Positions 1 through 58,883 of a DNA stretch of 58,883 nt are shown in pieces. A model generated the notes under the pieces. The model made no database searches, was not told the origin of the DNA, and saw only the letters and a list, made by a program, of their open reading frames with translations. The first letter of the stretch is position 1. The number at the start of each line of letters is the position of its first letter. A program made the translations under genes and the position numbers. The stretch lies in NCBI RefSeq assembly GCF_900243075.1, contig NZ_OEZH01000172.1:1-58883 (forward strand), written 5' to 3'. The DNA is from Clostridioides difficile. GTDB taxonomy: Bacteria > Bacillota > Clostridia > Peptostreptococcales > Peptostreptococcaceae.

Positions 1-253
1 TAAACATAAAAAGTGTGCACCTTCCTTTATATAGTGATATTTAATATTTTAATTATCACCACTTTTTAGAAGAATACACACTTTATTTTAAAGACCCTAG
101 AAAAATTATAATATTTGTAGAATATATTACAAATAAATCAAAAACTTCACATAATTTTCATATTAATTATCAATTAAATTCACACACAAGAGTTATCATA
201 TAAACATAGAAGATAGTAAAACTAGCTTAAAAACATAATATAATACCCTATAC

Positions 254-301
254 AAAATAGTGGCAACTCTCCCTCACATCCTCAATTGTTGCCACTATTT
301 T
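254..301 (+). terminator. rho-independent terminator
   Basis: A perfect 14-bp inverted repeat (254-267 with 288-301, arm AAAATAGTGGCAAC) with a 20-nt loop is followed by a T-rich tract. It probably ends a plus-strand gene left of the window. Confidence 0.75.
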
Positions 302-323
302 AATTTTTTGTATAAAACAAAAA

Positions 324-343
324 ACTCCACTATAAAGTGGAGT
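324..343 (-). terminator. terminator of the carboxypeptidase gene
   Basis: ACTCCACT and AGTGGAGT pair across a 4-nt loop. On the minus strand the hairpin is followed by a run of T residues (the AAAACAAAAA at 314-323 on the plus strand), as expected about 30 bp after the stop codon at 374. Confidence 0.75.
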
Positions 344-373
344 CTTCTATAAATCTCATCTAACCTTTAAACA

Positions 374-1603
374 CTAAGCTTTAAAACAAATAGAATTTTT
401 AACCTCAAGCTTTCTATTTATCTTAGCAACCTTAATCTTAATCTTATCCTTCAAAGGAATACATCCTATATTACTTTCACTTTTCACATTAACACTTCCA
501 ACAAACTTACCAGAATCATTATAATATTTTGCAACACCAACAATATCTCCCTTATGAATAGGATAATTCATATTTTTAAACACTATTTTAGGATTGATAT
601 TCTCGTTATTTGAAACAATTCCATACAAATCTTTATCAACCTTAACCGTTATTTTAAAATCATCAATACCATCAACACAAGGAGTCTCTATAATATCACC
701 CTTATGAGCTATCTTTTTAGAATGAAAATTATCTTTACCATACTTCAATAAACTAGCAGAAGAAGAAATTCTATTCTTCTTATTACCATCACCAAGTACA
801 ACACCTATCAATCTATGTTTTCTTTCGTTTTTAGCATCTTTAGGTACCATCATAGAAAATGCAAGACAATATCCAGCATTATCTGTATAACCTGTCTTTA
901 TTCCATCAACGCCAGGTACTGAAACAAGTAGGGGGTTTGTGTTGTAATGTGTAAAATCTTTCTTAGTATCATTATATACTTGCATAGTAGTTATTCTAGT
1001 AACTTGATTTTCATAATGGTCATACATATACTTTCCAAGTGTAACTATATCATGAGCTGTTGATGTATTTTCAATAGGAGGTTCCTTATGCTCTGGGTCA
1101 GTATATATAGGAAGACCATTTGGGTTAAAATAATACGTATCAAGCATTCCAATTTCTTCAGCTTTTTTATTCATCATCTTTACAAAATTCTTTTCGGTTT
1201 TACCAACATGTTTAGCTATAGCTATAGCAGCATCATTTCCAGATACAAGCATAAGACCTTGCATAAGCTCTCCTAAAGATATTTCATCACCATCTTTAAG
1301 TTTACAAGTAGAACCTCCTACTGAAGCTGTAGACTTGTCTATCTTCACCATATCAGTCTCTTTTACTTGATTCTTATCAACTGCTTCTATTGCAAGTAAA
1401 AAGGTCATCATTTTACTTAAACTTGCTAAAGGCATTTTCTCATCACTATTTTTTTCGAATAATATTCTTTTAGTTTCCTGGTCTATAAGTAGTGCTGCTC
1501 TTGAAGAGTTTGGTACTGGTGGAGTATCTGCAAATGCAAATCCAGGAGTTATAAATATAAAAATTAATGCAAGTATTGTTAACTGTTTTATTTTTTCTTT
1601 CAA
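374..1603 (-). CDS. dacF: D-alanyl-D-alanine carboxypeptidase (PBP5/DacF type)
   Basis: Low-molecular-weight penicillin-binding protein that trims the terminal D-Ala from peptidoglycan stem peptides outside the membrane. All three catalytic motifs of the S11 peptidase family are present: SLSK (SxxK), SGN (SxN) and KTG in VDGIKTGYT, followed by a C-terminal beta-rich domain. The N-terminus is a signal peptide ending in GFAFA. A GGAGG ribosome site lies 8 nt before the TTG at 1603, giving MKEKIKQL; an ATG at 1618 overlaps that site and is less likely. The gene is monocistronic, with its own terminator. The symbol is by family resemblance only; paralogues such as dacA cannot be excluded. Confidence 0.88.
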   Translation of the reverse strand: MKEKIKQLTILALIFIFITPGFAFADTPPVPNSSRAALLIDQETKRILFEKNSDEKMPLASLSKMMTFLLAIEAVDKNQVKETDMVKIDKSTASVGGSTCKLKDGDEISLGELMQGLMLVSGNDAAIAIAKHVGKTEKNFVKMMNKKAEEIGMLDTYYFNPNGLPIYTDPEHKEPPIENTSTAHDIVTLGKYMYDHYENQVTRITTMQVYNDTKKDFTHYNTNPLLVSVPGVDGIKTGYTDNAGYCLAFSMMVPKDAKNERKHRLIGVVLGDGNKKNRISSSASLLKYGKDNFHSKKIAHKGDIIETPCVDGIDDFKITVKVDKDLYGIVSNNENINPKIVFKNMNYPIHKGDIVGVAKYYNDSGKFVGSVNVKSESNIGCIPLKDKIKIKVAKINRKLEVKNSICFKA

Positions 1604-1660
1604 AATCTCATCCTCCATTTCATATATTAATTAACAGGCACAAAATAGGTGCTGTAAGTT

Positions 1661-4495
1661 TTATTTATTTAGATATTCATTAATCATATCTATTATATAG
1701 GCAATTTCTTCATCTGGTATCGAAATATTAAAATAAGCTTCTGTTGACTTGAAGGCCTCACGTATTAAATTATAAAGTTCATAATTTTTACTAATTAACG
1801 TAGTAATGTTATTATATGGAAAAGTTGTATTTTTAAAACATCTTTCTATCATAAAAGAGCAATGTAGTATATAACCTAGTTTAAATTTGCTTTTTAAGTC
1901 TTCATCTATTAATTCTATTATTGAAAATAAGGATGAATTGACATAGTTGAATAATTTAACAGAGTCCAAAAGTTCTAAGTTTTGAGACATAAAGTTTATT
2001 ATTAAGCTGTTATATGATAGATTTGTTTCTTTTATATTGGTAATACTATTGGCATTAAATATACCTTCTATTATTTTGTTTAACATATCTAAACCATATC
2101 CATTTAGTAGTTCTTCTATGTGTATAAATGGGGTATTAGCTACATTAAAATCTACACTGCCAACAACTGCCAAAATTTTAGTATTACTAAATTTGTTTCT
2201 ATACATTTTAAAACTCTCTATATTATGAGGAACTAAATTAATACTATATTTATTGATACTTTTAAGTGAAGAATTTATAAAATCTGCTATCTTCATAGCT
2301 GAACCATAACCTGTTATACAAGTCGTTATTATAGCATACTCTCTTGACTTTTCAGGATAATTTATTTCTGTTGAATCAATTGCTGCACGTCCAATATATG
2401 GATTTAAAGAACTTAAAGAATTAGCTAATTCATCCAAAGTCATTTCTGGTAGTGTACTTTTTCTTACTGCTTCTAAAACTATTGGAGTAGACACCATTTC
2501 AATTGAACGAGTTTTAATTTTTGTTTTTTCCGAAATAAGTTCTCCAAAAGCTATAAGAGAGCCCATATCTGTTAAAAGAAGTACACCCTTACCTTCGTCA
2601 CATTCTTTTACCAATTCTATAGCTTTATCAAGTATAGTACTTACCTTTACATCAAGAGGCATGTCAATTGCATTACAGTGGTTTGTACCAAGCAATGAAT
2701 TTGCTACATCACACATACTGCTTGCTGTTGAATTTCCATGAGCAAGTATTATGACCCCTATACTTTCAGATTGATTATTTTGTTCAAGATATGTGCTATT
2801 TAAGAACATAGATATAAATTTTACCTCATCTTTAGGTAAAGATGTTTGTAAGTCATTTTCAATTATACTTAAAACTATTTTAGCTATATTTAAATCTTTC
2901 TCTAAGAAAATTTTATCATTATATAAATTGTACTTAGGATTATATGTGTCTTGATTTATATTTTCTATAAGTGCACTTATATGCATTGAAAGAGCAATAT
3001 AAGTTTGTTTTGTATATTTGTTTCTCGATATTTTTTCAGCCTCTTTTAAAGAATGTTCAACAGCATAGTAAATCTTTGGATTGATTACTTTAAAAATTTC
3101 ATTACTTGTATAATCAGAATGAGTTACTGAAGATATTGAAAGTAATTTTGTAGAGTATTTTTCCATGTAATTTATAAACATGCTTCTTATATCATTTTCC
3201 AGGTAAGGAATCTCTGTAGAATATTTAAACCCATTGTTTTGTACATCTATATTGTATTTAGATAGTTCCTTTGTATATTCAACCTCTAAGTTGTTACCAT
3301 TAAATTCATAAAAAAGCATATAATCAAGTTCTGATAATTTATTTAGATTACCACGATTTTCATTCAATTTTAAAAGACCAGTATAGATGTAATCAGGAAC
3401 AAGAGACAAATCTATTTCTATATTATCTTTAAGCCCAGTCTTGTAATTTAAAAAGGCTCTTGCACTCATAAGTTGTATGTCAGATTTAAGTTGACCTATG
3501 TTACCAAAACAATCATAAAGGAGTAATGATTTAATTACATCTTTGTGAACTCTTATCGTTGCATTGGTGTATTTTGACTCTATAATAAAGAAGTATTTAA
3601 TAAGAGATAATCTTTCTTTTAAGGACCTATCCTGTAAAGCAGGTAGGTTAATTGTAACAGGTATTCTTCTTAAAAAAGTCCCAAGTAGGGAAGAATGTAT
3701 ATCTTCTGTTGTGGCACACACAATAAAAACAGTAGCTTTGTGTACAATATCGGATTCTCCTAATCGTCTGTATATGCCTTTGTCCATCAAAAGAAAAAGC
3801 ATCTCTTGACCTTCTGGTGGTAATCTGTGTATTTCATCTAAGAATAATATACCTCCATCAGCCTGTGTAACTATCCCGAATTTATCTTTATTAGCACCAG
3901 TAAAAGAACCTTTAACATAACCAAATAAATTACTTAATAGTAGATTAGCATTTTCTGCATATTCAGCACAGTTAAATACTACGAATTTACTTTTAGAGGA
4001 AAAGACTCCACTTTCTACAGCATATTTATACATTGTTTCTGCAAATGTACTTTTTCCAACACCAGTAGGTCCTATGAGTAATGTATTAAGACCTTTTGGA
4101 GGGTAGAGTATAGCAGATTTAGCTTTTTCTATAGCTAGCTTAAGACTAGAATCATGTCCAAGTAATGTTGAAAAAATATCTTCTGAGGCATTTTTTCTTG
4201 ATTTAAATAGTTCATTACAATTGCTTATAGAAAATTCAGATCTGTTTAAAGTACGACCAATTAAATTTTCAATAACACCAGCATGTAAAAATAAAATGGG
4301 TTTGCCAGGTATTTTTATAACTTCTTTCTCATTGTATAGGTTATTTAATTCTTTACTGGTATTACTTCTATCAAGAGATGAATGGTTAGCAATTTCTATA
4401 GTAGTGAATCCTGCTTTCTCTGATTGAAGGTCTTTTAAAGTTATATTTTCACATAATTTATGTAGTGATAATAGAACTTTATCTTTTCTTAGCAT
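1661..4495 (-). CDS. LevR-type sigma-54-dependent activator with PTS-regulatory domains
   Basis: Bacterial enhancer-binding protein of 944 residues. Order: an N-terminal winged-helix DNA-binding region (about 1-70); an AAA+ sigma-54 interaction module with Walker A GPTGVGKS near residue 145, the sigma-54 contact loop GSFTGA, and Walker B ILFLDEIH; a first PRD around 470-570; a mannose-type EIIA-like domain beginning GVIILAHGNS, with a candidate phospho-histidine; and a C-terminal PRD (about 840-944). In this family PTS phosphorylation of histidines tunes activity according to sugar availability. Normally a PTS operon lies next door, but none is visible here, so its target is unknown. The start has a good GGAG site 8 nt upstream. 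Confidence 0.9.
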   Translation of the reverse strand: MLRKDKVLLSLHKLCENITLKDLQSEKAGFTTIEIANHSSLDRSNTSKELNNLYNEKEVIKIPGKPILFLHAGVIENLIGRTLNRSEFSISNCNELFKSRKNASEDIFSTLLGHDSSLKLAIEKAKSAILYPPKGLNTLLIGPTGVGKSTFAETMYKYAVESGVFSSKSKFVVFNCAEYAENANLLLSNLFGYVKGSFTGANKDKFGIVTQADGGILFLDEIHRLPPEGQEMLFLLMDKGIYRRLGESDIVHKATVFIVCATTEDIHSSLLGTFLRRIPVTINLPALQDRSLKERLSLIKYFFIIESKYTNATIRVHKDVIKSLLLYDCFGNIGQLKSDIQLMSARAFLNYKTGLKDNIEIDLSLVPDYIYTGLLKLNENRGNLNKLSELDYMLFYEFNGNNLEVEYTKELSKYNIDVQNNGFKYSTEIPYLENDIRSMFINYMEKYSTKLLSISSVTHSDYTSNEIFKVINPKIYYAVEHSLKEAEKISRNKYTKQTYIALSMHISALIENINQDTYNPKYNLYNDKIFLEKDLNIAKIVLSIIENDLQTSLPKDEVKFISMFLNSTYLEQNNQSESIGVIILAHGNSTASSMCDVANSLLGTNHCNAIDMPLDVKVSTILDKAIELVKECDEGKGVLLLTDMGSLIAFGELISEKTKIKTRSIEMVSTPIVLEAVRKSTLPEMTLDELANSLSSLNPYIGRAAIDSTEINYPEKSREYAIITTCITGYGSAMKIADFINSSLKSINKYSINLVPHNIESFKMYRNKFSNTKILAVVGSVDFNVANTPFIHIEELLNGYGLDMLNKIIEGIFNANSITNIKETNLSYNSLIINFMSQNLELLDSVKLFNYVNSSLFSIIELIDEDLKSKFKLGYILHCSFMIERCFKNTTFPYNNITTLISKNYELYNLIREAFKSTEAYFNISIPDEEIAYIIDMINEYLNK

Positions 4496-5173
4496 ATACT
4501 GTCTCCTTTCTTTATATTTAAGTTATATTAAATATATTATAATATATCTTCAGTATTAAAATAAGGTTTATAGTGGATATTTTGTATTTTACTTTTTAAT
4601 ATGTTGTTTTGTGTAATGTATGGTGTTAAAATAAGAGTTACATTATATTAGATATAGATTTTTATGAATTTAAGTAGGGTATTATGTTGTTATACAAAGA
4701 AATATAAGTTTTTTAATATGTTTCAATATATGTAGTATCATTTATTAATGTATAATTGATATATATTAAGAGAAATAAAAGTGGATAATAAAGTTGTGTA
4801 CAGCTTAAATATATACTTTTACACACATTTATAATTATCTTCTATATTGTAAAATAATATTTTGTGTTGTAAAGATTTAGGTATTAAGTTGCTGTAAAGA
4901 TTAGAAATCAAAAAACGAGAAATATAGATAATTTTATTAGAATAAAATGCTGTACAATTTAAAAGGTTATATAAATGGTTGAAAGTGTTTGTAAAATATT
5001 AATTCAGCCATTTTATGGTGTAAATAACTTTAAAATTTAGTTTTGACAAGCATAAAAAACAAGTTTTTTCATAAAATGTAAATATTGGATATTGTTTATT
5101 TAAAATAGTTTAAATAAACAATATCTTGTAATAAAATATGAATAACACTATAAAAGAATGGGAGATATGTTTT
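4496..5173. other. long AT-rich intergenic region
   Basis: About 640 bp separate the minus-strand sigma-54 activator from the plus-strand exporter gene. I see no coding potential and no sigma-54 promoter motif. The one clear structure is the perfect 17-bp inverted repeat at 5088-5125, listed separately. Confidence 0.5.
5088..5125. promoter_or_regulatory. perfect 17-bp inverted repeat upstream of the exporter gene
   Basis: GATATTGTTTATTTAAA (5088-5104) is repeated in perfect inverse at 5109-5125 across a 4-nt spacer. It lies 12 bp before the ATG at 5138 and 48 bp before the likelier GTG start at 5174. There is no following T-run to make it a standard terminator. It could be an operator or a 5'-UTR hairpin controlling the exporter operon. 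Confidence 0.5.
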
Positions 5174-5935
5174 GTGGATATAGATAGAATTTTAAACTTT
5201 TCCTCAAACGCAGGTAAAGCCATGTTGCAAAGCGGAGGAGAAACTTATAGAGTTGAAGAAACGATAACTAGAATATGTCAATCTTTTGGAATAGACCATG
5301 TAGACGTATTTGCGACTCCGACAGCTGTAATGGCATCTGTGTTTGTAGATGGGAAATTACATTCAGCAATTAAAAGAATAAGCTCAAGGAGAGTAGACCT
5401 AAACTTGGTTCATGAGGTTAATTCATTATCAAGAGCAATAAGTATAAACAATCTAGATATTGAATTATGTGAGAAAATTTTAGATGAGATAAGTGAAGAT
5501 AACTATTACTCAGATTTAATAACAATATTTTTTGCAGGTATTGCAGCAGCGACTTTTTCGATATTATTTGGAGGAAATATAGAAGAGTTTATAGCTGCAT
5601 TTACTGTGGGAATTCTGACTAAGTTTGTTACTATGTACTTAAGTAAATCCTCCCTCAATGATTTTTTTGTAAATGCAATAGGAGCAGTTATTATAGCTTT
5701 TTGTTCAATTGTAATTTTGAAGCTCGGATTTATAAAGACACTAGACCATCTAATAGCAGGAGCAATAATGCTCTTAGTTCCTGGACTCGCTTTGACTAAT
5801 GCACTAAGAGATTTATTGGATGGACAATTAATTTCTGGTCTTGCAAAATTAGCAGAAGTATTTTTTATAGGTGTGTCTATAGCAGTAGGAATGTTCTTGG
5901 TACTTGGATTGTACTTCAAATTAGGGGGGATATAA
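5174..5935 (+). CDS. threonine/serine exporter, N-terminal subunit (ThrE/DUF1212)
   Basis: First half of a split ThrE-type amino acid exporter. The soluble N-terminal part (SGGETYRVEETI, then DVFATPTAVMASV) is the hallmark of the DUF1212 domain, followed by about five membrane helices from residue 120 on. The neighbouring gene supplies the DUF3815 half, starting directly after this stop. I chose the GTG at 5174 because GGGAG lies 9 nt upstream; the ATG at 5138 has no ribosome site. The predicted 253 residues fit the family. Substrate is inferred from the family only. Confidence 0.82.
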   Translation: MDIDRILNFSSNAGKAMLQSGGETYRVEETITRICQSFGIDHVDVFATPTAVMASVFVDGKLHSAIKRISSRRVDLNLVHEVNSLSRAISINNLDIELCEKILDEISEDNYYSDLITIFFAGIAAATFSILFGGNIEEFIAAFTVGILTKFVTMYLSKSSLNDFFVNAIGAVIIAFCSIVILKLGFIKTLDHLIAGAIMLLVPGLALTNALRDLLDGQLISGLAKLAEVFFIGVSIAVGMFLVLGLYFKLGGI

Positions 5936-6430
5936 ATGCATTTGTTTATAGAAGTAATAGCAGCTTTTTTTACAGCCTTAAGCTTTGGAGTGCTATTTAA
6001 TATGAAAGGAAAGAATTTAATACTGTCAGGTATAGGTGGAAGTATAGCTTGGTTTTCATATAAATTTTGCTTAAATATAGGAGTAACAGAAAATCTATGT
6101 TTTTTTATAGCTACAGTTTGTTTTGCAATATATTGTGAGTTATGTGCCAGAATTTATATGACTCCAGCGACTACATTAAGTGTTTGTTGTTTGATAATAT
6201 TAGTACCTGGTTATGGAATATATAATACTATGTACTCTGTATTAACTAATAATTATATCAAAGCAGTAGAGTATGGTGTGAGTACATTATCATGTGCAAG
6301 TTCAATTGCATTAGGATTGGTATTTATAACTACTGTATTTAGAAAAGTCAACTTATATGGAGTGATTACAAAAATAAAAGAAAATGAAAAATATAAAAAG
6401 AGTATAAATAAAATTAAATCGCAAAAATAG
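5936..6430 (+). CDS. threonine/serine exporter, C-terminal subunit (ThrE/DUF3815)
   Basis: Small integral membrane protein of 164 residues with about four or five hydrophobic helices and a lysine-rich cytoplasmic tail. It matches the DUF3815 half of ThrE-type exporters, and its position directly after the DUF1212 gene, with no gap, supports a two-subunit transporter. A ribosome site (GGGGG) lies inside the end of the upstream gene, suggesting translational coupling. Confidence 0.82.
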   Translation: MHLFIEVIAAFFTALSFGVLFNMKGKNLILSGIGGSIAWFSYKFCLNIGVTENLCFFIATVCFAIYCELCARIYMTPATTLSVCCLIILVPGYGIYNTMYSVLTNNYIKAVEYGVSTLSCASSIALGLVFITTVFRKVNLYGVITKIKENEKYKKSINKIKSQK

Positions 6431-6478
6431 AAAAAATTGACTTTTAGATAAAAGGATGATAATATAATAACATAAAAT

Positions 6479-6518
6479 AGAATAAGAGTATCCAAATTAA
6501 AGAAGATATTCTTATTCT
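6479..6518 (+). terminator. terminator after the exporter operon
   Basis: A 14-bp stem (6479-6492 with 6505-6518, one G-T pair) is followed, after a short gap, by a T-rich stretch at 6528-6538. Confidence 0.55.
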
Positions 6519-6544
6519 ATAAACGTAATTTTTTTTATTTCAAA

Positions 6545-6589
6545 AAACTGACAACTTGCATTGCAGGTGTAAGTTTTAGTACTCAGTTT
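6545..6589 (+). ncRNA. structured leader upstream of the Gate-domain gene
   Basis: AAACTGA (6545-6551) pairs perfectly with TCAGTTT (6583-6589) and encloses a second hairpin, ACTTGCA (6554-6560) with TGTAAGT (6568-6574, one wobble pair). A pair of near-identical 9-mers, TTTGCACCA and TTTGTACCA, follows at 6587-6610. It matches no riboswitch consensus I can recall and has no T-run after the outer stem. It is a candidate cis-acting leader only. Confidence 0.35.
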
Positions 6590-6654
6590 GCACCAAAAAA
6601 TTTGTACCAATGTTAGGAACCTTAATTTAAAATTAAAAGGGGGAAGATTTCAAG

Positions 6655-7833
6655 ATGGAAAAGCTGTCGGATAAGAGAAGAGTCAAGGCAGTAAGTATGG
6701 AAACCTTCGTATTTATTGTACTATTGGCAGTAGGATTTGGATATGTAGGAAGCATCATGGGTGCAGGAATGATGTTTAAAGTAATAATGAGCACAGCGCA
6801 TGCGCTTTTATTAGACACAGTATTTTTAATAATGGCGATGGCAGTTCTTGCAGGTGCACTTAGTGCATTGCTTTCAGAATTTGGAGTAATATCTTTAGTT
6901 AATAAGATATTTAAGGGTCTTATGAGACCTATATGGGGCTTACCTGGTGCTAGTATAGCAGGAGTAGTTGCAACATATTTATCTGATAATCCAGCTATTA
7001 TACCATTTGCTAAAGACAAAACATTTACACAATATTTTAAGAAGTATCAAGTACCTGCTCTATGTAATTTAGGAACAGCCTTTGGTATGGGACTTATTGT
7101 AACAACTTTTATGATAGCTCAAGGTAAAGAATATGTACTACCAGCTATAATAGGTAATGTTGGGGCAATAATAGGTAGTATTATTAGTGTTAGAATTATG
7201 TTGACTTTTACTAAAAAGTATTATAATTATGACCCTAAAAATGATACTGAAAAGCAAGTAAATGATAAAGGTGCAAAGATTGAAGAGTTTAGAGAAATAA
7301 GAGATGGTAATGTATTCCAAAGAGCATTGGATGCTATACTTGAAGGTGGTAAGTTAGGTGTTGAAATGGGTATGGCTATAATACCAGGAGTTTTAGTAGT
7401 TTGTACATTAGTTATGTTATTAACTTTTGGACCATCTACAGACCCTGCTACAGGTCAAGCTGTTTACACAGGAGCTGCATATGAAGGTATAAAATTATTA
7501 CCTGCTATTGGTGATAAAATTAGCTTTATAATAGAGCCATTATTTGGATTCACATCACCAGAAGCAATAGCATTCCCTGTAACTGCATTAGGTGCTGTTG
7601 GAGCAGCAATATCTTTAGTACCAGAATTTATAAAATCAGGTGCTATAACTCCTAATGATATAGCAGTATTTACAGCAATGGGTATGTGTTGGAGTGGATA
7701 TCTAAGTACACACATAGGGATGATGGATGCTTTAGAGGCAAGACCATTAGCTGGTAAAGCTATACTTTCACATACAATAGGTGGTTTATGTGCAGGTATA
7801 TGTGCCCACTTTATATTTATGCTTGTTGGATAA
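6655..7833 (+). CDS. membrane protein with nucleoside-recognition (Gate) domains
   Basis: Integral membrane protein of 392 residues with about eight helices. Paired Gate-type regions are recognisable (MAVLAGALSALLSEFG near residue 65 and the GFTSPEAIAFPVTALG segment near 300). Proteins of this class are often called nucleoside transporters or spore-maturation-like proteins, but the substrate is unproven. The internal loop (about 185-220) is charged and cytoplasmic. GGGGG lies 10 nt before the ATG. It stands alone between two terminators, with a possible structured leader upstream. Confidence 0.75.
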   Translation: MEKLSDKRRVKAVSMETFVFIVLLAVGFGYVGSIMGAGMMFKVIMSTAHALLLDTVFLIMAMAVLAGALSALLSEFGVISLVNKIFKGLMRPIWGLPGASIAGVVATYLSDNPAIIPFAKDKTFTQYFKKYQVPALCNLGTAFGMGLIVTTFMIAQGKEYVLPAIIGNVGAIIGSIISVRIMLTFTKKYYNYDPKNDTEKQVNDKGAKIEEFREIRDGNVFQRALDAILEGGKLGVEMGMAIIPGVLVVCTLVMLLTFGPSTDPATGQAVYTGAAYEGIKLLPAIGDKISFIIEPLFGFTSPEAIAFPVTALGAVGAAISLVPEFIKSGAITPNDIAVFTAMGMCWSGYLSTHIGMMDALEARPLAGKAILSHTIGGLCAGICAHFIFMLVG

Positions 7834-7935
7834 AAATATTCTACAAATCAAATATTAAGATATTATAATTTATAAAATTGAATAAAACTAATGATTTAAG
7901 TATGTAAAAATTAAATTAGTAATTTAAATATATAG

Positions 7936-7983
7936 AGGTGCTGTTTTGAAATAGAGATTTATTTTCATTTTAAGACAGCACCT
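7936..7983 (+). terminator. terminator after the Gate-domain gene
   Basis: AGGTGCTGTTTT (7936-7947) pairs with AAGACAGCACCT (7972-7983) with one mismatch, followed by TTTT. Confidence 0.7.
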
Positions 7984-8096
7984 TTTAGTAATTTAAGTAC
8001 ATTAATTAAATGTATTGATTGAATTTATTATGATAAAATTGTATTATATACAATAGAGCCAATTTAAACAGTAACAATAAGGAGGAATTGTAGTAA

Positions 8097-9704
8097 ATGA
8101 AAAAGGAACGACTACAACATGAAGACTTAAAAGAGTACGATTATGACGAAGATGACTATCTCAGTAGAAGAGTAATTATTAAGGACTTCATAAAAACTAT
8201 ATTGGTTATGATGGTTGCTACTGGAATATCAGTAGTTTTTGAAAAAGTAGGTTTTAATGAATCTAATATTATACTAGTATACATATTAGGTGTACTATTT
8301 GCTACAAGCATAACATATGGGTATTTTTTTGGAATACTTTCTTCAGTAATAGGAGTGCTATCATTTAACTTTTTCTTTACACACCCATTATATACTTTTT
8401 TAGCTTATAGAAAAGATTATCCTATGACTTTTTGTATTATGCTTATGGCAGCGATTATAACAAGTACCCTAACTTCTAGGATAAAAAGAGAAGTAAGACT
8501 TTCTCATAAAAGAGAAAAGATGATAAGACTACTTTATGAGAATAACAAAACGTTACTTAAAGCAAAAAATAAAAATCAAATTATTGAATTTTGTGGGTCT
8601 AATTTAGTAAATATATTAAATAGAACTGTTATAGTTACCATTGCAGATGGTAATAATAATCTAGGTAAGCCAAGTATTTATATTTGTAATAATGATGGAA
8701 GTGAGAATATATTCCATTCAGTATTAGAAAAGGAAGCTATAAAAGAAGCTTTTAGGACAGGTAATCCAGTTGGAATTGGGACAAAATATTGTAAAAATAG
8801 CAGTGCATATTACTTTCCTATAAAAGGGCAAGAATCAAATGTTCTTGGTGTTATAGGTATTGCATGTTTTAAAATAGATATTATTACAGAAAATGAAAAG
8901 ATACTATTAGAAGCAGTTTCGACACAGGTTGCGTTGGCAATTGATAGAGAAAATTTATTTGAAAAGAATAAAAAAGCAAATCTCGAGGCAGAGAGGGAAC
9001 GTTTAAGAGGAAACTTGCTTAGATCAATTTCTCATGACTTAAGAACTCCACTTACAAGTATATTGGGGTCATCTTCAACTATGCTTGAAAATGATGATGT
9101 AATAGATAAAGAAACTAGAGTAGAATTATTGAAAAATATATATGAAGATACGAGTTGGTTAACTCATTCTGTTGAGAATATACTTAGTATGACCAGAATA
9201 GATGAAGGAAAATTGGATATTGAAAAACGACCAGAGGTTGTTGATGAAATAATAGCTGAATCCATATTAAGAGTCAAAAAATTTGCCAATAGCAGAGATA
9301 TACAAACTAATATTCCAGATGAGATAATAATAGTTCATGTAGATGTATTATTAATAGAGCAAGTTTTAGTAAACTTAATTGATAATGCTATAAGGCATAC
9401 ACCTAAGAATTCTAATATAGAATTAACTGTAAGAAAAGAATCAAAGCAAGTACTATTTGAAGTTTCAGATAATGGAAAAGGAATACCAAATGAAGATATC
9501 AATAATATATTTAATAGATTTTATACTAAGAATAAGTCTAGAAATCTTGAAAGAAGAGGTATTGGTCTTGGATTAGAGATATGTAAATCTATAGTAGAAG
9601 CTCATGGTGGAGAAATTGTCGCCTTTAATAATCCTTCTGGAGGAGCTACATTTAGATTTAGTATACCTATATATGAGGAGGAGGCGAAAGACGAGTGGAA
9701 ATAA
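8097..9704 (+). CDS. KdpD-like membrane sensor histidine kinase lacking the KdpD N-terminal domain
   Basis: 535 residues. Four closely spaced membrane helices (about 28-130) form a DUF4118 domain as in KdpD, followed by a GAF-like region (about 150-290), a HisKA domain with phospho-acceptor SHDLRTPL near residue 315, and a HATPase_c domain with N, G1 and G2 boxes (NLIDNAIRHT, VSDNGKGIP, RRGIGLGLEICKSIV). The KdpD/Usp N-terminal input domains are absent and no kdpFABC operon is nearby, so a role in potassium control should not be assumed. The stop overlaps the response regulator start by 10 bp, so the two form one operon. Confidence 0.88.
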   Translation: MKKERLQHEDLKEYDYDEDDYLSRRVIIKDFIKTILVMMVATGISVVFEKVGFNESNIILVYILGVLFATSITYGYFFGILSSVIGVLSFNFFFTHPLYTFLAYRKDYPMTFCIMLMAAIITSTLTSRIKREVRLSHKREKMIRLLYENNKTLLKAKNKNQIIEFCGSNLVNILNRTVIVTIADGNNNLGKPSIYICNNDGSENIFHSVLEKEAIKEAFRTGNPVGIGTKYCKNSSAYYFPIKGQESNVLGVIGIACFKIDIITENEKILLEAVSTQVALAIDRENLFEKNKKANLEAERERLRGNLLRSISHDLRTPLTSILGSSSTMLENDDVIDKETRVELLKNIYEDTSWLTHSVENILSMTRIDEGKLDIEKRPEVVDEIIAESILRVKKFANSRDIQTNIPDEIIIVHVDVLLIEQVLVNLIDNAIRHTPKNSNIELTVRKESKQVLFEVSDNGKGIPNEDINNIFNRFYTKNKSRNLERRGIGLGLEICKSIVEAHGGEIVAFNNPSGGATFRFSIPIYEEEAKDEWK

Positions 9705-10399
9705 AGCCATTAGTTCTAATTGTAGAAGATGATAAACCAATTTGTAAATTTATAAAAGTATCTCTTGAAACTCAGAATTATAGGTGTGTAGAGACGGATA
9801 ATGGAGGAACAGCCATATCGCTTATACATTCTCTTGACCCAGATTTAATAATTTTGGATTTAGGACTGCCAGATATTGATGGAATTGAGGTAATAGGACG
9901 AGTTAGAGCTTGTGCTAAAACTAATAAAATAATTGTTGTTTCAGCAAGGGAACATGAGAGGGATAAAGTTGAAGCTTTAGATGGAGGAGCAGATGATTAT
10001 TTGACTAAACCTTTTAGTGTAACAGAGCTTTTAGCTAGGGTACGTGTAGCCCTTAGAAATAAAGTTCAACAAGACAATATGAACAATGATGCTCCAAAGT
10101 CTTTTGAAGTTAAAAATCTAAAGGTAGATTATGAAAATCATATTGTGTCAATTAATAATGAAGAAATACATTTAACTCCAATTGAATATAAGATTATTGA
10201 ATTGATGTCTAAGTATTCAGGAAGAGTCTTAACTCATAAATTCATAATAGATAAAGTTTGGGGAAATTACTACGAAAGTGAAAACCAGTCACTTAGAGTT
10301 TTTATGGCAAGCATAAGAAGAAAAATTGAAAAGAATCCTGCTCAACCAGAATATATTTTAACAGAGGTTGGAGTAGGTTATCGTATGGCAGATGAATAG
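9695..10399 (+). CDS. OmpR/KdpE-family response regulator
   Basis: 234 residues: receiver domain with acidic pocket EDD, phospho-acceptor in LIILDLGLPD near residue 52, conserved VVSA threonine/serine site and KPF lysine, then an OmpR-type winged helix (about 130-230). It is the evident partner of the preceding KdpD-like kinase. The start is GTG at 9695, with GAGGAGGCG upstream inside the kinase gene, implying translational coupling. Confidence 0.9.
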   Translation: MEIKPLVLIVEDDKPICKFIKVSLETQNYRCVETDNGGTAISLIHSLDPDLIILDLGLPDIDGIEVIGRVRACAKTNKIIVVSAREHERDKVEALDGGADDYLTKPFSVTELLARVRVALRNKVQQDNMNNDAPKSFEVKNLKVDYENHIVSINNEEIHLTPIEYKIIELMSKYSGRVLTHKFIIDKVWGNYYESENQSLRVFMASIRRKIEKNPAQPEYILTEVGVGYRMADE

Positions 10400-10945
10400 T
10401 TACTAAATGAAGATGAATAGTAAGCATATAGAATTATTTATTGTATGAGAAAATATAAGTACTTTAAATCAAATAGAAATAGTTATGTATATTTTATAAT
10501 GAAGGGGGTGTCTCAAAGTGAACTTTTTAGTTCATGAGGCACTCTCTTTTGTATGAAATAAAATATATTTTTATTATTTCAACAATGAAAAAGGGGCTTA
10601 TCTCTATTTTGAGACACCCTCATCTTGAATCCACATAACTATTTTTCTAAAAGAACGCTAAGCGTTTAATTATGGGACTCCATGATTTCTATATCGTCAA
10701 TGATATATTTTCAGTAAATTTTCTTGTTTAAACTTATATAATTATTGTTAAATATATCATTTATGTGTATAATCTCAATTTAATATCTTTTTTTTGATAT
10801 AAAAAAATTGCTCTTTTTTATCTTTTTATGTTAACCTTTATGCTATTATATAATATATCAAAAGAATAATCTGAATAATTTATTATGACTGGAGAAATTT
10901 TAAAAGCTTTAAAAATTCAATCTGGATAAAAGGAGATATACATAA
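10400..10945. other. intergenic region with a MITE-like element
   Basis: No gene is visible. It holds the 114-bp terminal-inverted-repeat element at 10506-10619. It also holds a short perfect palindrome AACGCTAAGCGTT at 10654-10666, which is 280 bp before the GGDEF-EAL gene. I searched by eye for a GEMM-type c-di-GMP riboswitch and found none. Confidence 0.5.
10506..10619. mobile_element. MITE-like element with 12-bp terminal inverted repeats
   Basis: GGGTGTCTCAAA at 10506-10517 is repeated in perfect inverse (TTTGAGACACCC) at 10608-10619, and nothing in the 114 bp codes for protein. An internal hairpin (GTGAAC/GTTCAT) near the left end is followed by TTTT and may act as a terminator for the response regulator gene. 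Similar GTGTCTCAAA ends occur on IS1182-like elements, so a non-autonomous derivative is possible. Confidence 0.55.
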
Positions 10946-13900
10946 ATGGATGTGATAAATTTAATAGATGAGTTGGATGAAATTGTATATGTTTCTTCTT
11001 TGGATACATATGAGCTTTTATATATTAATAAAATTGGGAAAAAGGTAATGGGGATTAATGATATCTCACATAGAAAATGTTATGAAGTATTACAAGAGAA
11101 AGATTCTCCTTGTGAATTTTGTACAAATTCTATTTTAAAAGAAGATGAATATTACATATGGGAAAATACAAATACTCGAACAAATAGACACTTTATATTA
11201 AAGGACAAGCTAATTAGATGGGAAGGCAAACCTGCACGATTAGAAATAGCTCTTGATATTACAGAAAAGGAAAATATAAGTAAATCAATAGCAGAAAAAT
11301 TAGAAATAAAAGAGTTATTAGTTGGATGTATTAAACATCTTATAACAGAATCTAATTTTTCTGATGCTGTAAATCTTGTATTAAGCAATATTGGTAAATT
11401 TCACAAAGCTGATAGAGCATATGTTTTTGAAGTATCAGAAGATAGAAAAAAAGTAACTAATACATATGAATGGTGTAATGAAGGTGTTGATGAACAAAAA
11501 CAGTCACTAAGAAATCTTGATATTGAAGAATTAAAAAATTGGTTTTTGTTATTCCAGCAAAAGGGCTTTATAATACTTGACAACATAGAAAATATAAAGG
11601 AAACACAGCCAATGGAATATGAAATTTTAAAGCCTCAAAAAATTAAAAGTTTAATGGCTTCTTCATTAAAACAAGATGATAAAATAATTGGATTTATTGG
11701 AGTGGACAATCCACATAAGGCTATTGGAGACACTTCTCTTTTGACATCACTATCTTATTTTTTATTAACTGAGATGAAAAAAAGAAAAGTAGAAAACAAA
11801 TTGAATTATATGAGCTACTATGACTTCTTAACTGGTGCATATAATAGAAATAAATATATTAAGTATATAGAAAGTTTTCACAAAGATAAAGTTAAATCTA
11901 TGGGAGTTGTATTCATAGATATAAATGGATTAAAAGACATTAATGATAACTTTGGGCATGCTAATGGGGATTCTGCCATTATGTCAGTCTGTGTAATAAT
12001 AAAAAAATACTTTAATTCTCACAATGTTTACCGTATTGGAGGAGATGAATTTGTTGTATTATGTGAAGATATCTCAAAACAATTGTTTGAAGAATTAGTG
12101 ATTTGGTTAAGTGAAGAATTTAAAGAAAATATGGTGTATAGTGTGTCAATAGGAAGTATTTGGAGTGAAGATAATATTGACATAAATAAATTGATTAAAA
12201 TTGCTGATGAAAGAATGTACCAAGATAAGAAAAGATATTATAATAAGAATAAACTTAGAGATAGTAAAATAGAGGTAATTAGCGATTTAACCGATTCAAC
12301 GAATAATATTTTATTTAAACATAGAGATTTAAATAATGAGGTGTATTTTGACACCTTAATGATAGAAGGGTATTCTAAGGCTTATGAAAAACTAGCTTAT
12401 AATACATATGATATAATTTTGTCTATTTGTATAGATAAAAATTTAATTACCCCAATTTATCAATCAGAGAACAATATTTTTAATTTTCCTATAAAGGAGA
12501 ATTCTGAGAAAACTTTCTCATACATCAAAAAACATTTGATTCATCCTGATGATAGAATATTATTTGATAGTAACACCCATCTAAAATCTATTGATAGTTT
12601 TAATAATAGTAAACAAGACGATTTAGAACTAAATTTTGAGTATAGGCGTTTAGGAACAGATAAAAGGTACTATTGGGCATTAATTTATATGCTGAAGATG
12701 AGTAGTAAGAATAAGTTAGGTGAAAAACAGACACATATTTTAGTTGCTATTAAAAATATAGACCATCTTATGCAAATACATAAAAATCAAAAGGATATAT
12801 TGACGGGGTTATATAATTATGAAGGTTTTTGCGAACAAACAAGTCTGTTACTAAAAAAGTACCCTGACAAACGCTATGTTATTATAATGATGGATATAGA
12901 TAAGTTCAAGGTAATTAATGATATTTATGGCATTAGAGGAGGAGACAAAACTTTAATATATATTGCAGAATTGATTCAAAAAAACACTGGTACTAATAGT
13001 ATATGTTGTCGTATGTATGCAGATGTATTTTGTATCTTCTATGAGAGTTACTCTGATAGAGATGTTCATAAAGTAATTTATAAGATTACAAATAGCTTAA
13101 ATAGGAAACAATTTGAATATATGTTAGTACCATGTTTTGGCATTTACAAGATTTTAGATAATCATATCTCAATTACAAATGCGTGTGAAATGGCCGGGTA
13201 TGCCCATAAAAAAGTAAAGAAACAGAGTATCAATCATTATATGTTTTACGATGAAACTATAAGAAATGATGCACTTGAAGAAAAACAGATGGAAAGAGAA
13301 ATGGAATCTGCGCTTGAAGATGGGCAATTTCATGTATATTTACAACCTAAGTATAATCTTAAGACAAATAAAATTGTTGGGGCAGAGGCACTAGTTAGAT
13401 GGCTTCATCCAGAAAAAGGTATAATACCTCCTATTAAATTTATTTCACTATTTGAGAAGAATGGGTTTATTATTAAATTAGATATGTATGTATGGGAACA
13501 AGTGTGTTCTTTAATTAAAAAATGGATACATTTAGGTGAAGAGCCACTTCCTATTTCTGTAAATGTATCGAGATTACATTTGTATAATCCACACTTTAAA
13601 GATATTGTTTTGAATTTAATAAATAAATATAGTATACCAAAATCATTTTTGGAATTAGAGCTTACAGAGAGTTTATTTATTAAAAATATAAAGCTATTTG
13701 CTAAAGTAATAGCTGACCTTAGAATGGATGGTATTATTTTAAATATGGACGACTTTGGCTCAGCATATTCTTCATTAAACATGTTAAAAAATATTAATAT
13801 TGATACATTAAAAATAGATTGTGGTTTCTTTAATGAAGAAGGAATCACAGAAAGAGAAAAAATAGTTTTAAAGCATACTATATCTATGGCAAAAGATTTA

Positions 13901-14059
13901 GATATGGATGTAGTTGCAGAAGGTGTAGAGACAAAAGAGCAAGCTGAATTTTTAGTTAGTTTGGATTGTGTAGTAATTCAAGGTTATTACTATTGTAAGC
14001 CTATTCCAAGTGATGACTTTGAGAAATTACTTTATCAGTTAAATAAAAGTAGAAAATAA
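10946..14059 (+). CDS. PAS-GAF-GGDEF-GGDEF-EAL cyclic-di-GMP enzyme
   Basis: 1037 residues, apparently soluble. Order: PAS-like domain (about 1-115) with a CEFC cysteine pair; GAF-like domain (about 125-280); a GGDEF domain with an intact RIGGDEF motif but no RxxD inhibitory site in front; a PAS-like middle (about 450-610); a second, degenerate cyclase domain (RMYADVF where GGDEF is expected); and a C-terminal EAL domain. The EAL domain keeps AEALVRW, NVSRLH, LELTES, DDFG, KID, VAEGVET and a QGYYYCKP end, so phosphodiesterase activity is likely. The protein probably both makes and breaks c-di-GMP, with the cysteine-bearing PAS as a possible redox or metal sensor. GGAG lies 9 nt before the ATG. 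Confidence 0.9.
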   Translation: MDVINLIDELDEIVYVSSLDTYELLYINKIGKKVMGINDISHRKCYEVLQEKDSPCEFCTNSILKEDEYYIWENTNTRTNRHFILKDKLIRWEGKPARLEIALDITEKENISKSIAEKLEIKELLVGCIKHLITESNFSDAVNLVLSNIGKFHKADRAYVFEVSEDRKKVTNTYEWCNEGVDEQKQSLRNLDIEELKNWFLLFQQKGFIILDNIENIKETQPMEYEILKPQKIKSLMASSLKQDDKIIGFIGVDNPHKAIGDTSLLTSLSYFLLTEMKKRKVENKLNYMSYYDFLTGAYNRNKYIKYIESFHKDKVKSMGVVFIDINGLKDINDNFGHANGDSAIMSVCVIIKKYFNSHNVYRIGGDEFVVLCEDISKQLFEELVIWLSEEFKENMVYSVSIGSIWSEDNIDINKLIKIADERMYQDKKRYYNKNKLRDSKIEVISDLTDSTNNILFKHRDLNNEVYFDTLMIEGYSKAYEKLAYNTYDIILSICIDKNLITPIYQSENNIFNFPIKENSEKTFSYIKKHLIHPDDRILFDSNTHLKSIDSFNNSKQDDLELNFEYRRLGTDKRYYWALIYMLKMSSKNKLGEKQTHILVAIKNIDHLMQIHKNQKDILTGLYNYEGFCEQTSLLLKKYPDKRYVIIMMDIDKFKVINDIYGIRGGDKTLIYIAELIQKNTGTNSICCRMYADVFCIFYESYSDRDVHKVIYKITNSLNRKQFEYMLVPCFGIYKILDNHISITNACEMAGYAHKKVKKQSINHYMFYDETIRNDALEEKQMEREMESALEDGQFHVYLQPKYNLKTNKIVGAEALVRWLHPEKGIIPPIKFISLFEKNGFIIKLDMYVWEQVCSLIKKWIHLGEEPLPISVNVSRLHLYNPHFKDIVLNLINKYSIPKSFLELELTESLFIKNIKLFAKVIADLRMDGIILNMDDFGSAYSSLNMLKNINIDTLKIDCGFFNEEGITEREKIVLKHTISMAKDLDMDVVAEGVETKEQAEFLVSLDCVVIQGYYYCKPIPSDDFEKLLYQLNKSRK

Positions 14060-14111
14060 TGAGGATATAATTTTTAGAAAGTATAATATTTATGGATTAG
14101 GAGCGAAGTTT

Positions 14112-15398
14112 ATGATAGTGGGTATTATAGGTCCTTCAGACTCTGGGTTGAAGATAAAGGATGATTTAAAACAGATAGACAGTGATTTAAAAACTAAAAT
14201 ATATGTAAGAGAAAAAGTTGTAGATACAATAGAAGTTATTTCTAAATGTGAAGATGAATGTGATGCTATTATATTTACAGGATGTGCGGTTTATGAGTTT
14301 ATAAAATCTAAATATGAGATAAGTAAGCCACATTCATTTGTGCCAAGAAGTGGGACAAGCATAATGAAGGCATTTTGGGCAATAGAAAGTGCAAATATAA
14401 AGATAGATAAATTTAGTATAGATGTAGTTGATAGATATGTTGTGGAAGATGCACTTAAAGAATTTGATATTAAGGCAACAAGTGTATTTTGTAATCCATT
14501 TTCTTTGGAAGTAGGAGAGTCTGAACTTGTAGAATGGCATATAAAATTATTTGAAGAAAAGAAGACAGATATAATGTTAACTGGCTTTGGTGCAGTATAT
14601 AATGAATTAAAAGAAAGAGGTTATCCTGTATTTCGTTTACAAGCTACAATACAATTAATCAAAGAAAGTTATGAGAAAGTAAAGAGTGAATATGCTCTAA
14701 GTAAGGCAAGATTTTCTCAAATTGCTGTTGAAATATTGAGTCTAATAGATTATAAAGAGAAGATAGATAACTATTATTCTGACATGATAAAAAAATCAGA
14801 TATGGATAAGCTTGTAGTAAACTATGTGAGGAGTATTCAAGGTTCCTTATTTTTACTTGGAAGAAATGATTATGTTGTATTTGTTCATAAAGGGGTAGCT
14901 GACAATGAGTATAATTATGATAAGTTATTCAATTTAAAGAGAGAGATAAAAGATATGGGCTTTTCTCTTAGTATAGGAATTGGTACAGGAGTAACCGCGT
15001 ATCAAGCTGAGAATAATGCACATAAAGCATTAAGACACTCCATAGATTCAAAAGAAATTGGTATATATTTAGTAGATGAAGATGAAAACATAAGAGGACC
15101 TTTAGCTTCAGAAAACGAATTAAATTATTCTTTAATGTTATCTGATGAAAAGGTAATAGAAATATCTAAAAAGACTGGAATGAGTTGTGAGTCAGTTGCA
15201 AAAATTATTGCTATAAGTGAAAATAGAAAAAGCAAAATTTATGATTCAAAAGAATTAGCAGAATATTTAAACGTAAGTGAAAGAAGTGCAAGACGTATAT
15301 TAAATAAAATAGTGAGTGCAGGTCTGGGCAGAATATGTGCAAAAGAAACTAGTATTGGTGGAGGAAGACCAAAAAATATTACTGAAATACTGTTTTAA
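14112..15398 (+). CDS. three-part HTH regulator with cyclase-like middle domain
   Basis: 428 residues. I see an N-terminal Rossmann-like region (MIVGIIGPSDSG onward, about 1-180); a middle region (about 205-325) with SLFLLGRNDYVVFVH and FSLSIGIGTG resembling the nucleotide-cyclase/GGDEF fold but lacking its catalytic signature; and a C-terminal winged helix (ELAEYLNVSERSARRILNKI). It resembles Firmicute regulators found beside M20 peptidases and AbgT transporters, and the convergent operon downstream is exactly that. Control of that operon is inference. AGGAG lies 9 nt before the ATG. Confidence 0.6.
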   Translation: MIVGIIGPSDSGLKIKDDLKQIDSDLKTKIYVREKVVDTIEVISKCEDECDAIIFTGCAVYEFIKSKYEISKPHSFVPRSGTSIMKAFWAIESANIKIDKFSIDVVDRYVVEDALKEFDIKATSVFCNPFSLEVGESELVEWHIKLFEEKKTDIMLTGFGAVYNELKERGYPVFRLQATIQLIKESYEKVKSEYALSKARFSQIAVEILSLIDYKEKIDNYYSDMIKKSDMDKLVVNYVRSIQGSLFLLGRNDYVVFVHKGVADNEYNYDKLFNLKREIKDMGFSLSIGIGTGVTAYQAENNAHKALRHSIDSKEIGIYLVDEDENIRGPLASENELNYSLMLSDEKVIEISKKTGMSCESVAKIIAISENRKSKIYDSKELAEYLNVSERSARRILNKIVSAGLGRICAKETSIGGGRPKNITEILF

Positions 15399-15536
15399 GA
15401 GATTTTATGAAAATGTATAAATTACTATACTATAAATTATTGCAATAATTTACTATATAAAATACTAAAATTTATTATACAGAATGCTACAATAAGTTAT
15501 TATATAAAATTACTAAAGTTTATTATACAAAATACT

Positions 15537-15596
15537 AAAACCTATGTAAAACAACTTTTAAGATATAACTTATAAAGTTGAAGATACATAGGTTTT
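15537..15596. terminator. bidirectional terminator between convergent genes
   Basis: AAAACCTATGTA (15537-15548) pairs with TACATAGGTTTT (15585-15596), and a nested CAACTT/AAGTTG stem lies inside. T-rich flanks occur on both strands, serving both the plus-strand regulator and the minus-strand peptidase. Upstream at 15420-15535 is AT-rich imperfect repeat sequence. Confidence 0.7.
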
Positions 15597-15630
15597 TATT
15601 TTTATAATTTAAAGAGTTATATTATGATAT

Positions 15631-16737
15631 TTATAATTTAATCATATGATAAACTATTTTAGCAGTATCATATAATTCATCTATATTTACATATTCATTA
15701 ACTGTGTGCACATCATACATACCTAGACTTAATATAGCACAATTATATCCAAGATTAGCTAATATATTTGCATCACTTCCACCACCAATTACCATTGGTT
15801 TTGGAACAACACCAACTTGTCTTATTGCTTCTTCACTTAACTTGAAAACATGACTATCTCTACTAAGTTCAAAACTAGGATAAGACATATTATGTTCAAA
15901 AGTATAGGTAGTATTAAATTTAGATGCAGCATCTTTACAACATTTCTCCATATGATTAAGCTCATATTCTAAAGTTTCAGGTATATGAGACCTAATTTCA
16001 GCAGTCAATGTAACCTTATCAGTTACTATATTTGTAGCCCCGCCACCTTCTATTTTACCTATATTTGAAGTAGTTAATGAATCTATTCTGCCTATGTGCA
16101 TATTGCTTATTGCATGAGATGCTACCAATATAGCATTTAAGCCTTTTTCAGGCTCTATACCAGCATGTGCTTTTTTCCCATGAAAAGATATTTTTATAGA
16201 TTGTTGAGCAGGAGCTTTGTATGCTATCGAACCAATAGCCCCACCAGAATCTAAAATCACCATATCTTTACAAGGTAAGTTGTCAGGATTAAAGTTTTTG
16301 ACACCATGCATACCAGCTTCCTCACAGATTGTAAAACAAAGATAAATATCTCTATGTGGTATTTTCTCTGTAATGACATGTTCTAAAGCTTCAAGTATAG
16401 CAGCTATTCCAGCCTTATCATCTGCACCAAGTGTAGTAGTTCCATCACTTCTAACTACATTACCATCTAGTACTGGTTTTACACCTAAGCAAGGTTGAAC
16501 TTGGTCCATATGTGCACATAAACAAAGTGGTCTACTTCCTTCTTCACCTTTTATATACGCAATTACATTACCTGTATTACCACCATATTTTTCACCAGCA
16601 TCATCTATAATGGCATCTATGTTTCTTTCTTTTAAATAGTTTACCAACCACTTAGACATTTCTAATTCTTGATTAGATGGGCTATCAATTCTAACCATGT
16701 CCATAAAATTATTTATAAGTCTATTTTTATCTAACAT
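15631..16737 (-). CDS. PepT-like M20 family peptidase
   Basis: 368-residue cytoplasmic metallopeptidase of the M20 family, closest in pattern to the PepT-like group. Zinc-ligand motifs are visible: LCAHMDQVQP, TTTLGADDKAG, the catalytic-base pair CEEAG, VILDSGG and a late histidine near DVHTVNEY. A dimerisation lid occupies about 180-290. It is the second gene of an operon with an AbgT-type transporter (34 bp apart), suggesting import then hydrolysis of small peptides or acyl-glutamates. The ATG has a GGAG site 9 nt upstream. Confidence 0.85.
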   Translation of the reverse strand: MLDKNRLINNFMDMVRIDSPSNQELEMSKWLVNYLKERNIDAIIDDAGEKYGGNTGNVIAYIKGEEGSRPLCLCAHMDQVQPCLGVKPVLDGNVVRSDGTTTLGADDKAGIAAILEALEHVITEKIPHRDIYLCFTICEEAGMHGVKNFNPDNLPCKDMVILDSGGAIGSIAYKAPAQQSIKISFHGKKAHAGIEPEKGLNAILVASHAISNMHIGRIDSLTTSNIGKIEGGGATNIVTDKVTLTAEIRSHIPETLEYELNHMEKCCKDAASKFNTTYTFEHNMSYPSFELSRDSHVFKLSEEAIRQVGVVPKPMVIGGGSDANILANLGYNCAILSLGMYDVHTVNEYVNIDELYDTAKIVYHMIKL

Positions 16738-16771
16738 AAGTTACTTCTCCTTTTAGAAAGATTTAAAAAAA

Positions 16772-18313
16772 TTACATACTATATGAAGGTAGTATTCCAG
16801 GTCCTAATGGAATATTAAACACCATAAATAATATAAGTAATATAGTCCATACTATTAAGAATGATATAGAGTATGGTATCATATTAGCAATTACAGTACC
16901 CATACCAGCATCTTTATCGTATTTTCTAGTGAATGCTAGTATAATAGGGAAGTACGGGAATAATGGGCTAAGTGGATTTGTGATACAATCACCTATACGA
17001 TAAGCCATCTGAGTAAGTGCTGGATTGTATCCAACCATCATAAACATTGGTACAAATATAGGTGCAAGAATAGCCCATTTTGCAGATGCACTACCTATAA
17101 ATAAATTTATAAAGCATGATAATATAATAAATCCTATCAATAATAAAGGTCCATTTATTCCTGCTGATTTTAAAAATTCTCCACCTTTTACAGCTAGTAT
17201 CAGACCTAGATTACTATTTGTGAATAATTGTAAAAATTGTGAAGCAGCAAATGCTAGTATTATATATCCACCCATATCACTCATTGCACTAGCCATTATA
17301 GAGACAACATCCTTATCCTTCTTTATTTTACCTATAGTCTTTCCATACACAACACCAGGTATAAAAAATGCTAGTGCTATTATAGGTACCATACCTTTCA
17401 TAAGAGGAGCATTGTTTGATAACAAATCTCCTGTTTCTGGGTCAGCTAAGAATGGTTTTTTACCGATTACACTAAGGGCTATTATAATAGCTGCGTATAT
17501 TAATATGCTTATACCAGCTTTTTTAAGCCCTTTTTTTTCTACATCATTAAGACTCCCATCAACATCTAATTCTGCATTTCCTTCATATTTACCAAATCTA
17601 GGAGCTACAATTTTTTCTGTTACCCATGTTGCCAATAGTATTAGAACAAAAGTTGATGCTATCATAAAAAATAAGTTCATTGTTGCATTAGCTTGAAAAC
17701 CAGAGTCAATCATTTGAGCTGCTGGAACTGTAAAACTTGCAGCAAGTATATCATTGACACTTATCATAATGTTTGCGGCAAATCCTAGACAGACTGCTGC
17801 ATATCCAGAAAATAAACCTATAAGTGGATGTCTACCAACACCAAGATATACAAGTGCAGCTAATGGTGGAAATAGTATTGTACCTGCATCAGATGCTATA
17901 TTGGCAAGCATACCTATAGTCATTACAACAAGAGTTACTTTTGTTTCAGGAATCTTGCTTACTGATGCTTTGATTGTTGCTGTCATAAGTCCTGTTTTAT
18001 CACATACACCAGCACCTATCATAGTTACTAAAACTAGACCTAAAGGAGCGAATCCCTGGAAATTACTAACTATGTTTCCCAAAAGAATTTGAAGCTGTTC
18101 TACAGTCAATAAATTTACAGCAGTTATAGTTTCACCAGTACCAGGGTGAACTACTGATATACCCATAGAACCAACTATACTAGATAGTATAAGTAAAAGT
18201 ACACACAGCCCTAAAAATATTGTAACTGGGTCTGGTAGTTTGTTACCGACAGTTTCTATTCTGTTTAATGTTCTGTCAAAAAAGTTTTTCTTCTTAACTA
18301 CGTTATCATTCAT
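16772..18313 (-). CDS. AbgT family transporter
   Basis: 513-residue integral membrane protein with about 10-12 helices. The N-terminus NRIETVGNKLPDPVTIF is the signature of the AbgT (p-aminobenzoyl-glutamate transporter) family, as is the GDCITNPLSPLFPY segment near residue 445. E. coli AbgT imports aminobenzoyl-glutamate and some homologues export sulfonamides; here the paired peptidase points to uptake of a dipeptide-like substrate. It is the first gene of its operon, with GGGAGG before the ATG. Confidence 0.9.
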   Translation of the reverse strand: MNDNVVKKKNFFDRTLNRIETVGNKLPDPVTIFLGLCVLLLILSSIVGSMGISVVHPGTGETITAVNLLTVEQLQILLGNIVSNFQGFAPLGLVLVTMIGAGVCDKTGLMTATIKASVSKIPETKVTLVVMTIGMLANIASDAGTILFPPLAALVYLGVGRHPLIGLFSGYAAVCLGFAANIMISVNDILAASFTVPAAQMIDSGFQANATMNLFFMIASTFVLILLATWVTEKIVAPRFGKYEGNAELDVDGSLNDVEKKGLKKAGISILIYAAIIIALSVIGKKPFLADPETGDLLSNNAPLMKGMVPIIALAFFIPGVVYGKTIGKIKKDKDVVSIMASAMSDMGGYIILAFAASQFLQLFTNSNLGLILAVKGGEFLKSAGINGPLLLIGFIILSCFINLFIGSASAKWAILAPIFVPMFMMVGYNPALTQMAYRIGDCITNPLSPLFPYFPIILAFTRKYDKDAGMGTVIANMIPYSISFLIVWTILLILFMVFNIPLGPGILPSYSM

Positions 18314-18893
18314 AATATCCTCCCTAATATTTAAAATATAATTAAAAAATAAGTATTGTGGTCTAATTTATACTGTAAATCTTGATTGTTGATTTAAGTC
18401 GTGTCCACAATATGTCCTAAAAAAAGTATAAAATAAACTTTTTCCTATGTCAATGTAATTTTCTGAATTTTCTGGATGAGTAGTGTTAATTAAATATGCT
18501 TCAAGTAGATTAATGACGAAAAATATCTGATAAATTTGGACAATATATATACTTTAAAGTTAATTTTAAAACAAAATTTTATAAAAAGCTAGTGGAAGAT
18601 TAAGTTATTAAAACAAATAGTGTAACAAAATGTTGGGTTTTTGGAATAGCTAGAGGATAAATCTACCACTATACGTGAGGGTAAATATCTTTAGCATATT
18701 TTTTATAAATAAATATCAAGGAGATTTTATAGAGGATAATATATTTTAGTAACTATTTATTGTTTATGTTTAATCTAAAAACTAAACGGAGAGAAGTATC
18801 CTGTTACAAAAATAAAGTGAAAGATAACAAAGGATGGTATAGCCTTTACAGCATATACCATCCTTAGTATTATGAAAATAATCTTTAACAGAC
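18314..18893. other. intergenic region between two minus-strand peptidase operons
   Basis: About 580 bp with no coding signal. It holds the leader and presumed promoter of the AbgT operon (including a 7-bp inverted repeat ATTGTGG/CCACAAT at 18355-18361 and 18405-18411) and the terminator of the upstream operon at 18830-18865. The rest is AT-rich. Confidence 0.5.
18830..18865 (-). terminator. terminator after the M20 amidohydrolase
   Basis: AAGGATGGTATA (18830-18841) pairs perfectly with TATACCATCCTT (18854-18865) across a 12-nt loop, about 30 bp beyond the stop codon at 18894. Confidence 0.7.
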
Positions 18894-20204
18894 TTATAAA
18901 GTTTTATCGTGTTTTTCTAAGAATGTTAGATATTCTTCCTTAGTCATAACTGGAGTAAAGGCATCTAATATATCTTTAGCATCTTTAGCATTATTAAAAA
19001 GAAGGTCTACAACTGTAAGTGCCATTGCTTTAGCAGGAATTATGTACGCTAAATCTTCATCAACTATTTCAAAATCTCTTGTATGAAGAGCACCTTTTAC
19101 ACCACCAATCATAGGGTGAAGAGTAGGCATTATATGAGATACATCTCCAAAATCAAAAGAACCTGTAAAGTCTCCACCATCAATAACTTTTCCTTTTAGA
19201 CCTAAATCTTCAAGATTGTTTCTAAATAAATTATCAAGATTTTTATATCTTAATATTGGAAGATATCCAGGAATTTCAGTTATTTCAACATCAGCTCCGA
19301 CTGCCATTCCACCAGCCATCAAGGCTTTATTTATTCTTTCATTAGCATCAATCATACCGTTTATAGTTCTAGCTCTAACATATGATTCCATATGAACATC
19401 AGCGGGAACAACATTTACTATATCTCCACCTTTTGTTATGATAGGGTGGAATCTAACTCTTTCAGATTCTTTAAAAGTTTCTCTAAGTGCATTTACGTTG
19501 TTTATAGCAAGCATTGCTGCATTTAAAGCATTTATTCCATCATGTGGAGCAGAACCAGCATGAGATTCTTTACCTATAAACTTAACTTTTTTGCCAACGA
19601 ATCCATTACTCTCAGGACCAACTAGAGCCTTATCTTCTCCTAAATCAGAAGAGTGAAACATCATAGATATATCTATATCATCAAAATAACCTCTTTTTAT
19701 TAACTCTTGTTTTCCACCAAAGTAAGTTATTTTTCCTTCTTTTTTTAGTTGTTCTCTGTATTCCAACTCAATGAATTCTTCTGCAGGAGTAGCCATAAAA
19801 GATACTTTACCATCTAAATGTTCTAAAACACCACTTTTTACTAAACCAACAGCAGCACCTAACATTCCAGCTATCTGAATATTGTGTCCACAAGTATGAG
19901 ATGCACCTATTTCATTAGCATCTTTATGTTCTTTACATGATATACCATCTAGTTCTCCAAGTATAGATATATGAGGACCTTCTTTACTAGAACTTGCATC
20001 TGCCTTACATCCTGTTACAGCTATATTTTTTTCTACAGATAAGTTTAATTCTTGTTCAAAGAAGTTTGAAACAGCTTCTGTAGTTTTAAATTCTTTATAT
20101 CCATATTCTGGGTTCTTGTATATTCCTTGACCTATTTTCAATATTTTTTCTCTATTTTCATCTATAGTCTTTATTACTAGAGATTTTAATTGTTCTTTAT
20201 TCAT
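18894..20204 (-). CDS. M20 family amidohydrolase (aminobenzoyl-glutamate hydrolase-like)
   Basis: 436-residue metallohydrolase. The features are those of the M20D amidohydrolase group: YKNPEYGYKEFKTTE near the start, GASHTCGHNIQIAG carrying metal ligands, TPAEE with the acidic pair, MMFHSSD and a SHAGSAPHDGINALNAA lid motif. Likely it removes an acyl or aminobenzoyl group from an amino acid. It is the last gene of a three-gene operon, 12 bp after a small membrane protein that may bring in its substrate. AGGAGG precedes the ATG. Confidence 0.85.
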   Translation of the reverse strand: MNKEQLKSLVIKTIDENREKILKIGQGIYKNPEYGYKEFKTTEAVSNFFEQELNLSVEKNIAVTGCKADASSSKEGPHISILGELDGISCKEHKDANEIGASHTCGHNIQIAGMLGAAVGLVKSGVLEHLDGKVSFMATPAEEFIELEYREQLKKEGKITYFGGKQELIKRGYFDDIDISMMFHSSDLGEDKALVGPESNGFVGKKVKFIGKESHAGSAPHDGINALNAAMLAINNVNALRETFKESERVRFHPIITKGGDIVNVVPADVHMESYVRARTINGMIDANERINKALMAGGMAVGADVEITEIPGYLPILRYKNLDNLFRNNLEDLGLKGKVIDGGDFTGSFDFGDVSHIMPTLHPMIGGVKGALHTRDFEIVDEDLAYIIPAKAMALTVVDLLFNNAKDAKDILDAFTPVMTKEEYLTFLEKHDKTL

Positions 20205-20216
20205 AATAAATTCCTC

Positions 20217-20687
20217 CTATATTTTACCTTGAATACTTAAAACTATATGAGCTATACTTGCACATGCAAAGAATATAGTCGTAAAGACAATAATTGAGAT
20301 TATAACTATTTTCCATGACATTTCTTTTAAAGCTTCTATTTTATTTCCAACAGAAATTCCTGCAAAAGCTAGTAGTGGAGTAGTTATAGCCATAAAGTTA
20401 ATATTATTAGTGTTAGTTAAAAATACTTCAGATGTTGGGCTATAAGGCATACTAAGTAAAAGTCCTATTATAGTTGCAAATCCAAAGGCTGGAAAGATTG
20501 ATTTAGGAAATAAATCTTTTATAATCATAGCAGCCATAGCAGCTAATATTAGCATCACCATACCAGGAAGAGCTGTAGCTATAGATGTACCAACGCTAAT
20601 TCTTTGTCCTATAAGAATTATAACTCCAATAACAGACATAACCAATAATTGATATGAACTTTTCTTTAAATCTAAATTAGCAAACAT
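20217..20687 (-). CDS. small membrane protein, partner of the DUF3100 protein
   Basis: 156 residues, nearly all hydrophobic, with about five helices. I do not recognise it with confidence; by position and composition it looks like the second half of a split transporter, since it begins 3 bp after the stop of the DUF3100 gene, with its AAGGAG site inside that gene. It probably acts with that protein to move the substrate of the downstream amidohydrolase. No catalytic motif is visible. Confidence 0.6.
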   Translation of the reverse strand: MFANLDLKKSSYQLLVMSVIGVIILIGQRISVGTSIATALPGMVMLILAAMAAMIIKDLFPKSIFPAFGFATIIGLLLSMPYSPTSEVFLTNTNNINFMAITTPLLAFAGISVGNKIEALKEMSWKIVIISIIVFTTIFFACASIAHIVLSIQGKI

Positions 20688-20690
20688 TTA

Positions 20691-21542
20691 CTAGCACTCT
20701 CCTTCTGTAGTTTCGATTTCTTTAGTCTTTTTATTTCTTGAGAATTTAGGTTCCAAAATCTTATACATAAAATTAGTAAATGGTAAGGATACAAAAACTA
20801 AGAATATAATTCCTGTTATACTGGACATCATATTACTTGTTGCTGCATAGGCAAGTATTGTATCTGCCATTTCTGGTGGTACCATAGTAGATAGTGAACC
20901 AGCAGCTGCTGTCATCATACTTCCACTACCAACACCACAGGCCATTCCCAAAGCATATGGGTGAAGACCACTATAAATAGATATTGAACCTAGCACACTA
21001 AAGTATATAGTTCCAAGAACAGTACCCATTAAATATGTACCAAGTACACCACTACCTTCTGGAGAGTTTATCCCATATTTCTCTGATATAACTCCTAAAG
21101 AAGGCTCACGGCTTATACTTGCAGTAGCTCCAACGGCTTCTCTTTTCATTCCAAATATCAATGCAAGAGGTAATGCAACGATTGGTGCAAGTATATGACC
21201 AAATTCTTGAGCGATAAATGCTGGTCCAGCCTGAATTATCTTGTCAATGTTTGGACCAACTGTAGTACCATACTTTATACCAAGCATTACTAGTGCAATT
21301 CCAACGACTTCACCAGCAATGTTTATTTCTTTTTCTCCAATTACTTTTTTAAGTGCTTTAATTTTCTTTCCTAATAAATCGGGTGTTATTATAAGTCCAA
21401 TTATAACTGCATAAAGCATAGGGAACAGTACTATAGAGGCTTTTCCAATAGCTATAGTTCTTTGACCTATAAATTCACATATTACTACCAATATTAAACA
21501 AGTTAAAAATACTTGAATAAAATGTTTTTTATTAATTTCCAT
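20691..21542 (-). CDS. DUF3100 family membrane protein
   Basis: 283-residue integral membrane protein with about eight helices. The start (IGQRTIAIGKASIVLFPMLYAVIIG) and the AGPAFIAQEFGHILAPIVALPLAL segment fit the DUF3100 family, which has no proven function. It is the first gene of an operon with a second membrane protein and an M20 amidohydrolase, so I infer a transporter for amide-linked amino acids. GGGAGG lies 5 nt before the ATG. Confidence 0.65.
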   Translation of the reverse strand: MEINKKHFIQVFLTCLILVVICEFIGQRTIAIGKASIVLFPMLYAVIIGLIITPDLLGKKIKALKKVIGEKEINIAGEVVGIALVMLGIKYGTTVGPNIDKIIQAGPAFIAQEFGHILAPIVALPLALIFGMKREAVGATASISREPSLGVISEKYGINSPEGSGVLGTYLMGTVLGTIYFSVLGSISIYSGLHPYALGMACGVGSGSMMTAAAGSLSTMVPPEMADTILAYAATSNMMSSITGIIFLVFVSLPFTNFMYKILEPKFSRNKKTKEIETTEGEC

Positions 21543-21990
21543 GATTTCCTCCCCAAAAAGAATAAATATTGTACTTATCTAAAATAAAAAATACGTTTTC
21601 TTAAGCATAATACGTTTTCCTACATAAAATAACAAAAACTATTTCAGATAAGTTTTAGAAATGTCATTAACATGTCCTTAACTAAGGATAAAACAAAAAT
21701 TTAACATTGTCAACGAAAAATATCTAAAATATTACATATTTTGAATATATTGTAATAAGGCTTTATTTATCAAAAAATTGTTTAAATATTGTAGGAATAA
21801 TAGGTAAAAAGCTTTAAAATTAATAATATAAAATTAAAAAATAGTAAATTAAAATTTTAAAATAGATGGATGAAAGTAGCTTAGAAAATATAGAAATGAA
21901 TAGTACAATAGAACATAATACAGAAGCAGTCTTAATTAGTTGTAAAAATAAAGATTAAATAAATTTAATGACTTTAGTAGGTGGTAATGA
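21543..21990. other. divergent promoter region
   Basis: About 450 bp of AT-rich sequence separates the minus-strand DUF3100 operon from the plus-strand WYL regulator. No gene or strong repeat is visible. It must hold both promoters, and the WYL regulator could act here on the divergent operon, but I see no clear operator. Confidence 0.45.
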
Positions 21991-22914
21991 ATGAAAATAA
22001 ATAGATTAACAGAAATAATAGTAATACTATTAAATAAAAAACTAGTAACAGCTAAAGAGTTGGCTAAGAGATTTGAGGTTTCTACAAGAACCATATATAG
22101 AGATATAGAAACTTTGTCTATGTCAGGAGTACCAGTATATATGACGAAAGGCAAGGGAGGAGGAATATCTTTAATAGAAGAATATTCTATAGATAAGACC
22201 ATTTTGTCAAAAGAAGATAAAGAGAGTTTAATAGTGGCACTGAAAACATTACAAGCAACAAAGTATCCAGAAATAAATTCAGTAGTAAATAAAATTGGTT
22301 CAATATTTGGAGAGCAGAACTTTGCAAACTGGATTGAAATAGACTTTACTGAATGGGGAAGTAATTTTAATGAAGATGATAAATTTACAAAAATAAAAGA
22401 AGCTATTTTAAGGCGTAATACCATAAGCTTTGATTATGTAAATAGTTTATCAAGTCAAACAAACAGAACTGTCGAGCCTATGAAGCTTATGTATAAGAGT
22501 AAGACTTGGTATTTGTATGGATTTTGTAAATTAAAGGCTGATTTTAGGATATTTAGAATTAGTAGAATAAAGAATTTAGTTGTAAAAGAAGAAGTATTTT
22601 CAAGAAAGGTTATAGAGGATGTATGTTTGAATGATTCTAAGGTAATTAAGGAAAATACTATAACTTTGAAATTGAGGTTTAAAGAAAAGATGCTTTTTAG
22701 AGTATTTGATGATTTTAATAAAGATTTAATAACCAAGAATGAAGATAATACATACGATGTAATTACAGAATTTCCTGTTGGGGAGTGGATTTATGGATAT
22801 ATTTTATCATTTGGGGATAATGTTGAAGTACTTGAACCTAGAGATGTTAGAGATAATGTAATAACTAGGTTAAAAGAGTTATCTAGAATTTATTTATTAG
22901 AAAATAATGACTAG
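21991..22914 (+). CDS. YafY/DeoR-type transcriptional regulator with WYL domain
   Basis: 307 residues. The N-terminal HTH_11 helix-turn-helix (about 5-60) includes TAKELAKRFEVSTRTIYRDIETL. A WYL ligand-sensing domain follows (about 135-215, with WYLYGFCKLK) and then a C-terminal extension (WCX-like). Such proteins often regulate a divergent or downstream gene; here a GyrI-like ligand-binding protein follows at 23253, a common pairing. The final codons are part of a 46-bp sequence that is repeated five times downstream. Confidence 0.87.
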   Translation: MKINRLTEIIVILLNKKLVTAKELAKRFEVSTRTIYRDIETLSMSGVPVYMTKGKGGGISLIEEYSIDKTILSKEDKESLIVALKTLQATKYPEINSVVNKIGSIFGEQNFANWIEIDFTEWGSNFNEDDKFTKIKEAILRRNTISFDYVNSLSSQTNRTVEPMKLMYKSKTWYLYGFCKLKADFRIFRISRIKNLVVKEEVFSRKVIEDVCLNDSKVIKENTITLKLRFKEKMLFRVFDDFNKDLITKNEDNTYDVITEFPVGEWIYGYILSFGDNVEVLEPRDVRDNVITRLKELSRIYLLENND

Positions 22915-23095
22915 ACTAAAGATTTTATCTAAAATTTATTCATTAAAAAATAATGACTAGACTAAAGATTTTATCTAGAATTTATTTATTAGAAAATAAT
23001 GACTAGACTAAAGATTTTATCTAAAATTTATTCATTAAAAAATAATGACTAGACTAAAGATTTTATCTAGAATTTATTTATTAGAAAATAATAGC
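22879..23095. repeat. 46-bp tandem repeats derived from the end of the WYL gene
   Basis: The last coding bases and stop codon of the WYL gene (ATCTAGAATTTATTTATTAG, then AAAATAATGACTAG) are repeated downstream at an exact 46-bp spacing (TGACTAG at 22908, 22954, 23000 and 23046; a degenerate copy at 23092). Two variants alternate, TCTAGAATTTATT and TCTAAAATTTATT, so the higher-order period is 92 bp. The first unit holds the stop codon, so extra copies do not change the protein. Confidence 0.85.
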
Positions 23096-23252
23096 GAGAC
23101 TAAAGAAGTTATATAAAGTTTATTCGTTACAAAATGTCTCACTAAGTTTAATTATATTAAAAATATGACATAAAGGTGTCGTATATTATAAATTATAATT
23201 AAATAAGTTCAAGACTAAAATAGATTAATAAAAACAAAGTAAGGTATAAAGT

Positions 23253-23753
23253 ATGGATTATGAAATAGTAAATATAAGTAAAAAAATAGTTATAGGAATA
23301 TCAAAAGAGACTACAAATAAAGATGGACAAGCAGTAAATGATATAGGTGAATCATGGAAAAAATTTATGGGGAAAGGTATATACAATGCTATAAAAGGCA
23401 AAAAAAATGAAAAGACAATAGGTTTATATACAGATTACCAAGGCGATTTTACAAGTCCGTATAATTTTGTTGCATGTTGTGAAGTAAATACTGATGTGGA
23501 TAAATATAATAATTTAGACGAATTAAATGCTAAGGATAGTGTTGGAGAAATTGTTGTGAGTAAAGTTATACCAGCAGGTAAGTATGCAAAGTTTATTATA
23601 GTAGGAGATGCTCAAAAAGCTTTGGGAGAGTTTTGGGCTAAATTTTGGGAAATGGATTTTGATAGGACTTATATAAGTGATTTTGAAGAATATCAAAATA
23701 ATATGTATGATATGAATAAACAGGAAATTCACATCTACATAGGTATAAAGTAA
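23253..23753 (+). CDS. GyrI-like small-molecule-binding protein
   Basis: 166 residues with the AraC effector-binding/GyrI fold pattern: paired repeats with DYEIVNISKKIVIGIS at the start and the PAGKYAKFIIVG plus FWAKFWEM segment in the second half, ending EIHIYIGIK. These stand-alone domains bind hydrophobic or cationic small molecules and some protect gyrase. No DNA-binding domain is present. It follows a WYL regulator and may be its regulated partner. Confidence 0.75.
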   Translation: MDYEIVNISKKIVIGISKETTNKDGQAVNDIGESWKKFMGKGIYNAIKGKKNEKTIGLYTDYQGDFTSPYNFVACCEVNTDVDKYNNLDELNAKDSVGEIVVSKVIPAGKYAKFIIVGDAQKALGEFWAKFWEMDFDRTYISDFEEYQNNMYDMNKQEIHIYIGIK

Positions 23754-23885
23754 ATTTATTTGTAGGATTTAGTATATAAAATTTACAGCCTGGAAATATT
23801 TATGTGTATTTTTTAGATAAAAAACACGGTAAAATCTTGATTATCCCCTAAAACATTGTATCTATCGCAATATCTAAGGATTAGA

Positions 23886-23925
23886 AGCACTAATTTTACT
23901 ACTTACGAATGAGCCTTGATATGCC
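23886..23925. repeat. degenerate Tn916-type integrase-arm/end repeat, copy 1
   Basis: ACTAATTTTACTACTTACGA followed by a GAGCCTTGATATG block matches 28566-28604 at about 34 of 40 positions. Its complement contains AGTAGTAAAATT, close to the DR2 sequence bound by the arm-binding domain of Tn916 integrase (from memory). I read it as a relic of an element end. Confidence 0.4.
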
Positions 23926-23999
23926 GATAATCTGAGATTTGCAAAGATATGGTACAGCACATCAGTATTGAAACATCAAAATTGAATAAAGCATATAGA

Positions 24000-24030
24000 C
24001 TAAGGAACGCCACAAAGAAGCGTTCCTTAG
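24000..24030 (-). terminator. terminator of the LysR-type gene
   Basis: Perfect 11-bp inverted repeat CTAAGGAACGC/GCGTTCCTTAG with a 9-nt loop, ending 14 bp from the stop codon at 24044. Confidence 0.7.
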
Positions 24031-24043
24031 GTGTAAGCATTAT

Positions 24044-24922
24044 TTATGATTCATTTAAGTTTTTTACTAATTCAACGAAATTAGTTAGATTCTGTGAAAG
24101 CCATTTATCTTTGTGATATATTAATTGTGATTCTATTATATAATGTGTTTGATAATCAATTTTCGCTAATTCTTTCTTATTTAACTCATTCTGAACAACT
24201 AACTGTGGTAAAATACATATTCCCAAATTACTTAAAACTGCTTGTTTTATAACTTGTAAACTGCTAGTTTCAAGAACGATTTTAGGATTTATGGAATACT
24301 CCAATAAATCTTTTTCAAACATTTTTCTGTAGCAACAATTTTTTCCAGTTAGAATAAGTTTTTGATTTTCAAAATCATAGATTGATACATTCTCTTTTTT
24401 TGCTAATTGTTGTTGAGGTGTGGAAAAAGCACAAATAGTTTCACTGATTTTTACAACAGTTTTTAAACTTGGATGATTAATAGGAGTATCTAATACATAA
24501 GCTATATCTATTGTATTGTCTGATAGTAAAGAGATAACATCTGGTGTATCTAAAACATATAAGTATATTTCTACAGCAGGATATTTAGTTTGGTAAGATT
24601 CTATAATATCTGGCAGTCTATATATGCAGATTGATTCAGAAGCACCTATAACTATGCGTCCTTTTTCATTGTTTAAAAAGTTCTCTTTTAATTCTTTTGA
24701 CAAACTTAGTATTTTTTTTGCATAGGGGATTAAATCATGTCCAGCAGAAGTTAGAGTAATGTTTTTTCCAATACGTTCAAAAAGTCTGACATCTAATTCT
24801 TCTTCGAGTTGCTTTATTTGCGTTGTTACATGAGACTGTGCGTAGTGAAGATATTCAGCAGTTTTTGTAAAATTTTTTATTTCACTTAAAAGTAAAAATG
24901 TTTCTAAATGTTTAAGGTTCAT
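24044..24922 (-). CDS. LysR-family transcriptional regulator
   Basis: 292 residues: N-terminal winged helix (MNLKHLETFLLLSEIKNFTK, then the AEYLHYAQSHVTTQIKQLE recognition region), linker helix, and a periplasmic-binding-like effector domain (about 85-290). The start at 24922 follows AAAGGAG by 6 nt; a TTG 15 bases further upstream overlaps this site and is unlikely. It is divergent from a small cupin gene at 25045, the classical LysR arrangement in which it controls the neighbour and itself. The effector is unknown. Confidence 0.87.
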   Translation of the reverse strand: MNLKHLETFLLLSEIKNFTKTAEYLHYAQSHVTTQIKQLEEELDVRLFERIGKNITLTSAGHDLIPYAKKILSLSKELKENFLNNEKGRIVIGASESICIYRLPDIIESYQTKYPAVEIYLYVLDTPDVISLLSDNTIDIAYVLDTPINHPSLKTVVKISETICAFSTPQQQLAKKENVSIYDFENQKLILTGKNCCYRKMFEKDLLEYSINPKIVLETSSLQVIKQAVLSNLGICILPQLVVQNELNKKELAKIDYQTHYIIESQLIYHKDKWLSQNLTNFVELVKNLNES

Positions 24923-24935
24923 TTTATCTCCTTTC

Positions 24936-24960
24936 AAACAATCTCAAATCAAGATTGTTT
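24936..24960. promoter_or_regulatory. putative LysR operator between divergent genes
   Basis: AAACAATCT (24936-24944) and AGATTGTTT (24952-24960) form a perfect 9-bp inverted repeat with a 7-bp spacer, just upstream of the LysR start. Further AATCA half-sites follow toward the cupin gene. Confidence 0.5.
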
Positions 24961-25044
24961 CAATCAAAATAATCTATTTTATCAATTCATTTTTTTATGC
25001 TAACATGAAAATATAAAATAATCAATGAAAAATGGAGGTTAGTT

Positions 25045-25389
25045 ATGAAAGCTATAAATTTAGTAAAAGAAGTTAATGTGTTAGAAAATTTGTATGTTTA
25101 TAAGAAAGTTGGATATTTGAATTCTCATGTTCTTAGCGTTGTTCAAGTTGAAAACCGTACCTTGGATTTTCATACACATGAATTTTCAGATGAACTTTTT
25201 TTTGTAATCGAAGGCAGTTTTAATTTAGAAACAGAAGCTGGAAAAACTAAAGTAAAGGCTGGAGAATTTATTATTGTTCCTAAAGGTATGAAACATCGCC
25301 CCGTAGTTGAAAAATTAACAAAGTTTTTAATGATAGAGTTAGAGGGAACATTAAACAAAGAAAATAGTGGCGATTTATATGAAGACTAA
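25045..25389 (+). CDS. small cupin-domain protein
   Basis: 114-residue single-domain cupin. Motif 1 is FHTHEFSDELFFVIEGSF, with two histidines and a glutamate as likely metal ligands, and motif 2 is PKGMKHRP. Family members range from metal-dependent enzymes to sugar or phenolic binders, so the substrate is open. It is divergent from the LysR regulator that probably controls it. GGAGG lies 8 nt before the ATG. Its last codons belong to a 120-bp sequence duplicated at 26161-26280. Confidence 0.8.
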   Translation: MKAINLVKEVNVLENLYVYKKVGYLNSHVLSVVQVENRTLDFHTHEFSDELFFVIEGSFNLETEAGKTKVKAGEFIIVPKGMKHRPVVEKLTKFLMIELEGTLNKENSGDLYED

Positions 25390-25480
25390 AGTTACCTATG
25401 TATGAAAGAATGTTAAATAAGCAAGTTGTTCTGTTCATTAAAGATATGACGAGATATTGTGGTGAAACGTAGTATTATTT
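25361..25480 (+). repeat. 120-bp direct repeat, copy 1 (cupin gene tail)
   Basis: Begins AAAATAGTGGCGATTTATAT inside the cupin gene and ends AGTATTATTT. It matches 26161-26280 over exactly 120 bp, with about a dozen substitutions and no gaps. Confidence 0.85.
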
Positions 25481-25619
25481 GTGGGAAAAATGAAGAGATT
25501 TCATGAGGATATTAACTTATGAATTTTGATATAGAACTATTGCTTCACAAATGATGACATGAAAAGCGAGGAGTTTTTTACTTGTTTTTGATATGCTTTA
25601 TGCAGAGGAGGTAAATGTA

Positions 25620-26123
25620 ATGAAAGATTTATTAGGATATGAAGAGTATAGCTTTGTAAGTTCTAAAGATAAGGAATTTATATTGGCTTTTAATGCTGAA
25701 ATGAATAGGCTTGGTTATACTTGTAATCAAACAATAGGAGAAGGATATTGTTGGGGTCGTAAAATGATTATTTACACAAAAGCAGGAGTAAAAAGTAAAA
25801 AATCATATGCTCGGATTTATCTGCGTGAAAATGATTTAATTCTACGTATGTATTTCAGCAATGTGGATAAGCAGAGACAGGCTATTGAACAAGCCCCAGA
25901 CTATATTCAGCAAGCTTTTACAGGAGATTATGGAGCTTGTAAACATTGTCATAATATGAAAGAGGATTGTTCATGTAACCATAGGAAAAGCTATACCATT
26001 CACGGCAAGAGATATGAATTATGCGACGGATTTGCTTTTTGGTTTTTTTCTCCAGATGTTACAAAAATCCCAGAATATATTAAGCTGTTTCTTACCTTTT
26101 ACCCTGAAAAGAGGAAAAAGTAA
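25620..26123 (+). CDS. hypothetical protein with cysteine-rich metal-binding-like segment
   Basis: 167 residues from the ATG at 25620, which follows GGAGGT by 7 nt; the ATG at 25593 has no ribosome site. I do not recognise the family. A cysteine/histidine cluster (CKHCHNMKEDCSCNHRK, near residue 110) looks like a zinc ribbon, and the N-terminal half is mixed alpha/beta with many aromatic residues. It is flanked by both copies of a 120-bp direct repeat, so it may have been inserted or duplicated as a unit. It lies in the island and may be cargo. Confidence 0.6.
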   Translation: MKDLLGYEEYSFVSSKDKEFILAFNAEMNRLGYTCNQTIGEGYCWGRKMIIYTKAGVKSKKSYARIYLRENDLILRMYFSNVDKQRQAIEQAPDYIQQAFTGDYGACKHCHNMKEDCSCNHRKSYTIHGKRYELCDGFAFWFFSPDVTKIPEYIKLFLTFYPEKRKK

Positions 26124-26160
26124 TAACAAATTTTTTGTTTGTATGTTAACAGGAAAATAT

Positions 26161-26280
26161 AAAATAGTGTCGATTTATATGAAGATTAAAGTTACTTATG
26201 TATGAAAGAAGGCTAAATAAACAAGTTGTTCTAAGCATTAAAGATATGACGAGATATTGTAGTGAAATGCAGTATTATTT
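26161..26280 (+). repeat. 120-bp direct repeat, copy 2
   Basis: Non-coding copy of 25361-25480. It ends exactly where the truncated IS1182-type fragment begins at 26281, so the IS junction or a recombination event defines its right edge. Confidence 0.85.
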
Positions 26281-26497
26281 AAACAAAAGTATATCTATTA
26301 GCAGATGACTCTATTTTTGTACCATCAATAAATAGAGTATCCTTTGAAATCTCTTTATTATCTCCAAGAAAGTTTGTAAACTGTGCAATCAAATTTTTGC
26401 TTACTAGTGAAAAATGAATACTACAAAATCTTGCAATTGTTGAATGGTCTGGAGCACACAAGAATCCCAGGCTCTTTTGAACTTGGGATTTATTTTT
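26279..26497 (-). pseudogene. IS1182-type transposase remnant, internally deleted (copy A)
   Basis: The minus strand encodes about 58 residues (APDHSTIARF to ESSANRYTFV) that match the larger copy at 35.4-36.0 kb. Here the N-terminal part is deleted, joining GTCTGGAGC directly to the 5' end hairpin AATCCCAG/CTTGGGATT. The 3' side stops at 26281 after TTTGTT, where the ORF runs into a TAA. Full IS1182 transposases are about 450-550 residues, so this is a relic. Confidence 0.8.
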
Positions 26498-28153
26498 TTA
26501 TTGTTCAAAAATCATTTCACATTCTTTATTGTAAAAAGAAATTCCGACTTTTAAGATATTATTTATTCCTAATGCTAACAATTCATTATCATACTTTTTA
26601 TCATTTATCTGTTTTAGTGCTATTTTAGCATCTTTTAATAATAATTCTTCTTTATCAGATTTTTTAAATTCCATAATAATTCCTAATTCAGATGGATTTT
26701 TAGGTATTATAAGTAGGTCTGCCCTTCCATCTCCAGCTTCTCTATTTGACTTAATTATATAATTATCTGAAAGTAAAGCCATAATACCAATAGTAAATAC
26801 ATGGTAATATTGTTCGCTTTCATCTTCTTTTAAATCAAAATAACTAAATACTCCAGCCAATATTTCTTTAAATCCTTTTTTAAATGATTCTGTATCTCCT
26901 TTTATTAAACTTAAAACAATAGGAATATATTCTTCTATTTTCATATCAATATTAAACCATTTAATTATTTCATTTTTAAAGAAATGTAAAACTTCTTTGT
27001 TAGGAATTATTAACCCAACTTGCCCATAATCATATTCATTAGATATCTTTAAATATCCACTAAAATATAATAAACTCCAAGGAGAAGTTGATTCATCTGC
27101 AATATATCTAAATGCTATATTCTCATCAATAATATCTATTACTTCTTCTCCACTTATAAGTTTTTCAATACTATCCTTGTGCTTAATATTTACAAGCTCA
27201 ACGACTATATCATTTGAACTTGTGTTTATCCAGTATGGTTTTTCAATGTAGTTACCATATTTAGTAGCGTTTTCTATATATTTCATAATTGACCAAGGAT
27301 TATATATTTCCATATCTCCAAATTTGTAACCATCATAGTAATCTTCTAATAACTTTACATTTCTATTTATGCCAAAATGGTTCAGTATTTTCTCTACCTC
27401 TTTTTTAGTAAACCCAAAACAACTTTCATAACCTTTATCTCTAATAGTATAAACACTTAAATTATTTAACCCTGAAAAAATACTCTCTTTTGCTACTCTA
27501 AGAACTCCAGTCATAATTACTTTTTTTACATGTATATTATCTTTTATTGAATTTGAATAAAATGCTTTCATAAAGTTTATTATTTCTTCATATACCCCCT
27601 CTGTATATGCTTTATTAACAGGAGTATCATATTCATCAATCAATAATATTGGTTTTTTACCAGTAGTTGAATGTAATGTCTCAGATAGATATGCTATTGA
27701 TTCAATTAAATCAGAATCTTTATTAGAATCTAATATGTTCTCAAATTTTTTAGCTTTTCTTCCTGATAATTCATCTATTAGATAATCAAAACGGTCCAGC
27801 TCATTTTTTATCTTTTTTACAACAAGTTCTTTTAAGCTTTCTAAATCATTTATATCACAACCATTAAAACTTATAAATATAACAGGATATTGCCCCTGTT
27901 CTTTCATAATATCTTCATGTTTTGAAATTTCTAAATTTCTAAAAAGTTCTTTATTTTCTTCAGCTTCATTATGAGAAAAAAAATACTTAAGCATACTCAT
28001 GTTTAAAGTTTTTCCAAACATTCTTGGACGAGTTATCAATATGTACTTATTATCTTCCCATACTTCTTTTATAAACAAACTCTTATCAATAAAATATGCA
28101 CCACTATTTATATACTCTTTAAAATCAGATGTTCCTATCTCAAAAAATTTCAT
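26498..28153 (-). CDS. AAA-ATPase-like protein with C-terminal PD-(D/E)XK nuclease-like domain (DUF1703)
   Basis: About 551 residues. The N-terminus (FEIGTSDFKEYINSGAYFIDKSLFI), a Walker A-like RPRMFGKTLNMSML and Walker B LLIDEYDTPVNKAY mark the AAA-ATPase-like family. The C-terminal domain (about 440-550) has GDGRADLLI and IIMEFKKS, the D...ExK pattern of PD-(D/E)XK nucleases. The family is large, of unproven function, and common on mobile DNA. GAGGTG precedes the ATG at 28153; a GTG at 28162 overlaps that site. The stop codon abuts the IS fragment at 26497. Confidence 0.85.
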   Translation of the reverse strand: MKFFEIGTSDFKEYINSGAYFIDKSLFIKEVWEDNKYILITRPRMFGKTLNMSMLKYFFSHNEAEENKELFRNLEISKHEDIMKEQGQYPVIFISFNGCDINDLESLKELVVKKIKNELDRFDYLIDELSGRKAKKFENILDSNKDSDLIESIAYLSETLHSTTGKKPILLIDEYDTPVNKAYTEGVYEEIINFMKAFYSNSIKDNIHVKKVIMTGVLRVAKESIFSGLNNLSVYTIRDKGYESCFGFTKKEVEKILNHFGINRNVKLLEDYYDGYKFGDMEIYNPWSIMKYIENATKYGNYIEKPYWINTSSNDIVVELVNIKHKDSIEKLISGEEVIDIIDENIAFRYIADESTSPWSLLYFSGYLKISNEYDYGQVGLIIPNKEVLHFFKNEIIKWFNIDMKIEEYIPIVLSLIKGDTESFKKGFKEILAGVFSYFDLKEDESEQYYHVFTIGIMALLSDNYIIKSNREAGDGRADLLIIPKNPSELGIIMEFKKSDKEELLLKDAKIALKQINDKKYDNELLALGINNILKVGISFYNKECEMIFEQ

Positions 28154-28677
28154 ATTAGACACCTCTCTTATTAATTATTTTAACCTAATTTAATATTTAT
28201 TAAAAGCTGATTATTTTTTACATAATTTAACTTCTTCTAATTTGAAATTAATTCTCTTACAGATGTAAACAAAAAGCTATCTAGGCTAATAGAAAGCCCC
28301 TTTAAGTCTTTTTAAAATTCTTTATACATTTTTGTTATGTATTTGTTAGACATATCTCTATGATACAAAAATCTTATTATTGCTAACAACATAACTCTGC
28401 TAAAAAACATTTTTCAAAACCTTACCACTAAATAATAGCTGAATCTCAAACATAATAAACACTCCCTTTTTATTTTTTATTTGTTATAAATTTAAAATAG
28501 GAATGCCGATTATCGCTTAAATACTAGGTTTATAAGTAATAACGTAGATTTTGAGAGTTGAGTTTACCACTAATTTACCACTTACGAAAGAGCCTTGATA
28601 TGACGCTATGATTAAAAGCATATTTTAAATATAAAAAACGTAGGTTCTATGTAAATCACTTATTAGTGATACATAAC
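28154..28677. other. intergenic region at the left end of the Tn916-related element
   Basis: About 520 bp, AT-rich to about 28.5 kb and then changing character. It contains the integrase-arm-like repeat at 28566-28604. No gene is visible. The left boundary of the mobilizable element probably lies here. Confidence 0.5.
28566..28604. repeat. Tn916-type integrase-arm/end repeat, copy 2
   Basis: TACCACTAATTTACCACTTA followed by CGAAAGAGCCTTGATATG. The complement reads AAGTGGTAAATTAGTGGTAA, two tandem DR2-like arm sites. The same tandem lies just beyond the integrase at 35243-35265 in direct orientation, and a degenerate copy is at 23886. This probably marks one end of the decayed element. Confidence 0.5.
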
Positions 28678-29079
28678 CTACGCTTTTTCTTCGTTGAATT
28701 TATAACCGACACCCCAGACAGTAAGTATGTATTGCGGGCTGTCTGGAAACGGCTCTATCTTCTTTCTTAACTTCCGTATAAATGATGTCAGATTGCTACC
28801 CTCTGGCGCATTGTTAAAGCCCCATATATTTTCATAAAGTTGGTCTTTCGTAAATACCTGTCCTTTGTGGCAAAAGAAAAAATACAACAGGTCAAATTCT
28901 TTAGCTGTCAGATATACGTTTTCCCCTTTTTCGCTGATAAAGGTTCTTGTAAAAGGGTTAATCTGAAATCCAGTTACTTGTTGCTTAATGAAAGCTGGAG
29001 AACTGGAAAGTTTAGCAGATAACCATTCCACTGTCTGCTGAAAAATCATTTCTTCATTTTCGGTAAATTCAGCTATCAA
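28678..29079 (-). CDS. OmpR-type winged-helix protein lacking its receiver domain
   Basis: 133 residues comprising only the output half of a response regulator: ENVYLTAKEFDLLYFFF, QLYENIWG, LTSFIRKLRKKIE and the terminal ILTVWGVGYKF. The receiver is missing. Upstream, a ribosome site (AGGTGG) and ATG GGA AAA at 29090 are followed by a reading frame broken by one base before ATAGCTGAA, suggesting a normal MGKILIA start from which most of the receiver was deleted. Translation from the TTG at 29079 would give an unregulated DNA-binding domain. The most likely status is a remnant. Confidence 0.7.
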   Translation of the reverse strand: MIAEFTENEEMIFQQTVEWLSAKLSSSPAFIKQQVTGFQINPFTRTFISEKGENVYLTAKEFDLLYFFFCHKGQVFTKDQLYENIWGFNNAPEGSNLTSFIRKLRKKIEPFPDSPQYILTVWGVGYKFNEEKA

Positions 29080-29132
29080 TATTTTCCCATAATACCACCT
29101 GCCTATTTTAATAAGATAATTTAAAATACAAT

Positions 29133-29528
29133 TTAATTGTCATCCTCACCCAGTGCAGAATGACGAATTTTTCGTAATGCATCAAATATTTCATCTCTCC
29201 CCTTTATTAGATATTTGCACAGTGTAAGAACCATACAAGTTACCGTAAGAATAAGGGTAAACAGTAGAGGATATTGAAATTCAAACAGTTTAAACAAAAA
29301 ACATGCTACTATTGATGATAGTATTGTTGCTACCAGATAAATATTTCTTGCATATTTGCTAACATGATGTTCAGATAATTTCAAAAAATAATCATTCCAT
29401 TCTATTCCCTCCTTGTGCAACCCTTTTCCTTTTAGGGCAAATGAGAGAAGAATAATTATAAGTGAGCAACCTTTTGTCAAAAATACTTTAGCAGTTATAA
29501 TAATGAATAACCATACAGCATATTGCAT
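29133..29528 (-). CDS. hypothetical membrane protein
   Basis: 131 residues with four predicted membrane helices in two pairs (about 3-28 and 60-105) and charged ends (FDALRKIRHSALGEDDN). I do not recognise a family. It follows an XRE regulator and a DUF6442-like membrane protein in one tight operon (12 and 22 bp gaps), so the three are likely one regulatory or stress module. AAGGGGG lies 7 nt before the ATG. Confidence 0.6.
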   Translation of the reverse strand: MQYAVWLFIIITAKVFLTKGCSLIIILLSFALKGKGLHKEGIEWNDYFLKLSEHHVSKYARNIYLVATILSSIVACFLFKLFEFQYPLLFTLILTVTCMVLTLCKYLIKGRDEIFDALRKIRHSALGEDDN

Positions 29529-29540
29529 AAATTATCCCCC

Positions 29541-29747
29541 TTAAAAGTAAAATAAATCTTCAAATTTTTTATCTAATGCAATACATAAAATCAATGCAAG
29601 TTTAGCAGTAGGATTGAATTGTCCTGTTTCTATTGAACTAATTGTATTGCGAGATACTCCGACCATTTTTGCTAAGGCTGATTGAGATAATTTTGCTTCT
29701 GTTCTTGCTTCTTTCAAGTTGTTTTTAAGTATCAATTTTTCTCCCAT
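29541..29747 (-). CDS. small XRE-family HTH regulator
   Basis: 68 residues, almost entirely an XRE helix-turn-helix: LKEARTEAKLSQSALAKMVG then SRNTISSIETGQFNPTAKLA, ending EDLFYF. Similar small Cro/CI-like proteins repress their own operon, usually together with a small membrane protein. Candidate operators are the three AAGTTTTCTT repeats at 30120-30188, which overlap the operon promoter. GAGGAATG precedes the ATG. Confidence 0.85.
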   Translation of the reverse strand: MGEKLILKNNLKEARTEAKLSQSALAKMVGVSRNTISSIETGQFNPTAKLALILCIALDKKFEDLFYF

Positions 29748-29769
29748 TTATCATTCCTCATTTATTCTT

Positions 29770-30096
29770 TCAAAAAGGTAACACATTCATTTCGCTAAGG
29801 AATAGATACAGATAAAAAATTGTAGTTAAAGCAAAGGCTATTGTAAAGAAGATAGATGTCTTTGTTTTGTTGTTTACTAACTGATAGGCAAAATTTGATA
29901 AACATGTCACCTGTGTCAGCAAACCCAACGCTGATTTTCCCATTTCGCCTAATGGTGCAAATTTAGTCATAACTATCCAGAGCAAAATCAAAACCCCAAT
30001 AGAGAAATTTGCACCTTGCATTTTAATTAAATTGTTTCTTTCATCTGATACCTCATTTTCTTTACGGCTCTTTGCTAAAATTTCTTCTTTGTTCAT
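29770..30096 (-). CDS. small membrane protein (DUF6442-like)
   Basis: 108 residues from the ATG at 30096 (MNKEEILAKSRKENEVSDER), chosen because AAAGGAG lies 7 nt upstream. Three predicted helices follow the charged N-terminus. The start and overall pattern resemble DUF6442 proteins, which commonly sit next to small XRE regulators. First gene of the three-gene operon that also encodes the 68-residue XRE protein. Confidence 0.65.
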   Translation of the reverse strand: MNKEEILAKSRKENEVSDERNNLIKMQGANFSIGVLILLWIVMTKFAPLGEMGKSALGLLTQVTCLSNFAYQLVNNKTKTSIFFTIAFALTTIFYLYLFLSEMNVLPF

Positions 30097-30119
30097 AATA
30101 ATCGCTCCTTTCTTGTGCA

Positions 30120-30188
30120 AAGTTTTCTTTGCACCTATAATATATCATCGCCAAGTTTTCTTGTCAATACATAATGCAAAGTTTTCTT
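30120..30188 (-). promoter_or_regulatory. promoter with three AAGTTTTCTT operator repeats
   Basis: On the minus strand, TTGACA (30167-30162), a 17-bp spacer and TATATT (30144-30139) make a strong sigma-A promoter for the DUF6442/XRE operon. The 10-mer AAGTTTTCTT (complement AAGAAAACTT, itself nearly dyad-symmetric) occurs three times at 30120-30129, 30153-30162 and 30179-30188. The middle copy overlaps the -35 box and the first copy lies in the leader, as expected for autorepression by the XRE protein. Confidence 0.7.
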
Positions 30189-30197
30189 GTCAAATTT

Positions 30198-30232
30198 AAA
30201 GCGTGCATTTCTATAAAAGATTTGCACGCTTT
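30198..30232. terminator. terminator-like hairpin
   Basis: AAAGCGTGCA (30198-30207) pairs perfectly with TGCACGCTTT (30223-30232). It sits between the tcpC fragment and the XRE operon promoter and would end transcripts entering from 30.3-30.7 kb. Confidence 0.55.
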
Positions 30233-30237
30233 ATAAT

Positions 30238-30324
30238 TCATCCTGCAATCTTCCAATTCCCGTCTTTATGAAGCACCAGTTCAAACTGTGAAATCTGTAT
30301 CCCCTTAGTCTGATTAACTACTAC
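30238..30324 (-). pseudogene. C-terminal fragment of a TcpC-like conjugation protein (Tn916 orf13)
   Basis: The minus strand reads 28 codons to a TGA stop (VVVNQTKGIQISQ, then FELVLHKDGNWKIAG). This is the typical end of TcpC/Orf13, a membrane protein of the Tn916-family conjugation channel. Everything upstream is lost: an in-frame TAA lies directly before it at 30325. It is on the opposite strand to the relaxase-xis-int genes, so the element has been rearranged as well as reduced. Confidence 0.65.
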
Positions 30325-30440
30325 TTACTGCGTCAATACAGGGTGTATGTGTAGGCATAAAAAAGGCATTGCCACTATAATGCTAGAAGCAACGCCGTTT
30401 ATAACATTTTGAATATATGCTTTGGAAAATTAGTATATTG

Positions 30441-30683
30441 CTATTCATCATCAAATACCGATTCGTTCATTTCTGGAAAATCCAGCAATTCAGAAACAGT
30501 CATATCCAAACCAATCGCAAGCTTGTGAAGTGTTTTCAGTTTTGGATTCTTCGTCTTACCTTTCATCAAGTTTTCTACTGTGGATTGCGTGATACCAGAT
30601 AAAGTAGCAAGTCTATTGATTGTGATTTTTCTTTCCTCACATAATTGTGTCAATCTTTTTATAATGGCTTCTGAATATGTCAT
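30441..30683 (-). CDS. XRE-family HTH regulator
   Basis: 80 residues: N-terminal helix, then a Cro/CI helix-turn-helix (ITINRLATLSGITQSTVENL, then KGKTKNPKLKTLHKLA) and an acidic tail. It is divergent from the DUF6809-like gene at 30818; the shared 134-bp region carries a perfect TAACGGT/ACCGTTA operator and two degenerate versions. It most likely represses that gene and itself. AAAGGAG lies upstream of the ATG. Confidence 0.85.
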   Translation of the reverse strand: MTYSEAIIKRLTQLCEERKITINRLATLSGITQSTVENLMKGKTKNPKLKTLHKLAIGLDMTVSELLDFPEMNESVFDDE

Positions 30684-30701
30684 ACGAAATCTCCTTTACT
30701 C

Positions 30702-30801
30702 GTGTACGGTTAACTCAAGTATATATCATTTTCAAACACGATATTAACGGCACACCATTGACACAGACAACAAAACAGTGTATACTAACGGTGTACCGTT
30801 A
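30702..30801. promoter_or_regulatory. divergent promoter region with TAACGGTGTACCGTTA operator
   Basis: For the plus-strand gene, TTGACA (30758-30763) and TATACT (30781-30786) are 17 bp apart. The perfect palindrome TAACGGTGTACCGTTA (30786-30801) begins on the last base of the -10 box. Related sequences are TAACGGCACACCATTG (30745-30760), just before and over the -35 box, and GTGTACGGTTAA (30702-30713), near the XRE start. The arrangement fits repression of both directions by the XRE protein. Confidence 0.7.
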
Positions 30802-30817
30802 AAAGAGGAGAGAATTT

Positions 30818-31450
30818 ATGTATGAAATTAGCGATATGTTGAAAAGAAGCAAATTCAGCAATATCCTGTCCTATTTAACATACGGCACAGGAGAAAATGA
30901 AGAAATGGTGGAAAGTTATGACTGTGCGATTGATGAATCCTATGAAACTTTCTTTGATAATATTGAAAACCTATATTCGGACGCTGACAGACAAGATAAC
31001 AAACTTTTCGATATTATATCAGAGTTTGCCTGTGTCCATGATGATATTTATTTAGAAGTGGGAATGCTGGTGGGCTTTCAATTATACAAAGAATTGACTG
31101 AAAAGTATGAACATGTAGATAAGGACATCACTGCCATTTTGGAAAAGAGAAAACAGCCACTCGATACAGAGCATGAAGTCAGCTCTGCTTTGGAATCGTT
31201 TTGTATGCACAGACTGAATACCGCTTTAGAGGAATCTATAAGGAAAGATAAAAGCTATCAGAAAAAGGACGAAGAAATTCATAAAGCAATTATGCGTATA
31301 GCTAAAATTGGTCTGACACATAACCAGTGGAAAACCGTAGACAGGGCTTTATCCGCCTGTAATGCAAGAAGCTCTGCCTATGGGGAAAAAGCATACATGC
31401 AAGGTTTCAAAGATGTTATAAATCTTATCATAGAAGCTATGGATCAATGA
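30818..31450 (+). CDS. DUF6809-like hypothetical protein
   Basis: 210 residues, mostly helical and acidic, without signal peptide or membrane segments. The N-terminal half (ISEFACVHDDIYLEVGMLVGFQLYKELTE) resembles DUF6809 proteins found on Firmicute integrative elements. No catalytic motif is visible. Its promoter carries the operator described at 30702-30801, so it is probably repressed by the divergent XRE protein. GAGGAGAG precedes the ATG. GC content is higher than the backbone. Confidence 0.6.
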   Translation: MYEISDMLKRSKFSNILSYLTYGTGENEEMVESYDCAIDESYETFFDNIENLYSDADRQDNKLFDIISEFACVHDDIYLEVGMLVGFQLYKELTEKYEHVDKDITAILEKRKQPLDTEHEVSSALESFCMHRLNTALEESIRKDKSYQKKDEEIHKAIMRIAKIGLTHNQWKTVDRALSACNARSSAYGEKAYMQGFKDVINLIIEAMDQ

Positions 31451-31511
31451 GAACACGTTCAGACATGAACATGTTTTCTCTTTATCCTCTTGATTACCCA
31501 GCACAGGAAAT

Positions 31512-31573
31512 AAAAAGCCCTGTCAAGAACCTGCCACCAAAGGTGGTGCGAAGCATTCTTGACTGGGCTTTTT
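31512..31573. terminator. bidirectional terminator between convergent genes
   Basis: AAAAAGCCC plus TGTCAAGAA (31512-31529) pairs with TTCTTGACT plus GGGCTTTTT (ending 31573), and an inner CCACC/GGTGG stem caps it. It serves the DUF6809-like gene and the 213-residue HTH gene. Confidence 0.85.
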
Positions 31574-31605
31574 ACTTTGCTGTATCTTCCGTGAGAGGAT
31601 AAGAG

Positions 31606-32247
31606 CTATTCTATGCCTTTCAAATCTCCAAAGCCTTCTATGGTTGGAACATTGGATAGACTTTCCCTGTCCTCGTCCACATGCCTGTTAAGTATGACTT
31701 TACCCTCAATAGGATTCCATTCATAAGGGTTGATATTCCTATGCCCCTCAATGGTTTCCCCGAACAGGTCAAGGCTGTACAAATCATCATATTTATCCAG
31801 CATATTCTGGAATTTATGACGCTGTATCAGTTGCTTGATAGGGTACAGGTCAGACGCCTGCCTGTCCTCTGAACCGATAAAGTCCATGATATATTCACGG
31901 AGCTTCTTTAACTCATATTCTTTCCATTCTTCCTCACTGTCAAAATAATTGTCATACTGTCCATGTGCAAGCTCTACATTCAATCGTTCCTCACGTTCCA
32001 GAAACTTTAAAATCTCCTGTTCCATATGGGAAGTGTTCTTCCATTCCCCAGACAGCAGTTCATTCGGTGTCACACCTAAAGCGCAAGTAATCTTCTCCAA
32101 TGTGTCAAAGGTGGGAAGATTAACACCTCTTTCAATCTTGGAAAGGCTCTGCATGTTGATTCCGATTGCGTCTGCCAGTTCCTGCTGATTCATGCCACGA
32201 AACTTCCTTACCCTCTGTATATTCTCCCCTAAAAGCAGATATTTCAT
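31606..32247 (-). CDS. XRE-family HTH regulator of the mobilizable element
   Basis: 213 residues. The first 65 form an XRE helix-turn-helix (GMNQQELADAIGINMQSLSK then IERGVNLPTFDTLEKI). The rest is acidic and has no recognised domain. It is divergent from the relaxase-xis-int cluster across the putative oriT, the position held by control genes in Tn916/ICEBs1-type elements, so it probably governs excision and transfer. The TGCTTA/TAAGCA palindromes at 32351-32403 are candidate operators. Confidence 0.75.
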   Translation of the reverse strand: MKYLLLGENIQRVRKFRGMNQQELADAIGINMQSLSKIERGVNLPTFDTLEKITCALGVTPNELLSGEWKNTSHMEQEILKFLEREERLNVELAHGQYDNYFDSEEEWKEYELKKLREYIMDFIGSEDRQASDLYPIKQLIQRHKFQNMLDKYDDLYSLDLFGETIEGHRNINPYEWNPIEGKVILNRHVDEDRESLSNVPTIEGFGDLKGIE

Positions 32248-32640
32248 GTTGTTATTCCTCGCTTTCTTGCTTATTTAAGCCTATCATACTTAATTTATTT
32301 AAAAATGTCAAGAAATATTATTGACAAATAAGGCTAATGAGGTTATTATATGCTTGGTTGATTGATTAAGCATAACAGCGTTAATTATCTGCTTACATAA
32401 GCATTGAAAAGAATTGTTTTCATTCTGAAAGCGTTAATATCAGACTTTCAGGATTGGAAAACGTGGTTTCCTAAAGTGGCTGGCTGGACGGGGCACGTCC
32501 CCCAGACGTGTTCTGGACAGACAGTTGCTTTAGGAAAGGAACGCCTTTAGGCGTTCCGGCAGGGCGCATAAGTAACACCGCCCTGCGTATACAGAACTGA
32601 TAATAGAAAACGGGCTTAAAATCAGCGTTTATCAAAGATT
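32248..32640. other. regulatory and transfer-origin region of the element
   Basis: No gene. From left to right: the leader of the HTH gene, palindromes TGCTT...AAGCA (32351-32372) and TGCTTACATAAGCA (32390-32403), and the hairpin-rich block at 32467-32586 interpreted as oriT. Clearly more GC-rich than the backbone. Confidence 0.55.
32467..32586. other. putative oriT/replication origin with nested hairpins
   Basis: Four perfect inverted repeats occur within 120 bp: TTTCCTAAAG (32467-32476) with CTTTAGGAAA (32528-32537); inside it CACGTC with GACGTG; GGAACGCC/GGCGTTCC across TTTA (32538-32557); and GCAGGGCG (32559-32566) with CGCCCTGC (32579-32586). The block directly precedes a MobT-type relaxase, the position of oriT next to orf20 in Tn916. 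The nick site cannot be named from the sequence alone. Confidence 0.6.
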
Positions 32641-33751
32641 TTGCAACGCACAAAAATGGTGCAAAGAAAGGAGCGATTATTTATAGCAAAACAGGAATTT
32701 TTAACTATCAAGATTGACTACATCAGCATTGTATTTGACACTGCAACGGCAGAGGAAGTCATACGGCGTGTCTTGGAACTGCCTGTTGATATTTTCGATA
32801 TCCAGTCGGCGAAAGTACAGCACAAGTCCTATCAGAGCGTCTATGCCATTGGGAGCATTAAAGTATTCGGCAATGCAAAGAAAAATGAGGATAACCCTTT
32901 CGGGCTTGGCTCTTATCTTGTGCTTAGTGGCATGGGGTGTGATGAAATCTTCCGCATACTGGATATGCACGGTCAGAGCTTCGGAGATTTGTTCAAACGG
33001 TGTGAGCGTTGGTTTCGTGACCGATTCCATTTCACAAGGCTTGACATAGCCATAGACGACAGGAACGAAGTGCCTTACTTCACAATCAAGCAGTTAAAGC
33101 GGAAATGTGAACGGGAAGAATATATTGCAAACAGCAACACCCACCGATTCAATGAGAGCAAGTATGAAGATTACAGCACTGCAAAGACGGTCTATATCGG
33201 TGCTGGCAAGTCTGGCATGTCCTATCGGTTCTATGACAAGGACAAAGAGGTCAGCATGAAGCATCATAGATGATATAGGGAGCTGGAAACGGACAGAAAT
33301 GCAGTTGCGTGATGAAAAGGCGCATACATTCGCTATGCTGTTCAAAGACAATCCCTTTGACTTGGGAAAGCTGGTATTTGACCTGCTGGCTGGAAGTCTG
33401 CGATTTGTAGTTCCCGACAAGACACAGAGCAACAAGAGCAGGTGGAAAACATGCCGTTTCTGGAAACGCTTCTTAGGGGCTGTTGAGCCTTTGAAACTTC
33501 ATGTAGAAACACCGCATAACACCCTGTTGGAAACCCAGCGCTGGCTCAAAGAGGGTGGCGTATTATCAGTGGTAAAGGCATTCCATTTCCTAGAAGTCAA
33601 TAAGGCATTGGGCGATTTGGAACGGGTGGAAGATATGCTGAAACAGGTCATATACAGTCCTGCGCTTGGCAACAAGCTCACAGGGCATTTATGCAGAATA
33701 CACAGGGAAGAACTGATACCCTGTGTGCAGTACGATACAAAGAAAGGTTAG
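32641..33751 (+). pseudogene. MobT-type relaxase / Rep_trans initiator, frameshifted
   Basis: Related to Tn916 Orf20 and ICEBs1 NicK (Rep_trans family, PF02486), which nick oriT for transfer and rolling-circle replication. The first part (to 33273) runs from FLTIKIDYISIVFDT through FTRLDIAIDDR to YRFYDKDKEVSM. The frame breaks near 33260-33270, and the rest (from DIGSWKRTEMQLRDEKAH to about 33751) continues in the +1 frame, consistent with one inserted base. No ATG has a proper ribosome site: AAAGGAG (32667-32673) is followed 9 nt later by ATA at 32683, suggesting a decayed start codon as well. Probably inactive. Confidence 0.8.
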
Positions 33752-33970
33752 GTGGTTCTTATAGAAAAAAGCAACAAGGATATTCCAGTATGGGAGCGTT
33801 ACACGCTGACCATAGAAGAAGCGTCACGCTACTTTCGCATAGGAGAAAATAAACTGCGGAAACTGGCAGAAGAAAACAAACATGCAGGCTGGCTCATTAG
33901 GAACGGTAACCGCATTCAGATAAAGCGGAAACAGTTTGAAAAAATCATAGATAAATTGGACGCTATCTAA
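33752..33970 (+). CDS. xis: excisionase (Tn916 Xis-like)
   Basis: 72 residues with the small winged-helix MerR/Xis pattern: [20 protein letters not shown] followed by [20 protein letters not shown] and a basic end. It closely resembles Tn916 Xis (about 67 residues), which bends DNA at the element ends and directs excision. The GTG at 33752 overlaps the ribosome site GGTGG, while the family start aligns with ATA at 33761, so the true start is uncertain. The gene otherwise looks intact, between the broken relaxase and broken integrase. Confidence 0.82.
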
Positions 33971-34048
33971 TGAAAATGAGCTTTGCATATGCTATCATAG
34001 TGTTAGTCGTATCAAGGCTCTTTCCAATACGGAAAGGAGCATGACAGC

Positions 34049-35239
34049 ATGTCAGAAAAGAGAAGAGATAACAAAGGTCGCATTTTAAAGACTGGAGAGA
34101 GTCAGAGAACAGACGGCAGATACTTATACAAATATATAGATACCTTTGGAGAACCGCAATCGGTGTATTCATGGAAACTGGTGGCTACGGACAGAGTGCC
34201 GAAAGGGAAACGTGACTGCGTATCGCTACGAGAAAAAGAAGCGGAGATACGCAAAGACCTAGAGGACGGAATAGACGCTGTTGGAAAGAAAATGACGCTG
34301 TGCCAGCTTTACGCCAAACAGAACGCCCAGAGGGGCAACGTGAAGAAAACCACACAGAAACAGCGTGAACAAGCTCATGGAGATACTGAAAGCGGACAAG
34401 CTGGGAGCAAGGAGCATTGACAGCATAAAACCGTCAGACGCTAAGGAATGGGCTGTCAGAATGAAAGAGAACGGCTACGCCTATCAGACCATTAACAATT
34501 ACAAGCGTTCGCTGAAAGCGTCATTTTACACCGCCATAGAAGATGACTGTGTGAGAAAGAACCCGTTCAATTTTGCGCTGAATACAGTGATTGAGGACGA
34601 TAGAAAGCCACGTGTTGCACTGACAGAGGAACAGGAAGAAAAGCTGTTGTCCTTTGTGGAGAGTGACAGGACATACCGCAAGTATTATGATGTGATTATC
34701 CTGCTTTTGAAAACGGGGCTTCGTATTTCAGAACTGTGCGGATTAACGGTCAGTGACTTGGACTTTGAGAGCAGGCTCATCAATGTAGACCACCAGCTAT
34801 TACGGAATAAGGAAGTGGGCTATTACATTGAAACGCCAAAGACCAAAAGCGGAGTGCGTCAAGTGCCAATGAGTGAGGAAACCTGCCAGACGCTTCAAAA
34901 GGTGGTGGCAGAGCGCAAGAACATACAGCCCATAGTGATTGACGGTTACCGTGATTTTGTATTTCTCAATCAAAAAGGCTATCCCATGACAGGTGCTTAT
35001 TATACTTCTACGTTTGGAAATCTCGTCAAGAAGTATAACAAGAGCCATGAGGACGCATTGCCGAACATCACACCTCATATCCTGCGCCACACGTTCTGTA
35101 CCTGTTTAGCAAACAAGAACATGAACCCAAAGAGCTTGCAGTATATCATGGGGCATTCCAACATCAATATCACTTTGAACCTGTACGCCATGCGTCACTG
35201 GATGGTGTAAAGGCTGAAATGGTAAGTCTGATAGCGTAA
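34049..35239 (+). pseudogene. int: Tn916-family tyrosine integrase with two frameshifts
   Basis: The arm-binding domain is intact (MSEKRRDNKGRILKTGESQR). The frame shifts near 34350-34370 (extra base between TTQ and the core domain, which resumes as LMEILKADKLGARSIDSIKP). The core keeps the catalytic residues: R in LKTGLRISELCG, K in TPKTKSG, and HILRHTF plus MGHSNI. A second shift near 35190 (one missing C in TACGCC-CAT) removes the catalytic tyrosine context, giving NLYAMRHWMV instead of a YAHASLDGVKAEM-type end; the original stop is TAA at 35237-35239. Net length matches Tn916 Int (about 400 residues). As written it cannot make a functional recombinase. Confidence 0.88.
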
Positions 35240-35242
35240 TAA

Positions 35243-35265
35243 TTTACCACTTATTTACCACTTTC
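35243..35265. repeat. Tn916-type integrase-arm repeat, copy 3 (right end)
   Basis: TTTACCACT and TTATTTACCACTT follow the original integrase stop directly; complement AAGTGGTAAAT repeated twice. Similar tandem sites lie at 28566-28583. This is the expected place for arm-type sites at the integrase end of a Tn916-like element. Confidence 0.5.
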
Positions 35266-35327
35266 CAAAGGCAAAACATGAGAATTTATGAGAAGAAACG
35301 TGAAGTATCTACCGATAGTAAAAATGC

Positions 35328-35357
35328 CCGTAAAGCCAATAAAACAAGGCTTTGCGG
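35328..35357. terminator. hairpin at the right end of the element
   Basis: CCGTAAAGCC (35328-35337) pairs with GGCTTTGCGG (35348-35357) with one G-T pair. No strong T-run follows on the plus strand. Confidence 0.4.
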
Positions 35358-35391
35358 ACATATAAGAATATATAAAAAGATAATCAAAAAC

Positions 35392-35981
35392 TTATTTTAA
35401 GTTTAATTTAATACCAAAATCAATCTCATATTTTAATACGAAGTCGGATATATTATTCATCATTTTAGCCATATTTTTATTTATAGCTTTTTTCCAAACA
35501 AAAGTATATCTATTGGCAGATGACTCTATTTTGTACCATCAATAAATAGAGTATCCTTTGAAATCTCTTTATTATCTCCAAGAAAGTTTGTAAACTGTGC
35601 AAACAAATTTTTGCTTACTTGTGAAAAATGAATACTACGAAATCTTGCAATTGTTGAATGGTCTGGAGCGGAGGCTCCGCCTAGAAGATACATAAAGTTA
35701 ATATCTCTTTTACATGCTTCTTCTATTTTTCTTGAAGAATAAATACAGTTCATATTTGCATATATTATAATTTTCAAAAGTTGTCTAGGGGTTACTCTAT
35801 TTCCTCTAATTCGAGAATAAGTCTTATATAACTTTTCTAAATTCATCTCCTCAATAATTTGACTTAATAACCTTACAGAATCATCTTTTGGAATCATATA
35901 ATCAATATTTAGTGGTAATTTAAATTGATAATTATCACCATAAGTAGTATAATCAATTTGTATAGTATTTTGTTTTGACAT
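35392..35981 (-). pseudogene. IS1182-type transposase, truncated and frameshifted (copy B)
   Basis: Starts MSKQNTIQIDYTTYGDNYQF and shows the DUF772 region of IS1182-family transposases (VTPRQLLKIIIYANMNCIYS, then SRKIEEACKRDINFMYLL and DHSTIARFRSIHF). At 35530-35535 one base is missing relative to copy A (CTATTTTG versus CTATTTTTG), shifting the frame after DGTK. The sequence then continues as IESSANRYTFVWKKAINKNM and stops at 35392. About 195 of an expected 450-550 residues survive. The 5' hairpin AATCCCAG/CTTGGGATT at 36000-36025 is shared with copy A. Confidence 0.82.
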
Positions 35982-36040
35982 ACAATTATTATACAAGAAT
36001 CCCAGGCTCTTTTGAACTTGGGATTTATTTTTTTTGTACA

Positions 36041-36082
36041 AAAAAGGGCGTAGCACTATTTTCTAGTGCGACAGCCCCTTTT
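36041..36082. mobile_element. terminal hairpin of IS copy B
   Basis: AAAAAGGGC and GCACTA pair with TAGTGC and GCCCCTTTT around a short loop. It lies just outside the 5' end of the truncated transposase and probably represents the IS terminus; it may also act as a terminator. It marks the right edge of the accessory island. Confidence 0.5.
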
Positions 36083-36575
36083 ATATAACTAAATAGGCAA
36101 GTAACTATCTATTAGAGATTAAGTAAGTGAGCCACTAGATATTAGAGGAGCAAATGAGCTTGCCATTAAGTACTTTAAGTAGTATAAGGAGTTATTTTCA
36201 TTTTTGGTAAATTACAAACTCGATATATTATAAAAATTAATCTACTGAAATGATTTTAATTAATCTGAAAATTATTTTTTATAAAAACATAAAAAGATAT
36301 AAGCTATATTAATTTGATTACTTTTGACAACTTTTTATGTTTTTATACAATTATATTTTTAATAACTCGTCAAAATGCCAAACATATATTACAATAGAGA
36401 TATAAGTTTTTTTATTGACAAATTGTGTTAAGATGGTTGAATATAATATGGCATAAATAATTACTTTTATTTATCAATGAAATGTATTTATTGTGTAGCG
36501 AAAAATAGTCAGATAGTATAGGCAATAACTGAAAATAAAAGCATTTATTGTTGTACATATGGAGGAGTTAGTTTT
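36083..36575. promoter_or_regulatory. intergenic and promoter region of the chemosensory operon
   Basis: About 490 AT-rich bp where the backbone resumes. Near 36415 a TTGACA is followed by TATAAT at 36442, but the 21-bp spacing is too long for a standard sigma-A promoter, so one or both may be chance. I see no SigD (flagellar) type promoter and no c-di-GMP riboswitch. A good GGAGG site precedes cheY. Confidence 0.35.
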
Positions 36576-36938
36576 ATGGAAAATAAAATTTTGATAGTAG
36601 ATGATGCTATTTTTATGAGGATGATGATTAAAGAAGCTCTGAGTAAAAGTGGCTATAATAATTTAGTAGAAGCAAATGATGGAGAAGAAGCTTGTAATAT
36701 ATTTAAAGATGAAAAGCCTGATTTAATGTTACTTGACATTACAATGCCGAAAAAAGATGGTTTAGAGGTGCTAAGAGAAGTAAAAAAGTTAGATTCAAAT
36801 GCTAAGGTTGTGATGTGTTCTGCAATAGGACAAGAAAATATGATTGTAGAAGCTATAAAACTTGGAGCATTAGATTTTATAGTGAAGCCCTTTAAAACAG
36901 ATACATTAGTCAAAGTTGTAAATAATGCCTTAAAATAA
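36576..36938 (+). CDS. cheY: CheY-type single-domain response regulator
   Basis: 120-residue receiver domain. Acidic pair (VDD, residues 8-9), phospho-acceptor in LMLLDITMPK near residue 54, switch residue in VVMCSA and KPF lysine near residue 104. It has no output domain. As first gene of the operon it is a likely substrate of the CheA kinase encoded 5 kb downstream. Whether it contacts a flagellar motor or another target is not shown by the sequence. Confidence 0.9.
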   Translation: MENKILIVDDAIFMRMMIKEALSKSGYNNLVEANDGEEACNIFKDEKPDLMLLDITMPKKDGLEVLREVKKLDSNAKVVMCSAIGQENMIVEAIKLGALDFIVKPFKTDTLVKVVNNALK

Positions 36939-37002
36939 AAATGTAAGTATACACTGATACAGTGAAAAGTACATAAATGCAACAATAAAGGGAGGGTTTT
37001 AT

Positions 37003-37620
37003 ATTATAAATTATTTAGAACTTGATGATGCTCATATAGATGCACTTAGAGAAATTGGTAATATAGGCTCTGGGAATGCAATTACTGCACTTGCATCCAT
37101 GATAAATAGTAATATAGAAGTATTAATACCTATGGTCAAGATACTTGAATATAATGAAGCGACAAATCTGCTTGGTGGTCCAGAAAACAAAGTAGTATGT
37201 ATTTTACTTGATATGAAAGGCGATATTAATGGAATGTTTATATTTTTGTTGGATGAATCAATAACTCAACTCATGTTAAGTTCTCTTTTTAATAAAGAAG
37301 AAGCTCTTTTGGACGAGATTGAAGAGGTTGAAATTTCAGCAATTAAAGAAATAGGAAATATTATGGCAAGCTCATATGTAAATGCTATTGCATCTATGTT
37401 AAACATGACTATAAGTATATCAGTTCCAGATATATGTATTGATATGGTTGGAGCTGTCTTAAATGTACCTATGATAAGATTTTCAGATGTGGGTGATAAA
37501 GTTTTATTTATAGAAAATAAGTTTAAAATGAGTGATAATTATTTTACTAGCCACATTTTGATGATTCCAGAAATGGGCTCACTTAGAGAAATATTAGTGA
37601 GATTGGGATTAGAAGTATGA
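37003..37620 (+). CDS. cheC: CheC-type CheY-phosphatase with a non-standard start codon
   Basis: About 205 residues. Two CheC phosphatase signatures are present: LREIGNIGSGNAITALAS at the N-terminus and AIKEIGNIMASSYVNAIAS (E...N pairs). The first ATG in frame (37099) lies inside the first motif, so it cannot be the start. Upstream there is no in-frame ATG, GTG or TTG; a strong AAAGGGAGGG site (36987-36996) is followed 6 nt later by ATT at 37003 and then ATA at 37006. I therefore infer initiation at AUU (or AUA). CheC dephosphorylates CheY-P and works with CheD in Bacillus. The TGA overlaps the cheD start (ATGA). Confidence 0.85.
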   Translation: MINYLELDDAHIDALREIGNIGSGNAITALASMINSNIEVLIPMVKILEYNEATNLLGGPENKVVCILLDMKGDINGMFIFLLDESITQLMLSSLFNKEEALLDEIEEVEISAIKEIGNIMASSYVNAIASMLNMTISISVPDICIDMVGAVLNVPMIRFSDVGDKVLFIENKFKMSDNYFTSHILMIPEMGSLREILVRLGLEV

Positions 37621-38102
37621 ATAGAGAAATAGTAGTAAACATTGCAGATATGAAGATAGCCTATAGACCAAATGTTTTGGTTACTTATGCACTTGGTTCT
37701 TGTGTAGGAGTCTGTTTGATAGATAAAGTAGCAGGAATTGGTGGAATGTTACATGTTATGTTGCCATATAGTAAAGATGCTATCAACATTGAAAATAAGT
37801 ATAAATTTGCTGATACAGGAATAAATGAACTCATTAAGTCTATGGAAAATATAGGTGCAAATAGAATATATATAAAAGCAAAAATTGCTGGAGGAGCTAA
37901 GATGTTTTTAGGAAATAGCAATTCATCAATTGCAAGTATAGGATATAGAAATGTTGAAGCAGTAAAGAAAACTCTTTTAGGACTAAATATTCCAATAGTA
38001 GCAGAGGACACAGGTATGAATTATGGAAGGACAATACGTTTTTATACTGAGACAGGCGAATTAATTGTAGATTCAATAAATAAAGGTAAAAAGAAAATAT
38101 AA
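37617..38102 (+). CDS. cheD: CheD chemoreceptor glutamine deamidase
   Basis: 161 residues with the cysteine-hydrolase triad of CheD: cysteine in ALGSCVGVCL, histidine in GGMLHVMLP, and a threonine further on in YKFADTGI. The enzyme deamidates glutamines on chemoreceptors and binds CheC. Its start overlaps the cheC stop by 4 bp, indicating translational coupling, which fits the known CheC-CheD complex. Confidence 0.92.
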   Translation: MNREIVVNIADMKIAYRPNVLVTYALGSCVGVCLIDKVAGIGGMLHVMLPYSKDAINIENKYKFADTGINELIKSMENIGANRIYIKAKIAGGAKMFLGNSNSSIASIGYRNVEAVKKTLLGLNIPIVAEDTGMNYGRTIRFYTETGELIVDSINKGKKKI

Positions 38103-38144
38103 CATAGATTTTATAGAGAGTATATTTTAGGTGGGAGGTATTAA

Positions 38145-38663
38145 ATGAGATTTCCAGATGACCCATATTTAGATTATAGGCTAGTTGATGAAGGAATTAA
38201 GTATCTAAAATTTAAAGTAGATGAGCAAGATTTTGGGATTGAACTTGAAAATGTAATAGAAATTATTGGAAATCAAGAAATTATATTTATTCCAGAACTC
38301 CCTACATATTCTAAAGGTATAATAAATCTAAGAGGAAAAATTATTCCAATAATAGATATGCGTTTGAGACTTAAAAAAAATGATTTAATTATTACCAATT
38401 GTACGTATATAGTAGTAATTGAAATAAAAGATTTAGTAGTTGGATTTGTGGTTGATAAAGTTGATGAGATAATAAGTTTAGAAAAAAGTCAAATATCACT
38501 TCCACCAAGGGTTACTCTCGAATATTCAGATTATTTTGTAAGCGGTATTGGAGAATTAGATAGTAAAATAATTACTTTACTAGATTTAGAAAAACTTTTG
38601 ACAGATAAAGACGAAATTTTAATAGACGAAGTAATTAATGAATATAATTGCACTATCATATAG
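38145..38663 (+). CDS. cheW: CheW coupling protein 1
   Basis: 172 residues with the CheW SH3-like double barrel, starting after an unusual 20-residue N-terminal extension. Family segments: LKFKVDEQDFGIELENVIEI, the PTYSKGIINLRGKIIPIIDM receptor/kinase contact region, and LVVGFVVDKVDEI. Couples the MCP to CheA. A second cheW follows cheA. GGGAGG lies 6 nt upstream of the ATG. Confidence 0.9.
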   Translation: MRFPDDPYLDYRLVDEGIKYLKFKVDEQDFGIELENVIEIIGNQEIIFIPELPTYSKGIINLRGKIIPIIDMRLRLKKNDLIITNCTYIVVIEIKDLVVGFVVDKVDEIISLEKSQISLPPRVTLEYSDYFVSGIGELDSKIITLLDLEKLLTDKDEILIDEVINEYNCTII

Positions 38664-38798
38664 CACAAGGGTATAACTATAAGGTTACTATAAAAATATT
38701 ACAAATGAAATATATGGAAATATAGTGGTATAATTATTAAGTACAAAAATTTTAAGTCATTAAAATTTGAATATATTATGTTTAAGAGAGGTTTGTAT

Positions 38799-39758
38799 AT
38801 GGAAAATAAGCAACAAGGAACAATTTTAGTTGTTGATGATAGTGTTCTAATGTGTGACTTAATAGATAAAGCACTTACAAAAGATAATTTTAATGTGAAG
38901 AAAGCATTTAATGCAATAGAGGCAAAAGAGTTTCTTGAAGAATTTATACCAGACATTATTTTGCTTGATATAATTTTACCAGATAACTCTGGTTTTGATT
39001 TTTGTAAGGACGTGAAATCTAGTGTTCGCACAGCAGATATACCTATAATCTTTATAACTTCAAAAAATGCAGATACAGATATAGTAAGGGGATTTGGAGT
39101 AGGTGCAATAGATTATATGGTAAAACCTTTTAGTATGACAGAATTAAAAGCTCGTATTATGGCTCATCTTGAAGTAAAGAAGTCTCAAGATAAATTAAAA
39201 AAGATAAATAAAGAACTAGAATCTTCTCTTGAAAAATTGAATAGACTCGTTGTAAGAGATTATCTTACAGGTCTTTACAATAGACGACACATAATTAATC
39301 AGCTTATGGAGCAAAGAAAAATTAATCAGTATAAGGAAACATCAATATCCCTTATTCTTGGTGATATTGATGATTTTAAGGTTATTAATGATACTTATGG
39401 ACATGATGCAGGGGATTTTGTGTTGACAGTAATATCAAGTATAATAAAAAAGAATTGTAGACAAATTGATACTGTATCAAGATGGGGTGGAGAAGAGTTT
39501 TTGATAATGCTTACAAATACTCCGATAGAAGGTGCTAAAATCCTTTCAGAAAGAATTCGTAAAGAGGTAAAGGAATTTGACTTCAACTATAAAGAAAATA
39601 AAATAAAATGTACTATTACTTTAGGGGTAGTAGAAGTAAACTCAAATATATCCTTAGAAGAAAACATATCCTTAGCAGATAAAGCGATGTATGAGGGTAA
39701 AAGTTTAGGAAAAGATTGTAGTGTAGTAAGTACAATGAAAGGATTAAAGAAGATATAA
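38799..39758 (+). CDS. REC-GGDEF response regulator (diguanylate cyclase, WspR/PleD-like)
   Basis: 319 residues. The receiver domain (about 1-125) has VDDS, phospho-acceptor in DIILLDIILPD, and KPFS; a coiled linker (about 130-155) and a GGDEF domain (about 160-315) follow. The active site reads RWGGEEF and is preceded 5 residues earlier by RQID, a complete RxxD inhibitory site, so an active, product-inhibited diguanylate cyclase is expected. Its place between cheW and the MCP suggests phosphorylation by CheA, giving c-di-GMP output from the chemosensory array. I chose the ATG at 38799 because AGAGGT lies just upstream; the ATG at 38778 lacks a ribosome site. Confidence 0.9.
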   Translation: MENKQQGTILVVDDSVLMCDLIDKALTKDNFNVKKAFNAIEAKEFLEEFIPDIILLDIILPDNSGFDFCKDVKSSVRTADIPIIFITSKNADTDIVRGFGVGAIDYMVKPFSMTELKARIMAHLEVKKSQDKLKKINKELESSLEKLNRLVVRDYLTGLYNRRHIINQLMEQRKINQYKETSISLILGDIDDFKVINDTYGHDAGDFVLTVISSIIKKNCRQIDTVSRWGGEEFLIMLTNTPIEGAKILSERIRKEVKEFDFNYKENKIKCTITLGVVEVNSNISLEENISLADKAMYEGKSLGKDCSVVSTMKGLKKI

Positions 39759-39783
39759 ACTTATTTTATAAAGGAGTACAAGT

Positions 39784-41487
39784 ATGAAAAGAGAAGTAAG
39801 GCTTTCTAAATTAGCAATTCTATTGCTGATTATAATAGTATTGGCTGTTCTAGCAGGGATTTTTTCTTCTATTTCATCTTATAAAGCATTTGAAAAAGTG
39901 GAAAAAAGTATTAGTGATATGAATAATTTGAGGACTCAAAGTCAGTATATAAAAGATGCAACTAGGGAAGTAAGTGATGTATTAAGAAGATACGTTTTTA
40001 CAGGTGAAAAAAAGGATAAAGATATTTATGAAAAAGAATTATATGGAAAAACAAGAGAGTCAGCTTTAAACAAGTTGGAAAGAATTGGTCTTACAAAGAG
40101 GGAGTCAAATAAAATCTTAGAAGCAAAAGAAATATCAGATTCTTTGGTGCCAACAGAACAAAGTGCTATAAAGGCGGTCGAAAGTAATGATAAGAGTACA
40201 GCTCAAAGTATAATTTTTGGTAGTAGTTATATAAACTCTCAAGAAAGAATGGATTCTTTAATAAATGAATTTCAAGAGGATATAGTTAATCGCTCAAATT
40301 CCGAAATTGTAGAAGTAAAAAAAGAATTGCAAAGTCTAATATTAAGAACAATATTTATACTTTCTCTCTTGATAATACTGACAATAATAGAATACATAGT
40401 AATAAAATTAAAGATAGTGATTCCTATTAATAAAGTAGAAGAACACTTTTCAAGAATTGCATCTGGAGACTTAAGAACAAGTATAGATGTTGAAGAAAGT
40501 AAATCTGAAATAGGAATGTTGGTGGGCTCTGTTAAAAAGATGCAAAGTATGCTTTTAAATTATATAGACCTTATAGATAGTACGTTGACTAGTATTGCAA
40601 AAGGAGATTTAAGAGTAGAGATAGACCAAGAATTCATTGGAGATTTTAAATCAATTAAAAAATCTTTAGAAAGTATAATAAACTCTTTCAATAGTGATTT
40701 TTCTGAAATAAACTTATCAGCAGAGCAAGTTGCAAGTGCATCAGAACAGGTTGCAGCAGGTGCACAAGCTCTTTCACAGGGTGCTACTGAACAAGCTAGT
40801 TCAGTAGAAGAATTAGCTTCCACAATTAATGAAATATCAGATGGAATTAAGAAATGTGCAGATAGTGCTAGCCTTGCATGTGAGGTATCTGACCAATCAG
40901 CGTTACAAGTTGGTTTTGGAAGTAGATGTATGGATGATATGATGACATCAATGGGCGAAATAAGTGAAAAGTCGAGTGAAATATCAAAAATAATCAAAAC
41001 AATAGATGAGATAGCATTCCAAACTAATATTCTTGCATTAAATGCAGCTGTTGAAGCAGCAAGAGCAGGTCAATATGGTAGAGGATTTGCAGTTGTAGCA
41101 GATGAAGTTAGGTCTTTGGCTGGTAAAAGTGCAAAAGCAGCTCAAAATACAGCGATTCTCATAGAAGAAGCTATTAAAACAGTAGAAAATGGTGTCAAAA
41201 TTGCTAAAGAGACTGCAAATGCGTTGGATTTAGTAGTCAATGGTGTAGAAAAAACTACTAATTATATTAATGGGATTTCTTCTTCTGTACATAGTCAAGA
41301 AGTAGCAATTACACAGATTTTATCTGGAATAGAGCAAATTTCTATAGTAGTCCAAATGAACTCAGCAACAGCAGAGGAAAGTGCCGCAGCTTCAGAAGAG
41401 ATGTCTGCTCAAGCACAAATTTTAAAAGAACTAGTAGAAAAATTTCATCTAAAAGAAAGTGAGATAAGAGAATCATCATGGATTTAA
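39784..41487 (+). CDS. methyl-accepting chemotaxis protein
   Basis: 567 residues. Membrane helix at about 10-30, an extracytoplasmic helical sensor domain of roughly 150 residues, a second helix at about 185-207, HAMP, and a cytoplasmic coiled-coil signalling domain. The hairpin tip reads EIAFQTNILALNAAVEAARA then GQYGRGFAVVADEVRSLA, the contact site for CheW and CheA. The tail lacks a CheR-tethering pentapeptide. This is the only MCP in the operon. The ligand domain looks like a four-helix bundle. GGAG lies 9 nt before the ATG. Confidence 0.92.
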   Translation: MKREVRLSKLAILLLIIIVLAVLAGIFSSISSYKAFEKVEKSISDMNNLRTQSQYIKDATREVSDVLRRYVFTGEKKDKDIYEKELYGKTRESALNKLERIGLTKRESNKILEAKEISDSLVPTEQSAIKAVESNDKSTAQSIIFGSSYINSQERMDSLINEFQEDIVNRSNSEIVEVKKELQSLILRTIFILSLLIILTIIEYIVIKLKIVIPINKVEEHFSRIASGDLRTSIDVEESKSEIGMLVGSVKKMQSMLLNYIDLIDSTLTSIAKGDLRVEIDQEFIGDFKSIKKSLESIINSFNSDFSEINLSAEQVASASEQVAAGAQALSQGATEQASSVEELASTINEISDGIKKCADSASLACEVSDQSALQVGFGSRCMDDMMTSMGEISEKSSEISKIIKTIDEIAFQTNILALNAAVEAARAGQYGRGFAVVADEVRSLAGKSAKAAQNTAILIEEAIKTVENGVKIAKETANALDLVVNGVEKTTNYINGISSSVHSQEVAITQILSGIEQISIVVQMNSATAEESAAASEEMSAQAQILKELVEKFHLKESEIRESSWI

Positions 41488-41543
41488 ATTATGAAATGCT
41501 ATATGGGAAATAGAAAATTATTTGTAGACCGTAGGTGATGAAT

Positions 41544-43670
41544 ATGAATTATATTGAACCGAGTATGAGACCAATGTTAGATATGTTTATATTTGAGACA
41601 AGTCTATTACTTGAACAATTAGATGAAATTATGATTCAAACAGAAAAAGAGAAAACATTTAGCCATAACAATATTAATGAAACTTTTAGAATAATGCATA
41701 CGATAAAAGGTTCAGCGTCTATGATGGGGTTAGACAATATAGCTGCTCTAGCACATAGTGTAGAAGATTTGTTTTATATCATACGTGAAGGAAAAATAGA
41801 AGTTTTAGACAATGACTTATTATTTGATTTAGTTTTTCAATCTTTGGATTTTATAAAATGTGATATAGGTAAGTTACAATCAGGAGATTGTATATCTTCT
41901 AATTACTTTAATTTTATCAAAGGAATTGAAGACTATGTAAGTACTTTGGAGTTATCAAATTCTATGAAATCAAAAGATAGTATAAGTTTAGAAAGTACAG
42001 ATGAGAAAGAAATAGTCGATTTAATTTTTTCATATAAAGAAGATTCTGATATAGTAAAAATAATCTTCGAACAAGGTTGTATGATGGAAAATGTAAGAGC
42101 TTTCATGCTTATTTTTGAACTTAGAGATTACTGTGAATTTCTAGAATTTTATCCTAAAGATGTAGAAACAAATGCAGAATCAGCAGAATATATTAAAAAT
42201 CATGGATTTTATTTACAGTTTATTGCTAAAGATGATAAGATAATGGTTTATAGAACTATACAAGATAATCTATATGTAAAAGAATATATAAATATTAGTG
42301 AAAAAGAGATAGGAATAAAAAATACGTTATATAATGATGAAGTAGAAAATAAATTAAAAGATAATAATGAGATAAGTACAGAGTATCAAAATATCTATAT
42401 AAAAGAAGATGAGTTACAAGAAAGCATTTTAAATGAAAAAATTGATATAGAAAAAAATAATCTAAACGAAGAAAATGAACACTTGCCAATAAGTAAGCAG
42501 AGTATTATGAGTGTAAATCTAGAAAAATTAGATTTGCTTCAAAATATAGTTGGAGAAATTGTAATTATGGAATCAATGGTTGTAAATAGTGTAAATTCTA
42601 CAGGTGTTGATATAGACAATTTTAATAAGGCAACAAGACAATTGCATAAGCTTACAGATGAATTGCAGGATATAGTAATGTCAATGCGTATGATTCAAAT
42701 TGGTGGTGTATTTCAAAAAATGCATAGAATTGTACGAGATATGAATAAAAAATTAGATAAAAATGTAGAGTTGATAACTATAGGAGCAGAGACAGAAGTA
42801 GATAAGAGTGTAATTGACAATTTAGCAGAACCCTTTATGCATCTTATAAGAAATGCTATGGACCATGCAATAGAACCTATTGAAGAACGTATAGCTAAAG
42901 GAAAAGAAAAAGTAGGAAAGATAGTTTTATCTGCTGAAAATTTAGGTGGAGAAGCTGTGATAAGTATTTCAGATGATGGTAGAGGTCTTATGAAAGATAA
43001 GATTTTAGCAAAAGCTAAGCAACAAGGTCTTCTTAAACATCAAAGCAGTGAATATACTGATGACGAGGTCAATTCTTTGATTATGACTCCAGGTTTTTCT
43101 ACAAAAGAATCTATAACTGAATTTTCTGGTAGAGGAGTAGGCATGGACATTGTCCGTAAAAGTATTGAAAAGGTTGGAGGCTCAATTGAAGTAAGAAGTA
43201 AACAAGATGAAGGCACAACATTTACTATAAAAATACCACTGACTCTTTCTATAGTAGAGGGTATGGAGTTTAAAGTTGGAGATTCACTATTTACTTTACC
43301 AATATCATCAATAAGGAGAACATTTAAGCTTACAGATTTAAATCAGATAATTGTAGAAAGTAATAAAACAGAGTTAATTATGATATATGGAGCATGTATT
43401 CCTATTATAAGGTTACATAAAATATATAATATTCAAACAGAGGTAACTAATTTGATGCATGGAAATATGATAATTATTGAAAATGAACATAAAGCAGCAT
43501 GTATTTTTGTTGATGAAATAATAGGAAATCAACAAGTTGTTGTAAAACCATTTCCAGTTTATTTTAACCGATTCAACATAAAAAATAATGGTTTATCAGG
43601 ATGTACAATACTTGGAGATGGAAGTATAAGCTTAATTATAGATGCAGATAACATTATGGAAATATATTAG
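41544..43670 (+). CDS. cheA: chemotaxis histidine kinase CheA
   Basis: About 708 residues. P1/HPt domain with phospho-histidine in IMHTIKGSASMMG near residue 50; a P2-like region with a long acidic linker (about 270-320); P3 dimerisation; P4 ATPase with NAMDHAIE, ISDDGRGL and GRGVGMDIV; and P5 CheW-like (FTLPISSIRRTF). There is no fused receiver domain, unlike WspE. The protein autophosphorylates under MCP control and should feed both CheY and the REC-GGDEF protein of the same operon. Start chosen at 41544, as AGGTGAT lies at a workable distance; a GTG at 41535 and ATG at 41538 are alternatives. Confidence 0.92.
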   Translation: MNYIEPSMRPMLDMFIFETSLLLEQLDEIMIQTEKEKTFSHNNINETFRIMHTIKGSASMMGLDNIAALAHSVEDLFYIIREGKIEVLDNDLLFDLVFQSLDFIKCDIGKLQSGDCISSNYFNFIKGIEDYVSTLELSNSMKSKDSISLESTDEKEIVDLIFSYKEDSDIVKIIFEQGCMMENVRAFMLIFELRDYCEFLEFYPKDVETNAESAEYIKNHGFYLQFIAKDDKIMVYRTIQDNLYVKEYINISEKEIGIKNTLYNDEVENKLKDNNEISTEYQNIYIKEDELQESILNEKIDIEKNNLNEENEHLPISKQSIMSVNLEKLDLLQNIVGEIVIMESMVVNSVNSTGVDIDNFNKATRQLHKLTDELQDIVMSMRMIQIGGVFQKMHRIVRDMNKKLDKNVELITIGAETEVDKSVIDNLAEPFMHLIRNAMDHAIEPIEERIAKGKEKVGKIVLSAENLGGEAVISISDDGRGLMKDKILAKAKQQGLLKHQSSEYTDDEVNSLIMTPGFSTKESITEFSGRGVGMDIVRKSIEKVGGSIEVRSKQDEGTTFTIKIPLTLSIVEGMEFKVGDSLFTLPISSIRRTFKLTDLNQIIVESNKTELIMIYGACIPIIRLHKIYNIQTEVTNLMHGNMIIIENEHKAACIFVDEIIGNQQVVVKPFPVYFNRFNIKNNGLSGCTILGDGSISLIIDADNIMEIY

Positions 43671-43682
43671 GGGATTTAAAGT

Positions 43683-44123
43683 ATGTCTAAAGATGAAATT
43701 ATCAAACAAGTATTAACATTTTATGTTAATGATGTTATTTATGGAATAGAATTAAAAAATGTGATTGAGACCATAAGATTTCAATCAATAACATATGTAC
43801 CATGTCTTCCAGCGTATATAAGTGGAATTATTAATTTACGAGGAAGAATAATACCAGTTATTAATATACATATAAAATACAATCTTCCTGAAACTGATTA
43901 TAACGAAAGAACATGTATAATAATTACAGAGGTTGATGAGTATCAAGTTGGAATTATTGTAGATAAAGTTGTTGATGTTATACCTATAGATAATTTAAAT
44001 TTATTAGAGACAACTGATTCTAGCAACATAAATATTAATAAAGATATAAAAGAAATTGCAAAAGTTGGAGATAATTCTATACTAATTTTAGATATTCAAA
44101 AGTTTTTGATTAATAGCATGTAG
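43683..44123 (+). CDS. cheW: CheW coupling protein 2
   Basis: 146 residues, a standard-length CheW: VLTFYVNDVIYGIELKNVIE, PAYISGIINLRGRIIPVINI and YQVGIIVDKVVDVI. It starts 12 bp after the cheA stop. With the longer CheW upstream this gives two coupling proteins for a single visible MCP, a trait shared with Wsp-type systems. Confidence 0.92.
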   Translation: MSKDEIIKQVLTFYVNDVIYGIELKNVIETIRFQSITYVPCLPAYISGIINLRGRIIPVINIHIKYNLPETDYNERTCIIITEVDEYQVGIIVDKVVDVIPIDNLNLLETTDSSNININKDIKEIAKVGDNSILILDIQKFLINSM

Positions 44124-44158
44124 TTAGTTTTGATAAATTAGCAGGAGGAAGTTTTTGC

Positions 44159-44962
44159 ATGATAAAGCTCACTGATGAAGAATTTATAATTCTTGTAAAC
44201 CATATAAAAAAAGAATATGGAATTGATTTAAGTAAAAAAAGGGCATTAATTGAAGGGCGCTTATACAATACAATGATAGATAGAAAATTTAGCTCTTTTA
44301 GTCAGTACACGAATCTATTATTCAAAGATAAGACAGGAAATGAAGCTATAAACTTAATAAATAGATTGAGTACCAATCATACATTTTTTATGAGAGAACC
44401 TCAGCATTTTGAGTTTATACATAATAGTATACTTCCTTTTTGGGAAGAAAATAATAAACTAAGAAACTTGAATATATGGAGTGCAGGCTGTTCTAGTGGA
44501 GAAGAAGCATATTCAATAGCTATGACTTTAGATGATTATTTTGGTTTTAATAGAGATTTGTGGAATATTAAAATTATAGCTACAGATATTTCAATGAACT
44601 CACTTGAAAAAGCTAAAAGAGGTATATACACAGAATCAAATGTTAACAATGTTTCTGAGCTATGGAAGAAGAAGTATTTCATAGATAACAAAGATGGAAC
44701 ATTTAAAGTTTGTGATAAGATTAGAAAAAGTGTAATTTTCAAGCCATTTAATTTAATGAATGATTTTTCATATCAACATTTTGATTTAATTTTTTGTAGA
44801 AATGTTATGATTTATTTTGATTTAAAAACTAGGGAAGAACTTATAAATAAATTTTATAATGTAACCAAAAAAGATAGCTTTTTGTTTGTAGGACATGCAG
44901 AGATAATTAACAGAAGTAATACTAAATATAAATATGTAAAACCTGCTATCTATAAAAAATAA
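44159..44962 (+). CDS. cheR: CheR chemoreceptor methyltransferase
   Basis: 267 residues. N-terminal helical domain, then an AdoMet-dependent methyltransferase domain with NIWSAGCSSGEEAYSIAM (AdoMet-binding loop), IIATDIS, the DLIFCRNVMIYF active-site motif and a FVGHAE end. It methylates receptor glutamates. AGGAGG lies upstream of the ATG. Works against CheB encoded next. Confidence 0.93.
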   Translation: MIKLTDEEFIILVNHIKKEYGIDLSKKRALIEGRLYNTMIDRKFSSFSQYTNLLFKDKTGNEAINLINRLSTNHTFFMREPQHFEFIHNSILPFWEENNKLRNLNIWSAGCSSGEEAYSIAMTLDDYFGFNRDLWNIKIIATDISMNSLEKAKRGIYTESNVNNVSELWKKKYFIDNKDGTFKVCDKIRKSVIFKPFNLMNDFSYQHFDLIFCRNVMIYFDLKTREELINKFYNVTKKDSFLFVGHAEIINRSNTKYKYVKPAIYKK

Positions 44963-45001
44963 AAGAGTAGTTTTGATATATGATTTTGTGGAGGCGGTAG
45001 T

Positions 45002-45583
45002 GTGGAACATTTTAATAATATGGTGATTGCTATAGGTGCATCTGTAGGTGGTACAGAGGCAATACTTGAAATTATAAAAGACTTACCAAAATCGACACCA
45101 GGGATTGTTGTAGTTCAACATATGCCAGCTATGTTTACTTATATGTATGCACAACGGCTTGACAAGCAGTGTATTATGAATGTAAGAGAAGCTAAAAATA
45201 ATGACAGAGTCGAACAAGGAACTGTACTAATTGCACCTGGAGATTATCAGATGAAATTATGTGTGGATAAAGAAGGATATTATGTAACTTGTGAAAAAGG
45301 TGAAAAAATAAGTGGTCATTGTCCATCAGTAGATGTTTTGTTTGATTCAGTTGCAGAAGTAGCAGGTAAAAATTCAATAGGAATAATACTTACAGGTATG
45401 GGTTCTGATGGAGCAAATGGACTTTTAAAAATGAAAGAAAGTGGTTCATTTACAATTGGACAAGACGAAAATTCCTGTATAGTATATGGAATGCCAATGG
45501 TGGCTTTTGATAGGGGTTCTGTTGTGTTACAGTTACCACTTAATGAAATTTCAAACTGTTTGATAAGACATATTAATATTTAA
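45002..45583 (+). CDS. cheB: CheB methylesterase lacking its receiver domain
   Basis: 193 residues corresponding only to the catalytic domain: nucleophile serine in IGASVGGTEA, histidine in VVVQHMPAMFT, and aspartate in ILTGMGSDGA. The usual N-terminal receiver (about 120 residues) and linker are absent. The GTG start at 45002 is preceded by GGAGGCGG and nothing receiver-like lies upstream, so this is the native architecture rather than truncation. Activity is then not under direct CheA phosphorylation, or needs CheC/CheD or CheY instead. It is the last gene of the operon. Confidence 0.9.
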   Translation: MEHFNNMVIAIGASVGGTEAILEIIKDLPKSTPGIVVVQHMPAMFTYMYAQRLDKQCIMNVREAKNNDRVEQGTVLIAPGDYQMKLCVDKEGYYVTCEKGEKISGHCPSVDVLFDSVAEVAGKNSIGIILTGMGSDGANGLLKMKESGSFTIGQDENSCIVYGMPMVAFDRGSVVLQLPLNEISNCLIRHINI

Positions 45584-45588
45584 AAACA

Positions 45589-45625
45589 AAAAGATTAATT
45601 TTTTACAAATAAAAATTAATCTTTT
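45589..45625 (+). terminator. terminator of the chemosensory operon
   Basis: Perfect 15-bp inverted repeat (45589-45603 with 45611-45625, arm AAAAGATTAATTTTT), right after cheB. Confidence 0.85.
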
Positions 45626-45703
45626 ATTAAATTATATGGATAAAAACCCCTAGAAACTCCAAATATAATAAGAGAGATTTATATTTAGGAGGAAAATAAT
45701 AAT

Positions 45704-46567
45704 ATGAAATTTTTTAAAGTCGATATGAAAGTTAAAGTTTTAAGATATGTATTTGTTTTAACCTTGACTATAATAGCTGTTTTGGCAATTAAACATGACT
45801 ATAAATATAATAATTTAGGGAAAGATGCTTTAATTAATCTAAATAGTAATAAAGAAGCAGTGAGTGTTATGAGTAATCAATCATTACCAAAGGATACTAC
45901 AAATAGTAAACAAACTTTATCAGTAAGTACAATAGGAAGTAAAACAATAGTGAAAAATGATGAATATCTAGAAAGTACTATAAATATGCCTGTAATCACA
46001 AATTCAAATAAGATTGTTGAAAGGTCTACAAATGATAAAATAAAAAATGATATATTTGAATTTTATAATAAATCATATAAAGAAGCAAAGCAGTATCTTA
46101 AGGATAATCCTGATGAGGAAAATAAGTTTGTTGCAAATGTAGATTTTGAGCTTAAAAAGAATACAGATTCTGCCCTTAGTATAAAAGTAAGATATTATAC
46201 TTATAGTGGTGGAGCACATGGATTTTATCAAGATATAGCATATAATGTGGATATGAGAACCGGAAAATTTTTAGAGTTAATGGACTTATTTAAAGATAAT
46301 ACTAAATATAAAGAAGTTATAGATGAAGAAATTAAAAGACAAATAGCTGAACTTGAAAAAAAGGATGAAGAAAATATCGGAATATACAATTTTAAAGGTA
46401 TAAAAGAAAATCAAAACTTTTATTTGCAAGATGAGAATCTAGTTATATATTTTGATTTATATGATATAACTCCATATGCAGCAGGAATACCAGAATTTTC
46501 AATAGATAAAAAACTAATAAGCTCTATGCTAAAACCAGAGTATGTAGATTTATTTAATTTGAAATAG
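45704..46567 (+). CDS. membrane-anchored DUF4163/DUF3298 protein
   Basis: 287 residues. A single N-terminal membrane helix (about 10-30) and a serine/threonine-rich linker are followed by an extracytoplasmic region with DUF4163-like (about 90-160) and DUF3298-like (VRYYTYSGGAHGFYQDIAYN, then MRTGKFLELMDLF) domains. The same pair occurs in RsiV, the lysozyme-sensing anti-sigma factor, and in PdaC deacetylase, but this protein has neither an anti-sigma cytoplasmic domain nor a NodB domain. It might bind cell-wall material or lysozyme. GGAGG lies upstream of the ATG. Confidence 0.75.
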   Translation: MKFFKVDMKVKVLRYVFVLTLTIIAVLAIKHDYKYNNLGKDALINLNSNKEAVSVMSNQSLPKDTTNSKQTLSVSTIGSKTIVKNDEYLESTINMPVITNSNKIVERSTNDKIKNDIFEFYNKSYKEAKQYLKDNPDEENKFVANVDFELKKNTDSALSIKVRYYTYSGGAHGFYQDIAYNVDMRTGKFLELMDLFKDNTKYKEVIDEEIKRQIAELEKKDEENIGIYNFKGIKENQNFYLQDENLVIYFDLYDITPYAAGIPEFSIDKKLISSMLKPEYVDLFNLK

Positions 46568-46633
46568 AAGTTTAAATTAAATGTTATGCTATAATATTTA
46601 ACATAGAGACTTATTAAAATTGGGGGTATAAAA

Positions 46634-47623
46634 ATGCTACTTTTAAAAAAAGACGACATAGAAAAAGTATTTACAATGAGAGATGCAATTGAAGCTGATA
46701 AGGAAGCTTTTAGAATTTATTGTGAAGGAAAGAGTGTAAATCCCTTGAGAACCAATATACCAGTTCCAAGTCAAGATGCTAGTATGTTATTTATGCCAGG
46801 ATATGTAGAAGAATTGGGATGTGGGGGAATAAAAATTGTATCTGTATTTCCTAAAAATGCTCAAAAAGGTAAGCCAGTAATTCCAGCAACAGTACTACTA
46901 TTAGATGGTGAAACTGGAGAAGTAAGTGCAGTATTGGATGGTACTTATGTAACTCAAATTCGTACTGGAGCAGCATCTGGAGCGGCTATAGATGTATTGG
47001 CTAAAAAAGATTCTAAGATTGGAGCTTTAATAGGTCTAGGAGGACAAGGTGAGCCACAACTTGAAGCTATGATAGAAGCTAGAGATTTGGATGAAGTAAG
47101 AGTTTTTAGTAGGAACAAGGAAAGTAGAGAAAAATTTGCAGAAGAAATGAATTTAAAATTAAGTAAATATAGTACTAAAATAGTTGCAGTTGAATCATCT
47201 GATGAAGCTATAGATAATGCAGATGTAATAGTTTTAGCTACTCCATCAAAACAACCAGTACTTAATGGAAACTTAGTAAAAAAAGGAGCTTTAGTAAGTG
47301 CAGTAGGTTCATATATGCCAGACATGCAAGAGTTGTGTCCAAATTGTTTAACTAGAGCATCTAAGATATTTTTTGAATCAACAGATGCAGTTTTATCTGA
47401 GTCAGGAGATATATTAATTCCATTAAAAGAAGGTAAGATAAGTAAAGATGATTTTAGTGGTGACTTAGGAAATGTTATAAATGGAACCATTCCTGGAAGA
47501 GAAAATGATGATGAGATAATTGTGTTTAAAACTGTCGGAATAGGTGTACAAGATGTCGTAACAGCAAAAAGAATATATGATAAAGCAAAAGAAAAAGGAG
47601 TTGGAATAGACTGGAAGTGGTAA
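46634..47623 (+). CDS. ornithine cyclodeaminase / mu-crystallin family protein
   Basis: 329 residues. Family marks: MRDAIEADKEAF, NIPVPSQDASMLFMPGY, IGALIGLGGQGEPQLEAM (NAD-binding glycine motif) and IVLATPSKQPVL. Members include ornithine cyclodeaminase, alanine dehydrogenase and ketimine reductase; the sequence alone does not decide among them. Given that C. difficile ferments amino acids, ornithine to proline would be useful, but this is inference. GGGGG precedes the ATG by 8 nt. Confidence 0.85.
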   Translation: MLLLKKDDIEKVFTMRDAIEADKEAFRIYCEGKSVNPLRTNIPVPSQDASMLFMPGYVEELGCGGIKIVSVFPKNAQKGKPVIPATVLLLDGETGEVSAVLDGTYVTQIRTGAASGAAIDVLAKKDSKIGALIGLGGQGEPQLEAMIEARDLDEVRVFSRNKESREKFAEEMNLKLSKYSTKIVAVESSDEAIDNADVIVLATPSKQPVLNGNLVKKGALVSAVGSYMPDMQELCPNCLTRASKIFFESTDAVLSESGDILIPLKEGKISKDDFSGDLGNVINGTIPGRENDDEIIVFKTVGIGVQDVVTAKRIYDKAKEKGVGIDWKW

Positions 47624-47716
47624 ATTTTTCAAAATTAAGTCTATAATTAGACAAAATTATGCTATAATGTTGATAAATAAATTTTTTTATTATCTTAGTT
47701 GAGGGAGGATATTTTT

Positions 47717-48328
47717 ATGAAAGTGGTAAAAAAGTTAATATTATCTTCGATTATGGCTCTAGTTTTAGTTCTAACTATAGGGTGTTCTAATGCAGAAGAG
47801 AAAGTAAAGTCAAATTTTGAGGCTAATTTAGCTGCACTGGAAATGTATAAATATGACGAAAAGGGGATTTCTGACGCATTAACAGAAGTTGAATACAAAC
47901 AGATTCAAACTTATAACAACAAGGATAAAGTTTCAATGATTACTCAATTGACACCTCTTTATGGTAAAGAAAATGCTGAAAAGATATATGACACGATTGT
48001 TAAATTAATTCAAGGTGTTGAAAAGACAGTAACAGTAGAATCTTCTAGTAAGGATAAGATAACTTTAAAAGTTGTAAGTAAAGCTTTAGATACTAGCAAA
48101 GTAATGGATGAAGCAAATAATTTAGTAAAATCTTATGTAACTGATGAAAAGAACTATAATAAAAAAGAAAAAGAAGTTCAAGATGATATGGCAAAAATGA
48201 TTATAGACCTTTACAATAAGAAACCAACTAAGGAAGTTACAACTATGATTACATATACTAAAAAAGATGGTAAATGGCAACCACCTAGTAATATACAGAA
48301 ATTATGTGAAGGAATATATACAATTTAA
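47717..48328 (+). CDS. putative lipoprotein, DUF5105-like
   Basis: 203 residues from the ATG at 47717, preceded by GGGAGG. The signal peptide ends in a lipobox LTIGC, so the mature protein is probably lipid-anchored at the outer face of the membrane. The rest is mostly helical, with a duplicated feel and many lysines and threonines, as in DUF5105-type Firmicute lipoproteins. Function is unknown. Confidence 0.75.
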   Translation: MKVVKKLILSSIMALVLVLTIGCSNAEEKVKSNFEANLAALEMYKYDEKGISDALTEVEYKQIQTYNNKDKVSMITQLTPLYGKENAEKIYDTIVKLIQGVEKTVTVESSSKDKITLKVVSKALDTSKVMDEANNLVKSYVTDEKNYNKKEKEVQDDMAKMIIDLYNKKPTKEVTTMITYTKKDGKWQPPSNIQKLCEGIYTI

Positions 48329-48780
48329 TTTATTTTAAAGACACAAAAACTATCTTTTAAGCATATAATAAAATGTTTGGAAGATAGTTTATTTTATTTT
48401 TAAAATATAAATTATATTTTATAAGTGATTTATTTATTTTATAAATTATATTTTATAAATAATTTATCTTGCTAGATAGTAAATAATTTATCCTATTAAA
48501 TAATAAATAATTTATCTTACTAAATAATTTGTTTACTAAATAAAGTACAATTAACATAATTTATTTTATTATTTATTGTATAATCAATCAGATTTATTTG
48601 ATATATTTGGTAACATTGACTATATAAAACTAGGAATACAATTATGATATATCATGATAAAACATGGTGAATAATTGTGTGTTATATAGTCGAAAATATG
48701 ATATATTAATATTATACTATACGTTAAAAGTTTATTTATATTTTAAAAAGTTTTTTTATAAAATGAAAGGGGTGTTTTTT
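48329..48780. other. AT-rich intergenic region with low-complexity repeats
   Basis: About 450 bp without a supported gene. A terminator lies at 48347-48390. The stretch 48405-48545 is made of imperfect AATTTATCTT/AAATAATTTAT repeats. An open frame from 48664 to 48780 joins the DUF975 gene but has no ribosome site of its own, and I treat it as non-coding. Confidence 0.55.
48347..48390 (+). terminator. terminator of the lipoprotein gene
   Basis: AAACTATCTT (48347-48356) pairs perfectly with AAGATAGTTT (48381-48390), followed by ATTTTATTTTT. Confidence 0.75.
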
Positions 48781-49560
48781 ATGGTATCAAGGCAAGAATT
48801 AAAAAGAGCATCTAAAGCTCAATTGTCTGGAAACTGGGGTACATGTGCAATTGCTATGGCAGTATATATTGCACTTATAGTAGTAATATCAATTGTAGGA
48901 TTGCCTTTTGAACCTTTGACTACTATTGTAGTAGCTGTAATAGCTTTTTGCGTTGCAGCAGGATTTACATGTATGTTCTTGAAAATTACTAAAGATGAAA
49001 AGGTCAAGATAGGAGATATCTTTGTAAATGGAAGAATTTATTTAAGAAGTTTTGGATTTTATGTGTTAGAATCAATTGCTGTTTATATTTATTCTTTCAT
49101 AATCACAATTATAGGAGCATTTTTATCATTTGGAGTTTTATTTACTAGTGGAGCAATTGAATATCTATCAAGTGATAGTATTGGAATAGGAACTATTATT
49201 TCTACTGGAATAACTCTAGTTCTTATAATACTTGTTCTTATGTTACCAGTTTATATATTGTTATTATATGTTTCTCAAGCTACTTTCTTAATTTGTGAAG
49301 ATAAGGATAATATGGGCGTATTTAAAGCAATGGGTGCTAGTTTAGATATGATGAAGGGAAATGTACTTAAATTATTTGTGCTAAACCTTAGTTTTATAGG
49401 ATGGTATATACTGTCAATATTTACTTTGGGAATAGGTCTATTATGGCTAATTCCATATGTAGGAGTTACTAACTGTAATTTCTATAGACAATTATTAAAA
49501 GAAAATCCAGATGTAGAGGATGTATTATTGGATAGAGAAAAATCTTACTCTATGTATTAA
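48781..49560 (+). CDS. DUF975 family membrane protein
   Basis: 259 residues from the ATG at 48781, where GAAAGGGG provides the ribosome site. The start MVSRQELKRASKAQLSGNWG is typical of DUF975, followed by about five or six membrane helices and the family-typical NCNFYRQLL end. Function is unknown. A weak hairpin (49641-49694) lies before the BlaI-like operon. Confidence 0.85.
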   Translation: MVSRQELKRASKAQLSGNWGTCAIAMAVYIALIVVISIVGLPFEPLTTIVVAVIAFCVAAGFTCMFLKITKDEKVKIGDIFVNGRIYLRSFGFYVLESIAVYIYSFIITIIGAFLSFGVLFTSGAIEYLSSDSIGIGTIISTGITLVLIILVLMLPVYILLLYVSQATFLICEDKDNMGVFKAMGASLDMMKGNVLKLFVLNLSFIGWYILSIFTLGIGLLWLIPYVGVTNCNFYRQLLKENPDVEDVLLDREKSYSMY

Positions 49561-49707
49561 GATAGTTTTACATTTAAATAAAATATAGTTTTAATTAAAT
49601 ATTAATAAAATATAAATTTAATTAAACATTAAAGTATAACATTGACGAAACTGTCTTTTATAAGAATTTTTTTTAAAAGGCAGGTTTTGTCATAAAAAAA
49701 TAAATGG

Positions 49708-49767
49708 TTGACACAGTATAGATTACTGTGATAGTTTTTGATTATAGTAATGACTATTGTGATAACT
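49708..49767 (+). promoter_or_regulatory. promoter and paired operators of the BlaI/BlaR-like operon
   Basis: TTGACA (49708-49713) is followed 17-18 bp later by a TAGTTT-like -10 region. Two ACTAT-N4-ATAGT-type sites are present: ATTACTGTGATAGT at 49722-49735, overlapping the -10 region, and ACTATTGTGATAAC at 49753-49766. The same layout is found before the secreted-protein gene at 51.67 kb, pointing to a shared repressor, presumably the BlaI homologue encoded here. Confidence 0.7.
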
Positions 49768-49788
49768 ATACTTGAGGAGCGATTTTAT

Positions 49789-50148
49789 ATGGAGATAAAA
49801 TTATTTGATTCAGAACTTAAAGTAATGGAGGTTCTATGGGAGAGAGGAGAAAGTAAGGCTGGAGAGTTAGTAAAAATTTTAAAAGAAGAAACAGGATGGA
49901 ATAGAAATACTACGTATACAGTTATAAAAAAATTAGTGTCAAAAGGTGCAATAGAGAGAATTGAGCCAAATTTTGTTTGTAAAGCTTTAATAAGCAAAGA
50001 AGAAGTACAAAAGCAGGAAACAGAAACTTTAATTAATAAAATGTTTGGAGGGTCTTCAGAAAAATTTCTTTCAGCTTTTATTAATAAAGAAAATCTTTCA
50101 AGTGATGATATTACAAAACTTAAACAGATTGTCGAAAAATTAAAGTGA
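49789..50148 (+). CDS. BlaI/MecI-family repressor
   Basis: 119-residue winged-helix repressor: MEIKLFDSELKVMEVLWERG, then the KNTTYT-like recognition helix (NRNTTYTVIKKLVSKGAIER) and a C-terminal dimerisation helix. BlaI proteins are cleaved when a partner BlaR1-type protease senses its signal. Start at 49789, after GAGGAG; the ORF extension upstream covers the operator region. The M56 protease gene follows after 10 bp. Confidence 0.9.
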   Translation: MEIKLFDSELKVMEVLWERGESKAGELVKILKEETGWNRNTTYTVIKKLVSKGAIERIEPNFVCKALISKEEVQKQETETLINKMFGGSSEKFLSAFINKENLSSDDITKLKQIVEKLK

Positions 50149-50158
50149 GGTAAGATTT

Positions 50159-51562
50159 ATGTTCATTAAATTGTTAGAAATGAGTTTTACTTCTGGAGTA
50201 TTACTTTTAATTGTTATTTTTATAAGAGCATGTTTATTTAAAAAATTACCTAAAAAGGTATTTGTATTATTATGGTTGATTGTCTTATTCAAACTTCTAG
50301 TACCAGTAAGTTTAAATTCTGGTTTTAGTATTTATAGTATAATTGAATCGACTTTTGATGTAGAATTGAGTAGTACATCAGCTGAAGATTATACTCTTAA
50401 GGAAGCTAGTGACTCTATAGGTAAAAACAATTCTGACAAGTTTGAAATAATGTCTAGTATTGAAAATATTATGATTTTGGAAATGTTGGGCATTTTGTCT
50501 TTTATAGTTACTCTTATATTTAGTATATTTTTATGCTCTAAATATATTAAAATAATTAATCTTTTTAAAACTTCAATACATATAAAAAATCATGATTTTA
50601 TTAAGAAATGGATATGTGAGAATAGGTGCTTTAGAAGATTTATTGTTTGTATATCTGAATTTACTAGGACGCCACTTACCTCTGGTATTTTAAAACCACG
50701 AATTATTTTGCCAAAGCAAATGGACTATGCCAACAATCAAACTTTAAACTTCGTTTTGACTCATGAAATGGTTCATATTAACAGCTTTGATAATATGTTG
50801 AAGTTGTTCATGCTTGTAGCTCTTGTTATTCACTGGTTCAATCCCTTAGTTTGGGTGATGTTTTTTTTAGTAAATAAAGATATAGAATTTAGTTGTGATG
50901 AAAAGGTTATGAATATAGTTGGTGAAGAATATAGAGCTGATTATGCAACTACACTGATAAGTCTGGCAGAAGAGAATAACCCATTTTCAATGCCAATTTA
51001 CAATGGATTTGGAAAGACAAAGATAGAAGAGAGAATAGTCAATGTTATGAAGTTTAAAAAGTCAACTTATGTTACTTTTTTAGTTTCAACTGTATTGATT
51101 TGTGGGACGAGTCTTGTTTTTGCAACAGGAAATAAAGAGGTTAATGAAGTCAAATCTTTTGATTTAACAAAAAATGAGCAAAGTAGTAAAAATAAATTTT
51201 CATTAGATACTAAATCAACTGATTTATATTCTCCAAAAGTAGATTCAAATATTTCTTTTGGTAAATCTAAAAGTGATGGAGATGTTTCTTTTACCGCAGC
51301 AAAAATATCTGTAAAAAAAGCAAGTGAATCTGAAGGTTATTATGAAGAAACATATATGAATAAAGCAAGTAACTCTAAGAGTGATGAAGAATTATCTGTA
51401 AATGAATTAAGTAAATTTAGTGATGATAAAGATATATCTTATGCTGATTCAACAGAATATTCAATTCAGAAAAGTGGTTATGATGAGGGTAGTTTAGTCA
51501 TTTCAAGAAAAGGGAATTTGTTGTCAGTTAATAAAGTGCAGTATAAAACTTCTATAAAGTAA
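50159..51562 (+). CDS. BlaR1/MecR1-like M56 metalloprotease with a novel extracytoplasmic domain
   Basis: 467 residues. Membrane helices at about 8-25, 32-52 and 103-125, then the protease core with zinc motif THEMVHINSFDN (HExxH) near residue 203 and the downstream DIEFSCDEKVM ligand region, plus another helix near 225-245. A last helix (about 300-320, ending in VFATG) leads to a roughly 145-residue outside region. That region is rich in serine, lysine and aspartate and bears no resemblance to the penicillin-binding sensor of BlaR1. The signal is therefore unknown. Confidence 0.85.
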   Translation: MFIKLLEMSFTSGVLLLIVIFIRACLFKKLPKKVFVLLWLIVLFKLLVPVSLNSGFSIYSIIESTFDVELSSTSAEDYTLKEASDSIGKNNSDKFEIMSSIENIMILEMLGILSFIVTLIFSIFLCSKYIKIINLFKTSIHIKNHDFIKKWICENRCFRRFIVCISEFTRTPLTSGILKPRIILPKQMDYANNQTLNFVLTHEMVHINSFDNMLKLFMLVALVIHWFNPLVWVMFFLVNKDIEFSCDEKVMNIVGEEYRADYATTLISLAEENNPFSMPIYNGFGKTKIEERIVNVMKFKKSTYVTFLVSTVLICGTSLVFATGNKEVNEVKSFDLTKNEQSSKNKFSLDTKSTDLYSPKVDSNISFGKSKSDGDVSFTAAKISVKKASESEGYYEETYMNKASNSKSDEELSVNELSKFSDDKDISYADSTEYSIQKSGYDEGSLVISRKGNLLSVNKVQYKTSIK

Positions 51563-51596
51563 CTATAAATCCTAGTAAAACAAAGGATTTAGAATT

Positions 51597-51642
51597 AAAA
51601 TACTATCTCAAAATAATTAAGTTTATTTTGAGATAGTATTTT
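51597..51642 (+). terminator. terminator of the BlaI/BlaR-like operon
   Basis: A 19-bp perfect inverted repeat (51597-51615 with 51624-51642, arm starting AAAATACTATCTC) is followed by a T-rich tract. Confidence 0.88.
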
Positions 51643-51666
51643 TTATTATAAAATTTTATAAAATGC

Positions 51667-51726
51667 TTGACACAGGTGTGACTATTGTGATAGTATAAAG
51701 ATGTAGTTAATAACTATTGCAATAGT
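51667..51726 (+). promoter_or_regulatory. promoter with two BlaI-type operators before the secreted-protein gene
   Basis: TTGACA (51667-51672) with TAGTAT (51691-51696) 18 bp on. Operators: ACTATTGTGATAGT (51681-51694), overlapping the -10 box, and ACTATTGCAATAGT (51713-51726), a perfect 14-bp palindrome. Order, spacing and the TTGACACAG start match the promoter at 49708, so both genes are probably controlled by the same repressor. Confidence 0.75.
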
Positions 51727-51776
51727 CACTATCAACTACACTACCCAAATAAATCTCTAAGAAAGGAAGAGTGATT

Positions 51777-52187
51777 ATGAAAATAAGAAAATCCCTTATA
51801 AGCACAATGATGGCATCTGCTATAGTATTAGGAGGAACAGGAGCAGTATTTGCAAGTGGAAATGATTCATCTAATATTGCTTTACCTAAGTTTGAATCTC
51901 TAATAAAATCAGGAATAACTGACCCTGCTGAATTAGAAAAGTATGGAGTTGAGCATTATACTTATGAAGAATATGCTAAACATATTCAAGAATTAAAAGA
52001 CTATGCTAAAGACCCTAACGCAGTTAAAGATGTAAGTCAAAAAGACCTTGAAGAAACAATTAAGAAAATGGAACAAGAATTAGAAAAGATAAAAACTGAA
52101 GGATTAAAAATTATGAAGCCCATTACTATAGAAAATGAAGATGGGTCTCAACTTTCAATTGCTTATAATTATGCAGCAATTGACTAG
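51777..52187 (+). CDS. small secreted protein, probable target of the BlaI/BlaR-like system
   Basis: 136 residues from the ATG at 51777, with AAAGGAAG 8 nt upstream. Signal peptide of about 26 residues ending in VFASG. The mature part is charged and helical, with a coiled-coil-like stretch (DLEETIKKMEQELEKIKTEG) and a short beta-rich end (ITIENEDGSQLSIAYNYA). I do not recognise the family. Its promoter carries the same paired operators as the BlaI gene. Confidence 0.78.
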   Translation: MKIRKSLISTMMASAIVLGGTGAVFASGNDSSNIALPKFESLIKSGITDPAELEKYGVEHYTYEEYAKHIQELKDYAKDPNAVKDVSQKDLEETIKKMEQELEKIKTEGLKIMKPITIENEDGSQLSIAYNYAAID

Positions 52188-52246
52188 TGCTAAATACAAT
52201 CTCTAAGATATCTTAAAATCCTAAGTAAGCATGATTAAATACATTT

Positions 52247-52325
52247 GGCTACTGTGATGATACAAACATGCAGTTGATGATTATTTAAATAATTATCAAC
52301 TGTACTACCAAAATAACACTTAAGC
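52247..52325 (+). repeat. decayed duplicate of the operator/leader region of the secreted-protein gene
   Basis: CTACTGTGATGATACAAACATGCAG and what follows aligns with ACTATTGTGATAGTATAAAGATGTAG at 51681 onward, including TATCAACTGTACTACCAAAA against TATCAACTACACTACCCAAA. Matches continue with many substitutions for about 80 bp. No gene follows, so a second copy of the secreted-protein gene may have been lost. Confidence 0.6.
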
Positions 52326-52501
52326 TTGTTAAAATGAAGTAAGAAGAGTATTAAAAAATTTAGACAAATGTGATTAAACATATTGAGTGAGAGTAAAATC
52401 AATAAGACTCAAATAAGTAATAAAAAAGATACAGTCTAAGTTAAAAATACGTAAAATAAAAGTAAATCGAGTCAAAGTAAAAAGTATTAAACCCAATTTA
52501 T

Positions 52502-52576
52502 AATGTTAACATTTTTTAATGTATGTTAAGAAATGTTAACATTATTTTTTTTATTCAAAATAATAATGTTAACATT
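52502..52576. promoter_or_regulatory. three perfect AATGTTAACATT palindromes (candidate upstream activator sites)
   Basis: The 12-bp palindrome AATGTTAACATT occurs at 52502-52513, 52532-52543 and 52565-52576, spaced 30 and 33 bp (about three helical turns, same face of the DNA). They lie 107 bp or more upstream of the sigma-54-type promoter at 52683, the usual distance for enhancer-binding protein sites. Confidence 0.65.
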
Positions 52577-52682
52577 CTGAAAATTCTAACGAAAATTAAA
52601 TGTTATCTATTAGACTCATTAAAAGTTAAAGAAAATTATCAATTTAGTATTTTTAAGATTGGTTTAAAAAATTTTAAACTTC

Positions 52683-52699
52683 TTGGCATAGCAATTGCT
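52683..52699 (+). promoter_or_regulatory. sigma-54-type (-24/-12) promoter
   Basis: TTGGCATAGCAATTGCT matches the consensus TTGGCACG-N4-TTGCW with GG and GC separated by exactly 10 bases. The only core deviations are T for C and A for G after TTGGCA. Expected transcription start is near 52711, leaving a leader of about 225 nt. Confidence 0.65.
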
Positions 52700-52900
52700 T
52701 AATACATAAGGTAATAATATGATTATAAATTTGTGGAGTAATTTTATTATTATTTATAAGGAGGGAGAGCACTTGCAGTTATGAAACATGCTGGAAATAA
52801 TGCAAAAGGTTAGAAACGTATTGCTATTAAATGAATATCTAATAAGCAATGATTAATAAATAATTATAGATAGAGTGTAAGTTAAATAAATCTTTGATAG

Positions 52901-52927
52901 AAAGGAGAACTATTTATATTAAATAGT
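52901..52927 (+). promoter_or_regulatory. ribosome site followed by a hairpin before the Mpv17-like gene
   Basis: AAAGGAG (52901-52907) is followed by the perfect 7-bp stem ACTATTT/AAATAGT (52909-52915, 52921-52927). The ATG at 52937 is 29 nt from the ribosome site. Either the hairpin brings them together, or translation starts at the in-frame ATA at 52916, 8 nt after the site. Confidence 0.45.
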
Positions 52928-52936
52928 ATTTATAAT

Positions 52937-53593
52937 ATGAAAAAAGGCGATTTTATATGGAGTGGAATTCTTATTTGTATTATTGCTATCTTAGCAATAC
53001 CAAGTAGTAGAGAAGTATTTATGGCAGCAACAGGTGCACATCCATATATTGGAGGTTTTTTCAAGTTTGCTGTATTAGCTACAATGGGAGATTTACTTGG
53101 TGCTAGGATTTTGCATAAGGACTGGAAAATACCAGTAGGAATATTTTATAGAGCAATAGTCTGGGGAATAATAGGTGTAGTTACCACATATGCAATGTCA
53201 ATCTATTCAGCAGGTGTAGGTCAAGCACAAGTGGATGGGATGCTTCCTTTTGAGGGAATAGCTTTTGCAAATGCTCTATTTAAGAGTGCAACTATGAATA
53301 TACTGATGACACCAACTGTGTTTTTATTCCATAAGGTTATGGACTGTTTTATAGATAAAAAATATGAAGTTGAAAAGGGGATTAAGGTAACACTTAAAGA
53401 TGTAGTAAATATTGTGGACTGGAATGCCTACCTTGGTTTTAGTGTTTTAAAAACTATACCATTTTTCTGGATACCGTGTCATACAATTGTATTCTTGTTC
53501 CCTGCTGAATATAGAGTAATTGCTTCTGCATTTGCATCTATAGCTTTAGGTCTAATCTTAGCTTTAGCTAATAAATCTAAAGTTGCAATTTAA
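52937..53593 (+). CDS. membrane protein, Mpv17-like in Firmicutes
   Basis: 218 residues with about five membrane helices. Characteristic segments are KFAVLATMGDLLGARIL, YRAIVWGIIGVV, MNILMTPTVFLFHKVMD and a KTIPFFWIPCHTIVF segment followed by PAEYRVIASAFASIALG. These recall a Firmicute family annotated as Mpv17/PMP22-like. Substrate or role is unknown. A sigma-54-type promoter with upstream palindromes precedes it, which would tie it to a metabolic signal. The start region is unusual, see the entry at 52901. Confidence 0.7.
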   Translation: MKKGDFIWSGILICIIAILAIPSSREVFMAATGAHPYIGGFFKFAVLATMGDLLGARILHKDWKIPVGIFYRAIVWGIIGVVTTYAMSIYSAGVGQAQVDGMLPFEGIAFANALFKSATMNILMTPTVFLFHKVMDCFIDKKYEVEKGIKVTLKDVVNIVDWNAYLGFSVLKTIPFFWIPCHTIVFLFPAEYRVIASAFASIALGLILALANKSKVAI

Positions 53594-53659
53594 GTTTATT
53601 GATGAAGACAGAAGTATCATCTAAACTAGGAATAATCTTTTAAAATAATATTATTTATA

Positions 53660-53735
53660 TTTTAAATAAGAAGCAGTGTTTTAAATAAGAAGTGATATTT
53701 TAAATAAGAAGCAGTGTTTTAAATGAAAAGTAACC
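53660..53735. repeat. 19-bp tandem repeat, four units
   Basis: TTTTAAATAAGAAGCAGTG (53660), TTTTAAATAAGAAGTGATA (53679), TTTTAAATAAGAAGCAGTG (53698) and a degenerate TTTTAAATGAAAAGTAACC (53717) follow each other without gaps. Confidence 0.85.
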
Positions 53736-53876
53736 TCTTCATTAAAGTAGCATTTTATTAGACCTAAAAATAAAGATAATATTTTAAAGAAATCTAAATT
53801 GCTAAGCACTGTTTTTAAGAAGCTTAAAATCCCCCATTTAAAGTTTTAAGGTTCTAAAACAATAAGTTATAACTAT

Positions 53877-53950
53877 AAAAATGGCTGTTAAGACTACAAT
53901 ACTTATAAGTAAAAATACTTATAGTATATTAGTTCATAACAGCCATTTTT
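53877..53950 (-). terminator. terminator of sleC (possibly bidirectional)
   Basis: Perfect 14-bp inverted repeat AAAAATGGCTGTTA/TAACAGCCATTTTT at 53877-53890 and 53937-53950, with an inner ACTTATAAGT/ACTTATAGT hairpin. T-runs exist on both strands. Confidence 0.8.
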
Positions 53951-54004
53951 ATTTTAAATAAATAATTTTAGTCAATAATCTGAGTTTATAGCTTAAATCA
54001 AACC

Positions 54005-55279
54005 TTAAATTAAAGGATTTAAAGAAGCTATTCTAGTTGTAGCTACATAAACTCTAGATATTTCATACCATGTTTTAAAATCTACTACTCCGCTTTGAGG
54101 TAAACCAAAGATTCCTTGGAATATCCTAACAGCATTTTCTGTATCTGTTCCATATATACCATCTTCTCTCACTTTTGGTACAGCTGGATAAGAGTTAGAT
54201 ATAGCATTTAACTGATTTTGTATAGTTCTAACATATTGTCCAGAAGAACCAACCTGTAGTGTAGTACCAGGGAATGATACCGGTACACCACTTACTATAG
54301 GTGCTCTTTCAAATATTATCTCATCTCCATAGAAATATCTTAGTATACTTTCATAATCGTATCCTTGGTCACCTAAGTCTTTACTACCCCATTGAGTCAT
54401 TTGGTCAGGACATTGGGATTTCTGTCCATCACAGTATTGTGCTAATAGTGGCTGTCTTGATGTAGGAGGTCTTTTTATAAAAGTATTAAAAATAGCATCT
54501 ACAACTACGTTAATTGGTTCAAATAAGTTTCTATTATTTATAAATTTATGGTCGTATGCTGTTGTTGAGGTTATTGTAAAATTATATCCTTTATTTCTAT
54601 ACCATTCAGTGAAGACTCTATTTAAAGTAAATGATATTATAGCTATTACATTTGCATAGATTGTCTGCTCAGGCCAAGTTGAATATATTTCAGATGATGC
54701 TATATTTTTAATGTACTCTTTGAATGGAATCCAATAGTTTGGAGCTGATGAATCTTCTGGTAAACCATCATGAACTACTATAAATTCAGGCACTACAGGG
54801 TTATCTAATACAACGAAACCAGTAGGAGGTGGTAATGGTTTTAAGTTACTTTCTGGAATCTTAGGAGGATAAGTACCATATAAAGTATGTTCTCCTATGT
54901 CAAAAATCAACTCGCTTTGTCTTGAGAAAGAACGCTTACTTCTTGTTCTAGGAGACATGGGAACTCCCTGTCTTGCTTCAATTGTAGCTAACAACTGTGT
55001 TCCTTCTATGACAACTGTTTCATATCCATCTGCTATGGCTTCTACTATATACTGACTGTAAGGTCTAACATCAGATGGCTGTAGAGAGTAATCTACATCT
55101 GGTGCTGGTAATACTAACCCAGTCACTTGACCAGATTCATTACTTCTTAGGTTTTGGTATAAAGTTGATGAGCTTTGGCTACCATTAGACATTGAATATA
55201 TATTTACTACTGCATTTTGAATGGGTCTATTGTTAGTAGCGTCGATTATGCTTACTGTTAAGAAACCATCTTGCATCAA
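54005..55279 (-). CDS. sleC: spore cortex-lytic enzyme precursor SleC
   Basis: 424 residues; I recognise it as C. difficile SleC, the main enzyme that degrades cortex peptidoglycan during germination. The N-terminal pre-pro region (about 1-120, MQDGFLTVSIIDATNNRP) is removed from the zymogen by the Csp protease system after the SFSRQ segment; this processing is established for the species. A SpoIID-like catalytic domain follows (about 125-320), then a C-terminal peptidoglycan-binding domain (about 330-410, LQVGSSGQYVRTIQNQLNAI with DGIYGTDTENAVRIFQ). No signal peptide, as it is packed in the forming spore. Expression in the mother cell is expected. Two ATG codons are adjacent; the second may be used. 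Confidence 0.95.
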   Translation of the reverse strand: MMQDGFLTVSIIDATNNRPIQNAVVNIYSMSNGSQSSSTLYQNLRSNESGQVTGLVLPAPDVDYSLQPSDVRPYSQYIVEAIADGYETVVIEGTQLLATIEARQGVPMSPRTRSKRSFSRQSELIFDIGEHTLYGTYPPKIPESNLKPLPPPTGFVVLDNPVVPEFIVVHDGLPEDSSAPNYWIPFKEYIKNIASSEIYSTWPEQTIYANVIAIISFTLNRVFTEWYRNKGYNFTITSTTAYDHKFINNRNLFEPINVVVDAIFNTFIKRPPTSRQPLLAQYCDGQKSQCPDQMTQWGSKDLGDQGYDYESILRYFYGDEIIFERAPIVSGVPVSFPGTTLQVGSSGQYVRTIQNQLNAISNSYPAVPKVREDGIYGTDTENAVRIFQGIFGLPQSGVVDFKTWYEISRVYVATTRIASLNPLI

Positions 55280-55508
55280 ATCACCCTTTCTTTAAATGAA
55301 TTTAGTTCCCTTATATTTCAAGATATGAATATAGCTTGAGATTTGTTAAATAATATAGATATAAATTTAAATTTTTTTAAGTATTTTAGTATATTTGACT
55401 TTGGATAATTTAATGTAGATTTTAGTGTGTATTTAAAACAAAATAAGCTAAAAATAAGTAGATGATATAAATCAGAAATGAATTAAAATTTTGAAAGGAA
55501 AATAATCT

Positions 55509-56225
55509 ATGAAGCTGGATTTATTTTTATTATCAATAGTTCCTATATTGATAGGTATGTTTTGGATAAGGTCTAAAGATAGATATTGTAGAGAACCTCT
55601 AATTCATTTAATTAAATTTTTTTTAATAGGTGCTTTTCTAAGTGTTATAATTATACTTTTAGAAAATTTACTGATGAAGGTTAATGTATTTGATGGATAT
55701 TCAGAACTAATCTATGTATCATTTGTAGTTGCAGGACTTGTAGAAGAAGGTGTAAAAGCTCTGATACTAATTCCTGCACTAATCAAAGAAAAACATTTTA
55801 CTGAAAAGCTAGATGGGATTATTTACTCTGTATTTTTAGCTTTGGGATTTGCAACAATTGAAAATATAGTTTATATTTTTTCTGAGAGTAGAAATCTAGC
55901 ACTGCAAGTTGGTATTAATAGAGCAGTTATCTCTATACCAGCTCATGTAATGTTTGCAATTACTATGGGTTACTATATTTCTAAGTATAAATTTGAAAAA
56001 AACAAAAATAAAAGACGTGAGTATTTATTTATGGCTGTGCTACTTCCAATTTTATTACATGGAGTTTTTGATTTCATATTGATGATAGAATATAGATGGG
56101 CTATTATATTACTTATAGTTTATGTAATAATTTTGTGGAAGATAAATCTTGATAAACTTGAGAAATATATGAATCACTCTAAAAAAGTATTTTTCGGTAA
56201 TCTTAAGAAAAAGAAGAAGAAATAA
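55509..56225 (+). CDS. prsW: PrsW-type intramembrane protease
   Basis: 238 residues with about seven membrane helices and a lysine-rich cytoplasmic tail. The PrsW signatures are VEEGVKALIL (EExxK), FATIENIVYIF, PAHVMFAITMGYY and HGVFDFIL. In C. difficile PrsW cleaves the anti-sigma factor RsiT to release CsfT in response to antimicrobial peptides and lysozyme (established for the species); the substrate genes are not in this window. GAAAGGA precedes the ATG. Confidence 0.92.
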   Translation: MKLDLFLLSIVPILIGMFWIRSKDRYCREPLIHLIKFFLIGAFLSVIIILLENLLMKVNVFDGYSELIYVSFVVAGLVEEGVKALILIPALIKEKHFTEKLDGIIYSVFLALGFATIENIVYIFSESRNLALQVGINRAVISIPAHVMFAITMGYYISKYKFEKNKNKRREYLFMAVLLPILLHGVFDFILMIEYRWAIILLIVYVIILWKINLDKLEKYMNHSKKVFFGNLKKKKKK

Positions 56226-56302
56226 AACTTTAGAGAAAGGCATAAACAATTAAAAATAATAAATGACAAACAAGCGAAGCAGATTGAAGGGGGATTATAG
56301 AT

Positions 56303-57613
56303 TTGACAAAGTTACCAAAAGAGTTTTTAGAAGATGTTGAAGAGATACTACAAGATGAATACGATGATTTTATAAAAATTTATGAAGAAGATAAGACTAC
56401 TGGTCTTAGAATAAATACACTAAAAATTGATAAGAAAAAACTATTCGATTTAGATTTATTTGAGTTGAGTCAAATACCATGGGCAGAAGAGGGTTTTTAT
56501 TATGATGATAAAATTGATAGACCTGGTAGAAATCCACTGCATGAGGCTGGAGCATACTATTTGCAAGAGCCTTCTGCCATGAGTGTAATACCAAAGGCAG
56601 ATATTAAAGAGGGTGAAAAAGTTCTCGACATGTGTGCTGCTCCTGGTGGAAAATCTACATATATACTCTCTAAACTAAATGACACAGGTCTATTGGTTTC
56701 TAATGAAATTAATGCTAGTAGAATTAAGGCTTTAGGGGAAAACCTAGAGCGATTTGGAGCGAGAAATTGTATTATAACAAATACTGATTCTAATAGCTTA
56801 AGAAAGACGTTTAATGGGTATTTTGATAAGGTAATTATAGATGCACCTTGTTCTGGGCAAGGTATGTTTAGAAAGGACGAGGTTGCCATATCAGATTGGA
56901 GTTATGCAAAGGTAGTAGAATGTCAATCCATTCAAAAAGAAATTATAAGAGATGGATATAAAATGTTAAATAAGGATGGTATTTTGATTTACTCAACTTG
57001 TACTTTTTCAAGAGAAGAAAATGAGCATGTTATAAATGAATTTATTAGTGAATATCCACATGCAGAACTTATTGAGATGGAAAGATTATGGCCTCATAAG
57101 ATAAAGGGAGAAGGACATTTTGTTGCCAAAATAAAAAAATCAGAAGAAGAAGAGTGCAATGTCAAAGAATTAAAAATAAAAAATTTAGATAAAGAAATAA
57201 AGGATTATAGGGAGTTTGAAAAGAAATTTTTAAAGGTTGATTTTTATAGTAATAAAAAAAATAAATTTTATTTAAGAGGAGAAAATTTGTACCTACTTCC
57301 TGAAATATATCCAGATACGAAAAAACTAAAAGTATTGAGATACGGTTTGCATTTAGGGGTTTTAAAGAAGAATAGATTTGAGCCTTCTCATGCACTATCT
57401 CATTATTTAAAAGTTGAAGATGTAAAAAATGTTGAAAACTTCAGTGTACAGAGTGAATCAATTCTTAAATACTTAAAAGGGGATGTTGTAAATTCTAATG
57501 AGAGTAGAGGATGGGTTTTGGTTTCGGTTGAAGGTATACCTTTAGGTTGGGGAAAAGAATCTGCTGGTGTAATTAAGAATCATTATCCTAAAGGTCTTAG
57601 AAAAGTATTTTAA
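56303..57613 (+). CDS. NOL1/NOP2/Sun family RNA m5C methyltransferase (RsmF-like)
   Basis: 436 residues. AdoMet-binding VLDMCAAPGGKSTYI, then DAPCSGQGMFRKD with the releasing cysteine and STCTFSREENE with the catalytic cysteine, and a C-terminal RNA-binding PUA-like domain (ending GWGKESAGVIKNHYPKGLRK). Modifies cytosines in rRNA; the exact position cannot be read from sequence. The start is TTG at 56303, with GGGGGA 9 nt upstream. Confidence 0.9.
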   Translation: MTKLPKEFLEDVEEILQDEYDDFIKIYEEDKTTGLRINTLKIDKKKLFDLDLFELSQIPWAEEGFYYDDKIDRPGRNPLHEAGAYYLQEPSAMSVIPKADIKEGEKVLDMCAAPGGKSTYILSKLNDTGLLVSNEINASRIKALGENLERFGARNCIITNTDSNSLRKTFNGYFDKVIIDAPCSGQGMFRKDEVAISDWSYAKVVECQSIQKEIIRDGYKMLNKDGILIYSTCTFSREENEHVINEFISEYPHAELIEMERLWPHKIKGEGHFVAKIKKSEEEECNVKELKIKNLDKEIKDYREFEKKFLKVDFYSNKKNKFYLRGENLYLLPEIYPDTKKLKVLRYGLHLGVLKKNRFEPSHALSHYLKVEDVKNVENFSVQSESILKYLKGDVVNSNESRGWVLVSVEGIPLGWGKESAGVIKNHYPKGLRKVF

Positions 57614-57712
57614 ACTAGTAGAAAAAAGAAGTATAATATTTATATTGTAAGTTTATGGTAGATTATTTTGCTGTAGATTGACTTAATATTTAACACAGAG
57701 GAGACGATTTTA

Positions 57713-58249
57713 GTGGGTGAAGCAGTTAAAAAAGAACTTGTAGAGTGGATAAAAGTGATTGTCATAGCTCTTGTTTTGGCATTTGCAATAACTCGTTTTA
57801 TAGTGCCAACAATAGTCAAAGGAGAATCAATGTATCCTACACTAGTTGAACGTGATTACCTAATAGTTAATAGAATTGCGTACAAAGTAGGAGAGCCAAA
57901 ATACAAAGATATAATAGTATTCAAAACCGACTTAACAGAGGAAAATGGAAAGAAAAAAGACTTAGTAAAAAGAGTTATCGGGGTTCCTGGTGACCATGTA
58001 AAAATACAAGACTCCAAGGTATATGTAAATGATAAATTGTTAGATGAGGTTTCCTATATACATAATAATCGCACTGATGGAGACATTGATATTGTAGTTC
58101 CAGAAGGCAAATTATTTGCTATGGGAGATAATAGAGAAAAAAGTTTAGATAGTAGATACGATGAGGTTGGATTGGTCGACGAGCATACCGTTTTAGGAAA
58201 AGTTCTAGTCAGATTGTATCCATTTTCTAAGATAGGGACTATTGACTAA
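57713..58249 (+). CDS. lepB: signal peptidase I
   Basis: 178 residues. N-terminal membrane helix (about 12-32); catalytic serine in GESMYPTL near residue 42; catalytic lysine in KKDLVKRVIGVPGDH near residue 85; and the conserved MGDNREKSLDSR box near residue 140. Gram-positive type, cleaving secretory signal peptides at the outer face of the membrane. The start is GTG, preceded by GGAG. A related but shorter gene follows. Confidence 0.93.
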   Translation: MGEAVKKELVEWIKVIVIALVLAFAITRFIVPTIVKGESMYPTLVERDYLIVNRIAYKVGEPKYKDIIVFKTDLTEENGKKKDLVKRVIGVPGDHVKIQDSKVYVNDKLLDEVSYIHNNRTDGDIDIVVPEGKLFAMGDNREKSLDSRYDEVGLVDEHTVLGKVLVRLYPFSKIGTID

Positions 58250-58413
58250 ACATATAAAATTTGGAGCAATCGCTGATTAACTGAAATCACCAGACCATGC
58301 ACAATAGTTGTCTATATAAAAAGACAACACCTTATTTAGTAGACTTATCTAAAAGATAATGTTTAAGAAGCATTATCAATAAAGATAATATAACTATAAA
58401 GGAGAATTTGTGA
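58250..58413. other. intergenic region between the signal peptidase genes
   Basis: 164 bp with a GATAATG/CATTATC hairpin near 58358-58380 and a ribosome site (AAGGAGAA) for the second gene. No gene is visible. Confidence 0.4.
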
Positions 58414-58794
58414 ATGAGTGAAACTATTAAAGAAGAGATTGTAGAGTGGATAAAAATAATTATTACTGCACTTTTTTTTGCATTTATTATAACTCGTTTT
58501 ATAAAACCAACATTAGTAAATGGAGAATCAATGTACCCAACACTTAAATCACACGACTATTTGGTAGCAAACAGAATGACATATAAATTATCAGAACCAA
58601 AATGTGGAGATATAATGATATTTAAGACTGACTTATTACAAGAGAATGGAAGAAAAAAAGAGCTTGTAAAAAGGGTTATAGGCGTACCTGGTGACCATCT
58701 AAAGATTAAAGATTCTAAGGTTTATATAAATGGCAAGTTATTAAATGAAGTTTCATATATACATGATAATTATACTGAAGGCGATATTGATTAA
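58414..58794 (+). CDS. truncated second signal peptidase I paralogue
   Basis: 126 residues, closely similar to the preceding lepB product (GESMYPTL serine and KKELVKRVIGVPGDH lysine are kept). It stops after YTEGDID, so the conserved GDNRxxSxDSR box and the last 50 or so residues are missing. The DNA after the stop shows no resemblance to the missing part, so this is a 3' loss, not a point mutation. The fold probably cannot be completed; it is either a pseudogene or an inactive decoy. Confidence 0.85.
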   Translation: MSETIKEEIVEWIKIIITALFFAFIITRFIKPTLVNGESMYPTLKSHDYLVANRMTYKLSEPKCGDIMIFKTDLLQENGRKKELVKRVIGVPGDHLKIKDSKVYINGKLLNEVSYIHDNYTEGDID

Positions 58795-58798
58795 AAAA

Positions 58799-58840
58799 TA
58801 GCTACGCACACTTGTGACTTTAGTCATGAGTTAGTAGCTA
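58799..58840 (+). terminator. hairpin after the truncated signal peptidase gene
   Basis: TAGCTAC (58799-58805) pairs with GTAGCTA (58834-58840) around an inner TGACT/AGTCA hairpin. It lacks a downstream T-run, so termination is uncertain. The last 40 bp of the window show nothing further. Confidence 0.35.
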
Positions 58841-58883
58841 AAATAGTCAGCATATAGGGAAACTTATATGTAGAGATAGGATA

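Follow-up and report, generated by a model that had tools for sequence, protein, structure and literature searches.

A chemotaxis operon of Clostridioides difficile with a possible second output through c-di-GMP

In C. difficile, c-di-GMP governs flagella, toxin and pili according to the part of the published work cited here (PMC6366702), as an initial annotation of this locus had also held. According to a 2023 paper (PMC10098170), no functional genetics of the che genes, the single chemoreceptor among them, had yet been described. The window, a contig of 58,883 nucleotides, carries a che operon with a gene for a REC-GGDEF protein among its members. This raises the question whether the operon serves the flagellar motor, c-di-GMP synthesis, or both.

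A Pfam search of the open reading frames delimited ten co-directional genes on the + strand (36576-45583), with intergenic distances of -4 to 135 bp (Table 1). Every component that the initial annotation had placed there was recovered: CheY, CheC, CheD, CheR, CheB, CheA, an MCP, two CheW proteins and the REC-GGDEF enzyme. CheB lacks a Pfam receiver domain, a point absent from that annotation. The CheC gene is not truncated; the listed reading frame (37099) begins too late, and the real start is very likely a non-standard ATT at 37003 preceded by GGGAGGG, a region kept in the alignment of all eight genus genomes. Read from this position, the protein gives two CheC matches (PF04509). For the cyclase, ATG 38799 was preferred to 38778 because the Shine-Dalgarno sequence sits between both.

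Table 1. Features of the che operon and its upstream region in the window.
Feature	Coordinates	Strand	Remarks
Operon upstream region	36239..36575	+	blocks conserved in genus (8-member alignment)
CheY	36576..36938	+	single receiver domain; Pfam PF00072
CheC	37003..37620	+	CheY-P phosphatase family; probable ATT start; Pfam PF04509 in two stretches
CheD	37617..38102	+	receptor glutamine deamidase family; Pfam PF03975
CheW copy 1	38145..38663	+	Pfam PF01584
REC-GGDEF diguanylate cyclase	38799..39758	+	319 aa; intact GGEEF and RxxD sites; linker of heptad type; start by Shine-Dalgarno
MCP	39784..41487	+	HAMP and HAMP_2 matches; 36H-like signalling domain
CheA	41535..43670	+	P1-P2-P3-P4-P5; Hpt, P2, dimer, ATPase and CheW domains (Pfam)
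CheW copy 2	43683..44123	+	Pfam PF01584
CheR receptor methyltransferase	44159..44962	+	267 aa; Pfam PF01739 and PF03705
CheB	45002..45583	+	methylesterase domain alone; Pfam PF01339 only

Gene order is identical in the eight Clostridioides genomes examined, except that one contig (L014) ends after the second CheW, so a chance arrangement is not an issue. The REC-GGDEF gene lies inside the operon in 8/8. CheR and CheB are 87-94% and 85-94% identical, respectively, to their counterparts in six other genus genomes; their dN/dS was unusable because L014 stops at the contig edge. Two sigma-70-like candidates lie upstream of the operon, at 36324-36351 (second hexamer not conserved in L018 and L019) and at 36367-36395; the consensus promoter scan gave 65 sites against 65.2 in shuffled sequence, i.e. 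no excess. Control by SigD through an upstream motif was rejected, with no match in the window (400 bp scan) and matches in only two of the eight genomes (L018, L019). A published source, in the part cited here, gives locus tags CD0533, CD0535 and CD0540 (range CD0533-CD0541) as reduced in germinating C. difficile spores.

The cyclase has the marks expected of a phospho-activated REC-GGDEF enzyme: receiver catalytic residues, a GGDEF motif, an RxxD site and a heptad-spaced linker. The receiver residues, GGEEF and the RxxD five residues upstream of it are kept in 8/8 genus members, which upholds the earlier description of both sites as intact. The linker has a KP-to-DxLT distance of 45 and carries L, L, L and V at successive seventh places in 8/8. 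Among 18 non-genus clostridial proteins (those fetched ones that showed the KP pattern), 10 have distances of 31 or 52, which keep this heptad register, and 8 depart from it; for the WspR linker the pattern gave no reliable value. Spacing of this heptad type has been described for phospho-switched REC-GGDEF enzymes in the part of PMC8041772 cited here. Mean dN/dS across the genus genomes is 0.088 for the cyclase (0.067 in the GGDEF part and 0.140 in the receiver part), compared with 0.081 for the MCP, 0.117 for CheY and 0.174 for CheA, and by these ratios the gene is under strong purifying selection. Structures 6zxm (which we take to be DgcR; E 1.9e-42) and 3bre (presumably WspR; E 6.2e-38) can be aligned across the receiver and GGDEF domains, and PleD, which unlike the operon cyclase has two receivers, matches in two stretches (E 5.9e-51). 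The heptad-type linker is common to these solved enzymes and the operon cyclase; the kinases that serve DgcR, WspR and PleD differ from the one in this operon. The initial annotation had taken WspR-type cyclases together with two CheW proteins as the mark of Wsp systems; in a tree of weak resolution, no grouping of the operon cyclase with WspR appeared.

The presence of a single receptor and a single CheA alongside CheY and the conserved REC-GGDEF protein makes a split output to the motor and to c-di-GMP plausible. On balance we favour, with moderate confidence, the reading that this is the genome's sole chemotaxis system and a flagellar one, with a clostridial CheA of neither the F1 nor the Wsp type, and that a genus-specific second output has been added, such that CheA phosphorylates both CheY and the cyclase. 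A single CheA, a single MCP, FliM, the place of the cyclase inside the operon in 8/8, the constraint on it, its linker, the flagellar genes beside che clusters of relatives and the c-di-GMP-I riboswitch described below support it. Counting against it are the linkers out of register, the rarity of REC-GGDEF genes in che clusters outside the genus, the gap with a TATAAT ahead of the cyclase, the many GGDEF matches in the genome, the missing SigD motif, the single PilZ match and the second systems in the wider CheA clade. Under this scheme the MCP, together with the two CheW proteins, would control CheA; phosphate passed to CheY would act on the motor and be removed by CheC, and phosphate passed to the receiver of the REC-GGDEF protein would shift its coiled-coil linker and switch c-di-GMP synthesis on, with the RxxD product-inhibition site as a cap. 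The c-di-GMP formed would act slowly, for example through the riboswitch, probably against flagella and for settled life. Adaptation of the receptor would fall to CheR, CheD and the receiver-less CheB, and the usual CheA-to-CheB feedback would be absent, since CheB has no receiver.

The cyclase might instead be a co-transcribed passenger, phosphorylated on its receiver by some other histidine kinase or working unphosphorylated, so that linkage to che couples expression only. The 135-bp gap ahead of the gene (38664-38798) contains a TATAAT kept in 8/8, so the cyclase may head its own transcript, and almost none of the relatives examined has the gene in its che cluster. Outside the genus, a REC-GGDEF gene occurs in the same-strand cluster of 1/154 CheA genes besides the three Wsp references. 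This count skips loci L001-L012, L092-L100, L181, L182 and the later short loci of Wsp genomes and includes one identical pair, and 5 kb of flank was available on both sides for 114 of the 154, so that a distant cyclase could escape in 40. Against a passenger stand the constant gene position in 8/8 genus genomes, the retained receiver residues and switch-type linker, and the lack of a further kinase among the ten operon proteins; we regard it as unlikely. As the genome has 32 GGDEF matches, the operon cyclase may be a minor contributor to c-di-GMP.

A second alternative, which we consider improbable, places the cyclase at the receptor array, where it would either compete for phosphate by draining CheA-P or supply a local c-di-GMP pool. 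Here there is a precedent in Pseudomonas aeruginosa, where a phosphodiesterase that lowers c-di-GMP depends on CheA and on its phosphorylation state (PMC3861689, in the part cited). The intact and strongly constrained GGDEF domain speaks against a mere phosphate sink.

FliM is present in all eight genus genomes and, in a 198-genome sample of the order, in 117 of the 118 CheA-positive genomes. The CheA described here, accompanied by CheY, is the only one found in this flagellated genome, and the MCP is the only chemoreceptor found there; a search for a second copy of either found none in the genome. The operon lies outside the flagellar region, where a c-di-GMP-I riboswitch was found about 22 kb before FliM. 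A c-di-GMP riboswitch inside the window was rejected, with no Rfam match at gathering scores. PilZ gave a single match in the genome, within a 773-aa frame, which gives no sign of a small PilZ protein that could brake the motor fast.

The initial annotation had likened the operon to Wsp systems. The three Wsp references, from Pseudomonas, Pandoraea and Burkholderia genomes (L193, L194 and L195), likewise combine an MCP, CheA, CheR, CheB and CheW with a REC-GGDEF cyclase (GGEEF, RxxD) in one cluster. They differ in that WspE carries a C-terminal receiver, which is absent from CheA here by Pfam, that their CheB has a receiver and their CheR is 432-481 aa long, and that CheY, CheC and CheD are absent from their stretches. 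The MCP lacks the 14+14 extra residues of the two aligned WspA references and has a signalling domain of the enteric, 36H-like length, not the 40H length of WspA, in a comparison that left out one MCP without a recognised tip; its 4HB sensor match is weak, below the Pfam cut-off. The CheA proteins separate in an IQ-TREE phylogeny of 73 of the 167 CheA rows, chosen for spread, with one of two CheA of L064 omitted: grouping with WspE was rejected (AU p = 0.00106), the WspE rows lying on long branches. The likeness to Wsp was thus not supported. A Wsp- or ACF-type system of alternative function with no motor role is suggested by the REC-GGDEF and two CheW proteins and by the wider CheA clade, many of whose members in other Clostridia form a second system adjoining hybrid kinases where the genome also has an F1-like CheA. 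We consider it very improbable: CheA stands apart from WspE (p of 0.001) and is the only one found in this flagellated genome, CheY, CheC and CheD accompany it, and the cited part of PMC10098170 describes the operon as complete throughout C. difficile save for the non-motile clade 5.

A flagellar system of the F1 type, which we take to be the CheB-CheA-CheW-CheC-CheD flagellar-operon class of Clostridia, shares the adaptation proteins CheC and CheD, and adaptation had been described as Bacillus-type. Placement in the F1 clade (12 rows assigned to F1 because of their flagellar-operon setting) was rejected (AU p = 2.99e-8). F1-type genes of Clostridia also lie inside the flagellar operon, in contrast to the operon here, with its receiver-less CheB and its cyclase. 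Several clostridial CheA groups are accompanied by both CheC and CheD, so their presence is ordinary and not F1-specific. The tree places CheA in a clade of clostridial proteins akin to enteric CheA (presumably F7), and not firmly in any named flagellar class. Of the two observations that were to count together against the initial annotation, a GGDEF gene missing from relatives' operons was found, apart from the one exception, and a CheA firmly in a flagellar class was not.

The nearest CheA clade (support 100/96, 16 rows) comprises gut Clostridia, Oscillospiraceae and others (e.g. L022, L024, L025, L102, L111 and L127), whose clusters have a different gene order and no REC-GGDEF gene. CheB without a receiver recurs among them (L024, L025, L028, L060 and L130). 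Clusters of relatives at L022, L052, L062 and L111 adjoin flagellar genes, several of them at L022 and L111; the other nearest-CheA clusters adjoin only a short ORF that resembles part of the 604-aa flagellar ORF in the flagellar region of the genome analysed here. In the wider clade, many CheA of other Clostridia belong to second systems beside hybrid kinases. The nearest kin of CheA sit in other families, whereas FliM groups with its own, which suggests that the operon was gained laterally. Trees of CheC and CheD gave no resolved origin for the Clostridioides copies, and upstream mobile DNA gave no match to a phage collection. We tentatively propose, as a possibility short of an even chance, that the genus ancestor took over the operon from other Clostridia of the gut, linked it to the unusual flagellar motor it already had and added the REC-GGDEF gene, with the result that a single receptor and a single CheA came to drive both motor and c-di-GMP.

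If that history is true, the chemosensory system of C. difficile is flagellar and not of the Wsp type and has a diguanylate cyclase built in as one of its outputs, and its taxis would have a slow memory that decides whether the cell swims and makes toxin or settles. A cyclase fixed genus-wide in the only che operon is a candidate input to c-di-GMP, by which the chemoreceptor, acting through CheA, could reach flagella, toxin regulators and pili. Should the link be true, diguanylate cyclase outputs would not be confined to Wsp systems but could also belong to flagellar chemotaxis. In this likely wiring, one receptor may govern swimming as well as the change to a settled life.

The operon comprises ten genes on one strand, in the order cheY, cheC, cheD, cheW, REC-GGDEF, mcp, cheA, cheW, cheR and cheB, and thus brings together the named che set and the REC-GGDEF gene as the initial annotation described. 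Intergenic gaps range from -4 to 135 bp, the widest lying 5' of the REC-GGDEF (cyclase) gene. CheA has domains P1, P2, P3, P4 and P5, and CheB lacks a receiver domain. A receiver-less CheB also occurs at five loci of the nearest CheA clade (L024, L025, L028, L060 and L130). The cheC start follows a strong GGGAGGG-type site and is kept in 8/8 Clostridioides genomes; read from this codon, CheC has two CheC matches, the first of which is missed by ORF callers restricted to ATG, GTG and TTG because of the ATT start. In the otherwise variable gap 5' of the cyclase gene a TATAAT is kept in 8/8 genomes, and it is possibly an internal promoter for cyclase-mcp-cheA-cheW-cheR-cheB.

Coordinates of features in the window and in the flagellar region of the same genome (loci L181 and L182)
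Feature	Sequence	Position	Strand	Description
Chemosensory operon	window	36576-45583	+	ten genes
cheC start	window	37003		ATT
Start of cheC with first CheC motif	window	37003-37102		
Conserved hexamer	window	38729-38734		TATAAT
Cyclase start codon	window	38799		ATG
CheB	window	45002-45583		esterase domain only
Mobile DNA	window	23785-36082		~12.3 kb; Rep_trans, phage-type integrase, transposase fragment
GGDEF/EAL protein	window	10946-14059		1037 aa; two GGDEF matches, one EAL domain; ~22 kb upstream of operon
c-di-GMP-I riboswitch	L181	1996-2086		80.4 bits
FliM	L182	3835-4716		

Whole-genome searches returned one CheA match, one MCP match and three CheW-type domains (the two CheW proteins and CheA's own), and the operon therefore appears to be the sole chemosensory system of this genome. 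FliM and 32 GGDEF matches are also present; we take the cyclase to be CD0537 of strain 630. For that strain, a section of PMC6366702 gives 18 confirmed or putative DGCs. The passage of PMC10098170 on chemotaxis describes a single chemoreceptor with cheA, cheY, cheR, cheB, two cheW, cheC and cheD, an account that the gene set here matches; it gives nine genes, and the cyclase is not among them. Across a sample of 198 genomes of the order, a CheA match and FliM occurred together in 117 and were both absent from 73; FliM was found without CheA in 7, and CheA without FliM in 1 (G127, a genome 83% complete). Flagellar genes adjoin relatives of the operon's CheA at four loci (L022, L111, L052 and L062). 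The wider CheA clade is functionally mixed, since many of its more distant members adjoin hybrid kinases in genomes that also encode an F1-like CheA.

The cyclase inside this sole flagellar-type che operon is strongly conserved and genus-specific, and is the notable part of the observation. The scanned loci contain 165 CheA genes, of which 12 have a REC-GGDEF gene in their same-strand cluster: eight from Clostridioides, one from Zoogloea and three Wsp references, which were chosen for being Wsp. Besides Clostridioides and the Wsp references, this leaves 1 of 154 CheA genes, 114 of which had at least 5 kb of sequence on both flanks. In that case (contig L171), the REC-GGDEF gene shares a strand with a che cluster and flagellar-type genes and lies 5' of both; it is separated from CheA by a receiver, an MCP and genes of flagellar type. 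Full-length cyclase matches outside the genus were at most 39% identical among the matches listed in an order-wide search. Our search of the open-access literature, with subscription papers outside its scope, found no study of a link between the chemotaxis operon and the cyclase.

Gene order, including the internal REC-GGDEF gene, is identical in 8/8 genus genomes, at locus L014 as far as the contig edge after the second cheW. Mean pairwise dN/dS values among these genomes (28 mutually non-independent pairs) were as follows: cyclase 0.088 (0.067 in its GGDEF portion and 0.140 in its receiver portion), MCP 0.081, CheD 0.095, CheY 0.117, CheC 0.126, CheA 0.174, first and second of the CheW pair 0.193 and 0.269 in the order listed. 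The GGEEF and RxxD motifs and the receiver residues, which we take to be the catalytic ones, are intact in 8/8. So is the linker, with a KP-to-DxLT distance of 45 and L, L, L and V at every seventh position. Among a further 18 clostridial REC-GGDEF proteins whose linkers were measured, 10 showed the same seven-phase (distances 31 or 52) and 8 were out of phase (27, 28, 34 and 55). REC-GGDEF linker lengths are described in part of PMC8041772 as discrete, in seven-residue steps, with leucines every seventh position.

The operon had been read as merging Bacillus-type adaptation with a Wsp-like output, and a CheA phylogeny spanning the ACF/Wsp and F classes had been proposed as a check; CheA falls with neither F1 nor Wsp, and neither label is borne out. 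An IQ-TREE analysis of 73 CheA core rows places Clostridioides inside a clostridial clade of 41 rows (100/99), close to a clade holding enteric CheA, presumably class F7, and away from 12 F1 rows, so called from flagellar-operon context, and three WspE rows. A 167-row FastTree also separates it from both. AU tests rejected both a grouping with F1 (p 2.99e-8) and one with Wsp (p 0.00106), the latter test being weaker because the WspE rows are long branches. CheC and CheD were found in F1, same-family and other che clusters alike. The MCP signalling domain aligns without gaps to Kosakonia and Janthinobacterium receptors, whereas two WspA carry 14+14 extra residues that it lacks. The cyclase did not group with WspR in a 37-row tree with weak deep branches.

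The CheA rows closest to Clostridioides (a 16-row clade, 100/96) come from Oscillospiraceae and further Clostridia. CheA from the same family, which we take to be Peptostreptococcaceae, was not nearest, and constraining five such rows, a group defined after the tree was viewed, with Clostridioides was rejected (p 0.0036). In the FliM tree, Clostridioides joins seven same-family FliM (100/100), separate from eight of other families, seven of them from genomes with a CheA in the nearest clade (the CheA of G175 being unplaced). Lateral gain of the operon, or differential loss, may be indicated, but this contrast is only suggestive because long branches meet in the tree of FliM, as flagged by the phylogenetic software. 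The Clostridioides FliM is short (293-297 aa) and divergent, as in several same-family genomes (loci L231-L237); divergent FliM score 62-88 bits, versus ~200 bits upward for same-family genomes whose CheA is F1-like.

The mobile DNA upstream of the operon occupies a place where congeners (L014-L017) have just ~0.4-1.0 kb of other DNA; it ends ~0.3-0.5 kb upstream of cheY and spares a conserved upstream block. Seven plasmid records matched it (2 Clostridioides difficile, 5 Enterococcus), one Clostridioides difficile record with 91.5% identity across 4% of the query.

No SigD motif was seen upstream of the operon in the window, and a term search of the main text of a SigD-regulon paper (PMC3865298) gave no mention of CD0533, CD0537, CD0538 or cheA. 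The c-di-GMP-I riboswitch lies ~22 kb before FliM on one contig, and a section of the review PMC10889297 places riboswitch Cd1 directly upstream of flgB. According to passages in PMC6366702, c-di-GMP lowers flagellar and toxin expression and raises type IV pili; PMC6200980 reports 37 chemotaxis and flagellar genes repressed by c-di-GMP, which may include those of the operon. Swimming is described as back-and-forth runs (PMC8333305), with velocity modulated rather than tumbles (PMC10889297). Given the riboswitch placement, the published c-di-GMP effects and the reported behaviour, the cyclase would probably act slowly, via gene expression.
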